The position numbers and the translations under genes were made by a program. A DNA stretch of 64,000 nt from contig JASANH010000630.1 of assembly GCA_030248295.1 (NCBI GenBank), forward strand, positions 62,001 through 126,000, read 5' to 3'. The stretch is from Mesodorylaimus sp. YZB2_4 (lineage: Eukaryota; Nematoda; Enoplea; Dorylaimida; Dorylaimidae). Below, in pieces: positions 1 to 64,000 of this stretch (its first letter is position 1; every line of letters starts with the position of its first letter). The notes beneath the pieces were generated by a model that saw only the letters and a list, made by a program, of their open reading frames with translations, did no database searches and was not told the origin of the DNA.

Positions 1-2295
1 AGTCATGGGCATAGTCGTTGATCCACCAAATGTCTCCAAGTATTCTTCCATTCTCAACACCGATTGTAACGTACTAAATCGACAACACAGCATTTCACGA
101 AACGGTATACGAAAATCTTTGTTATATTTCGCGTATAAAATTGGATTTAATGTAGAATTAGCATAACCTAACCAGAGTACTAAGCTCTCCAACCATCCCG
201 GTATAAAGCATTGGGACGATGATGTCGAACATAATAAAGCTCTGATAAGGGTGACTGTGAAAAATGGGATCCAACACAGAAGAAAGCAACCCATAATAAG
301 ACCCAATGTTTTCAAGGCCCTCGTCTCAGTTTTACTTTGTTGACTAGCCGCTCTACCCGAATGATCTTTACGATGTCGACGACGGCGCTGACGATTTTGA
401 TGATGATATAATTGATTAGATCTAGATTTTTGATCAATTTGTTTTCCATTTTCGATTATTCGAATTTCAATTTTTGGAGAATATTCGCCTGGTTCATTTT
501 GAAGTTGGTGACTTGGCGAGCGCCTTTTTTGGCAAATTTGGGCTGCGGATGGACGACGACGCCGCGTCAGCGATCCAACGAAGTCTGAAAATGAATTAAA
601 TCGATTTTGCCAACGAGAAAATATCGATTGATAAGATGATCGAAAACAATTCCCCAGTGGATAGTGGCCACTTGAGCAGCTGGATGATTGGATAAAATGG
701 TTTCCAAGAATGCCTGATTCGGAGTGATTTGGAGTGGACAAGGAAGTTTTGTCTGATTGTGACCATTTGATGGAACAATGGCGATGATGCCTCGATGATG
801 CCTCGTTTTCTTGCTTCTTATCACCATCTGGTTCTTGTATCAACGACGTGGTTCTGGAAGGACTCGAGCTTTGTATCACTGATAGCCTCGTTTCTTCAGT
901 CGGGCTTTTTATCATGGACCACTCATTTTCTGTGGTTGGGCTTTTTATCACAGATACGCGTTTCTGATTATCGCTTGGATGACTGGGGCTGGACATATTT
1001 TCTTTATCGCTGCTCAAATACTTAGCAGCTGCCAACTTTTCTTGGTCGTCATTTCGATTTACTGCCAACCCGTTCTCGTTATCACCCGAACGCCTAGTCA
1101 CTGATGAGATGTCGTCATCGTCGCACTGTCGTTCCATAGTTGTGGTGGTGCCGATGGTTTGAGATCTTATCTCGAACAAGAGGCCTTCATCATCGCTTTG
1201 ATTTCTTATCGCTGATGTATCGTCCTTACCGTTTCTGATTGCTGATATGCAACATTTATCTTTCCCTGCCCCAGGCTTATCGTTGGTGGACGTCCATCCC
1301 TTTTTGCGCTGTCCATCAAATCGAGGACATCCATCGTCCTCCTCAAACCCACAGTTTTCGCAGTTCTCATTAAAATCTTGATCAAAATCCACAAAATTTA
1401 TGCGGTTTTCGGCCGAGAGCAATTGGCACGTGGGAGTGTGGAGAATATTATCGCATTCCCACTTCTTACTGGACGAAACTGGCGACCCGCCATCATCGCT
1501 CAAGGCCTCGGATCTCAAATTCGCACTGGCTGATCGGACGGCTGATGACATACCCCAATCCGAGTTGTTGGCAGTGGCTGTGCAATGACCAAGAAAACGA
1601 CTCGTTAAACTCTTTCGATGCGGCGCGCTCAAAGCTGACGCTTTCCTGTCAGCCATGGTTAGTCTACGTGCCGCTTTGAAGATCTTATAGTTGACGGCGA
1701 GAATAATAGTAGCTGGTATGTAGAATGAGGCCATTGTGGCGTAGATCTGATAACCCATGTGATCAGTGACCATGCATTTACCATCTTCGGACGGTTTCCA
1801 AAAGGCGATCGGTGGGAGGAAGCTCACCAGAACGGCCATGACCCAAACCATGATCACATAGGCCAGCATACGCCTGCTTGTACGTTTTGGTCCGTAGGTC
1901 AAAGGACGCGTAATTGCTGAATATCGATCGACACTGATAGCGCATAGACTCAGTATAGATGCAGTGCACAGTGTCACATCGGCCGATGTCCACACGTCGC
2001 ACATAAATTGCCCGAACGCCCATCGACCCAATATCAAATATAGAAAGGCCAGAGGCATAACAAATACTCCGACGCATAAGTCTGCTACGGCCAACGAGAC
2101 CAGAAGATAATTGGCCGGTTGACTACGTAATTTCCTAACCAAAACCACTGCCAAGCACACCAATGTGTTGCCGATCAGTGTGCAGCACATGAGTAATATG
2201 GCTAGGCATGTCAATAGGATTACTGTAGCCAAGGCGTGCGGGCCTTCGTGGAGATGGTAATAGAGGCCGCGAGGAATCGACGTCGACGAGTTCAT
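1..2295 (-). CDS. Biogenic-amine GPCR (serotonin/dopamine-receptor-like), 3' end beyond window
   Basis: An uninterrupted frame of 765 codons runs from ATG 2295 to the left edge, with no stop or intron, so the C-terminus is cut off. It is a class A seven-helix receptor. TM1 covers about residues 20-45. TM3 carries the amine-binding Asp in CDVWTSADVTLCTAS, followed by ISVDRY, the DRY motif. The conserved TM3 and ECL2 cysteines are present (QFMCDVW; DGKCMV). TM5 has ASFYIP, TM6 has FLLCWIPFF and TM7 has WLGYANSTLNPILY, followed by a short tail with CC. These are aminergic signatures; TM3-ICL2 resembles 5-HT1/5-HT7 and D2-like receptors, and I cannot choose the ligand. The third intracellular loop is exceptionally long, about residues 213-650, rich in Ser/Asp/Asn, with degenerate repeats such as SAIRN, SVIKSPT, SMIKSPT and SVIQSS. 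The start is the first Met before TM1. Expected role: plasma-membrane amine receptor coupled to G proteins. Confidence 0.88.
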   Translation of the reverse strand, partial: MNSSTSIPRGLYYHLHEGPHALATVILLTCLAILLMCCTLIGNTLVCLAVVLVRKLRSQPANYLLVSLAVADLCVGVFVMPLAFLYLILGRWAFGQFMCDVWTSADVTLCTASILSLCAISVDRYSAITRPLTYGPKRTSRRMLAYVIMVWVMAVLVSFLPPIAFWKPSEDGKCMVTDHMGYQIYATMASFYIPATIILAVNYKIFKAARRLTMADRKASALSAPHRKSLTSRFLGHCTATANNSDWGMSSAVRSASANLRSEALSDDGGSPVSSSKKWECDNILHTPTCQLLSAENRINFVDFDQDFNENCENCGFEEDDGCPRFDGQRKKGWTSTNDKPGAGKDKCCISAIRNGKDDTSAIRNQSDDEGLLFEIRSQTIGTTTTMERQCDDDDISSVTRRSGDNENGLAVNRNDDQEKLAAAKYLSSDKENMSSPSHPSDNQKRVSVIKSPTTENEWSMIKSPTEETRLSVIQSSSPSRTTSLIQEPDGDKKQENEASSRHHRHCSIKWSQSDKTSLSTPNHSESGILGNHFIQSSSCSSGHYPLGNCFRSSYQSIFSRWQNRFNSFSDFVGSLTRRRRPSAAQICQKRRSPSHQLQNEPGEYSPKIEIRIIENGKQIDQKSRSNQLYHHQNRQRRRRHRKDHSGRAASQQSKTETRALKTLGLIMGCFLLCWIPFFTVTLIRALLCSTSSSQCFIPGWLESLVLWLGYANSTLNPILYAKYNKDFRIPFREMLCCRFSTLQSVLRMEEYLETFGGSTTMPMT

Positions 2296-5200
2296 GGTGC
2301 AAGGTAGTGTAAAGTGCCACTTGAAGGCTGGGAAGCCTTGATATGTGGAGAAAATTGATCAGGCGGCGAAAAGGTCTGAAAGGAAAGATGAAGCAAAAGG
2401 TTGATAAGGTTGCGGACGGATAGTTATTAGGGTCCTTGTGAAAGCAACACTGCTCGTTCACTGAAATATGACCGCTTCGTACGAATAGAACGCAGCCAGC
2501 ACAATTTTCATCGGTTTTGATACCGACGTGTACCCGAACACCTCGCAAACTGTGGCCGTTGAGGTCAAACTGGGGGTGTAACTAAGTCTGGTTTGTGGAA
2601 GAAAGAGCGTGTGCGTGAGCGTGGCAGGACAGCCCGGCCACCTGTTGCAAAATGAAGCAGTCTGGTCAGAGGGATGGTATTTGCTGTTCCAGCAGTAAAA
2701 AGTGCCACGGAAAGTGGAAGGTGGAACCTTCCTACAACTTACACTTAGGTTGGAGTCGCACTTGCACTCGGTACCTAGTACTGTACCTAGAACGTACTTG
2801 AGATCGATACTTATTGTTGGTAAGGAATTCCTGCAGTTTTCTAAGCAAGCGCGTGCCCAGTAACAGGGTGCAGGTCAACCCGCGCCCTGTTACTTGAACG
2901 TACTCACCATCAGTATTACGAAAACCAGACTCTGATCGCGACTTTTTGGTGATACCAAGAGCCGTACTAACGATAGTCCTAGCTCACACAGTGCGACTGT
3001 GGCCTTACGCGCTTTACGCGCCTCACACACATCTTCGAAAGGCCCATAACCCTGCAGACCCAGAAGAACGATAACACGAGCGAAACATGACCCACTACTC
3101 GTATTTGTACCCGTATAACTATAAAATCCCATGCTGTCATGCCATGCCTGACACGACATGCAGCATCAAGAGGAACCATCGAGGTCGGCATCAGGGCTAA
3201 CAAGCGAGTGATGACAATTCACATTCGCTTCCGCTAACAGTGGGACTCTATTTTAGCGTCTCTCAAGAGAAAAACGTCCCCAAAAGCCTGTAGGCATGTC
3301 GACGAATAAATGAGGCAACGGTTACGCTCAACATTGGATCCATTTCCCCCGAGGCCAACTATGATTGCTAGTTCTAGCTAAACGCTAACATGAGAGAAGA
3401 AGCGTTTTCTTACCACCTTCCTCCAACCTGCTCTCATATCCGCACTCTTACACGCTATACCATTATCTATCCATCCATCTATCCAATCCATTCGCTCCGT
3501 GGTAGCCAAGGCCGAGGCTTGATGCCGGCAGCTAAGGTTTGGCAGCAGCCCGCTTTTCCCTCCTCAAAACCCGTTAATTTCCCCAACCGGGATCTGAGGC
3601 GGACTCGGGTTCGTTTTTCTTATATAAACACACCGGCATAAGGCTCTCGGCGACGTGCCACGTTTTCTTAATGGCCAGCAAGCGAGACCATTTTTCTAAT
3701 ACGGTGTACATTGGAGAAGATGTGTGCTCTTAGTTTAATTAGCGCCTCATACACTTGGCACATTTGGAAGCACCCATTTTTCCTACCACTTTCTTTTTTC
3801 TAATCTTCACTGACATTGCCCATCCTGTACTCGCTGCTCGTTCGCGACCCGAATGCAGCTCGGGTTACAAAAGGCTAGCAGTGGACTCGTACTGGGGCGG
3901 GGTGTCGAGGCGGGTGAATGGAGCTATGAGCCGAACTAACAAGTAAGCTAACGATCTGGCACGGACAGGCCTTGTGTCAACAATGGTGATCATGCAGCAT
4001 GTTATCAAACTTGCTCATGAATTATTTTAGCACACTGATAATGTCTACAGATGGAATCATCGCAAAAGATGGTTTCAAGCAGTTGGTCTCTCAAATCTCC
4101 TTGTGTCTACTCCGTGTCAAGTATTCTGTACGACTACGAGGCCTCTTCAGCACTTGCTTCTCTTCTTCCACCTTTTTCTGCAAATGTGTTTGCTGGAGGC
4201 AAGAAAAATCTTTTAAACGCGAAAACATGCAAACATAAATTTTTTGGTTTCCTCGCCACCCAACCCATCCTTCAGAAAAACTTCAAAAACCTGGTAACTG
4301 CTAAAGTCACCCAACATGCTCGCATATATTTGCATTTTCTAAATACACTATCGATTGAAAGCAGGCTTTGGCGAGGCTCAAAAGTGAAAACCATCAAGTT
4401 AAGTCCCATGGGAATAAAGTCGTAATTTGCTCCTTGTCTATCAAAACTCAAAAGAAAACGAACAAAGGACAAAAACCCAGTCTTTGTTCAGAAGCACTGC
4501 ACAGCAAAGTCACACAAACACACGCTATTGCTTCAGAGTTAAGAACAGTAAATTTGGAATGCCAGCCCAACCAGGATGTTCCCAGAAATCTGTGTGAAAC
4601 CCTCCTATAACAAATTGATAAAGAATTTCCAGCAGTCGCAATCTTTAATTTCCTGTGCCCTCTTCATTTAGTTCCAAGATTGTGTTTCCAGGCTCTCAAG
4701 CATTTTTCACAACATGCAGCGCTTTCTAAAAGAATGCTTTCTTATCTCTTTTTCAGGTTACTTCAATTTCAGGAATCCGATAGCATGGAAAATTTATGAA
4801 GCTACAAGTCATTTCCGTAAATGGAATGACCTGGGAAAGAATGCTGGAGAAAGAGAAATCCTGCTGAAGGTTGTTGGAGTAAGAAAATTGGTGAGAAACA
4901 AAAAATTTTCTTTCGTCTGATTGTGAGCACTCGTCTGCAATCAAAGAGCAAATACAGCTAAGGAATGGCGTTGGGGTCTGTAAAATTTCCTCTTTGGTTA
5001 TAAGCCTGAATCACAGACAGTCAGCGAAAACCATACTCTGAATCAGGGAAAATAAGAAAAATAACTTTCTACATCATTACTCACTCTGACCTTAGACTCT
5101 GCTTTATTTCAAAAAACGTGGTTAGAACAGCACGGCAGACAAAGTTTTCACGTCTTTTAAAGTTCTGGTTGATTTTAAGAAAGAGAAAAAACATACTGTA

Positions 5201-5381
5201 GCTGGATTTCTTCAAATAAATTAGCCTTGTGGCACAAGTTACTGTACGGTCTCTGCGAGAGAGTTTCAAGTCTGGAAACTGTACATATCATAAACGGACA
5301 GCCACATACAGTAGATACTCACACACTGCGTCAATGCTCCTTCCTGCTTTTCTAAACTTCACTATGCATTTTTGCAGCCCA
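2296..5381. other. No recognisable gene; upstream region of the amine receptor
   Basis: I see no convincing coding exon here on either strand. Short open frames lack family signatures. A TATA-like TTATATAAA lies near 3621-3629 on the plus strand, but no recognisable gene follows it. Confidence 0.4.
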
Positions 5382-5545
5382 GTAAAAAATAACACCCCGT
5401 GCAGCTGCTCCATAAAAACTCATAGTTTTGCTGCTGCCTGAAATTCAAATATAATGGAATATTTTTTGGCAAATTATTTCATTATATTTAAATTTCAGGC
5501 AGCAGCTAAACTATGAGTTTTTATGGACGGGGTGTTATTTTTTCC
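5382..5545. mobile_element. Snap-back inverted repeat (MITE-like hairpin)
   Basis: Two arms of about 65-70 bases are near-perfect reverse complements around a spacer of about 24 AT-rich bases. The left arm contains AATAACACCCCGT and CATAAAAACTCATAG; the right arm ends ACGGGGTGTTATTTTTT. The left arm carries a 9-base insertion (about 5401-5409). Both arms contain GCTGCTGCCTGAAATT or its complement. There is no coding capacity. Shape and size fit a foldback MITE, or a source of a long hairpin RNA if transcribed. Confidence 0.7.
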
Positions 5546-6476
5546 GAAACCGCAAAAAAAGCACAGTGGACTTTGGAAATATGAAGGTTGAAAAAGATTT
5601 ATTTCTTCTTAGAAAACCTCACCTTTTCTATCCTCTATCACCAGTCCAACCGATCACTTTCAGACTTGATCGTACGCTTTATCTGGCGCTCTGGAATTTC
5701 TAGTTTAGCAATGACGAGTTCGTAAGCGTTTCATTTTTCAGAAAACAAAACATTTTCGCATGAAGAAGTACCTCGCTTCGACCTTCTGATTTATGAATTC
5801 CAAAAGCACTTATCGTTTATATTTTCGCAAGCTGCGCTCGTTCTGCCATTTTTCTTCGTCATATCTTTTCAATGTGGTCCTCGGTGGCTAAAAAATTTTC
5901 TGTGCGTTCATGTGCAATTTTCCCACGATCAAAGTGCCGTTGCGTGAAAGTTGATTCGAACTTGCTGTGACTGAAATGCTAAAATGAATTTTACACGCGA
6001 CTGGTGGGGTAGCCTGATCGTGGTATATGACCATGGCCAAAGGACTTTTTAGTTCCCCTGGATCTAGGCCAGGCCACATAGTTTAGCGGAAATGGAAGAA
6101 AGTTCTCTGATGAAATCGCTGATCTAATTCCGACTGTACCCTGGTGCTACTACTTCTGACCTGCTGCCATCAATGTCTCTTTCCTTGCAAAAAAAGAATT
6201 TATGACCAGCAAAACATTGTGGCATGAGAGAAGCATTTCGAATAGCTCATTTCTTATTGTCCTGGCTCTGATATTCAAAACCATAAATTAGAGGAAACGG
6301 AATAATGAATTGCGGGGTATTAATTCTTTGACAGCCCTTCTTCACTCTGGTATGCACCAAAGTTTTGGAAAACTTTGCACGCTTTCTCCAGGTTGCACAC
6401 GGCTTGAAAAATTTACCTTGCATTCAAAGATGTCGGAGGTGTTGTGACAGGGTTTTTCAATCATGAGGTCACTCAC

Positions 6477-6571
6477 AAGGGGCCAAATCGTGCTCTTGCA
6501 TAAGGGGCCAAATCGTGCTCTTGCATAAGGGGCCAAATCGTGCTCTTGCATAAGGGGCCAAATCGTGCTCT
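6477..6571. repeat. 25-base tandem repeat, about four copies
   Basis: The unit AAGGGGCCAAATCGTGCTCT plus a short TTGCAT linker repeats almost without change about four times. The last copy diverges after GTGCTCTTA. The near-identity suggests recent expansion. It is a minisatellite with no coding meaning. Confidence 0.9.
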
Positions 6572-7556
6572 TATCCCCCAAAGTGGTATTTTTTATGTTT
6601 ACACAGCTATCAAAACTCTATGAATGATTTTGATTGATAGGCTTTCTGAGCCTCCACCCTCACATGGGCAAGACGCAGGGTTTCAATTTTCACATGGCCC
6701 TCACAACTCGTCCCCATGCAAGTAGCCCCCGCCACATCTCGTCCCTGAGCATTTGTGTCGAGTATCAAAGCGGGCTATATGGGAGATTTTGCCAATGCAC
6801 ATTTTTGTTTGGAATCAGTAGGCTGTATCTCTAAGAAGCCTCGCTTAGAATATTCTTATTGAGAGCCTGATTATTTCGAAAATGGCGAATTCGGACGCGG
6901 AAAAACCATTTGAGAGCGCTTTTCAAGGGCTTCAAGATAGGCTATTACTGATCAGTTCAAATGATCAACAGTTAAAGTTATCGACCACGATTAGTTAAAA
7001 TTGCCTGAATTGGCGCGCAGTTTATTAGCCATGTGCGTAATAACTGTGGTTTGTAGTGCGAAATTCGGGGTGTTTTAGAAAGATGTACTGACACCAGGCT
7101 ACTAATTCTAAGAAAAAATCCAATAAGATATCTCTGTGCTCTCAGATATCGCAACCTTCAAATGTTTTTTTTATTTTGTTCATTTTTGGAAATGTTAGAA
7201 GGAATAACTAAGCCTTCAAATTCTGCCAAAATATCAAATTCCGCAATGTCTGGCATCGGTATTTCCAAGCTTCCTTGAGATTGCAATCTTTTTAAGGTTT
7301 TTGCAATTTTTGCGGTCTTTCAAAGCTTTTCAGCTTTTCTAAGGCTACAATCATCTTCAAGTTTTATGCAGTCCTTTAAGACTACCATACTATCGATTAT
7401 GTGCCTGATCACGGCTGATCACGGGACCAAAATTTGGATCATCATCTGATCAAAAAATTTGACTGGCTAGGCCTCGGTCGGGTCTCTCAGAAACCCTCTC
7501 TTACTTGTTTCATGACGACATAAATGTAATATAGAATGACTGAGGGGCGAGTTGTA

Positions 7557-7579
7557 GGGGGGGGGGGGGGGGGGGGGGG
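7557..7579 (+). repeat. Poly-G run
   Basis: A run of 23 consecutive G residues. It could form a G-quadruplex and is prone to sequencing length error. A shorter run of 14 G lies at 50074-50087. Confidence 0.9.
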
Positions 7580-9130
7580 CTTCCCACAAACCAACTACTT
7601 CATGCGAAAGAGCGATCAGGCGTGTGTTCTCTCTATGAAACATCTCCGATGGGTCGAAGACGTAAAACCCTTGGCAAAATGTTGGCCAGTTTTGAAGAGA
7701 TTTAGTTTTAAGTTCAGTACTGACCCTTGCAGTTTCAGTTTCATAATACTTTTAAATAGTTGGTCCGCTGTCAGTAATAGGTTCAGGTTTGCTAAAAATA
7801 ACATTCAGTGCAACACTAGCGGTTACTGCAAACAGAAAAACATTATCGAACAGACAGTTAGATATTCGATACAGTAAAAATGGAAATCACCGATCAGAAG
7901 AAATTGCAACAGACTCGTTCCAAGCCACCAACATTTCCCTCCATGGAAGGGGCGGCCTGCAAATGCTACAGCAAAATATCATGAAAGGAGGCTTTTTCTG
8001 GGGCCATTTTTAGGCCTACCCCTGACAGAGAAATTAAGAATCCCGAAATGCCATAGCATGCTATCGACGCGTGTTTTTTATGCAGAGCCGTTGCAACCGG
8101 TGGAATTCAAACTATTGCGATGGTGATAAGCTGGAATACATGTTTCTGTTTGGAAGAAAAGACCAGTTTCTGGCGGGACGATAGCCACTCACTATTCACT
8201 CTTTTTACTCCACCTGAAAACGCTGAATTCTGTGAGATCATGGGTGACGTATTCAGTGCGTCACATGTGCTTGTTCGTAAAGCCGCGCGCGCGGGGCTGC
8301 AAAGATGGGTTGTAAATTGTGATCACAAGAGAGACAGCCTTCAGCTGGATCAGCTAAGCTCATCTGAGCAAGTCGATTGGAGTTGGGGTGTCATTTCCTT
8401 CAAGATCGCATGCTACCGTCGAGATAGGTGATTCCATCGTGTTATACCTAATTGCGATATCAGAAAATTTAACGATGTGCACGAATCGTGATCCTGACAC
8501 CAAAGGGTGCGGCCACTTGGTGTGGAGGCGCATTTGATTCCTGCTGGATGCAATACCTCTTGCTGGTTTTGTGCCTGGGGGAGGGGGTCCCATCCCAGGA
8601 TGCCAGAGGCTGGGGGCGGGCGGCATCATGCGGTATCGTCACAAATGGCAGCTGGTCATATGGGGTGGAAGCAGGTAGATAAGATGTAGGACGTTGCTGG
8701 GCCGCACAAAATTATTTCATCAGAAGGGTTTAGCCTCCGCAGCATTGCAAGTATTGCATTGCAGTATTGCAAGTATTGTAAAAGTAGCATGCTAACCCTG
8801 ATATCACGTACACATCTATGGCATGCTCACGATCAGTAGGACTTAAGTTGCTGACAAATGGGGTGGAAATGGGTTGAACAGTTAAACAGCATCCCTTCTA
8901 TAGCAGCACGCCCACATGGCACACATATAATTCCAGAGCCCATTTCTGATTTTTTAGCTACAACACGCTATTAAACGCCTTTTTGGCGAAAAACCTTTAT
9001 TTTTTCACATTATGACTGGTAAAGTCACTCAAACACCCTCATATGTATGAACTGAATGAAAATTGTCGATTTTGGGCTCTGGTGGTCCCAAAATCAAACT
9101 TTCACGGTCTGACCCTCTTCTATCATACTT

Positions 9131-9778
9131 TTAATAATCTAAACTGTAAAACATACGGGCTGGAAAGCGGTAGGTCGACGGTATATACCTATGCGTCAAT
9201 CCCACCTCATTCCACCACTTCTTACTCGTCTTGCCCCGCCAACTACGCTTAGCTAGCCAGTTCCTCTGCAAATCATCAAAAGTGATTAACCTTTCGTAAT
9301 ATAACTTCATAGCTAGGGCATTATCATCGGCCCTATATTGCCTCCGTTTCGATGCATATCGCCATAAATTTTTATCGTCGTAATAAGGATCCAAGGCCAA
9401 TCGCCACACACGTTCGTCGGTTCGATCGAGATACAACTCGGGTCTGGTTCGGCGATACCCCCGATAGGTGCCTGGATCGTACCACAGTTGAGTGTATGGC
9501 GAATCCACGTAGTAGGTGCGATAATCACGGAGCCAGGATGGTGTGCGGCCGTAGTAATTATGCCAAAATATAGGATCGGCTTTATTACTCACCACTTTTT
9601 GCTGCTCAGTATTTTGAACTGAAGGTCTTTGGGACAAAATCATAACTTGATAATTGGTTGATGGGAAATTGATGTTCTTGGTGGACGTTCTTGTGGTGAG
9701 TGGCAACGAGGCACTTCGACGCGTATAACGACTTCGAGCATCCAATGAACGGGATCGACTACGACGATATTGGCTCAT
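9131..9778 (-). CDS. Unrecognised Tyr/Trp/Arg-rich 215-residue protein
   Basis: A single-exon frame of 215 residues starts at ATG 9778 in a good context (ACAAAAATGAG) about 105 bases downstream of a TATA box. It has no signal peptide or membrane segment. The first ~40 residues are Arg/Ser-rich (RRSRSRSLDARSRYTRRS). Residues ~70-215 are dominated by aromatic and arginine residues with recurring W/Y spacing (FWHNYYGRTPSWLRDY, LWYDPGTYRGYRRTR, DPYYDDKNLWRYASKRR), ending FYSLDY. The composition loosely recalls cytoskeletal or thick-filament accessory proteins such as the WYR-domain protein flightin, but I cannot align it and do not claim homology. It is very probably a real gene given length, promoter and composition; its function is unknown. 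Confidence 0.7.
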   Translation of the reverse strand: MSQYRRSRSRSLDARSRYTRRSASLPLTTRTSTKNINFPSTNYQVMILSQRPSVQNTEQQKVVSNKADPIFWHNYYGRTPSWLRDYRTYYVDSPYTQLWYDPGTYRGYRRTRPELYLDRTDERVWRLALDPYYDDKNLWRYASKRRQYRADDNALAMKLYYERLITFDDLQRNWLAKRSWRGKTSKKWWNEVGLTHRYIPSTYRFPARMFYSLDY

Positions 9779-9882
9779 TTTTGTTGCAGAAAATTTAAAA
9801 TTTCTGAGATAAACTTGTTAGAGAGAGAGTACAATCGAAAACCTTTTTTCTTAAACTATTGGAAGTGAAATATACTTGTCCG

Positions 9883-9891
9883 CTTTATATA
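9883..9891 (-). promoter_or_regulatory. TATA box of the Tyr/Trp/Arg-rich gene
   Basis: The minus strand reads CTCCTTATATAAAGCGG, a strong TATATAAAG match about 105 bases upstream of ATG 9778. With no intron evident between them, the 5' UTR would be about 75-80 bases. Confidence 0.6.
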
Positions 9892-10901
9892 AGGAGCAGT
9901 AAAAAGATGACTAACCGTCAGCACTAGTTTTCCAGAGCCCTCTGACAGCTACACGCTGATGCACTTAAACTTCCGAGAAATGCACTGTGTACATAGGCGT
10001 CTAGAAAATGAGAAAACTAGACACATATCGTACTTGAACAGTTTTGTTAACTTTCTAGGCTGAAAGCGGCTTTTGTTTGGAAGTCTCTGAGAATATGCAA
10101 ACATTTGTTGAAGTAAGTACATAGATCAAGCCTAGGACTATGCGGCTCGCTCTATCCAATTTGGTGGGGCAAGCAATACTGGTTTAATGACTCAGGCTAC
10201 TCGGACGTCAGATTGCTTGTCAAAATAAAATATGTAAGCACAAACTAAAGTTGGTAGTGGCCCTTATGTGTGTCTTCGAACGATACTACCATCTACATAT
10301 GTGTGATTATGACAGAGAATCCCCCGCTTTGCTTTCCCCAAAACCAACCTAAACTACTGTACATATGAATATGCACCCGCACGACCGTGTGAATACCCGC
10401 AGGGGAAGTTAGGAACTATCGAACAGGCACAAGATAGAAATTTAAATTCAAATTCAGCTGCGAAGGAAAATCTTCATTATAAATTTGTTTTGACAAAAGT
10501 TTCGATTATCTGAAGCCCTTGCCTCTTGACTCTTTCTCAAGTAGCAAAGCGCAATACGTGTTGTGAAGATCCGGAATGGCTTCGTTGACAAAGCAGAAAC
10601 CTTCTGCTCTCAAAAGATTGTCCCAAGGCAAAAGACTATTTTCTCTAGCTGGCTACAAGTAAAGGCATTTACAGATCGTAATCATCTAGTCTTGATGAGC
10701 TGTTTTGACGCACTTGAACTTCTTGATATTGAGGAAAATTGCTAGAAATGGTGGGCGTGTTCAAACTAATGAATAGTTTGGCCCAAGAAAATAACTCAAA
10801 TGCCGTTTTCTAATCTCCTTTGGCTGAACCTGGCACAGAGACTTCCCAGATGTTAGCCAGTTTTATATTTCCCTGTCGCTCTAACTAGCCGCTTTGGAAT
10901 C

Positions 10902-12074
10902 ATGTCTAACAAAACAGCCGTTTACATGTGGCTTTATACTTACTCTCCTAGGGCAGACCAAGTATTCTCTGGCAATATAACCTGGCCATTCAGAAACATA
11001 CCAGTGTCTGCAATTTACTCCTTTAAAACTCTCTATCCACCACCCTCGGTCGCACCAGAAATATATTATTTTGGCATAATCATCAGCGTGTTTGGAATTA
11101 TTTTTTCGTCCTTCTCTGTGGCTGCTGCATGCCGCAAAGCATTCATAGAGAAGAATTCGTTTTATACCTCTATGATGATAATTGGTGGTTTGGATCTGAT
11201 ATACAACGTTGGCCACGTCCTAGTCCGCGCGTGCAGGGACACGCTATCTAACGTAGGTTCGCCCAACTATGCTCTGATGGTGGCTATGAATTACGTAAGG
11301 GGAATAACATTTTCTTTCTCATTGATCAGTGACCTGTTTGTTCTAGTACTGAGCACAGAAAGATACGTTTCTGTTCAGAGACCTCAGGTTTATCACAATT
11401 TAACAGACACACAAAAGAAATGGGCTCGTATTGTATCTGCAGTATTTGTAACTGTCCTCGGCAGTTGTAGATTTCATTATACATTTGCTGACAGAATTCG
11501 TTTTACAGGTGAAAAATACGAATATTTCGTTTTAGGGCGTAGCGACTTTCAACTAGGTCTAGGCACATTCAGTGACATGGTTTTACCATTTATATTATTT
11601 GTGAGCATGATCATAGTTTCAGCTTTGTTATGCTTTGTTGTCATAAGCAGGAACAAAACTAAAACCAAGAAAGTACACCCTAGTGCAGGAATGCAGGCGA
11701 GCAGCAACACAGGCCGGAATATCGTATCTTGCCAAGCATCAGTTTCTGCATTTGCAGCTGCTAAAAAAGCTACAGAAGACACTAATAATAATATAGTGCG
11801 ACTGATATTAATTCTAGATTCATTATTCTTAGTTAACCAGGGTTTTTACTGTGCGTATACAGTGGCGGTATTACTGTATAACGACTTTGATCTGTCGTAT
11901 GACAGCACATATAATCAAGTCGTACAATGGAAAAGTGTGGTATTGTTTCTCAAATTTTGTGCAGTTAGTACTGTAATCACGGAGAGCATGTCGCATTCAA
12001 TCAATTTTGTGCTTTATGTGATATTTAGCAAAGGATTTAGAGAAGAGGCTCATAAAGTTTTGAGAATGCTATAG
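10902..12074 (+). CDS. Orphan class A-like GPCR, 390 residues
   Basis: A single open frame gives seven hydrophobic segments: TM1 near residues 60-82 (YYFGIIISVFGIIFSSFSVA), TM2 near 88-108, TM3 near 130-150, TM4 near 172-190, TM5 near 225-250, TM6 near 300-322 and TM7 near 355-375. The DRY position reads ERY (LVLSTERYVSV). The TM7 motif is SINFVLY, a degenerate NPxxY, followed by a basic helix-8-like FSKGFREEAHKVLRML. This arrangement is common in invertebrate peptide-receptor-like orphans such as FMRFamide-receptor relatives; no ligand can be assigned. ICL3 holds a Ser/Ala-rich stretch. The start ATG follows CTAACTAG, a possible acceptor, so a 5' non-coding exon may exist. A plasma-membrane receptor is likely. 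Confidence 0.78.
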   Translation: MSNKTAVYMWLYTYSPRADQVFSGNITWPFRNIPVSAIYSFKTLYPPPSVAPEIYYFGIIISVFGIIFSSFSVAAACRKAFIEKNSFYTSMMIIGGLDLIYNVGHVLVRACRDTLSNVGSPNYALMVAMNYVRGITFSFSLISDLFVLVLSTERYVSVQRPQVYHNLTDTQKKWARIVSAVFVTVLGSCRFHYTFADRIRFTGEKYEYFVLGRSDFQLGLGTFSDMVLPFILFVSMIIVSALLCFVVISRNKTKTKKVHPSAGMQASSNTGRNIVSCQASVSAFAAAKKATEDTNNNIVRLILILDSLFLVNQGFYCAYTVAVLLYNDFDLSYDSTYNQVVQWKSVVLFLKFCAVSTVITESMSHSINFVLYVIFSKGFREEAHKVLRML

Positions 12075-12570
12075 GGGACAGGGTGACGACGGGACTAGCG
12101 ATATGACCAATCGATTACGAAGACAAGCAGAAGACAAAAAGAGGATGCTGTTCTGTACCAGACACTGTGGCAATGTGGCAATATATTTCGAAAATGCGTA
12201 TACGTTTTTTGTCGCAATAATATAAAATACTGATGTGGTACACTGTGTTGTATGTGCAGGGACATGGTTGGTTTTGTATGCTACAGTATACGGTAAATGT
12301 GTTGAAGTGCGTATCTTACTTAAAGTAAAGCGTTGCGTGACTATGGTCTTGTCGCCTTAATTACCCGATGAGTACTAGAACGAATGGAAAGACAAATCAC
12401 GGGCGGATCGGCTCGGTCCGAAAGAGGTGGAACCAAAATTTTGGTTCGGCGCACCGAATCGAAATTGTTTCGGCTACATGGCGCCCAAGCAACTGGTGTC
12501 GCGCAACCCTGGAGCAAAGGATACACGAGCCTCACGCGCTAGCAGCACACAGGCAGCGGAACACTGGCTG

Positions 12571-12979
12571 CAGTGTTGCCAGGTGCACGGCAATTGGCCT
12601 AAATCTAGGGCAATTTTAAGCTGTCAGGGCAGTGACATTTCAGGGAAATCTGAGATTTTCAGGGCTTTTTAGGCAATCCTTAGTTATTGGCACTTTGTCT
12701 TATTGTTAGCTCTCTCGACAATGCCGTTCATCCAAAGGGTGTTTTCCGCGATGAAAAGCTGGGTGGAGATCTCGCTGAAGCATTCGAAGTTTTTGGCGCC
12801 TTTGAATACTGATATGGTAGTCAAATGCGCCATTATGGCTTGCTTAGAAAATTATTAGGAGTCTGGGAAGCAGGTTTTTTCAAAGCCCCTTCTTTCCATT
12901 TTTGATTCAGTTGAGTTTGAGTTTTAGGGCAATCTGAACCTGCAGCTGGGGCAATTTTGGGTTGCAGACCTGGTAACAC
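12571..12979. mobile_element. Possible small TIR element
   Basis: The left end GTGTTGCCAGGT is the inverse, with one mismatch, of the right end ACCTGGTAACAC. GGCAATTTT-type motifs recur just inside both ends. The ~410-base size and absence of an ORF fit a non-autonomous DNA element. The terminal match is short, so the call is tentative. Confidence 0.35.
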
Positions 12980-14091
12980 CTAGCTCGCTCGATGTATGCC
13001 CGAGCCTAGTTGCAATGAAGGTGTGCTTGCGCGCGAACGTACACCCTACTCAGCATTTTGATCAGAACTCATATAATTATTCAGCTTAAAATGTGGCTTG
13101 CTTTCATTTTCTATGATGGCGATTTGCTATCCAGCATGGTTTGTGGAGGTAAGATATCACAGGTGATTGTCTAAGTTGGGGCTAGAATTAGCTAGAACCG
13201 TGACCGAAACATATAGAACCGATCCGGCCGTGAAATTGAAGAATTAACGAGCTGCAGAGAATGTTTTCCGCGTCAGTCAAACAAAATGCAAGTCTGCATA
13301 AAGTCTCGCCTTGCTTGAAATACAGTATATTAATCAAACTGTTTGGTCACCACTACACTGTACTTCTGGACACATGAGATCGCGTGATTCATTAGTGCCC
13401 TGCCATACAACCTATAGTGTTTGTATACCATATTCATGCAGCATGGTCACCTTCCAGCTGCATTCAACACACCTTTGCAGATGGAGAAATTATAACAATT
13501 TTGTCAGATATTGCGACAAAAAGCGCCAGATGCGGCTTTTTTATGTTCCTATTCGTTCAAGCACATTGGGCGTGAATGCACAAAACCATTCACACTGCCG
13601 AAACTGAACTTTTTTCAACGAGTCCATCTTTAGAATCACTATCGATTCTGTCTGAATCGGGTGCAATTAAATGGCACCAACTGCACAGCGTTTCCTTCTG
13701 CATTCGAGCATTTCTTTGTTGAATCGGCCAAAACGCACTAATAGCAGGAAAAGAAAGCAGTTAGTGCCTTTTGGCCTGCGGTCTTCCAAGATGGTGAGTT
13801 TTGGCGGATGAGAATAAGAAAAGTTTGGGGCTCAGTAACTCATTTCATACTGTAGATACGGTTGCGTCGTAGATGAAACTTCTGAGTGCTCGAAGTATAA
13901 GTCGGCATTTGATGCACTTTTCCCAGTTTGACACTTGCTGCCTTTTGGCATATACTGTACGTAAATATCCACATGAGCCAACTGCAGAAGGTCCCATCAG
14001 GCTTATCGTCGTTCACACTTGTCTTGCTGTTTTTTTCATGTTTGTTGTCCTCAGCCCTTTCTTGCCTTTGCTGACCAGCAGTCAAACCTTG

Positions 14092-14445
14092 TAAGCAGGG
14101 CTGCGCTGACCTGCGCTGTGCACGCAGCAGCGTCCCTCTATGTATATCGACTGGGAGCACCTCCACATGAAGGCATCCTCGACTGGACATCGACTTCCTC
14201 AGACGATGGCGGGTGGTCTTTGAACCCTGTCAGTGTTGGACAGCCGAGATTGTCTCCTAGTTTGGCTTCCGTCTCTCCGCTCAGAGGACATCGGCGGTAC
14301 CCAGCCAGCGAGGGTTTATGGTTCGAAAACCGACCTCCTTCACCGGGTATTGAACTCGGGACGGGAGTGGCCACTCGCTCCTACGCAGGAGGGAGAGAAG
14401 AATGCCGAACCGCTGAACCACCACCACGGCTTGTCTTACTGTTAG
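14092..14445 (-). mobile_element. tRNA-derived SINE, copy 1
   Basis: On the minus strand the element opens with a Pol III A-box-like TGGTTCAGCGGTTCGGC (about 14405-14422) and a B-box-like CCGAGTTCAATACCCGG (14343-14360). A conserved body follows with GGAGGTCGGTTTTCGAACC, GAGGAAGTCGATGTCCAGTC, GAGGATGCC, GGAGGTGCTCC and GACGCTGCTG. Three more copies share this block order at 25775, 51497 and 55548. No tandem coding frame is conserved between copies, so the open frames across it are incidental. Confidence 0.8.
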
Positions 14446-16949
14446 CCACGTGTTCAGATAAAAGCAACTGACCAACAGTAGGAATCTAGAAAGGAACGAT
14501 GTGTACAACTGCACTAGTCACACCACAGCAGGCTTAAGGCTGATGCTTCAGCGGCAGCAACTTGTTCCACATGTCAACCAAATCAGCTCTCGTGTTTTTA
14601 CTTCTAACCTGTCGCTTTTTTCGTGCATACGAGTACAAAGTTTCATAGAACCAGTGAGACATGCGCAGTAGATCGGGCTCAAATTCAAACAAGCAGATTC
14701 CGCGCGCGGACGCTTTGATTACGTGGTCTTTGCTATTCTGGGAAGGAGATAAAATCAACAACATAGCAAGATAATTGTGTGCCAATTGGCGGGTTGTGTG
14801 ACGAATTCTGCCACCCTGAAGCCCGACTCATACGGTTTCCCACTGCCTGAAAGCAAGAGCAAGCTTCAAGAGCTTGCAGGAACTAAATGCGCCCATTTGG
14901 GAAGGGGCCAACAAACAGGTAGATCTGCTAATCATTCTTAGCAATCTGGCATTATTATAATCATTGACGAATGCTTGAGCATAGGACAAAGTACAAAGGC
15001 TGTTCCATCGTGATTAATAAATATCGCCTTTCGCATGCCCTTTCTTTGAAAAGGTTCATCTTCAGTTGCAGTATAGAAAATGGAGGAAGAATGAGAAGAA
15101 ATTTGAAACGGGTAGCTGTCGTGGTTTTTTTCAATATTGTCCATTTAAAGACAGCAAGCCAGACGCATAAGAAATTTGAATAAATACATGAAAAAGGCTC
15201 CTTGGCAAGCCCTGTCTTTCAATCCCTTTTACTAAAATTTCCGAGCTTGGCTGGATCGCTAGCAGCCCTGATATCTGGGACCCATTTGCTAACAGATCTC
15301 GCCCTACCATGCAGCAATCAATATTTCTTGGATGGTTAGAGAGAAAGAAGGAAGCTTTGTGAAAGCCGCTCAAGTGCGAGAAATCCGGTGCCGTTGACAG
15401 CCTTGTTCTTCTATGATTCCTAGAGCAGTCATTTTTTGCTTGAATCTTTCTAAAGCAGATGAGGGGTCCTATGATGGCACAAAAGATTTTTTGATGCTCA
15501 CCTCACCAGACTAAACGTTAGACGAAGCACTCGGTTAGGTTTTTCGAGGTTACTGTTGCGATGTTCTTTAGAAATAATTGCAGTAGAGCGAGAAAACTTT
15601 TCCGGAAAATACTACACTATGCCCAGCAGGCGTAAGGCGGTCATGCTTAATTTTTTCTTGCTCTTGTTTTATCAGAAAAACGCCACGCTTTATTTTTCTG
15701 TGGGCAAATATTAGCACGCGAAGCAAGCCTGACCAATCACGCCGTGCACTTCGCAAATCAGAGTTTTTAGTTTGCCTTATCCTCACATGAGCAATTCGAT
15801 TTCCAATTCACTTCAAAGTCAACCAGCCCTAATGCACTTTGAACATGCTTTGTGGCCGCCCCTGTCCATATCAAAACCTACATGCTCACCCACGTGCACT
15901 TCACAGACCTCATATCTCATAACATTACCGTTTCGCGTTATTCAAAGTATAGCACTTATTGAATATGGCAGCTTCCGTTTTCGCCTACTCTCTAAGACCT
16001 TCCATCTATTCAAGTTGGGTTCCCACATGTCAAAGTTTACGTCATTGCTCCTCCTTTCCTTCCTAGTTAACCCACCTCGTCGGAGCTGCCACCTACCACA
16101 ATTCATAACCCGCCCCACGCCCTGTGGCCTTTTATTGCCAGGGATGCCTGACCATGATAAAAACCCTCTTCCCACTGGGACTAAGACCATTTTCTATCTT
16201 CTCATGCACTTGGCCTCCAGGAAATTAATTTAGTCTTCTAAAATATATAACCAGTCTGATTCCCGATTTGGTGACCTCGATCAGTCTTATGTCTGCAGAC
16301 GCGTAACTATGTCTTTGGCAAACTTGTTCAACCTGCATTTGGTCAGTCGTTTTAAGTCGCAGCTAATTTCATGCCGTCATTCACTCATGCTGGCTGTGCG
16401 ATGGTAAACGACAGAAGTGTAATGTAGCTAACTAAGCGGACTATGTTCAGCTCTTTAGCTGGGAGTCCCTTCTCATTCGGCTTTGTAAGGGCGGACTTTC
16501 ATCCAAATAATATGTCCTAAGCTAAAATAAGCTTGACATGTTTTCAACTTTTTAGTCTCGACTAGGTCACGTAGCTCATACATTTTTCATAGTCAATGCA
16601 TGTACTCGTATATGTGACGATGTCGCTCACGAAAGGGGGAGTTTTATCTTTAGACGGCTAGCCGAAAAGGAGACCGTCCTCGTGTCAGCGGATACATGGC
16701 ATTGATAGATAGCTAGGGCATGCGGACAAGGTGGTTTCGGTACCAAGAACGTCCTTGACTCAATAACAAGAGACTCGGAAAATAAGCCTAGCTAGTATAA
16801 TGTTCTGTTCCTTGTTACTTAGATACATAATCTAGCATAGAAATAACTTTAGGACCTTTAGGATTGTGAGAGTTGACGAGCAATCCGAAATTTGCTGTAG
16901 TTCATGTGCATTTTAGATTAATTTTTTTATTGGCAACTCAAAAAGGAAA

Positions 16950-18058
16950 ATGTCGTCTCAAGCGATCAGCCAAAGTCGCATGAGCACTTCGCAAAAACCA
17001 TCAGTTGGCAGTTGCACTGTGCTCGGGAGAAAATCAAAAATCAACTGCTTCTTGTTGATGCTGATAATGGTATTAGCTGTCGAGTTGTTACCGTCGGCCG
17101 AGGCGTGCTACTTGAAAAATTGTCCGCTGGGAAAAAGGGCAGGCAAGCGCACTCTCGATAGTGGCCTGTTGGACAGAGAAATTAAAATCAAGTCGGTAAG
17201 TTTGTGCTACTTTTTCGCATTTTTCACCTTTTTCGCATTTTACGCAAGGAGTGATAGCATGCCGATAGAATGTCCTTACTGTAGTCATCGAATACTCTAT
17301 ACCTGGGCCTTTTCAAATTAACATTTTGTAATGTGAATTACTCAAATAAATTCAAATTTCCCGCGCTAACGGAAGCTGAGGCAGGAACAAATGTGTTATC
17401 GCTTGCCAGCTAAACTAGCTTCTTACATTTTACCTCTTATGTCCCTATGTGCAAGTTTTCTAACTGGTTTATCTGAAAATTTAGTGTCCCCGCTGTGGTC
17501 CAGGTGGTCAAGGACAATGCATCGGTCCGTATATTTGTTGCGTACCAAACGGGGGCGGGTGCTTGGTGGGTGTCGGAATCAGAGAGACGGCCATTTGCGA
17601 GTCGGAACTTACAAATCCCGTCTCGTGCATACCTGATCTGAGATTCAAGGCATGCGACTTGAATGGCGAAGACGGCGTGTGTGCCAATGATGGCTTGTGC
17701 TGCACTGAAGGTGAGTGCCAGAGTTGAAGGTTCAACCTGAGGGAGCAATGCAACTGCAAACGCTATCGACATAGGCAGTGCAGGTGTGAGCCACGGGGAC
17801 CGCGTTCTATAGCAGATCTCAATGTTTCTCGAAGAAGATTTGTGCAACAGAAAAAGATCTGTCATTAGCAAGGAAAGCTAGTAAATATTCAATGAAATTT
17901 CTCTTATTAAGATTTCTTCAACAATGCTACCCAAACTTTTATCACACATCACTAGCCTGAGTCTGGTTCTTTTAGACGCATGCGGTGTTTCTACGGCCTG
18001 CCTCTCTGATGCGCTGTCATCCAGACGCAAGCGCTTGGCCGAATCAATGATCAATTAA
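16950..18058 (+). CDS. Vasopressin/oxytocin-type neuropeptide-neurophysin precursor, 3 exons, complete
   Basis: The exons are 16950-17195, 17485-17710 and 17976-18058 with GTAAGT and GTGAGT donors and TTAG acceptors. Frames join exactly (phase 0, then 1) to give 184 residues. Residues ~33-52 form the signal-peptide core (FLLMLIMVLAVELLPSAEA). The hormone CYLKNCPLG (53-61) follows, with Gly as amide donor and KR as cleavage site, then a second GKR after one Ala, a ~15-residue linker and neurophysin from Cys83. Neurophysin shows CPRCGPGG, QCIGPYICC and GVCANDGLCC and has all 14 cysteines, ending CGVSTAC. A short tail holds a dibasic RRKR. Exon boundaries match the classic three-exon vasopressin/oxytocin plan. 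Neutral Leu8 is oxytocin-like; Lys4 and Tyr2 are a distinctive combination. The start could be Met1 or Met11. Expected: secreted cyclic nonapeptide amide made in neurons. Confidence 0.95.
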
Positions 18059-18827
18059 GGAAATACCGCATTGAGGGTAAAAATAGTGGGTGTCATCATT
18101 CGACTTTTTGGGTTGACGATTTCTAGGATTCGGCGATAATGAAGACAGGATGCGTGCAAATGTGTCGCAATGCGGTTTTCAAGTTAGATTAAAAACGTCT
18201 GTTTGTGTTGCGTATGTTGTTTGTCTGTGCATGCGACTTACAGCCAAACTAGAGTTAGCTGGTTCATTATGGGTCGGTCGTTGTGGGATCGCCAAAACAT
18301 TAATACACTGTACCATTATACTTTGCCATATGTAACACAAGTGCACATATATTTGGCTTGACAAGAATACTTGTAAAAGTATGGATATTTGTTGAAATAC
18401 ACTTTTCTTCGGTTTTAATGTTCATTTTTTTTATTACTCAGGGGATTTAAAGGGTTGGGAAAAACTTACTCGATAAGGTATCCTATGCTCGACCAGCGCT
18501 GATATCAACGATTGAATCTAACAAGAGCGTTAATAAAAAAACACTTTTTCAAAGTAGAAATGTGTTGGATTCCCCCTATCTATAAATTTCTAAATGTTTT
18601 AAAAAATTTGATTTTTGATTTTGACTCCAATGTTCTACTCCATGAGCTTCTCAGACGGAAGGGGGTGACCACTTTATTTCACGAGATTCAACGCCCAAAG
18701 CAGGCTCCAAACTCCACTGGATTTACATAAAAATTCGAATAAATAATCTGATTATTGACACACATTAAAGATTTGTTGGTGGCGGGTGTAATAAAGGCTG
18801 GTGGTGGGTGACTTATGTGCGCAAAGC

Positions 18828-18972
18828 ATAGAAAACTTCGCGTAATTGCAATTTTTTTATCTCAGATCCATCTGAGCTTCGCGTAATTGCAACATCGGGT
18901 TATCCCAACTTTGGCTTATTGCAACTCTTTTTAGAGTCCCGAGCGGTTGCAATTACCCGAGGTCGACTGTAC
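18828..18972. mobile_element. Tigger/pogo-like element remnant, one end preserved
   Basis: The right end reads TTGCAATTACCCGAGGTCGACTGTA. Reversed, this is CAGTCGACCTCGGGTAATTGCAA, close to the CAGTYGAC...TTAATTGC ends of Tigger-type mariner elements and to the element at 53113. CTTCGCGTAATTGCAA occurs twice inside. The left TIR is not evident, so the copy appears truncated. Confidence 0.5.
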
Positions 18973-19331
18973 TTTAAAAACTTTCGCATGCTCCTAATTT
19001 TTCAAAGGAGCAGCAGTAAAGAATTTTTTTTCACTTTTTTGCCACCAAGCAATGCCAATGCCAGATGCTAAATCAAAAATTGATCGCCTATAATCGCTCA
19101 GCCTTTGCCTGAGTTTTTGCCACTTGGCGATAACAAAAATAGCTGCAAACTGAATCGATGGCCTACAAATTTTTAGAATTTTCCATCAGCTTGACGCATG
19201 CATAATAAGAAAACAAGCCCAAAAAATACATAATTACGCACTATAGACAAGCAAAGGACTAAAACGCCAAGAAAGCCGCAAAATAATAAGACTCTATCAG
19301 CACTCCCCTAAAATCACCTATAAGAGTCCAT

Positions 19332-19580
19332 TCATACATCCATTAACCCCTTGGGCAATACAGACCTGGATATCAGTAAAGGTCTCAGTCTGATCACAAA
19401 AATAGTATTATTTCTTTCTTCAAATACCATTATCGACTTTTCACTTTGGAAATTATAAAATTCTTGCATGACCGGATCTGTCCCAGTGTCTTCGACAAAA
19501 AATGACAATACGTAGCAGACTATGATGGCAATCGAAAAAAGTGTCACAACGCAGTATGAAATACATATTGAGGGATTCAT
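19332..19580 (-). CDS. Possible small single-pass membrane protein, 82 residues
   Basis: A short frame starts at ATG 19580 in good context (CATCAAAATGAA). Its only clear feature is one hydrophobic segment at residues 5-28 (ICISYCVVTLFSIAIIVCYV), which could be a signal peptide or an anchor, followed by a polar tail. No family is recognised, no splice structure is obvious, and the next gene is far away. It may be a first exon of a larger gene, or chance. Confidence 0.25.
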   Translation of the reverse strand: MNPSICISYCVVTLFSIAIIVCYVLSFFVEDTGTDPVMQEFYNFQSEKSIMVFEERNNTIFVIRLRPLLISRSVLPKGLMDV

Positions 19581-20822
19581 TTTGATGAAATGAAATTTTA
19601 GAGTATAAAGCTAATAACAGTATTTCCTGGCGAGAGCTGCTTCCAAACCGACTGACGTACAAAGCAGATTGCTACTGGTTTTATAGTAGCTAGCTGATTT
19701 GAGCAGCAGTTACAGCTTTATAGATGTTAGGGCCCAACTGACGCTTCGCCCACCCACCCATGTTTACTAGGGACCATGTGCAAACGCTAGGCCTACAAGC
19801 AGCAATGCAAAAACCAGATCCTACTTTTTTGTGTCCTCTGACAATCTACCGCCTGCAATGGAATAGCCGCGTGAAGGATTCTTGTTTTATTCTTGTAATT
19901 CATGTTTTGGTGTGACGACGAGTTATTTATTGAAATTTGTAAAATTAGTGGTGTTGATGAATTACGTATCCATTTTTCACGAAAAGTTACACTTGCTAAC
20001 TATTTTGTATCATCAACGTGTACCAATGACATGTGTACCATTTTCGATGTTGTGGATGTTAGGCGCGACGGTTCGATTTTAGTTTCTGTTGGCACTCACT
20101 AATAAGCACGAGTAGCAAAAGGGGTTAATTCAGAGCGAAGCAACTGATGACTCATACAAAGCAAAGTTGTGTGTCTCGCGGTCCACAATACTGTACATAC
20201 TGTAGAATTCTTTACGACTGTTGATTCTATGCTATCTGAAAGTGCTGTGCTGACGATTCACCACTAATAGGAGGAGGCGATTTACACTCAACTTCTGACA
20301 AGAGTAATCTTTTAGTTTTTCGACCTTTCCTTCAGAAGACTGCATCCAGATGCTTTTTATTTTTATCAAAGCTTCGTCAATGTCTGACGAAAACTTCGGA
20401 AAACTGCGCGGCTGCAAACGTTCAGGAGACTAAAACCTTTCTCTAGCCCGTATAGATTCAATCGCTGCCTCTGCAGAACAGTTTTCAAATATGCATGTGT
20501 TCAAGTGCACATAGAAAAATGCGCCTTCTCTAGTCATAGCCGCTGCATGTAAAATATGCGCCCCTATAGTCACGGCTTTGTATAACGTATTCCTTAGCCT
20601 CTGTTTTGAGCCTTTCGTGAAATTATTTCCAGCTGTCGCGTATGATTATGATTATGTAACCAAGCACTCTTCTGCTGATACGAGAGGCTTACATCTAAAC
20701 CGCATCAGGTCACTCGCAGCATCCAATACCTTCTCTGTAGATGATCTCTGCGAAGAGGTATAAGTAATGTGTCGCGGAGATTCAAGAGCATATTAGCCAG
20801 ATTAACAAGCTTGTGCACCCAT
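19581..20822. other. No gene seen
   Basis: I found no coding exon or RNA gene. The far right end (20740-20790) belongs to the outer inverted repeat described with the 20.8-kb element. Confidence 0.4.
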
Positions 20823-20877
20823 GTCACGGCCGGATCGAATCGGATCCCATCCGTTTGGATCAGATCCTCCGGTACGA

Positions 20878-20970
20878 AAATCACCATCCGAAAATTCGGA
20901 TGGTGATTTTCGTGTTGGAAAAATCACCATCCGAATGTTTGTTTAGAAAATCACCATCCGAATAGGTGTT
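20878..20970. repeat. AAATCACCATCCGAA short repeats with a palindrome
   Basis: ATCACCATCCGAAAATTCGGATGGTGAT is a perfect palindrome around AATT. The half unit AAATCACCATCCGAA then recurs twice at ~20-30-base spacing. This is subterminal repeat structure of the surrounding TIR element, where transposases often bind. Confidence 0.75.
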
Positions 20971-22075
20971 TAGAAAACCGCTGGCAAACAACCAACTATT
21001 AAAATTTTTCCTAAACTGTGGTGAATTGAATGAGATGAGATCAATATTCTGCATTGATGTTTCCTTATTCCTGCTCACAAATACAGTTACAAGTCATCTT
21101 GTCGTTTATTATTTGAGACCAGAGAAAACATGGATGATTTGGATTTTGCAAATAGTTTGAAGTCAGCCGACAGAAATATTAGTGAGTGTGGAGTGGAAAT
21201 ATCCGTTTTTATAAAATAGTTTGTAGTTATGGCTACAGTCATTAATGTTTCTTTAAAATTTTTTCGATGTTAGCAATCATGAATCAAAGCAGGCACCACA
21301 AAACCCTAGTTATCCTAAACTTACCAGTCCAGTATTGTTTCATGGCCTCGGCTGCCTTCGATAGTTTTTTTATCGATTGAGTGGTTATAAATGAGTTTGG
21401 TTTTCATACTATTGATTAGTTAGGTTATCACCTATTACCCCCCCACCTGTGGGGTAACACAGTATGCTAATCAAGAAGCTCAAATTTAGCAGCTAATTCA
21501 GCTTTTCTGGTATCCTTATACAGCTAACTTGCGCAAGTTGTTTAGGTCCACCAGACCTGCCTTTGTCTGCAAAATAATCGTACGAATCGTGAAATTTCTG
21601 AGCTCGAGATCTTTCCCTCAAGTCCTCCGATCTCTGACACACGCCTAGTTTTCGGCTATTTCCATGCCATCCCTGTTAATCCAAAATCCGCGTATTTTCA
21701 GTTTATCGACCACAAATGCATTAGCTCCTTTTCTAACCCCCGTCTGATGTTCCCGATTAGCAGGATTTTGGTCTTTGCTAGTTTCAGTGTTGCAGCTGAT
21801 GCTCGTTCATCCATATCGCAGGCATGGAAAATTCGTTCTATCGATTTAGAGTATCCAGTCAGCAAGTTAGTGCTATCTGCGTGATTTCCAAGTTTTCTTT
21901 CGCGTCCTAAAAAGTCCATGCCCCTAATACTGTATTTTTGTCCTGGCGTACAGAAATTTTTGTGCCTGTCTTAAGCAGTCATTCATGAGCAGCATGGATC
22001 ATCTGTACTTCAGCAGGTTGTAAAATAGAGTGATCCACGATGAGCTGTGTGGCAAAGCCTTTGAGGGGCCCTGCT

Positions 22076-22828
22076 TGTGCCGGTGTCGCGTCAAAAAGTG
22101 TCCGGATCGTAATGTGTCCGGGCGGACGCTTTTCGACATCGTAATGTGTCCGGCGGACGCATTTTACGACGGGGTCACCCCCTGTCGTAATGAGTCCGGG
22201 GTCATCGAAATGTGTCCGCTTGCTAAATTAGCGAAATCAAATGAAGGACTCACCAAAAGCCTCACACAAGAGGTCGCATTATAAAAGAGCAAAGGCATAG
22301 CCGAATTGCACTGAACCTGGAATGGGTGCTTATTAATGACTTTATATCTCTGCTGATAAGTTGTGATACATCGCCCCGTTTGACGAGCTCCTCATTCAAA
22401 AGGCTTGTTAGACATTTTCAAAACAAGAATGCTGTAACACCAGAACGCTGGAATAAGTTTTTCTTTTTTGTACAGTGTGGTAGAGCGCAGTATATGCTAC
22501 AGCAAAGTGTGAACTAGTACTGATACTAATGAGTTATTCAGAAGCGTATACTCGTGTATCAATTAGTTATGACCTGATTGCTGATTATTTATAAGTGTGA
22601 TCTTTATCAAACACAGGGATGAATTTGGAAACCCGAGACAAGCTACAGTAACTACAGTGTAGTGGTATAACTAGATAGACATAACCAATAAAAAGCTTGG
22701 AAAAGGCAAATCGTGTTGTCATGGAAGAGAAACAATGTCTATTTTGGTCGGACACATTACGATAACCCCGGACACATTTCGACATCGTAATGTGTCCGCC
22801 CGGACACATTACGTCATGACACCGGCAC
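22076..22828. mobile_element. Non-autonomous TIR element with CGGACACATTACG subterminal repeats, copy A
   Basis: The ends TGCCGGTGTCGCG and CATGACACCGGCA are inverted. Each end carries several copies, in both orientations, of TCGTAATGTGTCCG or TCGAAATGTGTCCG. The ~500-base AT-rich interior has no conserved long frame. A second copy in the opposite orientation lies at 48451-49249 and aligns along the full length. Length and lack of transposase point to a MITE family dependent on an enzyme encoded elsewhere. Confidence 0.85.
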
Positions 22829-22973
22829 CGTAATAATAAATGCTGTTGTCTTATATGGGTAGCGGCCTTTCGAAAAAAGTTGATGCGTTATTCATTTTTC
22901 AAAAAATTACAAGTATTTCATGTGATCCAATCCGATCCGATCGGAAATTTTTCCCATCCGATCCGGCCGTGAC

Positions 22974-24639
22974 TGCTATGCTCTGGCCTTTAAAAGAACT
23001 TCTCGAGCATTGAACTGGCTTGCGTTTGAATCTCCGCGACAGTCACTGAACATATACTGTATATTCGCAGAGATGATATTAGGTGCTGCTCGTGACATAG
23101 TGCGATGAAATCTTAGTGTTCAAAGTAATAGACCTTTTCAGCATCAGCAAAAATTTGAATTTTCTGCGATTACGGTAGCTTGGCTGCTTATAACAGATTG
23201 ACACTTCGTGAGCAGATCCGTTTGTTCCATCGATCTAAATAAATGGGATAATCGAGCGCGAGTGAAATTTGAATATTCATTTTCTAGTTATATAAAGGCA
23301 ATTTTTCCATATGCTTTCATCGTCAATAACTTTAGTTATAAATATTGATCCTTGTCATGTCAGCCAAAATTTGCATAAGATCGCGCAGATCTGCTTGATC
23401 CTTGTTTGATTGTTATAAGCAGCCGAAGCGGCAATTTAAAACTCGAAGCTTTTAGCGCTCGCTGAAAAGGCCTGTTAGTGCTGATGAGGAATATTGACGG
23501 TTTTCTCAAACTGGATCAGAAGGTTTGATGCGATTCTTAATCCCTGGAAGCTGCGCATAATGAGCATGATCGGCCCCTTTACCAACTCCTCGTTCCATCT
23601 GGCGCAAGGATTTTTTGCCACGGCTCTGTAGGCAGGAATATATATATGATATTGGGTTCACAGAGATGATATTGGGGGCTACTTAAATCAGAAGAATTCA
23701 GAAGTACAGTACATACTGCAGACACGAAGCACCACCTGACACACAGATCAGCGCCTATCTATCTGTCTATCGAACATCCCGTCTAAGGTTACCCTTTAGT
23801 ATGGAACTTACGTACCGCTGGATCTACGACAATGTAAAGTTGATATCTGTCATATATGAAGCTCAGGGAAGCATTATTCGAGCTATCAATACAGCAGATC
23901 CTTATTTGGAAGCTACCACTGTTTCGGGGGTCCCCTGAATATCATCAAAGCCAACGCCCAACTATAACAGGAGTTTTGGGACTGAAAACTCTATATGTAC
24001 AGTACAATATGTACTGCCGAGATTGAGGCAAAATGTGAGGGCCTTAGTTGACCATACATCTATTTACTTCAAGTCGCACCGCAATGCACCATTGATTCAC
24101 GCGCCATCTGATTACCAGCTCCTTCTTTTTCTTTCATTTTTTGCTGTGAATGTTCTCGCACATTAGAACATCGCTTCTACTGTATTTAGCTGGCATAGAA
24201 ATTTAATTTTGTATCGAGACTGGATTATTGGGCTCGATGGACTGTAACCATAATCTTCCTTTTCGAGTTCCTTTATCTTTCACGAGGAGTTAGCAACCCG
24301 AAAATTCATTCATGCAGCCTTTATTTGACTTTTGAAAACATCTTTTTACAGGATTCTGTGTGCCTTCGCAGTGATGGAGAAAAAAGTGTTATTTCCCCGC
24401 TTCAATTATGGCTAGATTGCGCAAGACTCCAACCCTGTTTCAAGTGCAAATTATTATTCCATTTTAAATCCAACGTAGTTAGCAAACCCAGATCTCCTGA
24501 AAGAACAAAACATGATTATGCATAGCACCCTAATTTCAGGAAACACTGAGTAGGTATCAGTTACTAGCTATATTATTTCATCACATAAGTAAATGTCCAG
24601 TGAAGGAATGTATGTCGGAATAAGGCTTCACTTTTGGTG
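22974..24639. other. No gene seen
   Basis: I see no supported exon. The right arm of the outer inverted repeat is at 23026-23080. The rest is AT-rich sequence with only short open frames. Confidence 0.4.
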
Positions 24640-24722
24640 CCAGACAGTCGAGGAATGTTAACGTTGCTAAGGCCAACTGAATGCAATAGGCGTGCTAACC
24701 ATTAAGCTATCTGTGCGCGCCA
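24636..24722 (-). pseudogene. tRNA-like pseudogene or SINE head
   Basis: The minus strand reads GCGCGCACAGATAGCTTAATGGTTAGCACGCC. This is an excellent tRNA D-arm and A-box (TAGCTTAATGGTTAGCACGCC) placed after a plausible acceptor strand. The B-box region (TTCCTCGACTGTCTGG) is degenerate, and the anticodon arm cannot be folded convincingly. It is most likely a decayed tRNA or tRNA-derived SINE start. Confidence 0.45.
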
Positions 24723-25353
24723 AGTCCAAAGTGCTCATTCAATTGCTGTAAACTACTAGCACACATTTCGTTGCATTTACATTAACGTATATATCGTTAT
24801 CGTTCGTTAACGATATCCCAAAAATATCGTTATCGTTAATCGTTAACGGTTTCTCAAAAGATATCGTTAACGCGTTAAATATCGTTATTTTTTCGCGGAA
24901 AAGACGCAATGTTGACGCTTAGTAAGCTGGGAATCTGGCGGGAGTGCTGTCGAGTTCCTCTGGACTCTGAGCACTGAAGAGAAACAGTGGACTTGTCGCC
25001 TCCGAAGAGGTCTGCCAGACAACTTTATCCATTTGGGGGACCGCATCCGTTGGTGCCACTTGGTCAGCCCCCGCCTTGTCCAGATGATGCTCGCCTGTTC
25101 AAATTGTAGCCGCATAAACTGGGTCCTGCTTCCTGCACCAAATCGCAGCAAGGATCCCCATTTATAGACTGGCTTGCTGGCTAATTCGCCCTAATGGCCT
25201 ATCACCTTGCATCATTGTCCACCATTGCACCAACCACAACGCGGCTGCGGTGGTGTGGGCGGTTCTAGTTCTAGTTTTCCTTGCTAAAACGCATATAATG
25301 CGCACTCAAAAAGCAAGTCACACAATAGAAGTAAAAAAAAGCAAAAAATACAT

Positions 25354-25557
25354 TTACGAAAATGTCATTTTAGAAATCACTTGATAGAAGGAATTATACT
25401 TCGATAAAGCTACACCCTCGGGCAGAGAATTCCACAGAGTCATGGCAGAAAAAATAAAGCTCTGCTTGAAACTTTCAAAAAAATGCTTGGGAATACTTAA
25501 ATGATGAGCAGCTACGCACCTAGCACTGTAGCGAACACCAGCACTGTCCTTATGCAC
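25354..25557 (-). pseudogene. LINE retrotransposon 3'-end remnant (reverse transcriptase C-terminus)
   Basis: The minus-strand translation contains RYSARCVAAHHLSIPKHF...MTLWNSLPEGVALSKYNSF and ends at a stop. The LWNSLP motif with a following FY/FK residue is characteristic of the extreme C-terminus of Jockey/CR1/RTE-type LINE ORF2 proteins. Only ~67 residues remain; endonuclease and polymerase domains are absent, as expected of 5'-truncated insertions. Confidence 0.65.
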
Positions 25558-25774
25558 AAAACCAGAGTTTGGAAAATCATGAATACCAGAATAAAATTTA
25601 TAAAACTTGAAAACATTTCAATCGTTTCCTGCGGCAAAAAAGGGAAGAAAAGCCGGTTCGGCATAAAGCATCGTCGTACGACAAAGTAAAGTCACGTGAG
25701 ATAAGACGTAGAGCAAATTTTTGTACACGTTCAAGTTCATCAATATCTTTCGGCATTATTCTATCCGTATTGCT

Positions 25775-26100
25775 TAGAAGCGAGTGGCTGGACTCGTCCT
25801 GGGCTCAATCCCCGGTGATGGAGGTCGGCTTGCGAGCAATAAACCCCCGCTGACCTTACACGCCAGGCCGTGGGTGACTCACCCGGTACCGCCGAGGTGC
25901 TTCGAGTGAAGAGACTGAAGCAAAACGAGTAGACAGTCTCAGCCATCGAAATCCGAGGGGGTTTAAAGCCCGCCCTCCATTTTTCCGAGGAAGTCGGTTT
26001 CTGGCCCAGGATGCCCTCACGTGCAGGTGCTTCTAGTGGAGATACGCAGAGGGACGCTGCTGTGCGTGCTGGTTTCCGCACACCCTGCTTACAAGGTGGC
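25775..26100 (+). mobile_element. tRNA-derived SINE, copy 2
   Basis: The B-box-like CTGGGCTCAATCCCCGG (25799-25815) is followed by GGAGGTCGG, GTGACTCACCCGGTACCG, GAGGAAGTCGG, AGGATGCC, CAGGTGCTTCTAGTGG and GACGCTGCTG, in the same order as the other copies. The A-box end is largely missing, so this copy is 5'-truncated. Confidence 0.75.
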
Positions 26101-26757
26101 CGGCTTTAGGCAAAAACAAAAAATTGAAAAAAATGCACCAGCAACAGCGACACCAAGGAGAAACTACCAGATTCCTCTAAGCACTCTAAGCTTCCTTTAA
26201 CTTTTTTGAAGTATTAATTGATTCAGGATGTGATCTGTTTCTAATATTTATTGGATACCTTTGTTAATTTTACAACGACGCGCGCAATATCAGACTTCTG
26301 CTGTCCAAACACAAGTCTCATCAAAACACTGTCAACATGCCCCTTTTAATTACTGTACCGTCAGTATTTTTAACTTTTTGCTTGTCAATTTTTCTATCTT
26401 GCTTGACATTTTGGAGAACACTGTTGACATTCTAGACACTCCAGTAGTGCAGGTGCTTTCTGACGCCGCGTCTGGTACAATTTTTAGGTTGGGAAAAATG
26501 TTAGTGTTATAGGAGACTGATGTTGCATTTACCAAGTTGCAAGTTGCATCCTGCGATCGTGGTCAATACCATCCCGCGCGTGAAATTGCAACTTTGAAAC
26601 TAAGAACTAACGGTATAATTAACGATATCATATCGTTTTTTTGGACGAATATCATTATCGTTACCGTTATTTAATAAAATATCGTTATTGTTATCGTTTC
26701 GTTAACGACGTTGAAAAGATGTCGTTAACGACATAATATCGTTATCGTTATCGTTAA

Positions 26758-28036
26758 GGCTATACACGCTAATTCACATCAAAAAGATTATTCGATGGCA
26801 CCCTTCGATGCCCGCTTATTTTTTAAGGTTCTGATTTTCCTGCGTTTGGTTGCTTTATTACTTTTCCTTTTGTACCTAATTGATTGGTTTTAAGATATAC
26901 AACCATGGTCGCCATTATTATATGTGTATGTTTTGTGCGTCTGTGTGTATACTCCCCTTTCCTTACATTATACTCTTGCCATAATCCAAATAGCGTTAAA
27001 ACAAATGCACTCAAAAATATTTTTAAAAAACTTTTTCAAAGAATATCCTCCCATAAAATTTTTCTTTCCCTCTTTTTCTCTAACGCTCCGCGCCTTCTCA
27101 CCCTTTCTTTTTTGTACAGGGTAAGATCCTATCACTCCATGTCACAAGTCTTTGTCGCTTCGTTGCCATTCATTGCGTTTTCTCCCCCCCCAAAATCTAC
27201 AAAATCTAGAATTTCTTTGCAGAGCCCCCGCAGTCTCGGCCAGATTTTGCTATTCCCTGGGCTGCTTGCTACACTCGCGAGACTGGCGACTGGAGGCTGG
27301 CGTATGCCTGATGAAATTTTAAGCGGGCTCAGCAGCAGGAGCGATTCTAATTTTGTCTTTGTAAGCTCTAACAAGTGTAGGGAACGGCGTTTCGCAGAAG
27401 AGCTAGACGACGAAATCTCTCGAAAGAGGCGCCGTTTTCGACTGGGCAACGGCGCTGCACTCGAAAAGCCGTCAAGAAGGCTCTCGAACCGCGTCATCCA
27501 CTTCGTGCAAAGGTACTAGTAAATTTTGACGACGGCTGACGCTTCTTCGCACATTTTTCAACAGAGAATACACCAAACCCAAGTTCCTTGAAGTCGCCCA
27601 CGTTTCGCTGCAGGCGGATTCTAACTTGCTCCCATTTTACCCTTCAACGTCATTCGCTCCGCAGTTGCTGAGCCTAAAGCATTTTTAGAGCTGCGTGTTT
27701 CAGAGGTTCGGAACTTTCGACATCAGGACCCAGTCGAAACTATCGAATCTTTTCTTCAGCCCCGAGGCCTGTCTCATTTCCTCACTTTTCGAGGCGCTAA
27801 AGAGCCGAACCAGACTCTTGCTTCTTCTGTACGCGAGGAACCTCCTGCATTAGGTATGTAATTACGTGTGCAAAACTCGTGACAATTTCAGTTTTCGTGC
27901 TGCAAAAAGTTTCAATTTGACATTCTATAAAGTTTTATAAATGTTATCATAGTTCTGCAGAATTATGAAAAGATCCTAATTTTGATTTATTTTGATAATA
28001 AAATTTACTAAATGGCATTTTTCTTGCGACTTTCAG
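26758..28036 (+). other. Upstream region of troponin T with possible 5' exons
   Basis: No independent gene is recognised. A candidate 5' UTR exon ends at 27853 (CTGCATTAG then GTATGT), which would splice to the acceptor before 28037 (GCGACTTTCAG). A frame open from 27138 to 27516 ends CAAAG then GTACTA, also phase 2. It could be a second alternative N-terminal exon, but the donor is weak and the opposite strand is open as well. Confidence 0.35.
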
Positions 28037-28077
28037 TTTCTCCAATTTTTCGTTAATTTTCGTCAAATATCATCAAA

Positions 28078-31000
28078 ATGGCCGATGAAGAGGAAACCTA
28101 TCAGTAAGTGTTTTGTAGAACTTTTGCTATCTTATGGGTACTTTGAATAACCGCGAATTCAAAAATTCATATTGGGCAGTCTCCTTCACTTTAGCTTCGC
28201 TACAGTGCTGTGCTCGTTGTAATGCCAGCACCACTGACTAAGTGATATGCAAAACAGAGGGCCAAGTGCAAAAGTTTTATTCAGCTTCTGTAATTTCCGT
28301 GTTTCATATTTGCGAGCAATTCTTCCGTTTTAATTTTATTACGCTGAGTTCTAAGCCTTGCCCAAGTCGCGATAGATGCCATTATGCCTATTATGTTTCT
28401 CAAATTAAGGCCCTGTTCCATTGAAAAAGATATGAGTTCAGTTTAGACAGAGAGTGAGGCTACAGTATAGCCCTAACGTGCTCCTGCTGTAATCAGCCGG
28501 GGGATCCTCCCAGGAAGAAAATATAAGATTTTTAAGCCTCCTGGCAGATGGAAAACAAGCTTTCTTTCTTTTTGCTAAGACTTCGGTGAGTTTATAAAGT
28601 TTATACTGTGACTGCGGTGAGTTTATAAAGCCATGATCATTTAGATGAGGCAATTTTCTAATTTTCATAGCATAGAGGGAATTGCCTTCTGCTCTGCCAC
28701 ATTCCATGTACACCGCCGGGTGCATGCTGTTGAGCTGCACTTTTGAATGCTGCGGCAATTTCGAAATACAATGCCATAAAATTTAACTACTCTGACCTAC
28801 TGTAGGTTTTTTTAATTAGGATATCAAACGATATTAGCCTGTTCTACAGTCAGTGGTAGCGGGCTGCATGATTTCAAAACCATGTGGCATGCTAGTTCAT
28901 GAGGATCCTTCTGTCTGAGAGGCCCTTCGGTAGGTGAACGTCTTATACTATGACTGAGCAGTGCACTCTGCACCAGCAGCCTAGCGAGTGGGTGTGATGA
29001 CCCTATTGGCGTGCAAGACTTCTTTCCACTGCCACTGCTTTTTGCGATCGCGTGAGGCTAGGACTGAGGCCCGTGGTTCTTTCTTTTAAACATAGACTCT
29101 ACTCTGCTCGCCCAGATCTTCGGCTAGTTTTTCTGCTCGATTTCAATGTTGTGCATTCTTCATTAGAATCCTTCGCTTTTGTTCACCTTTGCTTACGTAC
29201 CTATGCTTTGTTTCGCATCCAATAAAACCATCCCCCGCTGCCTCTCATCAAACAAAAAGCAGGTTCGAGGCTAGAAGTTTGGTGTGTGTGCTAGGCTAAA
29301 AGAAAAAGCAGATGCCGATTTAACTCATTCTTCCTCTCCTATCCGATTCGTGTTCAAAAATACATTCGACAATAGATTCCACTCGAACGTCAGTTTAAAG
29401 TTCAATGCTAGAAAACTTTGCGCGCCTGCTTCTTCGTCTCTTGCTCTCACTGGTTCGCACGCGGCACCGAGGCCGCCGCCGTCGAGCAACTCGGTGCCAA
29501 TGGTCGACGAGTCTCGAGTTTCGAAAGAAGTCATCTTGTTTTTATTGCTTTTACCTCCTCAACCTCGAGCCAGTCAGTTACGCGCTGCTTTCTTCGCTGT
29601 TCCTTTAGACGAACGGTAAGAAGAACGCGGATGCTTCTCGATCATCCATCCGAGCAGGAGGCACGAAGAAGAGGCTAACAAACAAGTAGCAAACTTCAAA
29701 TTGCATCAGTCCCGCTGTTTTGTTGGCTTCGTTCAGTTCAGTCCGTCCGTCCATCCAGAACCCTAGCCACCAGTTCTTTCCTCTATCGCTTAGTTGTTTT
29801 GGTTCACCGAGAAGAAACAAAACACTCTTTGGCACTAAGCTTTTCGATTTCGTGGACGAACAACCTGTTCTGATTTTTTAATTGACTCGACGATCCGATC
29901 GATTTTTTGCGAACCATGTATTCGAATAGTGGTAGAACGCCGTACACGGGTGCTCATCGCGCCTCCTTGTATGGACTTGGAGCTAGCCTCAGTGGGGCCG
30001 GCCATGGCAGCCATAGTGGATCGAGTGCTGGTTTGGGTGCGACTGGTCTTCGTCGAAGCAGTCTTAGCGGAATCAGTTCATCCTCTTATGGACTTGCCAG
30101 ATCCGATTCTTTCGGCAGTACGTCCTCGATTGGTCACAGCGCCTCGAGTAGTAGCAGCACTGACACCGGCTCCCCCAGGACCGCTAGAAGATCCAAGTCA
30201 ACCACACTGGAGAGTGAGAAGCTGTCGGCTATCAGTGACTGTATTCGAAATTTGATCAAACTCGACACAGAACGGCTAGAAATATCGGAACGATTAGACA
30301 GAACCAATCAAAGTCTAAAAGAGGAACTTTTAAAGCAAAAACAACTTCTGGATCAAAGATCCAAATTTGGGATTAAGGATCTGAAAGAAGAATTACTCAA
30401 ACAAAAGCAGTTCCTGGATCAACGTTTGGCCGCGTCCCAGTCAAACCCCGATGACTCACCCACTAGTGATCAAATGCCTAATCGGAACCCGCTCCGACGA
30501 TCGGGTCGCTTCTTGAGACGACGCGGCCTAGCCGAGACCACGATCGAAGAAGAAGAGCTGGAAGAAGCGCCTGACATCGCGAGTGTGCCCGCTGATCCGG
30601 CACCTACTGTCACTGCCACGTCGGATCCTACTGTAATAGTTCTCCCTTCGATGGATACTGTAATCGATATCGAAAAATCTTCATCGATTGATCAAGGCTT
30701 CGATTCAGGCCTAGATTCGTCCGAGTCGGACGACTTGTCTGCGTCCGTCAAAGATTCAGTTTTCGAAAGTTGGGATGGTAATGATCGTCAAAGTGAGGCC
30801 AAGTTGTCTGCCATACTAGAGGAAAGTTGTGGGGAGAAGGAACGACCAAATGTAAATAATGTAATTATTGACGTCGAATATGACCTAGCTAATTGCCTGG
30901 CTCATTCTTCGTCAGACCCTGCTTTTCTGGACGTTCCTGTTATGATGAGGGATACTGCACAAATCGGCTTGTTGGCGTGTACCCAGGCGAAACCTGCCAT

Positions 31001-34000
31001 CGACTTTGAAATTGATTCTAAACTGGCAAGGCTGGAGGACTCTGCGAATGGAACAAATGACGATGGACTCAAACAACCAGAGCGCGCTGAACCAGTTGGT
31101 GAAACTGCGAAGGACTCTGATCAAAGGTCGGACAAGAAGCTAGGGTTGTCGAAACCAGTCATTGATAGCAAAAGTACTCAAGATCTGCCCGCTGATAAGA
31201 CAAAAGATCGAGCCCCAGGCGACAAGAAGACTCCAGAAAATCGATCTTCAATCGATCAGAAAGCTGAGTCGCAAGGAGCCAATACTAAGTCTGCACTGAC
31301 CACCGAGAAGCTTACGACTGTTAAAAAGTCAGAGTATCGCACTTTACGTTCCGAACAGGATAAAATCCTTGATCAAAGCAAGGAGATCAGCTCTGAATCT
31401 AAGAAGCCTGAATCACCTGTTCTCAAGTGCCGGGATGGCTTCAAGGCAGTTTTGGAAACTAAACGGCTAACTAAATTGGAGCCAGCGCCACCTGAGCAGT
31501 TGCCACAGCCAAAACAGAGTCAGACAGAACAACAAGAACAGACGCAGCCAGAAATAACGCCACAGTTCAGGCAGCCAGACAAATCAGTCCTCAAGTCTGC
31601 ACCTACATCAGACGCCAAATCACTGGCACCAAAATCAAAAGGAAAGGAACCACTTGCACAGACGCTTATGCCCCCATGGAAATCTCTTCCTACCAAGCCC
31701 AAAGTCCCAGAGACTGTCTCGGAAGCCAAATCGCCACAAGCCACTAAGGCAACGTTGGCCGAACCACAAACAGAACCAAATCACGCGGTCACATTAGACT
31801 CCAAAGTAGACCCAAAAAGACAAAAACAACCATCCCCTAAGCCGCCAATTGCTCAGACGAAAGAATACAGTCCAAAACCAAACACAAGCCAAGTAAAACA
31901 GCCGCAGACAACCAAACTCGATATAAAAACCAAGCCAAAAGTTGAAGTGGCCAAAAAACCAATTGTCGTTCAGCAGACGATGGCTCTTCGTAAGGCATCA
32001 AAGCATTCGATCGCTGACGCCTCCGTGATTTGTGCTCAGCGAAAGAAAGAGGAAACCAAACTGCAGGTCAGAGAGGAACCACTCGGGCAGAAGCGCAGGA
32101 CATTAACTCCAAAAGGGGAGACAACAGAGAAGAAACCAACAGAAAAAAGGCAAATGTCTAAAAATGTTGAACCAGCTGAAAGAAAGCCCGCGAAGCCTCA
32201 AGCCAATAATCAGCAGCCACAAAAGATGGATATTCGGAAGAAGTCGTTGACTCCCGTTGATGACAAAAAACCACCAGTCAAGAAACTTATGACCAAAGTG
32301 GAGAGCAAATCGACGACAAAGGCACCTATTCAGCAAGAAAAACGTACGGGATCCAGGGAAAACGCAAGGAAATCGCCAGAAAAGCAACTGGCTGCATCTG
32401 CCGAAAATGGTGTAACGAAGCAGCAGGAACGACAGTCGGCTCAAGGACGAGGTGCTGCCAGAGAAAAATTCAGCGCCAACGCGACAACGAAGGTCGATCT
32501 GGAGGAAAAAGCTGCGGCCCCAACCGAGAAGAAGAAGATGAACTTGCCTTTGAAACGTCATGGAAGCAAAGATTCTGCGAGAAAGAAACAAAACAGCAAA
32601 ACATCGCTGCCAACTCATGAACCATCGGAAGGACGTCGACTGCAAAGTCGATCCCCCTGCCATGAACGATTGACTGACTCCCGATCCCGATCCAAAAGTC
32701 GAGACAAAAAAGTAGCGCATGATGCTTCGAAAAAGTCTGCCTTACCAGATTCGAAAAATGATGCCGTGGCGTGCCTTCGCAGTCGCACTCCCACTCATCG
32801 ATCGTCATCTGTCACAGTCCAGGATGGAGTGCCGGACAGCTCTGACCGGGCCACCTTCATTCGTCGAAGAACTCCATCGCGGCTTCAGGTGTCTCAGGAT
32901 CAGCCTTCCACTGATGGTGTGTCGTTACGACCACTTCCTAAAACGCAATGCAAAGTGGGCAAACTAGCGAAAGACGATAATCTGAATCAAGTATCCTTGC
33001 GCCCAGTCGCCCGCGGCCAGCACCCTGTCCAACAGCGCAATTACCATCGCTCGTTCACTGTGGACGTCGGGTCGCTGTTGAGAACAGGAGCCGATGATCG
33101 CAAGAAATGGAAACCCAAATGGCGCCAAAGGTAAACTGTACTCGTGTTGTCGGCAGCGAAACTTTGATTGACTGGCTTGCTGTTCACGAAGCGAAGATGT
33201 GGCGCAGATTTTCCACTGATGTCATCCCTCTTGAATTTCAGTTTTTCCCGCCTTATAAATGTAAATCAATTTATAACAGTTTTAATCAAAGCATAAACTT
33301 GATAGAATGAAGGTGATGAGATGGCTAGAACAGGAGTCTGAGTTTTAATAAAAGATCCGACTGGCGCTCTTCGTGGCACTAATATTGGCTGGCTGGCTTT
33401 CCCAGAAATTCGCTAGGTATAGAGTCTTGGGAAACTCATTTCGTGCGTATTAATGTTAAAAATCATAAAAACTCATTTCGAGTTGGACTGGAGGCTGACA
33501 AGACCAGCCAGTCAGAAGCAGGCCCTACTTCGCTGAAGGTGGTAGCCTGGAGCACTGGGCTTAGACTTACGATTTGAGTTCTACCTGTGCTGTAAATTTT
33601 CCAAGTCCTGGAAAGATGTCTGAGTCAAAATGGAATAGGTGATTTCTTGAAAGCAGTCACTTTGACCTGTGGGAATCTGACCTATTGTTTCTTTTTCAGA
33701 GAAGAAGAGGGAGAGGAAGAGGAGGCCGAAGCCGAGGAGGCGCCGAGGTAAGTGCGTATACTTTGTCACATGCGGTAATGATCCAACTGATGCATGACTG
33801 GATCAGTGGACTGAAGTGCGAGGCGAGAGATTGTCACAGCTAAAGTTACCTCATGCTCTGACCTTTACATGCTAATTTTAAAAGGCGCAACACCACTAAA
33901 CTGCTAAATATCGCCTCCTGACTTCATGAATTTGTTCTCATTCCCTGCTCTGATATTAGCATGATTGAAAACAGTATCAACTCAAACTGTCAGCAGTTAG

Positions 34001-37000
34001 TATGCCCTGCAATGCAGTCACTATTCGCCGCGCGCTTGCATCCACCCTGATACAAGCAGGACAAGGCTTTTACTTGGAAGGCACCGACGAGTTGGGCCGA
34101 CTGCTGGAGATCCTTGGTCTCTTTCCGAACTTGGCGCGTCTCGTCCTGCAAGGCCGAAGAAAGTTAAATATGCTTCGCCTGCGCCTGTATCTGCAACGAA
34201 AGAGGAGCCTGGTACTCACCGCCTTGATAAATCTGTATTTCAGACTCATAGCCAGATAAATGCTAATCCATCCCGCATCCAGATTCCGCATTACGCTTCT
34301 AAAACAAACACACAGTGGCCCTAAACACAACTCTAACGATAACTCAGGCACAGCTGGCTTGGTTGCTAAATCTCTTCTGCTTCCTATCTTTCTATCTCTC
34401 AATCACTTTCTGTTCATCTCTCTGCTCTATCATTATGTTAATTTCTTATTATTCTGTCCTGTACACTTTCAGCCAGTCAGAGGCGGTAGAAGAGTCCGCA
34501 CAAGAAGAGGAACAGCCAAAGTAAGGATAAGTCTTTCTCTTCAGTTTCTTATGAATCTTCTTTAAAATTTTCATTTTCTTTACTCTTTTTGTTGGTGGAT
34601 TTTACAAGCTGTTTGGAAAAAGTGTTTGGGGTTATTTTTTACACGTTTTCTGTGTGTGTGTGTGTGTGTGTATTCAGAATCCTTCAGACTCCTTCTCGAA
34701 AGGCCGGTCGTATCTGGCTATCTGGCAGATACTGTAGAAACTGTAGTATCCTCAAACTTTGATCCTTTAGTCCTGAGCTACAGTAGACTCGTGTTCCTGG
34801 TAGTAACTGGCAATTTCTGTACTGTTTTCTTCACTTTCAGGGAAGAAGAGAAACCCAAGTAAGAACCAGTGGCTTCGCTATCTAGCATAGACTTTTCGCT
34901 GTAGAACTTCGCCAACTTTATTGCTTTTTCAAATTAATTTCTACCGCTTTCGCTACCTACACTCCGATTCAACCTTTTTGTTATTTTTCCATAGAGCAGC
35001 CATTTTGCAGTTTTTTGTTTCATGCTTCATCCTATTGGGTTAATTTGTCATCAAAATCTATTTTTCCTGTTACAGGCCCAAGCCACCACCACCGCGCCCA
35101 GTCGATGATGGAGGCCAAACGAAAACTGAAGCCGAATTGGCTATGCTGGTATGCAAAGCTTTTTGCAAGCTTTCTATAAAAAAACAAGAGTTTCGTGGTC
35201 TTGCAGGCGCAAAAGAGGAAACACGAAGAAGAGGAGGAGGCCAAGTTGGCTCACTATGAAGAACAACGTCGCATTCAGCGTGAGAAGGAAGAAGAGGAGT
35301 TGCGTCTCCTGAAAGAAAAACAGGTGAGCATGTAATTCTTGGTTTTTGGTTAATTCGGAAAAAACTAAATGAGTCTAGTGTGAATTTAATCAACGTATTA
35401 ATTCTATGGGGGATGGGGAAAGTAAATTTTCAAAGATCAGCCCCATTGCTAAATTTTAATTCCCGCTATGTTTACTTGCCTGAGCACCAGGGTTTTAATT
35501 CAAACTCCGAATCCAAGCATACCATTTTAGGAACGCCGTAAACGTGAACGCGAAGAGGAAGAGCGCATTATGGCCGAACGTAAGGCAGCCGAAGAAGAGC
35601 GCCGTCGTGTAGAAGAGGAAGAGCGCAAAGCCAAGGCTGAAGCCGATCGTCAACGCAAGGAAGAAGAAAAGCGCAAGCGTCAGCAATTGATGGCTGGATT
35701 GCAAGCTAGCGGTGGACCCAATTTCGAAATCATCAAGAAGGACAAGCAAGCCGAGAAGTTCGACAAATTCGGCAACATCGTCAAGGCCAAGGCTGAGATG
35801 GGTCTGACCAAGGAGCAACAAGAAGACCAGAAGAAACGTGCTTTGGCTGATCTGTTGAAACCATTGGACACATCTGGCTTGGATGTCAACGTAAGTGTGA
35901 TGTATCCTTCGAAAAACATCAGCTGGGGTGGGTAATGTGATTCGGCTGCAGAAGGTAGTCTGCATGGTGTAATGCTGCTTCGGCAAGGCAGGCGCCATGA
36001 TTATGAATGGCACACTAGGTGCTGATAGTGTCTACAATCAGGTTATTACAATTGTAAATCAGGTTCTGCCTCTTTTAGGCTCTGCGCGCCAAGATCAAGG
36101 AATTGCACGCGCGCATCACCCGTTTGGAGGGTGAGAAGTATGACATGGAGAAACGCCGTGATCGTCAAGAATACGACTTAAAGGAATTGAACGAACGTCA
36201 ACGTCAAATCTCGCGTAACAAGGCCTTGAAGAAGGGTTTGAACCCGGATGAAGTAACCAACAGCCCGCATCCAGTAAGTGTTTCTTGCTTTTTAGGCTAG
36301 CCATTGCATGAAGCCGTCAGAGTGTGATGAGCGTATGGGGCGAGGGGACCAGAAGGGATTGGCGGGAAAGTCGATTATCTCCTCCTTCTGCTGTCTCTAT
36401 CCTTGAATAGCAATATAGTTTCTGCCTGCCAACAGCAGTCCCATTCTTTCTCTCTTTTTCTTTTACTTCAGCCAAAAGTGCCAGTTGCGAGTAAATATGA
36501 TCGTCAAATCGATCGTCGCTCGTATCACGATCGTTTTACCATGTTCGAAAACGTATGTATACATTGGTTTTTCTTTATTTACAGCCCAAGGTGCCAGTCT
36601 TCAGCAAGTATGATCGGCAAATCGATCGTAGGACTTTTAAGGAAAGGCGGGCACTTTATGATATTGTAAGCAAAAGTTATGGACTAAGCTTGGCTTTGTT
36701 GGAGAAGGTGATGGGTTTCAAGATTAGTAGTACTTAAGCATAAAAGGTTCTCGATTCTGTCGCTAGAGTCCAACCTCGTGAAAACTGTTTCATTTCAGAG
36801 CTTAACTTCTCGCGAGCCGCTGTAGTTTCGTTTGGCCATCTCAGCTTGGCCATGTATGCTAACAATAGCCCTGATGCATGCTTGCATGACCTGTTTGCAA
36901 GCATGTACCATGTGAATTCTTGATCGTTTTTGTTTTACATTCCAACAGGAAAACTCGTACCCTCACTTTCCCAACGTGCCAATCTCGGATTTGATGGATA

Positions 37001-38359
37001 CGAATAAACCAACGATGCAAGCTGACGGTGATAAGCAAGGGGACACTTTAACACCAGGGGAAGAAATCGAAGTGGTAATTGACGAAGCTGAGTGAAGAGC
37101 TCATGTTTTTGCGAATGTGAGCTCCTCGTCCTGTGCATGTTTGTTTCTAGTTTGTTCAGTTTATGATTTACAAAATAAGTTTTTGATTTTTTTATTCAAA
37201 AAGTTTTAGTTTCTTTTTTTAGAAATATGGCAGAAAGCGACTGAATAGTATGATCGCTTATTTTGGCGCTGATGAGGACGACACCAGCACTGCTACTTGA
37301 TTGGTCCTCTATTTATGACTTCATTTTTGCTCGCTTGTAACCTTACACTAGTTAAAAATATTTAGCACAATTTCTGCATGATAGCAAAAAACTTCTGGTG
37401 CTTGCTTTATTTTGGCTAGTATTTGGCAGAAAATGTTTAGTTCGGGTTATTGCTTAGTTTTATGTCCTGATTGTCCATGTAGCATGAGTTGTTCGGTGCT
37501 ATAATTTGTGGGCTTGTGATATGGCATGGGCTGAGAAGGTGCTTATTGGGTTTTTATAAAATGAATGGGTCATTTTCAATCAGTTTGGGTGTTAGTCTAT
37601 CAAATACGCAGTGCGGAACGAGGGCGAGGCTGTTGGACTTGTTAGGCCATTTATGCAGAAAGTAAAAGGAATTGCAACAGGCACCAATTCTCACCAGCAC
37701 GAGCTAGAGGAAATAGCTGATTTGAATCGGATCAGAAATCCCAGTGGTGCGGGTTCGCCTCCTACTCGGGCTCATGTTTCGCGTTGGCTTTCTATGTCTT
37801 AGCACGAGTTATTGTAAGCGTGCAGTATGGTGAGACAGCGTTGATATCTGCCGCGAAAATGTTACCTTTGCCTGATAACTTAGGGCCGCAGGTAGATCGT
37901 TGTCATTTCTCACGATGAGCCTGTCGATCGTACTTGCTGACGTCATTGTCATCATGATCGATTTCCCGTGACTAATAGCCTTACCCGACGAATTTCAGCC
38001 CCCGAAGCCGAAGAAGCCGGCCGTCTTCCATGGTAGCGCCCGCCCACCATCCGAATGGGGTCGTAAGGAAAATGAGGAATTAGAAAATTTGAGAAAAAAC
38101 CTCGAGCCACCGAAATATCAAGAAGCCGTCAAGATCGAAGGCGCCAGACCACCAATGGAGCCGGTTCCGGTCAGCATCGAAGGCAACGAGGTAAGTCATG
38201 GCTTACAGTAGTTTATGTGACCCTGACACAAGCCCCACGCGCATGCAATGCAATATGTCTGCAGGCGCACTGTGTACAGTACATGCATAGCGTACTGTAA
38301 AATTAGCAGCAATAATAAATTTTGCGCTTCTGTTTCAGGAACCGGAGGAAGAAGAGTAA
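28078..38359 (+). CDS. Troponin T, multi-exon (basic isoform of 392 residues)
   Basis: Coding exons, all GT-AG and in frame: 28078-28103, 33700-33747, 34473-34520, 34841-34858, 35076-35148, 35207-35323, 35531-35890, 36079-36273, then 36472-36552 or 36585-36665, then 37999-38190 and 38339-38359. The protein begins MADEEETYQ, continues with a Glu-rich N-tail, a PKPPPPRP linker, and a long Glu/Arg coiled coil ([20 protein letters not shown]). It then has the conserved core: [49 protein letters not shown]. The tail holds [19 protein letters not shown] and NLEPPKY and ends EEPEEEE, a layout I recall from nematode troponin T. Troponin T anchors troponin I and C to tropomyosin on muscle thin filaments. 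The short Glu-rich N-terminal exons all share phase 2, so they can be skipped without shifting frame. A non-coding 5' exon is likely, because an acceptor precedes the ATG at 28037. Confidence 0.95.
29916..33130 (+). CDS. Giant basic, disordered exon; probable alternative first coding exon of troponin T
   Basis: A 1071-codon frame starts at ATG 29916 inside the first troponin T intron, same strand. Residues ~1-85 are Ser/Gly-rich; ~90-160 form a likely coiled coil with a duplicated KEELLKQKQ(L/F)LDQR; residues ~160-1072 are a Lys/Pro/Glu/Gln/Ser-rich, apparently disordered tail with SR dipeptides and repeated [15 protein letters not shown]. It ends CGCCAAAG/GTAAAC. The in-frame TAA at 33132-33134 is created by the GTAA of this donor, just as at other phase-2 exon ends of the gene. 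Exon phase is 2, the same as the MADEEETY exon, so splicing to 33700 reads ...[12 protein letters not shown] and gives 1455 residues. Alternatively it is a nested single-exon gene of 1072 residues ending at that TAA. The first reading fits the phase and position; transcript data are needed. Its upstream leader (29.2-29.9 kb) may hold its own promoter. Confidence 0.75.
34651..34671 (+). repeat. (TG)n microsatellite in a troponin T intron
   Basis: About ten TG units lie upstream of the 18-base exon at 34841. TG tracts can affect splicing of short exons; that effect is inference. Confidence 0.8.
36472..36665 (+). CDS. Troponin T mutually exclusive exon pair
   Basis: Two 27-codon exons, 36472-36552 and 36585-36665, are tandem duplicates: [20 protein letters not shown]... 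and [20 protein letters not shown].... Both have phase 0 at both ends. The gap between the first donor (GTATGT) and the second acceptor (TTTACAG) is only 32 bases, too short for a normal intron, so both cannot be included together. The first 16 residues are nearly fixed, while the last ten differ strongly (RFTMFEN versus RRALYDI). This segment lies in the C-terminal region that contacts troponin I/C and tropomyosin, so the swap probably tunes muscle-type-specific regulation. Confidence 0.88.
36949..37095 (+). CDS. Troponin T alternative C-terminal exon 1
   Basis: After the strong acceptor TTCCAACAG, a phase-0 frame of 48 residues ([17 protein letters not shown] ... [11 protein letters not shown]) ends at TGA 37095. 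It would replace the EWGRK tail. It is acidic and Pro-containing, unlike the standard tail. Splicing from either of the preceding phase-0 exons keeps frame. It is not a recognised troponin T tail, hence moderate confidence. Confidence 0.55.
   Translation, partial: ENSYPHFPNVPISDLMDTNKPTMQADGDKQGDTLTPGEEIEVVIDEAE
37223..37300 (+). CDS. Troponin T alternative C-terminal exon 2 (short)
   Basis: An acceptor with a T-rich tract (TTTCTTTTTTTAG) opens a phase-0 frame of 25 residues, [20 protein letters not shown]..., ending at TGA 37300. The basic KYGRKRL followed by an acidic end resembles the compact C-termini of other troponin T isoforms. Its position, phase and acceptor fit use as a terminal exon. 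Confidence 0.5.
   Translation, partial: KYGRKRLNSMIAYFGADEDDTSTAT
37596..37802 (+). CDS. Troponin T possible alternative C-terminal exon 3
   Basis: A phase-0 frame of 68 residues ([18 protein letters not shown]... ending VSRWLSMS) opens after GGGTGTTAG and closes at TAG 37802. The polypyrimidine tract is poor. Coding character is suggestive but unproven; it could be non-coding 3' sequence of the shorter isoforms. Confidence 0.3.
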   Translation, partial: SIKYAVRNEGEAVGLVRPFMQKVKGIATGTNSHQHELEEIADLNRIRNPSGAGSPPTRAHVSRWLSMS

Positions 38360-40033
38360 ATTTATGAAGCCAGCACCGTAGTTATCAGACTGTTACATTA
38401 TCTAAACTCCGAACCGCCCGCTTGCCTTATCGCCTCGTCTCAATCACCAAGTGTGTGCTATGTCGAACTTATTGTTTAGTCCTGAGCCACAGTTGCAAGA
38501 GGAGGTGCATAGCTTTACGTATTGTATAGACGAGGACCTTGCCTGAAGTTCATACAGTGCCAAAGTGATGTAGAGACTGGAATTTGGTCTTGCTTTGTGT
38601 GCTGCTTAGCTTTTAGTTGATTTCTTTTTGGAGGAGGTCAATCTAGTCAAAATGTGTAACTATTCAGTTCATGAACCTGGTGCCTGTCGGAACTGACTGA
38701 TGCAACAATGGTGCTATAAGTGTGCAGGTTTTTCTTATTTAAAAAGTTGCTGTTAAATAATTTGAGCGAGGTGATGTATGTCGCATCGGTGCGGTTTATC
38801 TAAGTTTGGACGAACAAGAAGTAAACCTGTAGCTCTTTCTGCCAATCACTGTTCTTTAGTGCCAATGACCAGTGAGTAAGAATCAATGACGTGCAGCACA
38901 ATTCATTCACCAGGTAAGCACAGCGCGATACGCCGAAAGAGTGACCAGGGAGCAGCAGCAGACGGTCTGGCCTGGTATACCGACATCACAGCCGGTCATA
39001 CGATCAGGAGCGGCCCTGTGCAAAGGGTCGATTTCCAGCCCTCGAGGTTTTGAAAACTTGTAGTAGGAACTGAATAACTGAGGCTGGCTGGGCCCCGTAA
39101 TGTTGGAATCGTATCATACTTACAAAGAGGAGGTCGATCTAGTCCAAATTTGTACAATATTTTGCATAATCCTGGTGGCTGTCAGAACTGATCGATGGAA
39201 CACGTGTGCCAACAATAAGCTATAGACAGCGGCTTTACTTACTACAGTTACATTGCAGCTTTTTTGTGACTCAACTCATTGCACCAATGCGATTGCGTTC
39301 TTCAAATCTAAAAAACCACAATCATCTCTGTAGCCCCAGTAATCGTTTACAGCAATGAGAATCCACATTTCGGCGCTCGCTTTTTTTCGTTCCGACAGGG
39401 CTGATTGTGGATATGCAGAAAATTTTGCAATTTAAACAGCAGACTGTTTATTTGGCTGTGAATGTACTGTGAATTTGCTGTTTCGTTGTTTTCTTCATAC
39501 GCAGTCATCAGGCAGAAATCTGCGCCGACCTAAAGATCCGCATCAGAAGCCAGGAAGTTCAGGAAAACCTTTTCAAAATTAACAATTTCTCCTGTTGATA
39601 ACCGTAAAAGCTACATGAAGTGCCAGATGTGTGACCAACAAATTATAAATTGTAGCGCAGTATATAATGCATTATAAAAACAGCATCTTTCTGGTTTTCT
39701 GTTCCGTGTATAGTTCCAAATTTTTTGTATTCGTAAGCTTTGCGTGTGGCCGCACAAACCCATAAAAAATGCAGTACGTACACTGCATGTTTGTGTTTTA
39801 CATTACGGAATATTTATTGTACTGGTAATATAAAATTTAGATATTGTGAAGTTAAGCCGATAACCCGTAAAAAATATCACTGATCAACAACCTTACGACA
39901 TTACCTAAAAATTCTGATGCTGTGGTAAGCCCTTGTCCCAACAATAAACCCATAGCGCAAAAGGCATACTGTAGATGCAATACATCTGGAGTATATATTT
40001 GTGTATATATCACAATATGGCGTATTATCTTCC
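38360..40033. other. Troponin T 3' UTR and intergenic sequence with a tRNA-like fragment
   Basis: The stretch starts with the probable 3' UTR of the long troponin T isoform. At about 38990-39050 a B-box-like AGGGTCGATTTCCAGCCCT sits downstream of AGCACAGCGCGATACGCC, suggesting a decayed tRNA or SINE. No gene is otherwise seen up to the converging channel gene. Confidence 0.4.
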
Positions 40034-43000
40034 TCAAACTTTGCCGTTTTGAGGGGATGTCGCTCTTTGACCGTTTCCACCCGTCGTAACCTTCTTTTTG
40101 AATACTTTCACATAAATCGACCATATAATAAATCCAACGGCCATGAAACACATTTCGAGCATGGATATCAACGAGGCGCCCATCCACAAGTTGATTTGCC
40201 CTCCGAGATTTGCCACCAAATCGGCGAAGGAGGCGAACGGTTGCTGGATCAACTCGGCGTATTCCAAGCGACGGAAGGACACACGCAGATCGATTAACTG
40301 CGACGTTGACACATTCGGTGGCAGCTCGATATGGGCGTAGGATGGCTCGTGCAATTTGGCGAAACTTGCCCTCATATCGTAACGATAGCTCTCGCATGGC
40401 GGATGGCAATGAGCGAGGCACGCATTCACGGCTTTTTGCGCTTCCTCATTATCGGGCAGGACACCCACACATTCCCTGAAACAAGCGGGAATCTGACTTA
40501 AAGGAAATTCAAATTCAAAAAAGGTGCTCGAGTATAAATTTGAATTCAGTAAATATCTTACGCGAACTGTTTAGGGGAACAGAAACCAGTGTCATTTAAT
40601 ACGTCGGACTTGACTTGACCACGATCGACCAACATCAAACATTGGCAGTGGTTCCTGTGCGATTGGAAAAGGCAATCCATTTGACACGTTGTACGCGAAT
40701 AGTTGGCTTTGAAAATTTGAAATACATCATCGGCTTCGTCATCGTTGTAACAATGCTGGATCAGTGGACCACTGTCGAAATTCTCCAAATGCACGTGAGT
40801 CATTGCGAGATCGAGCTTGGTAACTCGACCTGCCGTAACGCACGTTTTCTCCCAATTGAATGGATTGTACTCCTTGTCTATGCTGACCACAACACCACCA
40901 TAGACTGGTGGTTTTTCTTCGGGTGATTTAGGATACAGATTGATATGGGAGTTGAGGACGAGGCTTAAACCTAAATAAAACCTTTTCGTTCAAATGTGGA
41001 AATGGCGGGAAATTAAAATTTTTGACCCAATAAACTTAAAATTTGTAAAGAAAGTAAAGAGAAGAAATTTAGTTTGAAGAAATAGAGTTGATGCAAAAGT
41101 GCTAAGCCGTTATTGAAATGGGAAGATATTAAATCAGGAGAGTATGTACCTTTGCCAGCCACAGTTTGTTTCATGTCATCAGGCAAATCGACGACGTAGC
41201 AAAGGAAGTAATTGGCGTCCACGACTGGTCTGACAATGTCGCGGCAATTCAATCGTTGATGTTGATATCCTTGGAAATTGCATTCCAAAAAGGTGTCATC
41301 AATTTTGAATCCAGCATCTAGATAATATTGATAAATGACATCGGAAATGTTGGGTGATTCGAGCATTGCTTGGATTCGTTCTTGGGCCGCTTTCAATGCT
41401 GCTTCGTGTTCGGCCTTGGTTCGATTAGCTTCCTGGGCGGCTTCTGCGAGAGAACATAGGAAATGATAAGAGGTTTTGGCTACGATAGCACTGAACAAGC
41501 TCTTATGTGGCTTTTTGTTGAAAACCAAAGCGAGCTAGTCAGCTGTTGATCAAATGATAAGTTATCTGCGCTAACTCTCCTTGAATCTGGCCTCATTTTG
41601 CACCAAACAAAAAAGGATTGAGTGACCACAGAATAAGTTGCCTCGAGGTGAGACAATGCTTCCATTCAGTCATGAAGACTTGTACTAAGTTCAGATTTGT
41701 ATTAAAATTAAGAAACGCAAAGGCCGCGGGAAAACCTAACGAGGAGTCCCGCAAAGTCACCAACTACTGTAAATGCCCTGCTGTGATTTATTGCGGCGGC
41801 ACGCATGTTTTTTTTGCAATGTCGCATCCGCGCCAGCCTTGTCAGCAAGTATGAACAAGAGATAAAGCCCGAAGCGGCAATGGTGAGTCAGAGGCTTGTC
41901 CGCAGCAGGTACTGTATACTGACGTGCAACAACTCCTCTCCTCCGATAAGGGGAACTCCAGGTCTGAAGACTCCGACTCTCGTACATCAGACAGGTTGAG
42001 TGGCCCATCCGCCTACAGTACAGTAGGACGCTTTGTCAGGTGTCAGACGGTCAGTAGGTCAGAGGCTGGGAAAGGCCGAGCCAATTCAGAAAATTGCTGG
42101 TTTGCAAGGCCCAGGCCTTTGACTGCTAGTGGTCTACTGTACAGGCAGTAGGAGCTTGCAGGAAGTTTTATGAACCACGAGAACTTTGTAATGTAAAACA
42201 TTTGCGGGCCTTTGAAAGTATGATATGGTCCATCAGAATCCACGTTACCATGCACCAATAGCGATCAGCACTTACTCAAGGCTTCCTCAGCTGATCGATT
42301 AGCAGCAGCCACCGTGACAACGTCGCGCCTCAATCGTCCATGTTCATCCAATGCACTGACAAAATCGAACCCATCGCTCTCGCTATCGAACGCATCATCG
42401 CTTTGCAGGTTCAAAATATTGAAAATTTCATCATCGCTTAATTCGGAGATAGCGGATTCCGCTTCTCGCTTTTTGCGCCCATTTTTCCCTTTTTTAGTGA
42501 CCGCATTTCTGTTTCGATAAGCCACAGCCACGGCCATCATATCCTTATGCATTTCCATAAAAGTGCGATTCATAGCGCTACCGTAGCAAATATAAACTTT
42601 CGGGAAATCCAGAGCTTGAGGTGTGGAAATGGTGAACTTCGTTGTGACTGGTGAATTTTGATAATCATCTACGCATTTCCAAATTTCGAATGATAAAATG
42701 CCGACGATCAAAAATAACATAATTAGCCAGAAGATTTTGGCGGCCCAAGTGGTAGCTCGACTTGCCTGTTTGAACCCTTCCATGTTCACGCTTTTCAAAA
42801 CCGTATTTAATCGCACGCTCAATCTTTCCCGTTCAGCTTGCGATGCTTTGGTCACATTCTGCCAATAAGACAACATGTCGGCCGCGTTGTTAGCTGGCTT
42901 GTTGGGAGCTGCTAAGGCCGCGGCGAATGCTGAACTGGTGGCCAATTTGTGTTCCCCAGTGCTGGCTGCATCGGCTTTCAGTAAATCGAATAAACCGGGG

Positions 43001-43143
43001 GTTATACTTTTTTTTTTCTTCTTTGATGCATCCTCGCCTTCCGACTTTGGTTCTTGTTTTAATTGACGAGGATACAATGCAGCCTTTTCGATGTCAGGAT
43101 TCCGTTGATTATGAATAGCGGCTGATAAACTCGGAAGCGGCAT
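40034..43143 (-). CDS. DEG/ENaC/ASIC-family sodium channel subunit, 4 exons, 670 residues
   Basis: Minus-strand exons 43143-42276, 41443-41150, 40970-40562 and 40475-40034 join in frame with GT-AG sites. TM1 lies at ~134-152 (KIFWLIMLFLIVGILSFEIW), followed by the post-TM1 motif FPKVYICYGSAMNR (family FPAVTICN). The Cys-rich ectodomain runs to ~600, with CQMDCLFQSHRNHCQC, then ECVGVLPDNEEAQKAV and ACLAHCHPPCESYRY. Pre-TM2 and TM2 lie at ~610-645 with the selectivity-filter region LWMGASLISMLE (GxS). These are diagnostic of trimeric amiloride-type Na+ channels. A KKKKK tract lies in the N-terminal cytosolic region. Between residues 223 and 273, furin-type RKKR and RLRR bracket an acidic 47-residue tract. 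The stop is TGA at 40034-40036. Gating may be mechanical, proton or peptide; the sequence does not tell. Confidence 0.93.
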
Positions 43144-46100
43144 GATTCTTGGGTTGAAGATAAATCAAGAAATTCAACCTCGGTATCGCCCAATCACGTC
43201 TGAAAAATTATGATTTTAGGGAAGTTCTAGCATTTTCTAATCGCTGCTTAAAATCAAGAAACATCCGTCCTGCTTTTTTTATCCCGGACTTTTCATTATC
43301 GTCAGCTGTTGGACACCCGTAGCCTGGATTATGCTTACGTAAGCTTCAGTCTGAAACTTATGAGCCACAGCATTGTCGATGAAACTCGTTGCCTCTGAAT
43401 GATCCCTCACTAATTTCTAAACTTCAACCGAGGAGCTTCGCTTCCGAAGACTTGCATTTTTGACTAATTAAAATTCAGAAGCAGTTCACAGCCAATCGTC
43501 CATATAAAACTTTTTTCTTAAGCCACATTTGTAACATCATTGTATATTTTCCTCATGATCGGTCACACAATGATCTTTCAAATATCTCCACTTACCAAAG
43601 TTTCAATATTTTTTGAACAAACAATTTTCCTGCTCTCAAACACTTAATTCTTCTCTCACAACTTGTTCGTTCGCTTTCAAAAATCTACAGTAAGTCAACA
43701 AAATGATTTTGTCGAAGGGCTGTTAGCCAGAGAACGGGGACATTGACGAGATATGTTCCGGCAAGACATTACCTTGTGACGTCTTCTGTTGTTACGAGTT
43801 GGCAATTTTCAAACAGTTCAACCTAACATTCTTCATCGCATCATCCTACGCTCGTACAATGCATTTTTCGCTTGGTTTAGCATCAATCAGTGACGAGAGT
43901 AAATTGGAAAGGTCCGTTCTAAAACTTTCGCAAGACTCGAACCTTTTTAGACCCGTTTTTAATTGAACCGGTTCGAAAAAGGGCGTTTTAAAATGGAGTT
44001 TAGATATTTTATGGGTCGCCATTAAACGACTGTCTATTGCCCGCCTTGAAAGAGGTTGCGAGAGAAATGTATAGTTGACAGCCAGACAATATTATGGTAG
44101 GGCAAACAGTCTGTCAGGCTTGACTCGATTTGGTGGTTGTGGTGAAGAAAGGCTGCAGATTGTTGATGGGTGGGGTGAGAACGCGAATATGTTTTCACTG
44201 CCTACCTCCTCCAGTCGAGGTGCTCACATCAGCACTGAACTGTTTCATGAAGTAATTGACTGCATCACTCGCGAATCTCTTCAATGCACGATCTAGCGAT
44301 CAATCCATGACAAGTTTTGCGACTTGCATGAGACTGGCAGTAAGAGGGGTGCTGAGTTTTATGCTCTAATCGTGAATTCTGCCTTGAAGGAGCGCAGATC
44401 TCGTGTGTAAGCACTTATCTCTTTAGGCGAAGCACCCTTACCGTTAGGTTCCTCTGCCCAACTCTAGTAACCGGACGCAAGATGACAGTTGCTGGCCTGT
44501 CTACCAACTTTTCTTCTACTCACTGAGGATAAGACTGAAAACGTGGTCGCAGAGCAAGAGCTAAGATCTTTAAAGCCAAATTATACTCTCCACTGCCAAA
44601 AATATTTTTTAGGCGTCGCATTTTTTTGACACATCCTCAGCTCTGCCCGAAATTATGCTATTGGTGCAAAGAAGTAAAAGGCGCACCCACTCGAATGCGT
44701 CAATCACGTCAGATATAATTATGTTATGGCCGAATGCTGTTTACCTCATGTCAAAGTAATTTTTTGTTGTGAACGATATTTCCACATCAGTTAGCACTGA
44801 AGATGCCGGTGGCGGTTTCGGCAATTAAAACATGCGTCAATTCAGAGTCGGGAATTCCTTTCAGACAATATTGTACGTGCAGTACAAACTGCATGGTCAA
44901 ATCACATGGTATTCCTGGAGCACGTGGCAGGTGGCCCGAGTGTTTTTTCGACTGTATCACCCGATATATGACGGAGTCTCTACTCTAAAATAAGCGGTGA
45001 AAACACATTTTTTAATTGTTTTGATATTGCGCTTGATTGAGCCGGTGTTTGGAGAGGCGCTTTATTGACTCGTTTCGTTTTTGGACAAAACTAGTTGCTT
45101 GCTGCGCTCGCGGAAGCTTCTAATCAGTGATGGGCTATATGTTCGCCAATGCGTCTGCTCAATACAATAGGTACCTCATTAGGTCAAAGACTCAAGCAGA
45201 AACGTTATCGGCGAGGCAGAGTAGGATACGTTCATTTGTTTACGACATTCTTCATTGAACGGGGTCAGGATACTATATTCGCACTTGCATTTGCGGCTGA
45301 AACATCAACCCGAAGGGCATTGGCAAAGAAAGAAAGAAAAAAGAAAGAAAGAAAGGATTTCTTCTTCGTCACCGTTAAACAGATTCAGGAATAAGGTCGA
45401 TCCTCAATCACGTTTTGGGTGACACATTGCGCTGGTACACCGACCGAATATCCGGGTTTCGATTGACTGAAGGCTGAACCGCTTCCCTTCAATCATCAAC
45501 TTTTTAGGCTCTGGCTTCTTCAGCCAAACTCGGCGATGCCAGTTCACGATTTTCTCTTTTCGCACGATTAAAATAATCAGCTTCCTGTGACGCTCCATTT
45601 CGGCTAGGTCACCCAGATCAGCGAAGAAAGTCTTCCCCGACGACGTAACTGAACGCGGCACTATCTAGGACTATATAGTGTTTACCCGCACGCTTTAGAA
45701 GACACGGCTAACGGAGACACGCATTTTTTAATCAGACGAATCTGCAAACAAGGAAGTGCCAGACTAATCGTAAGCCTAAGCCTATGATTAGATAGAAGGT
45801 GATAAGACACGCAAAAGTACACAAAGAAACGGATAGAGTAAGTTTCAGGTTGGAAACCACATCCTGCTCGTTAGTGCCGAGTCGTAACTGAACCATAGTT
45901 AATTACTTTTCTTGGAGGTAGAGCCAACAAAGTTCAAGTAGTATTAATATGAATCAAAACCAGCTGACCAACTTGACGCTGTGATGCACACCCATTATGA
46001 CTGCTTATGTCATTGTGACTTCAACACCTGCACATGTCTTGAACACGGACGAACGAACGTTCAAATGCATCAGCCCCCTCGATGACCCCACGCCCTAGCG

Positions 46101-47004
46101 GTAACTTTTGTTTTATCGATTATCTAGTGATCTGATAAAAAATCGCATGTAATATTTATACCCCTTTTATAGACCTCGAAGTTTTCTATGACTTTTATAC
46201 GGGGGTCGAGGATGTTGGGAGCTAAAAATTGTAGTAATAATATGAGTTATGGCCTAACCCGTTGCTTATTAGCATAAGTCTCACTTATGCGTCTCACCAG
46301 TTTTGGCCCTGTGTCGTTCTTTGGTTCATGTCGGTGCCTTTTCCTACTCACTCTCTGTTGCTGCTTGCGCCGAGAACGGCCGCTTCCTCCTCGTGTCTTG
46401 TCTTCCCCTATACCAAAGACCGGGTCAGACCCGTGGCGAGGTAGGATACCTACACGACAACAATAGACTGTAGACTTCTTATTGTTAGTGTCATGCGTGC
46501 CAGGTTACTCCGACCATGTCTCCCCAAGGTCCAGGGCGAAAAAGAATTCACAAGTACCCATGCACTTTTCATGGTAAGAAGTGTGCATGAGATACACATG
46601 CCTGTTCAATATGCATGTGACTGGCACTTATGGCTTACACGCATGCAAACTGCAAACTAAAAACCATGTATTTAATCAGCTGTTTCAAGTATTATCGTCG
46701 TGATTTTGTAACTGAATGCTCATCGCAGAAAAAAAGATTCGATTCCCGCCTGGAAGCTGTATGAAACATGTTTTGGTTTTCTTCGCGTCTGTACCCTCTA
46801 CTGTAGACACAACAGGACGAGGCAAGCCCCGACACCTCGTCAAGGCTCCAGAAATCAGGTCAATCCCAAAGTGACATCGTGTGACAAAGACCAGAATGCA
46901 AGATAATGTGCAGTCGGATATCTCTTAGATACAGAAATTTCATACACGTTTCATCATTGAATGACGACAACCGACACTCGACACTCGCACGACCAAGAAT
47001 TACA
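43144..47004. other. No gene recognised
   Basis: I found no supported exon or RNA gene in this 3.9 kb. A purine-rich GAAAGAAAG tract lies near 45325-45355. Short ORFs here lack family motifs and splice context. Confidence 0.4.
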
Positions 47005-48018
47005 TTATCCAAAGCGCAAGCTTCTCAAAATTCTTTTACGAAATTGCTTATTTAAACCGAATGTGATATATAATTCGCCCAAGTCAGACAGCTCGACAAT
47101 CATGTCCATAATTGGTGCTGCCACACCTGTCGCGCACTCAGAGAACCACGGTGACATGTACTGGCCAGCGTAATAGGCCGTTTCTACACCAACCGATATA
47201 AGTTGAAAAAATGATTGGCACAATGTCAATAAATGCAGAATTGTTTCTTTCTCTCGCCGTCGCTTCTCCGATTCTGAACTTTGTATACTTATTTCAGCTA
47301 CCTTTTTATTTCTACTTTGATATGATTTCAAGAGCAGTAAATTCAGAATAATTAATGCGAGTATTGCAAAAACTCGCACGAAATTTCTCACATGGCCAAG
47401 AAATGTTGGTAAAAATTTTTCAACATCCTTTTCAAAGATATAAATTGAATAATAATCATTTTCTGGCACCACTGAGAAAATTAATTCTTCCACATAGCAT
47501 GTCATAAGGCTTATAATAAAGCATATACCTAAACCAATAAATTGATGTCGTTTTTGGTTAATTTTCCGATATTTGACGGGTTTCGACATGGCGAAAACGC
47601 GGTCAGCTGCCATGCACACTGATAAGAGTAAAGAAAGTGTGAAGAACAGACTAAAACTGGCGTGCACAAAGTGTGCAGCATACCACATGAGAGGGTAGGA
47701 CCTCCTGTACCACATGAACCCTTGGGTACCCCCTTCAGCGCCAGACAAGAATTTCACAGTAAGAACCAATGAGACAAAAGATTGCTGCTCCGCAAATTCG
47801 CTCAGAGTGCAAAATATTTGATACATATAGGCAGTGTCGCTTTTATATTCTTTATAGAAAGCGATCAATAAAAGTATGTGGCCTGGTGTGCCCAGGATAA
47901 AGTGAAGCCAAGTAACGATTGAATAAGCAGCAAAGTTAACATTCGAAAATAATTGATTGAAATAAACTGAATTATCGCAGTAAGAAACATTAGTCTGATT
48001 TGTTCCATTCATCGACAT
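47005..48018 (-). CDS. Orphan seven-helix GPCR, 337 residues
   Basis: A single coding exon starts at ATG 48018, seven bases after a good acceptor (CCACTTTCAG, exon start 48025), so a non-coding 5' exon is likely. N-glycosylation sites (NGT, NQT, NVS) fill the N-terminus. Seven hydrophobic segments follow: TM1 ~32-55 (YSIVTWLHFILGTPGHILLL), TM2 ~72-92, TM3 ~110-135, TM4 ~155-175, TM5 ~208-230, TM6 ~255-275 and TM7 ~283-310. The DRY position reads ADR (CMAADRVFAMSKPVKYR). TM7 lacks NPxxY (ELYITFGLNKQFRKRIL). It resembles divergent invertebrate peptide-receptor-like orphans such as those expanded in nematodes. It is not obviously a close paralogue of the receptor at 10902. Confidence 0.78.
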   Translation of the reverse strand: MSMNGTNQTNVSYCDNSVYFNQLFSNVNFAAYSIVTWLHFILGTPGHILLLIAFYKEYKSDTAYMYQIFCTLSEFAEQQSFVSLVLTVKFLSGAEGGTQGFMWYRRSYPLMWYAAHFVHASFSLFFTLSLLLSVCMAADRVFAMSKPVKYRKINQKRHQFIGLGICFIISLMTCYVEELIFSVVPENDYYSIYIFEKDVEKFLPTFLGHVRNFVRVFAILALIILNLLLLKSYQSRNKKVAEISIQSSESEKRRREKETILHLLTLCQSFFQLISVGVETAYYAGQYMSPWFSECATGVAAPIMDMIVELSDLGELYITFGLNKQFRKRILRSLRFG

Positions 48019-48450
48019 ACTGAACCTGAAAGTGGCAAAATAATTCGATTACGTATTTTTATAGCTCGTGACTGGCATGAATAGGGTAGATTATATATTA
48101 TGAAAGCAGTACTTTTGCTCTTGCCCAAGCCCCCGTCGTGCTCTCACAGGGTCAAGGCAAATGAAGCTCATTTTCCCAGGGCAGCTACTGTGCGCGCCTC
48201 AGCCTCCACCTCGTTGAGAAGATATCGTGTGCCTGGGATTTCCCGATTAGCAGGCTGACTTGTGTTCCACTCGCTTCCGTCAACGATTACGGTACAGACA
48301 GCTTGGATGGCCCTGCATTCGAGACTAGGGGAAGAAAACAGTCGCAAAAACCCTCCACCCCAGTTTCACTATTGCATTGACAAGTGACAGTCTGGCTAGT
48401 AAATAATTATATTCAACCAAAATTTTGAAATCGACCAGCTTTGTCTCTGG

Positions 48451-49249
48451 GTGCCGGTGTCATGACGTAATGTTTCCTGGACGGACACATTACGATGTCG
48501 AAATGTGTCCGACCAAAACAGACATTGTTTCTCCTCCATGACAACACGTTTGCCTTTTGCAAGCTTTTTATTGGTTGTGTCTATATACTTATGCCACTAC
48601 CCTGTAGTTACTGTAGCTTGTCTCGGGCTTCCAAATTCATCCCTGTGTTTGATAAAGATCACACTTGTAAATAATCAGCAATCAGGTCAGTACTGATTGA
48701 TATACGAGTATATGCTTCTGAATAACTCATTAGTATCAGTACTAGTTCACACTTTGCTGTAGCATATACTGCGCTCTACCACACTGTACAAAAAAGAAAA
48801 AAATTATTCCAGCGTTCTGGTGCCACTTGAGATGGACTGCTAAGTCTTTTTGGTACAGTAAAGTCAGTCAGTCAGTCAGGTGTTACAGCATTCTTGTTTT
48901 TAAAATGTCCAACAAGCCTTTTGGATGAGGAGCTCGTCAAACGGGGCGATGTATCACAACTTATCAGCAGAGATATAAAGTCATTAATAAGCACCCATTC
49001 CAGGTTCAGTGCACTTCGACTATGCCTTTGCTCTTTTATAATTCGACCTTTTGTGTGAGGCTTTTGGCGAGTCCTTCATTTGATTTCCCTAATTTAGCAA
49101 GCGGACACATTTCGATGACCCCGGACTTATTACGACAGGGGGTGACCCCGTCGTAATAAGTCCGCCGGACACATGACGATGTCGAAAAGCGTCCGCCCGG
49201 ACGCATTACGATCCGGTCACTTTTTGACGCGACACCGGCAAGCAATGTC
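48451..49249. mobile_element. Non-autonomous TIR element with CGGACACATTACG repeats, copy B
   Basis: This is the inverted counterpart of the element at 22076. It runs from GTGCCGGTGTCATGACG to GCGACACCGGCAAG with the same subterminal repeats and the same AT-rich interior in reverse order. It carries a local (GTCA)n expansion near 48866-48880 absent from copy A. High similarity of the two copies suggests relatively recent movement. Confidence 0.85.
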
Positions 49250-51496
49250 AGGGTGCCGGACAAGCGCATGTTTAGTCGTTTATAAGTGAGTGGTTCTGAC
49301 AAGATAAACAGCCTGTTGTCAGAATATCAAAAAATTTTGACAGCCCTCAGTCAGCTTAGTCAAAGCTCAAAGAGAAAAGTCGTAAAAGAGAAGTTGTAAA
49401 ATCAACTCGATCAGTTTTCTTTGAAAACGAATGCAATTATTATGAGGTAGCGGGAGCGACGATGGTACGCCTAGTGCTGAAGAAAAGTTTACCGTCCAAG
49501 AATCAATTTTGAAATCGACGACTCTGGTCCGATTTGCGGACCCCTACTCTACAGTATGGGGTCCACACTTGAAGGTGTTTTTGGTCGATATCTCCCGAAC
49601 CGATTAAAATACCGCGAAGTCCCATTGTAGGGTTCTCGAGTACAATGTCCCACATGCTGGGGTCAAATTTCATCAAAATCCGTCAAACGGTGCCCGAATG
49701 GCGCCGAATGAACAGGGGGAGTGAAACTTAGATAGTTTCAGCGTATTCGTAAATTTCTTCCCACTTGTCTTGCCTCGCTTCTTTCGCATTGAGCATTGTC
49801 CAGCCATCCGGAAAGATAATCCTTCGCATTCTTGATTTTATTTATAATCAATACTTTTACCGGATTTGTGACAAGTGACCAGTGACAAGTTTAACTGAAG
49901 GTGCGTTTCGAGTCCGACGAAGGCGACTGTCAGTCAAAACAACCGCATCCGTGTATGAGACGACCAAGCAAAAAAGGAGGTTTTTCATAGGCCCAATACA
50001 CCTGCAGTGTTTAGGTGGAGCCAAAGCGGGAGAAATATTAGAGGGAAACTGTTTAAGGTGCCAAATGACCTGCGGGGGGGGGGGGGGACCTGAATGAGTA
50101 TTTAGGCGGAACGAATGAATAGTACGACGACTTGCAATGTGCTATCGTAGCTTCTAGCCTGGTAGATTATGCATCTGCCTCTAACGCCAGGGCAAGGTGC
50201 GCACTTTTGACTCACGCTGATAAGCGTTTGGTGATGTGGTGAAACATGAACAGGAACAGGCCTGTAGAGAAATAATTAGGGATTTCATCAATGTGAAATA
50301 AGGCATACATATATTCCCATACAGAGGAGAAAGACACTACGGTAGTCATGTATGACCTGTTTTCTTTGGGAATATACGCCCGCCACGTAGCCGCATAGTG
50401 CCGCGTGTACATTCCCAAAGAAAACAGATAGTATGCACCTACATACGAGCATGCTTTTCCGGAATTGGAGATTTGCAAGACAACTTTGCCAAGTAGAGTA
50501 GATGACAGGTGGCTTCCCATTACATGTTTTCCTATTGTGCCTTCCTCTTTCAACGACTTTATAATAAAAAGCTACAGATCATTTTTACAGTGTGTCCACG
50601 CCTATGGCAATGCAGTCAGCACTCTGGTCACGTCTGCAGTATCAAAACAGAAGTTGCCTTCAGAAATTAGAAAAAGCTGCATTTAGTTTTCATTTGCTAG
50701 TGTTCGATCGGATTTGAGTTGAGTTTGAAACCCAGTGCGAATCCTGGAACAAGGCTTTTTGGTAACGTTATTATTATATAAACTGTTGCGTCTGAATATG
50801 TTAAGTGGCATAAGAAAACACCAGTGTACAGTATAAAGTCAGGCACAAGAATTCTTACCTTGAAGCGTGCGATTCGACCCCGTCGTACTGCTTTAGGCCG
50901 AAAAATGACAGTGAAAAAGAATGATCGAATTGTGAGGACGAATAGGAATAAAAGTGCACCGAAAACGAGCCGAAACGACAATGGCGTAAGGCCTCATTCC
51001 TGCTTGTGTTTCATTACGGTATCCAATACCTATTGAGCTCACGGGAGCTAATTATATCGAACAGTCGTCGGAGACAGCCTGCCCTCCATGGATAGGAGGC
51101 CACACTGTTCCTTCCCCTCCGTGATTCCATGGTTCTACAGACACACTTCATCTCTTGAATGACAAAAATGGGAATTTTCTTGCAGTGATTGCATGGCTAA
51201 CTGTACATATTACGTATTTGCTCAAAACGGGCAAAAGGGCATCATGACTATAGACGAGAAAGGCCCTAAAACAGGAAGTATTAGACAACTATTGTCCTCG
51301 GGCGAACAGTCTGCTCGGGCATTACATTTTACAATGGACAGGCCTTTGTGATTTATTGGCAGATGGGAATAAAATCGCTAAAAAGTGTCGACTAAATTGC
51401 ACTGAGCATTGTAGTCGGTCGGCACGGAGGGGGGGGCGGGGGGTGGCAGGGCGAAGGACATGAAACGGGATGCCAAGGGGTGAAATGCTGCATCTG
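49250..51496. other. Gene-free stretch with a hairpin
   Basis: No coding exon is supported. It contains the hairpin at 50357-50427 and a poly-G run at 50074-50087. A frame near 50860-50975 (-) ends at a good GTAAGA donor but has no start or acceptor. Confidence 0.4.
50357..50427. repeat. Hairpin inverted repeat
   Basis: CTGTTTTCTTTGGGAAT (50357-50373) pairs perfectly with ATTCCCAAAGAAAACAG (50411-50427). The flanking ATACGC/GCGTGTAC extends the stem, leaving a loop of about 23 bases. It could be a MITE core or, if transcribed, a precursor-like hairpin. Confidence 0.7.
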
Positions 51497-51872
51497 CTAG
51501 AAGGGCGCAGTGGTTCGGTGTCTGTCTGAGCACAGCAAAAGTTGGTAGCGAGCGGCTGGGCTTATCCTGGGTTCAGTTCCCAGTGACGGAGGTCGATTTG
51601 TGAACCATACATCCTCGCTAACCTTGCATGCTAGACCGTGGACGACCCATCCAGTACCTATGAGTGGAGAGACGGAGGCCAAAGGAGACAGTCTCGACTG
51701 TCAATAACGGACAGGGTTCACAACGAGTCCGCCATCGGCCGAGGAAGCCGGTGTCCAGTCCAGGATGCCCTTCTGTGAAGATGCTCCTAGTGAAGACGCG
51801 CAGAGGGGCGCTGCTGTGTGTTGTCCTCGCACAGCCATGCTTAGAAGGTGGTTGCTGGCCAGCTACAGCAAA
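51497..51872 (+). mobile_element. tRNA-derived SINE, copy 3
   Basis: This is the most complete plus-strand copy. The A-box-like GCAGTGGTTCGGTGTC is near 51507, and the B-box-like CTGGGTTCAGTTCCCAG is at 51567-51583. The shared body follows: GGAGGTCGATTTGTGAACC, GGAGAGACGGAGGCCAAAGG, GGAAGCCGGTGTCCAGTCC, AGGATGCCC and GGGGCGCTGCTG. It ends near an A-rich CAGCAAAATG. Confidence 0.8.
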
Positions 51873-53112
51873 ATGAATTAGGCCAAAAAAGTAAAACAAT
51901 CTGTTGGAAGGGAGGAGTCTAGTACCAGCTATTGCGTTGCAGCACATTCCACCCCGAAAGAAGAGCTGCTGACATAATACCGCTGGTCGTGAGCTAAGCG
52001 GAGAGAATATTCTTCACTAACACCTGTCTTTCCTTTGCCAAGATATGTCAAGTAGGGCTCACGTTGAGTGAGTAGAGGAGGCCCTGGAGTGGTCATTTGT
52101 TCAGTTTTAAATGAGTAATTAGATCGATAATAGGTGTCTGACGTGACATTTGAACTGATGAACTGGACTTGAATGACAATGGAGCAGAATATATTTCATC
52201 AAAACAGAAATAAAAACCTGAAAGAAAAGAAAATTTTACAGAATTTGGCCCGCATTCGCCATTTTTCTGTGCCATTTAATTCCTATGTGTACGCTTGCGT
52301 ATGCATGTCTTGCGTTCATCAAAATATTAAAATATAATTTGAAATAATTGTCTAAAATATCAAGTCGTGAGTCACGTATTTAAAAATGCATAGCGGTCAA
52401 GATATACTGTCGCCAAAATTTAATCTGTGTCCGTCCAGTAATCCATTCGTCACCTGTGCGATGACAGGCACAACGCAGTGTGTTGTCCAGCGTAATGTCG
52501 TCAATATGGACAGTTTTTCAAGACTTGCAATGCTACAGTACGCCATACTTATTCGTCTGCTTGCTTGACTCGAAGGAAAATTTTAAACTTGGCTGACCCA
52601 GGGACCGGCCCATTTTCCTCTGAATTAACAGGAAGCCTTTGCTGACACACTACGAAGATATTTCTAAGGGGCCAGCGGAGAATTCATTGATGACTGTTAG
52701 TTTTTACCAGGTATCAGGGACCCACTGCGTCATTTCATATATTTCAAAATTTTCCTATTTTTTGACAGCTCATAATTGCTTGTGAGGGGTACTCTTAAAC
52801 GAAAAACGGGAAGGGGGGCAGTTGTGATCTCATATATATGCTGTAGGTAGGTACAGTGGATAACATTTTCAATATATTTTCTTGTTCTGTAAAGCTTATT
52901 ACAGCTAAGTTTGCGTTGCAGATAAATATTTATTTCTTTGTACATTTCATGCGGTATGTATATTTTTATGCATGCACATGTTCGTATACGCATATATATT
53001 ATATTCCAATGTATATTAATATAAAATGTATTTAAAACATACTGTATCGCTATCTTATAGCAAATAGCATACTGTGCCATTTATCATTTGATGAAGAAAC
53101 TAATAATATATA
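51873..53112. other. No gene seen
   Basis: AT-rich intergenic sequence with only short open frames; no splice-supported exon or RNA gene was found. Confidence 0.4.
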
Positions 53113-53848
53113 CAGTCGACACCACTTAATTGCATATCGGATAATCGCATGAATCGCTTTATTGCATAAAATTTTTAAGTTCCGATTCTTTTCCTATACC
53201 CGCTATGTTAAAAATCTTCGCATAATTGAATATCGGATAAATGCATAAATCGAATAAACGCATAGCCTTCAACAGAACGACGCATATGCTACATATGCAT
53301 TCTGCCATCGGATAATTGCATAGCGCCATCGGATATTCATATAACGAGCTTCTCAATTTCCCACGGTTCCAGTTTCAGATTAGATTAGATTAGAAAATCG
53401 ACGCCGTCATTTAGTGGTAACATTCATTGTCAATTCCAGTTCTTTTCTGGAAGTTCGATCTTTGCGTTCGCCATGGCGGCATCGACCAGTCAAATTCATA
53501 GTTCAAAAAAACGCAAGGATTTAAGTTTGAAAGAAAAAATTGAGGTTATTGATAAGTCTGAACAATGATTGAGTCAAGCTGAAATCGCGAAACAGTTTGG
53601 AGTATCCCAATCCCAAGTCAGTCAATAAGCAAACCTTGTTGGAACAATGGTCATTGAGAGTTTTTGCGAAAATACTGAATTTAGCATAATGTGCTTGAGC
53701 AAACCAAGCTAGCTTTCATCGCTTAATCGAATAACTCATCCATATATGCATATTTTGCAAATATCCGATGTTTCGGATAAATGAATAAACCGGTTAATTG
53801 CATATAAAATTTTGGTCTGGAGGCTGTGCAATTAAGCGGAGTTGACTG
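53113..53848. mobile_element. Tigger/pogo-family DNA transposon, deletion derivative with TA target duplication
   Basis: The terminal inverted repeats CAGTCGACACCACTTAATTGCA and TGCAATTAAGCGGAGTTGACTG are each flanked by TA, the mariner/pogo target. ATCGGATAA-type motifs repeat inside both ends. From ATG 53473 the frame gives a CENP-B/pogo N-terminal helix-turn-helix: KKRKDLSLKEKIEVIDKSEQ, a TGA at 53566-53568, then LSQAEIAKQFGVSQSQVSQ and a stop. The catalytic DDE domain is absent. It is an inactive remnant, since only the DNA-binding region remains and it is interrupted. Confidence 0.9.
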
Positions 53849-54010
53849 TATACGTGAGGAAAAAAGAGTATAAGTAAGTATATAAATATCTATTATAAAC
53901 TGCAGTCATATTTTACTCAATATTATCATACATGGGACCGCGGGTGTCTCCCAATGTAAAGCTGTGCCATCAATATTCGACGTAAAAAATAATTAATATT
54001 ATAAGGCTCG

Positions 54011-55273
54011 TTATCCTGTCTGTCGATGTTTAAGTAGCCAAACCACATTTTCCAGAGTCATCACCAACAAGGCGATGCCGTAAAATATAGAGCATAAATA
54101 AACGAAAGCTATGAGCGAGTCCAGCTTAATATACGACGCGCCTACGGAATTATACTCGCAATTGGCCGCATTAAAGCCGCGTTTGGCCACCAAGGTGCCA
54201 TAATTATGCATAGCATGCAAGTACATATTGACTCGCCTTCGGTCCAATTTCCTACTTTGAATCGTCTTTTTAGATATAACAAAGTAGACTGGTTTAGCCA
54301 ATTCTTCTCGCTCCATTTCGAATTTCCAAAGACAGTATTCTGGACACGAACTTTCAGTTATTTTCTCACTGCCGAAATATACCAAAGTGGGGTCGAGGGT
54401 CAGGCGGCGACATAACTCGTTTACTTTGGGTATAAAACTTAGGGCATTCATCTCGACGACGGCATTGCGCAGGTTCTTGACGCTGTCATAATTAGTTTCA
54501 TTCAAATTATTCAACATTCTCCATCGATCAGTGTCTTTCCTTTCCAGGACCATCCTCTTCTCACCTCTCCGAATTTGGTCTGCCAAGTCAGTTATGCTGG
54601 TGAAAGGATCAGTTACACTGGCCGAATACAGCATGGCTTTAGTATTCGAGTTGTATATGGTAAATAAAAGAGCAAATACCAAGAAACAAGCTTCGTGCAC
54701 CCTGCGAGTAATATAATACTCATCGTGGCCACTGGATCCATGATGACTGGAGAGTGGGCGAAACACGCTGGTCACTTTACGCAAGTGGCCTTTACTGACC
54801 TTTTCAATGACCAGGTGCACCGCGAGAAGTATGATCAAGATACCAATCATGGAAAGCCATACTTCAGATGAGAACAGACCGATCCAGAAATCCACTGGAT
54901 TCTGACTACTCAACGAAGCATCTGGTTGTTTAGTGAGGAGCACATCCACACTACGATATAGCATGGACGTGGCATAGACACGATGTATCAATTTGTCGTC
55001 CAATGGATGGCCAAGAAGATACACGTCGATGGCACCTTCTTCCATGGCTGCCCAAACTTTGCCGATAGCTGAGAAAACTGTGATATTGAATGGCTTCCCA
55101 GTCCATAGAAGTTGCAAGTAGTAACCCGTAAGACGAAGACGCCAATCGGGGCAATTTAGCAGAGCGCGGCTAGAAGTCAAGCAAGCGGCTGGGAGGCCCT
55201 CGACGAAACCCAACCTGAGGACGTTTTGTGCGGCGGAAGAAGATGTAGGAGATGGTAGGACAGTGGAATTCAT
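54011..55273 (-). CDS. Divergent ionotropic glutamate receptor/IR-like channel subunit, 420 residues
   Basis: A continuous frame runs from ATG 55273 to a stop at 54011. Residues ~18-125 look like lobe S1 of the ligand-binding domain (LRLGFVEGL; GKVWAAMEEGAIDVYLLG). M1 is ~137-157 (VWLSMIGILIILLAVHLVIE). A second membrane segment is ~192-220 (ACFLVFALLFTIYNSNTKAML), followed by the conserved post-M3 pattern DPFTSITDLADQIRRGEK. S2 spans ~230-375 and the last helix is ~383-405 (LDSLIAFVYLCSIFYGIALL). This is the M1-pore-M3-S2-M4 order of the iGluR/IR family. The canonical SYTANLAAF of M3 is absent and there is no amino-terminal domain or clear signal peptide. An acceptor-like TTTTTCAG lies 15 bases upstream of the ATG and the frame stays open through it, so an upstream exon may exist. 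Confidence 0.75.
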   Translation of the reverse strand: MNSTVLPSPTSSSAAQNVLRLGFVEGLPAACLTSSRALLNCPDWRLRLTGYYLQLLWTGKPFNITVFSAIGKVWAAMEEGAIDVYLLGHPLDDKLIHRVYATSMLYRSVDVLLTKQPDASLSSQNPVDFWIGLFSSEVWLSMIGILIILLAVHLVIEKVSKGHLRKVTSVFRPLSSHHGSSGHDEYYITRRVHEACFLVFALLFTIYNSNTKAMLYSASVTDPFTSITDLADQIRRGEKRMVLERKDTDRWRMLNNLNETNYDSVKNLRNAVVEMNALSFIPKVNELCRRLTLDPTLVYFGSEKITESSCPEYCLWKFEMEREELAKPVYFVISKKTIQSRKLDRRRVNMYLHAMHNYGTLVAKRGFNAANCEYNSVGASYIKLDSLIAFVYLCSIFYGIALLVMTLENVVWLLKHRQTG

Positions 55274-55547
55274 TTTTCTGGCTCCGCCTTCTGAAAAAGA
55301 GGCTTCCTTCGGTTATCTCATCTCTCTCGGTTCTTATGTCATTTGCTTACGCGAACCCTCTTGCAAAGGAGTCAGGGCAAGCCAGCTCGTTAGGACCTAC
55401 AGTACTGTATGTGGGTACCTTGCGTGTATGCGTGGTTTTGCACAGCGCGGCCATGATGTGCGAAGAAACGAGTGGTGTGTGTATTACATATCTGTCGGCG
55501 GCTGTGCTACTGCCTATAGTCAGCAACTATCATGGATAGAGCCGCGG

Positions 55548-55965
55548 CGGCTCAGTTGTTTAGGCAGTGGTCCCGCATTGCTTGGACCATCAACCCTGAC
55601 CAGGAGGCCGCAGTTCTGTTCCCGCTAGGGACGGCCCGTTCTCAGAGTGGGAACCGGTCTTCGACGGCAGTTTAGTAAGTCCGTCGCTGGCCTCGCACAC
55701 CTGGCTCTGGGCGACTCACCCGGTACCGTCATGTGGCGGGCGCCGAACGAGTAGAGAATAAGGAAACTGCTTCCCAAACACCAGTCGGGAAGGTCCCTCC
55801 CTTCTCGCCCAGTATCATCCTTGGATGCTGGTGCTGGCACAGGATGCCCTCGTGTGGAGGTGCTCCAAGTGGAGACACACACAGGGAAGCTGCCGTGAGA
55901 GCTGGTCACCTCACGGCCTCGCCTCGCTTATCATATCATGACTGCTGGCCGGCTATAGGCGAAGT
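55548..55965 (+). mobile_element. tRNA-derived SINE, copy 4 (divergent)
   Basis: The A-box-like GGCTCAGTTGTTTAGGCAG and B-box-like CGCAGTTCTGTTCCCG begin the element. The body has GACTCACCCGGTACCG, CACAGGATGCCC, GGAGGTGCTCCAAGTGG and GGAAGCTGC in family order, ending GCTGGCCGGCTATAGGC. It carries private changes in the middle third and is the most diverged copy. Confidence 0.65.
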
Positions 55966-56091
55966 TTCCACGGAACCCCACTTTATAGGTAAAGTTCCGT
56001 GGGGAGCTGGGACGGCACAGGGCCCAACCCACAAAAATTTAAAAAAAACTCTCATGGATACGGCTCATTAATTGGAAATCAAGATATGTCC

Positions 56092-56170
56092 GCCAGATCT
56101 TGAATCTTTAGCGGGAGTCGAACCCCAGCCTCTAGGACATTACCTGCCGATAGGTATACGCTTTGTGTTT
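56092..56170 (-). pseudogene. tRNA-like pseudogene or SINE head with a perfect B box
   Basis: The minus strand contains GGCTGGGGTTCGACTCCCGC, an excellent T-arm/B-box, preceded by GCCTGGTAAACACAAAGCG as a possible D-arm. I cannot close an acceptor stem, so a functional tRNA is unlikely. Confidence 0.4.
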
Positions 56171-59100
56171 ACCAGGCACCTGAAGAATAACCTACATCGT
56201 GTGAAATATCTAAGCTAGATCGAGGTTTCACAAGAAGTAGCAACTCGAGATTCCTACCACAGTTCTGTTTTGATATACTTTGTGCACTCAGGACCAAAAA
56301 ACCGGAAGGATTTCCCAGTTTTGTGCTCCGGAGTGCGTCGCGTGTGCCGCCAATAGCTTGAACACCCACACTACAGCCGAAGGCTAAGAACGTACCTGAA
56401 TGCTCAGAACTTCCAGAACAAAGGAGCACGGTACTTGGATCAATTACGGACTTGTGCGATTTCGAAACATGAAAAATCGAATTTTTCACACAAACTGAAA
56501 CTTAGTTGAACAGAAGACTCAAGATTGAACAGAAAACATTGAAATGATTGTTTCGATAGTTTGGGTGCTCACCTGCACTATCACGTACATTATTTACATA
56601 GACGTCACAAAACAGGAATGTTTTCCTAGTTTATTGGCCATAGATTTTGAGACTAGGAAAACCGAGACTACTCAGCTGTAAGAATGCCCTTAGGAAGCTT
56701 TTGAATAAGCTACAAAAGCAAACTGAGCCTTCTCACGGCAGGCTATACATACTAAAGGTTAGTTGTTTGGTCGTCCGTTCACGACCACTTGACATTTTCC
56801 TGACTAGTTCTTCGATACATGGCTAAAATAGAATAATCAAGAGGACATGAAATAAGGGGAGAGGAAAACGCATTCATATTTGACAAGAAAATATATTAAA
56901 TATGATAAAGTGAAGGTGCCGGTGCCGGTGCCTACCACGCAGCAAAAAGGGAACGTCCAGAGGTGGCAATCAAGATTTTTTATATTTCGCATTGTCCCAA
57001 AGTACTCCTTGATACCACAGAACTTATTGGCGGCTGATGAGTTGTGTCAGCAGTGACGACCTTTATAACTTGAAGGGTCAAATATCTGGTGGACATTGAA
57101 CCCGATGAGCGGACAAGCGGGCCCGTGAATTAAGATGGAGTGTTTGGTCGCTTTGGCAGTTCGCCACGACTCATTACCCGGGTCACATTAGCCAAGGTTT
57201 TCAAGAATGTGTCCCACCCGTGTGGTAGGTATCTAGGAACATTTGCGACCGTTCGAAATATCGAATGTCTGGATTGCCACCTCGCGAGGTTGTCTTGTGT
57301 CAAGGTGGCTTAGCAGAGACAATAACCATCAGTCAACGTGGTCTAGGGCGACTTACTACAGGACACTAGTGAGCCGGAGATTCAGAGACACGCAAGGAGC
57401 ATTCCTTGTTTTCCACAATGTTCGACTTGAAGTTTGTGGTCTTTTGTTTTCACACGAAAAGCTGAGACAGAAGTGCCTTTGTGGTTTGTTATCTAACATC
57501 AAGCATTTGTGGACTGCCACTGAAGTATACCCAAGAACTTGCCGTGTTGACCATACACCGAGAGTTCGCACCGGCGGACAAGTCCCCAAAATAACAGGCA
57601 AAGTCTTTCATGGTCTGCGATCACCTTTGTGCGTGGTCGTGTCACCATACACGTTCTCTGCGTCCACTCCCACAACGCACTTTCTGCGCACTTTTTCCAA
57701 CAACACACCACAACTTTTTGTGCCGCTGACGTCTTTATGTATTCAACTACACTTTTCTATACATTAGACCTGCTACATATTAGGCGTCGGCTCCAGAATG
57801 TGCGCGACTACGCCTAAGACATTCCGCCAACCATGCCGGAGCAGGAAACTGTCAGTCAGAAATAGCCCGAGGGTAAACGTGCTCTTTGCATTGAATCAAC
57901 TGGGAAACGACAGGTTCTCGGGTGCTGTGAGAGTGCTGTTGTCTAAACGAGTGGGCAAAAGAAATAGTATTAATTTGCGAAAGGTAGTTTAGAAATTGGA
58001 AGAAATATGTCAATGCTATTGAATGGATTATTCAAAGATAATAAGCGATTCCCAATTTTTCGGTAAGCTCGCTTGCCTTGATCAGTTTTTAGGCCCTTAT
58101 TGACAATAAGGCCCCTCGCGCGTCGGGTTTTTCGTGATTTCCAACCCCCCTGAGAAGCCCCTATTTCAAATTCCTAGGAAAGGCCCTGCTCGTAGCTGCT
58201 TCTTGGTGCGCGCTGATTTTCTTACTTGGGCTTGTGACCACACTCTGAAAAAAGATCAATTTTCTATGTCACCCCCACAACGCACTTTCTGTGAGCCTCA
58301 TCGTCAGCAGTTTCATCTTACAGTGGCAACTTGATGCTGAAAATAACTAGTTAAATTAACAGTTTTTTAAAGCTGTTGCCTTTTAAGCGTCACGATAATT
58401 AGAATAATTGGTGTTCTATTGTTGACATTATTTATTGGCTGGTCTATTCAGACGCCGTATGAAACAAGTAAGTTTGAATAGCAGATCCAATGCTGTATGT
58501 GTGATTTTAACTTCTTATGATATAAATGATTTGAATATCGCGCACGCATGTTATGCGTACGGACTCTCGTATTTTGTTTGAGTATGATTCATGAGCGGAC
58601 TGTAGGAGGCAAAGGAGCGGAGTGAAGGCAGACGGTTGAGACTTTGAGGAAAACGGTCTGGTTGGTTCAGTATACGCGTCCACTCCCACAACGCACTTTC
58701 TGCGCACTTTTTTCAATCTTCATTCTGAATACCAATGCGCGTAATACCAAGATCGATAACGCGACACTTCTCACGTTATATGTCCAGCTCTGGAGAAGAT
58801 ACAGCCGCAAAAGGTGCCTCCTAAACAAGTCAAGAACGGTGTAAGAAAGGTAAGTCCATTGTTTATTCCTCATCAGAGCACTCTCCTACTTTAAATACTA
58901 AGCCTTTGGTAGTCGAGGCTTAAAGGATACAATATACTGTATATAATAGAATTTTATAATATGCATATATATATATATTATGTAGTATATTATTAAGTAT
59001 TTATTATATATATTTTATTGTATTACATTATATATGATACAGGGGAATTTACGCGCATAAATGTGTTACACGGCCCTGGTTCATTTAGCATCGACCATAC

Positions 59101-59252
59101 AGTATCTATGACATCAAACCATACAAAATGTACCAAAGTGCATTACACATGATTTCTGATATTGGGGTAAATCAAGTTTCACCCCACTAAATTTTGTGTT
59201 TTACTTCATATACTTTAGTATATGCAACGATTATGACTTAAACAATTTTCAG
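56171..59252. other. Gene-poor stretch with a duplicated 35-base block
   Basis: The block GCGTCCACTCCCACAACGCA continuing TTTCTGCGCACTTTTT occurs at 57662-57698 and 58676-58712, with a shorter version near 58266. An AT-dinucleotide-rich tract lies at 58930-59035. Upstream exons of the gene at 59253 may be here, but I could not place them. Confidence 0.45.
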
Positions 59253-60304
59253 AAAGGCCCAACAGGCACCGCCGCAGTCAAGCACGACTACTTTGATCAG
59301 TGTTTTCGTGGATTCGAGATGTCACGATGCTTTTATCGCTATCATCATAATCTTCTGTCATGCTCCGTTATGATACGACAAATGGCAGGTTATTTGCCAT
59401 GCTCATATGGCTTTCATCCGCCAGTTACAGAAACAACGAGAAAGTGGTATAATATTAGCCAAATATTTCACGATACTCTGTTAACGTGTGTGAGCGTGAA
59501 AAACCAAAACGCAACAAATAAAGGAATAAGACTTCCACTTGATTCAGTAAGTATAAGTGAGTGAAAATATTTTTCCATGGTGTCTATGCATGTGCAGTGT
59601 GCAGACAAAGTTCTTCTCTGTACTGTAGTTTTATTATTCCTCCGTGAGGAAAACGTGTGGTTCTTCAACGGGGGCAAGGTAAAGTAAGGCAAGTAAAGCA
59701 AGGTAAGGCATAAAGTAAGGGGTGTCCGCACATTAAGTATGAGATCCTCCTCTCTATCTGTGGTCTGCCTTTCTGTGGAGTCTGCAGTGTACTGCATGCA
59801 TTACATATTTCCAAACGAATACCCGGAATATCCTGTGATTTCTATTAATTTGCTTCAAAATAATTTCATCTATAAATTTTAACTTTCACACAGCATATCC
59901 TTGACTCTTGCTTTAGCACGAAATGTCAGCGGTAGCTGTGTGTGCAAGCTGGCATGGCCGAGAAATCGATCCATGCCTTATGTTCGCGTTAAGCTGCAAG
60001 GAGATGAGACGGTAAGCAGCTATGTTTCTTTGCCAGTCATGGTTAAGCCGCCGTGGAGTGGCCACCTTTTTCCACCCTGCTGTCAGTGCCTCTATCAGCG
60101 GCAAAGGCCTTTCTGAAGTTTTAACTTTTCCACAGGTACAACTGACAAACTGCTTTTTTCAGGTGCTGGGACTCTCAGGAAATTCTGGATCTTCGAGAAG
60201 CGTATCATCGAGCGGCTGACGATCATATCACGGCACTCATGTCGTGCATGAACGCAACCATTCCAATTTTTGACAATGGGACGATATATTATCTTCCCAA
60301 ATGA
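59253..60304 (+). CDS. Unrecognised Cys-rich, probably secreted protein; last three exons
   Basis: Exons 59253-59546, 59917-60011 and 60163-60304 join with matching phases (0, then 2) through AATTTTCAG/GTAAGT, GCTTTAG/GTAAGC and TTTTTTCAG sites to a TGA stop. The 176-residue product has regularly spaced cysteines (FDQCFRG, MSRCFYRY, LLSCSVM, YLPCSYG, LLTCVSV, AVCASW, DPCLMF, LSCKEM, RRCWDS, MSCMN) and four N-glycosylation sequons (NIS, NAT, NAT, NGT), as in an extracellular disulfide-rich protein. No transmembrane segment is seen. The family is not recognised. Its N-terminus, with any signal peptide, must lie in unplaced upstream exons, since the first exon here starts at an acceptor in phase 0. 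Confidence 0.65.
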
Positions 60305-61369
60305 CTTTAATCGAGTGCTATGCGGATGAGTGTGTCATTCACAACTATACAGGCTATAACATAGTCAATATGAACCAATTATTGGTTGCTCTCTTTGCTG
60401 TGCTATCTTCAAAACATCACATCAGTTTGGCAAAATATTTTCGAATCATCAGTTGAAAAGGCTATAATGGTCAGTTCAGATTTTGCTGTTTACAGCATTA
60501 TGAAGCAAGCTGGTGCTTGAAAGAGCCATAACAGTCTCGTAAAAGGGTTTACCTTATATAGTTGCGCGGCATATTTTGAATAACAGTTTCCCTCATATTC
60601 ACTGTTAATTTTTGAAAAGATCGATCAGTAGATATGAGAATCCATCAAAAAAGATATATGGTATTCAGCCATTTGTGGAGAACACGGGCGTCGATGAATC
60701 AATAATGTGGTGTCATTAATTCGAATGAGAAAATTAACAAATTTAAAAACGATACGGCGATCAGCAACAAGCAGTCCAGAGTTGGCTGATATAGTAGCTG
60801 CAACTCTACGCTAATCTCCCCCAGCTACATTTTAAACTAAACCTTGTCTTAGAGGCACAAACCAGCAGCTCTACACTGTTGGATGTGCAGCACGTTTTGC
60901 AGTGTCTCCTGGTAGCACTGACAATTTCCGAAGCTTAACCATTTTCGGGAGACTCGTGAGGACCTGTATTGACCTGAACTGTACAGTAAGTGAAAAATTT
61001 TGAGAAACTAGGTTTCAGCACAGGCATCGTAAATACAACTTTTTGCTACAGATGGGGGGGGCAGAAAAGTTAGTGATAAGGGCTTCAACATTAATTTTTA
61101 AAGGTAACTATTTGGTATTTCGACGGTGGTAAAGAAGTCTTGATGGTACAAACTGTATGAGCATTATAGACCAGCAGTAATCCCAAAGGCGTTGGTGCGC
61201 TTCCCAGTTTCAGGTTTTTGTGATTACTCTTTTTATTCCCGATTTTCCCGTGGTTCCTGCATTAGGAGAGACCGTGAACTGCTCTTTGCAGCTGTTGCTT
61301 GGGCTTGGACGGTGTCACTTGGCGCAGAGTGATAACTTGTTTCGCACTAACCTGTGTTACTGCTGTTAG
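60305..61369. other. No supported gene
   Basis: I see no convincing exon. The first exon of the following gene may lie in this interval. Confidence 0.35.
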
Positions 61370-61967
61370 GTGGGTTAATAGTCAGTCCGTGTTTTGCTGT
61401 CGACAAGAAAGGCTTGTTGTGCAATGCTGCGCTCATAAAGGATCCTCTGGTGACTGCTTCGGCCTTACGCGCGCGTGGGATAATTGACCTGTTCGACAGC
61501 GTGGGCATCGTAGGATGGTACATTCGACCAGCAGCCAGTCTAGTGTATCGTTTCACCGAGCAGTTGCAGGTACGTCTGGGAGGTATGGCATACACGCCTC
61601 AGGGCAGGGAATCAGGGTCCCTGTGATCGATACTCTGCGGGGCAGCCATTCCATCAGGCTTGGGCTATAGACCATTTCACAGTATCTGAAAACATTGAAA
61701 ACGCACCGGATACTGTATGACTGCGTATATCATAACGAAACGGACTTCGAGTGATCTGTGCGCGCATGTACCCGCAGGCCTAAATTTGCGTACTTTTTCA
61801 AAGCCTTGCCCGACATTGACCCTGTTCTGACTGTGATTCTGAAATTTCATGTTGGGATGATGACGCAAAGCAGCAGCACCAGCTCTGGAGGGAAATGCAC
61901 CCATATCGAGGTCGTCGAAGAAAAGCTGCCCCTCACAATAGCCTCGCTGATCATGCGCCAAGTCTGA
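61370..61967 (+). CDS. Unrecognised protein, last exons; in-frame TGA or 27-base intron
   Basis: The probable exons are 61370-61569 (GTTAG acceptor, GTACGT donor, phase 0) and 61683 onward (TTTCACAG acceptor), reading LYRF-type hydrophobic and polar sequence: SLVYRFTEQLQ joined to YLKTLKTHRILYDCVYHN, with one NET sequon. The frame meets TGA at 61752-61754, then stays open to TGA 61967 (PKFAYFFKALPDIDPVL ... SLIMRQV). A GT-AG interval of exactly 27 bases (61751-61777) would remove the stop and keep frame. Otherwise this is a pseudogene or the protein ends at residue DFE. Family and signal peptide are unknown; the start lies upstream, unseen. Confidence 0.4.
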
Positions 61968-62979
61968 CGTCCGATGCCCCTTCAATCACTCGTATGTACG
62001 ACGACACGTGAAAAGATATCATTTCTAAAACATTGGGACTTAGGTGCTTTGCAGACAGATCAAGAAGATATGAAACCACCCCAGCACAAGCGAGGCAGCG
62101 ACGGAATAACCGGTATGCACGTAATCGTACGTAAATCTTGTGACGTGGGATCCTCCAGAAAATTGGTAGGTTTATGTAAGATCTCTAGTAACTAATGAGT
62201 GCATCCAGGGCGAACACATGATCATTAATGACGCCTGAAAGACTTCAATTCAAATCTGGTCACATGTCACCCAGATTCCTCGCGAAACTGAAAGGATATT
62301 CTGCTATAAACAAACGATTAGTGAACCTATTCGAGCGATGGGTAACTTCCGGTCATGCGGTGCTCGTTTGGCTTTGACTAGGAGCCAAGTGAGAAACAGG
62401 ATGCTGGCGCGACTCTGGATTTTTGATACGAGCCACCTAGTGCTCGTATTCTGCACTTATGGATAAAATATCTTCTATATCTGTACAGGTACAGGATGCT
62501 AGTGAAGATTGTTGCCAATACTCTGGGACAGTGTGATTGGTTTGCACTTGAAGTATTAGTGGGGCCGTTTCTTGCGTCAGGGCTCAAAAACGCTCACGTC
62601 GACTGACGCCAAGGTCGAGAACCCGCAGGCACAACCTCCAAGACTTATAGCGCAGTGCTCCTTTTTCGGTCGAACAGCATGATCGAAAATCATGTTCTAG
62701 AACTTACACTCGAACACTGTCCCATCAGTTGGTAGAGCATGCAAAACTGGGGTATTTGCAGGGTGTGGCTCGAGCAGTCTGAGAAAATCTTGATGGATCG
62801 CTGGATACCAGATCGCGACCAGACTCATAGGTTCCACGTGATTGTTTTACATATAATCGATATTTTGGATGCTCGCTAGGTCATTGTACAGCTATATACA
62901 TATATCTGTTATCATCACTGTGAAGAGAATCAAAGAAAGGTTTCTCCCTCGCACCTAGCCCTCGCCCGATTTGGCTCTT
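61968..62979. other. Intergenic between convergent genes; nothing recognised
   Basis: No exon or RNA gene was identified between the 3' ends of the plus-strand gene and the allatostatin-C-like gene. Confidence 0.4.
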
Positions 62980-63363
62980 CTATCGACGCGATATTCTCAA
63001 GAAACACTGGGCGGGCGAGAAATGACACGGGTCGGCGATGTAGCTTCCAGAACCGGCTGGACGTGGCTTTTGCAATCGCTGACTACCCTGTCTGAGGGGG
63101 AACCGTTTCGGACCCGCTCCGTTGCCCGTACGAGTATTTGCGCGTTTTCCGAATTCGGGGGTCCTGAAACGATGAATCACATATTTTGTGGCCTGAAATG
63201 ACTTATTTAGTCTCACTTACCCCAACGTTTCCTCAAAGCGCGAGGCCGGGTCTACAAAAGCGTCCTGAAGTGCGTCTTCTTCCTGATCCGCAACGGGAGC
63301 CGCATAGTTGTATGCGACCAACACGACAGCAATGAGTGCGGCTACACCACTCGCAGACAACAT
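62980..63363 (-). CDS. Allatostatin-C-like neuropeptide precursor, 2 exons, 108 residues
   Basis: Exon 1 (63363-63221) ends at GTAAGT; exon 2 (63163-62980) begins after GTTTCAG. Phases match (2 then 1) across a 57-base intron. Residues 1-21 are a signal peptide (MLSASGVAALIAVVLVAYNY). An acidic spacer leads to GKR (53-55) and PKR (66-68). The last ~40 residues end SYIADPCHFSPAQCFLRISRR, then stop. CHFSPAQCF matches the allatostatin-C/somatostatin-type ring C-[YA]-F-N-x3-C-F in Cys spacing (six residues between Cys94 and Cys101) and in Phe96 and Phe102, with Asn replaced by Ser. Unlike typical allatostatin C it continues LRIS before a terminal RR. Known family members are secreted, disulfide-closed peptides acting on somatostatin-like GPCRs. 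A different Cys-ring peptide remains possible. Confidence 0.75.
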
Positions 63364-63413
63364 CTCGATAGCTCGCTTCGGCCGGGTCTGGTACGCACGA
63401 GACCAGAGAGCAG

Positions 63414-63422
63414 CCTTATATA
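63414..63422 (-). promoter_or_regulatory. TATA box of the allatostatin-C-like gene
   Basis: The minus strand reads AGCCTATATAAGGCTG about 50 bases upstream of ATG 63363, so transcription would start ~25 bases before the ATG and the 5' UTR is very short. Confidence 0.6.
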
Positions 63423-63796
63423 GGCTTGGATTGGCCTTTCCTGTGATTATACCCTTTGCACTACGTGCGTCATTCGAGCTGGGCGGGGCGATCGAAATTC
63501 GTACATTGGATGTACACAATCTTTGGCCAACCAACGTCATTCCGAGCCAAAGTTATTTATTTCGTTTATTTGGTGCAAAGGTGATCCGTCATCGAGCTAG
63601 TCACAGTCCTATCCTGCCACGCCCCTCGAATAATCCGTCTCGGTACTCTGCCAGTATTTGTTGCGGAGGTTTCTGGAATTCTTTCTGCAAGATCAGGCCG
63701 ATCACTGACACTGACGACATGGTCAATAACCGTGACCGTAATAAAAGTTTCGAGAAGGAACCATCTCTTGTGCGGCCACTGTCGGGACTCTCACTT

Positions 63797-63832
63797 CTCA
63801 CTTCTGGTGAAATATTTCCCACCAGAAGTGAG
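63797..63832. repeat. Perfect 13-base inverted repeat
   Basis: CTCACTTCTGGTG and CACCAGAAGTGAG are exact complements separated by ten bases. It lies upstream of the neuropeptide gene at ~0.45 kb. It could be a hairpin or a dimeric protein-binding site. Confidence 0.7.
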
Positions 63833-64000
63833 AATTTAAAATTTCCCCACATACCACACTTGAGCGAATTGCTCAAGACCAAAAATCTGTACCCCCGTCC
63901 CCTAAAAACTTTACCATATGTCCTCCTTGGTACCCGTTTTCACACAAAATAGGCATGCTATATACTTTGTCTTTATATATTTAGGGTCGAAATCGCAAAA

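Follow-up and report, generated by a model that had tools for sequence, protein, structure and literature searches.

The Drosophila thin-filament gene product Tm1-I/C is made from an alternative promoter. This isoform has 441 amino acids and a disordered N-terminal domain that is unique to it (PMC10948360). In insect flight muscle, heavy troponin (TnH), of about 70-80 kDa, is a troponin I (TnI) lengthened by a Pro-Ala-rich part (PMC13322953, which also names exon 10A of Drosophila troponin T). The major troponin T (TnT) of a tarantula is 351 amino acids long (PMC2674065). C. elegans tnt-3 has a microexon of 28 nt that puts 83 residues on the C-terminal side into another frame (PMC13247117). 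Same-strand genes account for 76 of the 296 nested genes in human and 55 of 248 in mouse (PMC8467205).

In a 64 kb stretch of DNA from Mesodorylaimus sp. YZB2_4, analysed as a whole and referred to below as the window, the first coding intron of a TnT gene holds a 3.2-kb open reading frame (ORF) that is possibly an alternative first coding exon of this gene. Such an isoform would resemble TnH in that a disordered-type extension makes a troponin subunit larger; however, the host gene here encodes TnT, and the basic N-terminal head has another composition (Ser 12.2, Lys 10.9, Ala 7.5, and Pro 7.5%), so that TnH identity was rejected. The likeness to Tm1-I/C consists in a thin-filament gene product with an isoform-specific disordered N-terminal domain, but Tm1-I/C comes from a different gene, its head is about one quarter as long, and the adaptor role demonstrated there is a proposal here. 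In tnt-3, too, alternative TnT isoforms differ in function and an alternative region is disordered, although there a microexon changes the C-terminal side whereas the candidate here is an N-terminal head. Nested intronic protein-coding genes offer the parallel of a single-exon ORF within a large intron; unlike these, the present ORF is same-strand and long and ends in a splice donor of the host's phase. Among the matches listed in the literature on TnT isoforms, giant forms, promoters and nested genes, there was no comparable giant TnT isoform.

The troponin T gene and the open frame in its first intron

The features of the locus are as follows.
28078-28103, + strand: first coding exon of TnT (MADEEETYQ), ending in phase 2
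29574-29915, + strand: putative promoter and leader of the ORF transcript (Inr-like matches, ATG-free stretch)
29916-33130, + strand: giant open exon of 1,071 complete codons and two further bases, ending in phase 2
30201-30434, + strand: predicted long helices, residues 96-149 and 153-173 (single-sequence AlphaFold2 and also a fragment model)
30315-30425, + strand: coiled-coil duplication, two copies of [10 protein letters not shown][LF]LDQR that begin at 30315 and 30381
33131-33136, + strand: donor-like site AAAG/GTAAAC, with the TAA inside it being the ORF stop
33347-33352, + strand: AATAAA, beginning 213 nt past the stop, a candidate poly(A) signal should the ORF form a gene of its own
33700-33747, + strand: TnT exon 2, 48 nt, acidic (acceptor score 12.7, or 8.0 leave-one-out)
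34473-34520, + strand: TnT exon 3, 48 nt, phase 2-2
34841-34858, + strand: TnT exon 4, 18 nt, phase 2-2
35076-35148 and 35207-35323, + strand: TnT exons 5 and 6
35531-35890 and 36079-36273, + strand: TnT exons 7 and 8
36472-36552 and 36585-36665, + strand: TnT alternative exons 9a and 9b, both frames open
37999-38190 and 38339-38359, + strand: TnT exons 10 and 11, the latter ending with the stop

The TnT gene lies on the same strand as the ORF, and its conceptual protein of 392 amino acids (exons 1c, 2-8, 9b, 10 and 11) matches the Pfam family Troponin (PF00992; E 2.9e-10, 41.0 bits against a cut-off of 26.2) and TnT chains in the PDB (best E 5.8e-10). With invertebrate TnT genes of the Drosophila upheld type, it shares the PF00992 core, short acidic 5' exons of one phase (exons 2-4, all phase 2-2), and a Glu-rich C-terminus, which is short here; a 3.2-kb 5' exon was seen in none of those genes among the matches listed. 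The introns 1c-2, 2-3, 3-4 and 4-5 are in phase 2 and the remaining six in phase 0. In Drosophila, TnT exon 10B is the partner of exon 10A, and this pair is resembled by exons 9a and 9b, which are apparently mutually exclusive.

The original prediction had placed a 3.2-kb open frame in the first coding intron of TnT on the same strand, and its coordinates proved exact. Open from 29886 onward, the frame comprises 1,072 codons from the first ATG at 29916 to the TAA at 33132-33134, within the 5.6-kb intron between TnT coding exons 1 and 2. The product would have 1,072 amino acids, a mass of 118 kDa and a pI of 9.65. At the stop frequency of the window (0.0467), 1.9e-19 frames of this length are expected over six frames, which rules out a chance ORF. 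The predicted coiled-coil duplication is real as well: 14 of 15 residues are kept between the copies while the synonymous sites are saturated (pS 1.02, pN 0.11, Fisher p 8e-7), the 15 codons being the alignable part chosen out of 22 compared. In the 7 codons that follow, every residue differs, and these resemble an unrelated spacer. The duplication values rule out non-coding or decayed sequence. Given the chance expectation of about 2e-19 and a duplication with conserved residues and saturated synonymous sites, the ORF encodes a real, selected protein, which is basic, Ser/Lys/Pro-rich and mostly disordered, with one long coiled coil.

The whole product matched no Pfam family at E values up to 1, no NCBIfam family and no PDB sequence; when it was searched in pieces, only ThrE (0.096) and BEN (0.19) appeared, both under their own cut-offs. 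No relatives were found in scans of IMG/VR and GTDB, neither of which is a eukaryotic collection. The short linear motifs [ST]P, [RK][RK].[ST], [ST].[IL]P and P..P occur in the protein at the level of shuffled sequences and were therefore given no weight, and Rfam gave no match within 27000-39000. For the peptide CYLKNCPLG of the window, no papers were found. Little points to a recent retrocopy: an A-run is missing around 33.37 kb, and 29200-33700 holds no notable flanking repeat.

The donor-like site at the stop codon

As predicted, the stop of the ORF is the TAA of a GTAA donor directly after AAAG, and 33130 is the last base of the ORF before GTAAAC. The site falls inside the range of the mapped donors of the window, 7 of the 14 scoring no higher. 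This middling rank is due to a single look-alike, the phase-confirmed ENaC donor AAAG/GTACAT ending at 41150 on the - strand, which likewise has no G at +5; with this donor left out of the set, just 2 of the remaining 13 do not exceed the site in score. Under a TnT-only matrix, the site falls below all 11 TnT donors, which are themselves the training set, and in leave-one-out scoring 3 of the 11 score no higher. A G at +5, absent from the ORF donor, is present in 13 of the 14 mapped donors.

The exon end is in phase 2, as is that of the normal first coding exon, in agreement with the original prediction; because an in-frame stop made by GTAA requires a phase-2 exon, the match is worth a factor of about 3 and no more. 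Phase 2 suits joining to TnT exons 2, 3, 4 or 5. The acceptor at 33700 is the only site that scores 4 or more in 33100-33720. Conceptual joining of the ORF to exons 2-11 gives, as proposed, a frame without internal stops until the TnT stop, that is, 1,455 residues and 163 kDa, and this fusion carries ...[16 protein letters not shown]... An alternative first exon accords with the real coding content, with the donor and its phase, with the shared strand and with the good acceptor at 33700.

The main competing explanation, which we consider quite possible, is a single-exon gene in its own right, nested in TnT intron 1 on the same strand, for which the overlap of stop and donor would be a coincidence. 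Such a gene would encode the 1,072-residue, 118-kDa basic, mostly disordered coiled-coil protein, possibly of cytoskeletal or scaffold type, ending at the TAA at 33134, with poly(A) addition after the AATAAA at 33347. An equally good donor overlaps 99 of the 5,994 stops in the window under the 14-donor matrix (1.65%) and 187 of 5,993 under the 13-donor matrix (3.1%), so that a donor at the stop of a nested gene is expected at just 1.7-3.1% of stops, which counts for a first exon. So does the fact that same-strand nested genes are a minority, most nested genes lying on the opposite strand. Against a first exon count the lack of a G at +5 and the equally good phase-2 donor that lies within 300 nt upstream of 10.7% of stops.

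Upstream region, poly(A) signal and codon usage

A promoter of its own is required whether the ORF is a nested gene or a first exon. Upstream of the ORF, TCAGT[CT], which we take to be the Inr motif, occurs at 29574, 29706, 29733 and 29738, compared with 54 occurrences on the + strand across the whole window, and a leader of 284 nt without ATG separates 29631 from the first ATG at 29916. No MEF2 or CArG sites are present within 26800-30000, and the region therefore does not tell whether either promoter is active in muscle.

The same leader, preceding the first ATG, speaks against a giant cassette exon between TnT exons 1 and 2. Its phase, 2-2, would preserve the frame, and six phase-2-compatible AGs lie near the ORF start, with scores from -0.9 to -3.5. 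Such low scores alone do not dismiss the cassette, given that 1 of the 12 real TnT acceptors scores -5.3 in leave-one-out, but that value is reached by 20% of all + strand AGs, and a score of at least 3, which 8 of the 12 TnT acceptors attain in leave-one-out, is found at none of the 40 AGs within 29880-30400. A cassette exon is unlikely, and we give very little credence to it even when other arrangements are counted in.

The AATAAA at 33347, followed by a GT-rich stretch, favors a nested gene and, 213 nt past the stop, counts against a first exon. However, with 43 copies on the + strand of the 64 kb, the expectation for the 569-nt interval is about 0.4, and AATAAA within 300 nt was seen at just 2 of the 7 other gene ends inspected. 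Because the hexamer occurs also at 38314, in the TnT intron before exon 11, and at 29221, elsewhere in intron 1, it is weak evidence; moreover, an efficient poly(A) site at 33347 would probably truncate TnT transcripts. With poly(A) and splice signals both present, the nested promoter could also yield both products, the 1,072-residue protein by poly(A) addition at 33.37 kb and the TnT fusion by splicing at 33130, an improbable combination in our estimate.

The window also contains other single-coding-exon genes, the receptor-like ORFs 10857-12071 and 47008-48048, as a nested gene would have it. The codon usage of the ORF is flat (-0.25 bits per codon, compared with -0.17 to -0.47 for seven other ORFs of the window, from which the background itself was built), which again fits a nested gene, and it is unlike that of TnT exons 7 and 8, which counts against a first exon. 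Such codon usage speaks against the ORF being part of an abundant or major muscle TnT isoform, and the original description of a giant muscle troponin T thus went beyond the evidence.

A candidate giant troponin T

On balance, we slightly prefer to read the ORF as an alternative first coding exon of TnT rather than as a nested gene. The alternative first exon originally proposed fits the donor, phase, strand, acceptor and coding content, while the nested gene with its AATAAA remains a competitor. Under the preferred reading, a second promoter in TnT intron 1, at about 29.5-29.75 kb, would drive a transcript with its first ATG at 29916, and the exon ending at 33130 would be spliced onto the TnT acceptor at 33700. 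The resulting 1,455-residue protein would join a disordered, basic coiled-coil head to the whole of ordinary TnT. Its codons not being of the TnT high-expression kind, the isoform would probably be of low abundance or tissue-restricted. By analogy with Drosophila Tm1-I/C, the TnT part may dock on tropomyosin and the thin filament while the head recruits or tethers other partners; in the original suggestion, the basic head could bind actin, tropomyosin or microtubules. We tentatively suggest that the internal promoter yields a 163-kDa TnT with a 1,071-residue head that acts as a tether or adaptor, either in small amounts or away from the main muscles.

Should the ORF be a nested gene, the locus would be an ordinary example of nesting on the same strand, albeit in an unusual arrangement. 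If the junction is real, TnT would join tropomyosin and TnI as thin-filament proteins with a giant isoform-specific disordered extension, in this case several times longer than the entire ordinary TnT, and the locus would provide a natural test of the capacity of the hypervariable TnT N-terminus and of troponin roles outside contraction.

Troponin T and the long frame in its first coding intron

The host gene encodes a 392-aa troponin T (TnT) that matches PF00992 (2.9e-10) and TnTs in the PDB (best 5.8e-10). Introns 1c-2, 2-3, 3-4 and 4-5 are in phase 2, and the remaining six are in phase 0.

Exons of TnT (+ strand)
28078-28103: exon 1c
33700-33747: exon 2
34473-34520: exon 3
34841-34858: exon 4
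35076-35148: exon 5
35207-35323: exon 6
35531-35890: exon 7
36079-36273: exon 8
36472-36552 or 36585-36665: exon 9a or 9b, 81 nt each
37999-38190: exon 10
38339-38359: exon 11

Exons 9a and 9b look mutually exclusive, like exons 10A/B of Drosophila TnT. An alternative last exon (36949-37095) is open and in frame after either one, with a different C-terminus (ENSYPHFPN...VVIDEAE). Upstream of TnT lie two clusters of CGTTAACGATATCGTTA-like repeats (24790-24890 and 26610-26760).

Other genes and ORFs in the window
1-2358, - strand: rhodopsin-type receptor, one long open exon, extending past the window edge
9134-9817, - strand: W/Y/R-rich single-exon ORF, 215 aa from the first Met, no Pfam match
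10857-12071, + strand: rhodopsin-type receptor, one long open exon, under the Pfam cut-off
16917-17318, + strand: vasopressin/oxytocin-like precursor, signal-like stretch then CYLKNCPLG-KR; no match to CYLKNCPLG in a literature search
40037-43164, - strand: DEG/ENaC-type sodium channel gene, at least four exons, PF00858, splice sites read
47008-48048, - strand: rhodopsin-type receptor, one long open exon

The 3.2-kb frame of the original prediction, located between exons 1c and 2, is real: open from 29886, with the first ATG at 29916, it spans 1,072 codons to the TAA at 33132-33134, and 1.9e-19 frames of this length are expected by chance across the whole window. Its computed product (118 kDa, pI 9.65) has an S/G-rich N-terminus followed by a coiled-coil, then an acidic region (net charge -28 at pH 7 over residues 176-400) and a long, basic, K/P/S-rich C-terminal portion (+21 in residues 401-700, +46 in 701-1072). 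Single-sequence AlphaFold2 models, which are weak evidence, give pLDDT <50 for 966 of the 1,072 residues, confident helices at 96-149 and 153-173, a weaker one at 471-493, and a single helix for a 111-residue fragment (mean pLDDT 82.8). The product has no match in Pfam, NCBIfam or PDB, and no relative among IMG/VR or GTDB genomes, collections not aimed at animals.

Selection and codon usage

The coiled-coil duplication noticed originally is present: a motif ending in [LF]LDQR occurs twice, 66 nt apart. Over the 15 alignable codons of 22 compared, 14 residues are identical and synonymous sites are saturated (pS 1.02, pN 0.11). Thus, the ORF is translated and has been under selection since an old duplication, a conclusion that needs no relative.

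Codon usage was scored by training on TnT exons 5-8 and 10, the tested exon omitted, against a background of seven other window ORFs. Exons 7, 8, 2 and 10 score +0.29, +0.40, +0.24 and +0.14 bits per codon, and exons 3, 5, 6 and 9a are near zero (-0.09 to +0.03). At -0.25, uniform over eight blocks (-0.19 to -0.32), the ORF differs in codon choice from the highly expressed core of TnT. Exons 9b (-0.23), which lacks the TnT codon bias, and 10s (-0.20) score similarly, as do the seven other ORFs (-0.17 to -0.47), which themselves formed the background. By this measure, the ORF would suit either a minor isoform of TnT or an ordinary separate gene, rather than a major muscle protein.

Alternative first exon or nested gene

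The ORF ends in AAAG|GTAAAC, so that, as predicted, its stop is the TAA of a candidate donor. With a matrix of 11 TnT and three channel-gene donors plus a prior, this donor scores 3.4; 7/14 donors score no higher (leave-one-out), and 99/5,994 window stops overlap a donor of equal or better score. This rank leans on a single channel-gene donor, AAAG|GTACAT ending at 41150 (-), where +5 is likewise not G; its phase was confirmed from the exon ends. When this donor is left out, the ORF donor scores 1.7, with 2/13 donors as low and 187/5,993 stops matching. Against TnT donors only, it fell below all 11 in a first, in-sample scoring, and 3/11 score below it by leave-one-out. The donor is acceptable, not strong.

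The predicted phase match holds, the ORF ending in phase 2 like intron 1c-2, and given four phase-2 introns the ORF could join any of four acceptors; however, a GTAA stop forces phase 2, so the agreement favors the first exon about 3-fold at most. Phase-2 donors as good occur in the last 30, 60 and 300 nt before 2.5, 3.5 and 10.7% of stops.

The stop-donor coincidence counts roughly 10- to 25-fold for an alternative first exon spliced from 33130 to 33700 and against a separate gene nested in TnT. The shared strand also counts for the first exon: in the excerpted text of PMC8467205, only 76/296 human and 55/248 mouse nested pairs share the host strand. Against the first exon stand the missing +5 G, the rarity, in our judgement, of alternative first exons this long, and an AATAAA starting at 33347, 213 nt past the stop. 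The latter mildly favors a separate gene: the 43 AATAAA on the + strand predict ~0.4 in the 569-nt interval up to exon 2, AATAAA lies within 300 nt of 2/7 other gene ends examined, and another occurs in the TnT intron preceding exon 11.

At the upstream end, a giant internal (cassette) exon would require an acceptor. No AG in 29880-30400 scores 3, a level reached by 8/12 TnT acceptors (leave-one-out), but six weak phase-compatible AGs near the ORF start (-0.9 to -3.5) outscore one real TnT acceptor (-5.3). A cassette exon or some other arrangement is very improbable. The interval 29574-29738 contains four Inr-like matches, against 54 on the + strand of the full window, and the stretch between 29631 and 29916 is ATG-free. 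An own promoter would be the natural reading, fitting first exon and nested gene alike.

Considering that this case was picked for its striking look, we give the alternative first exon close to an even chance, lowered from marginally above even by the donor recheck. A nested gene is a tentative possibility of lesser probability, and production of both nested and fused proteins is improbable.

Parallels in known systems

Literature searches on TnT isoforms, promoters and nesting yielded no giant TnT among the matches listed. In the excerpts of the respective sources, heavy troponin (TnH) is a troponin I (TnI) bearing a Pro-Ala-rich extension, about 70-80 kDa (PMC13322953), and in Tm1-I/C, a tropomyosin isoform of 441 aa, the N-terminal domain is disordered and regulates kinesin-1 (PMC10948360). 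By analogy, a giant TnT might work as Tm1-I/C does.
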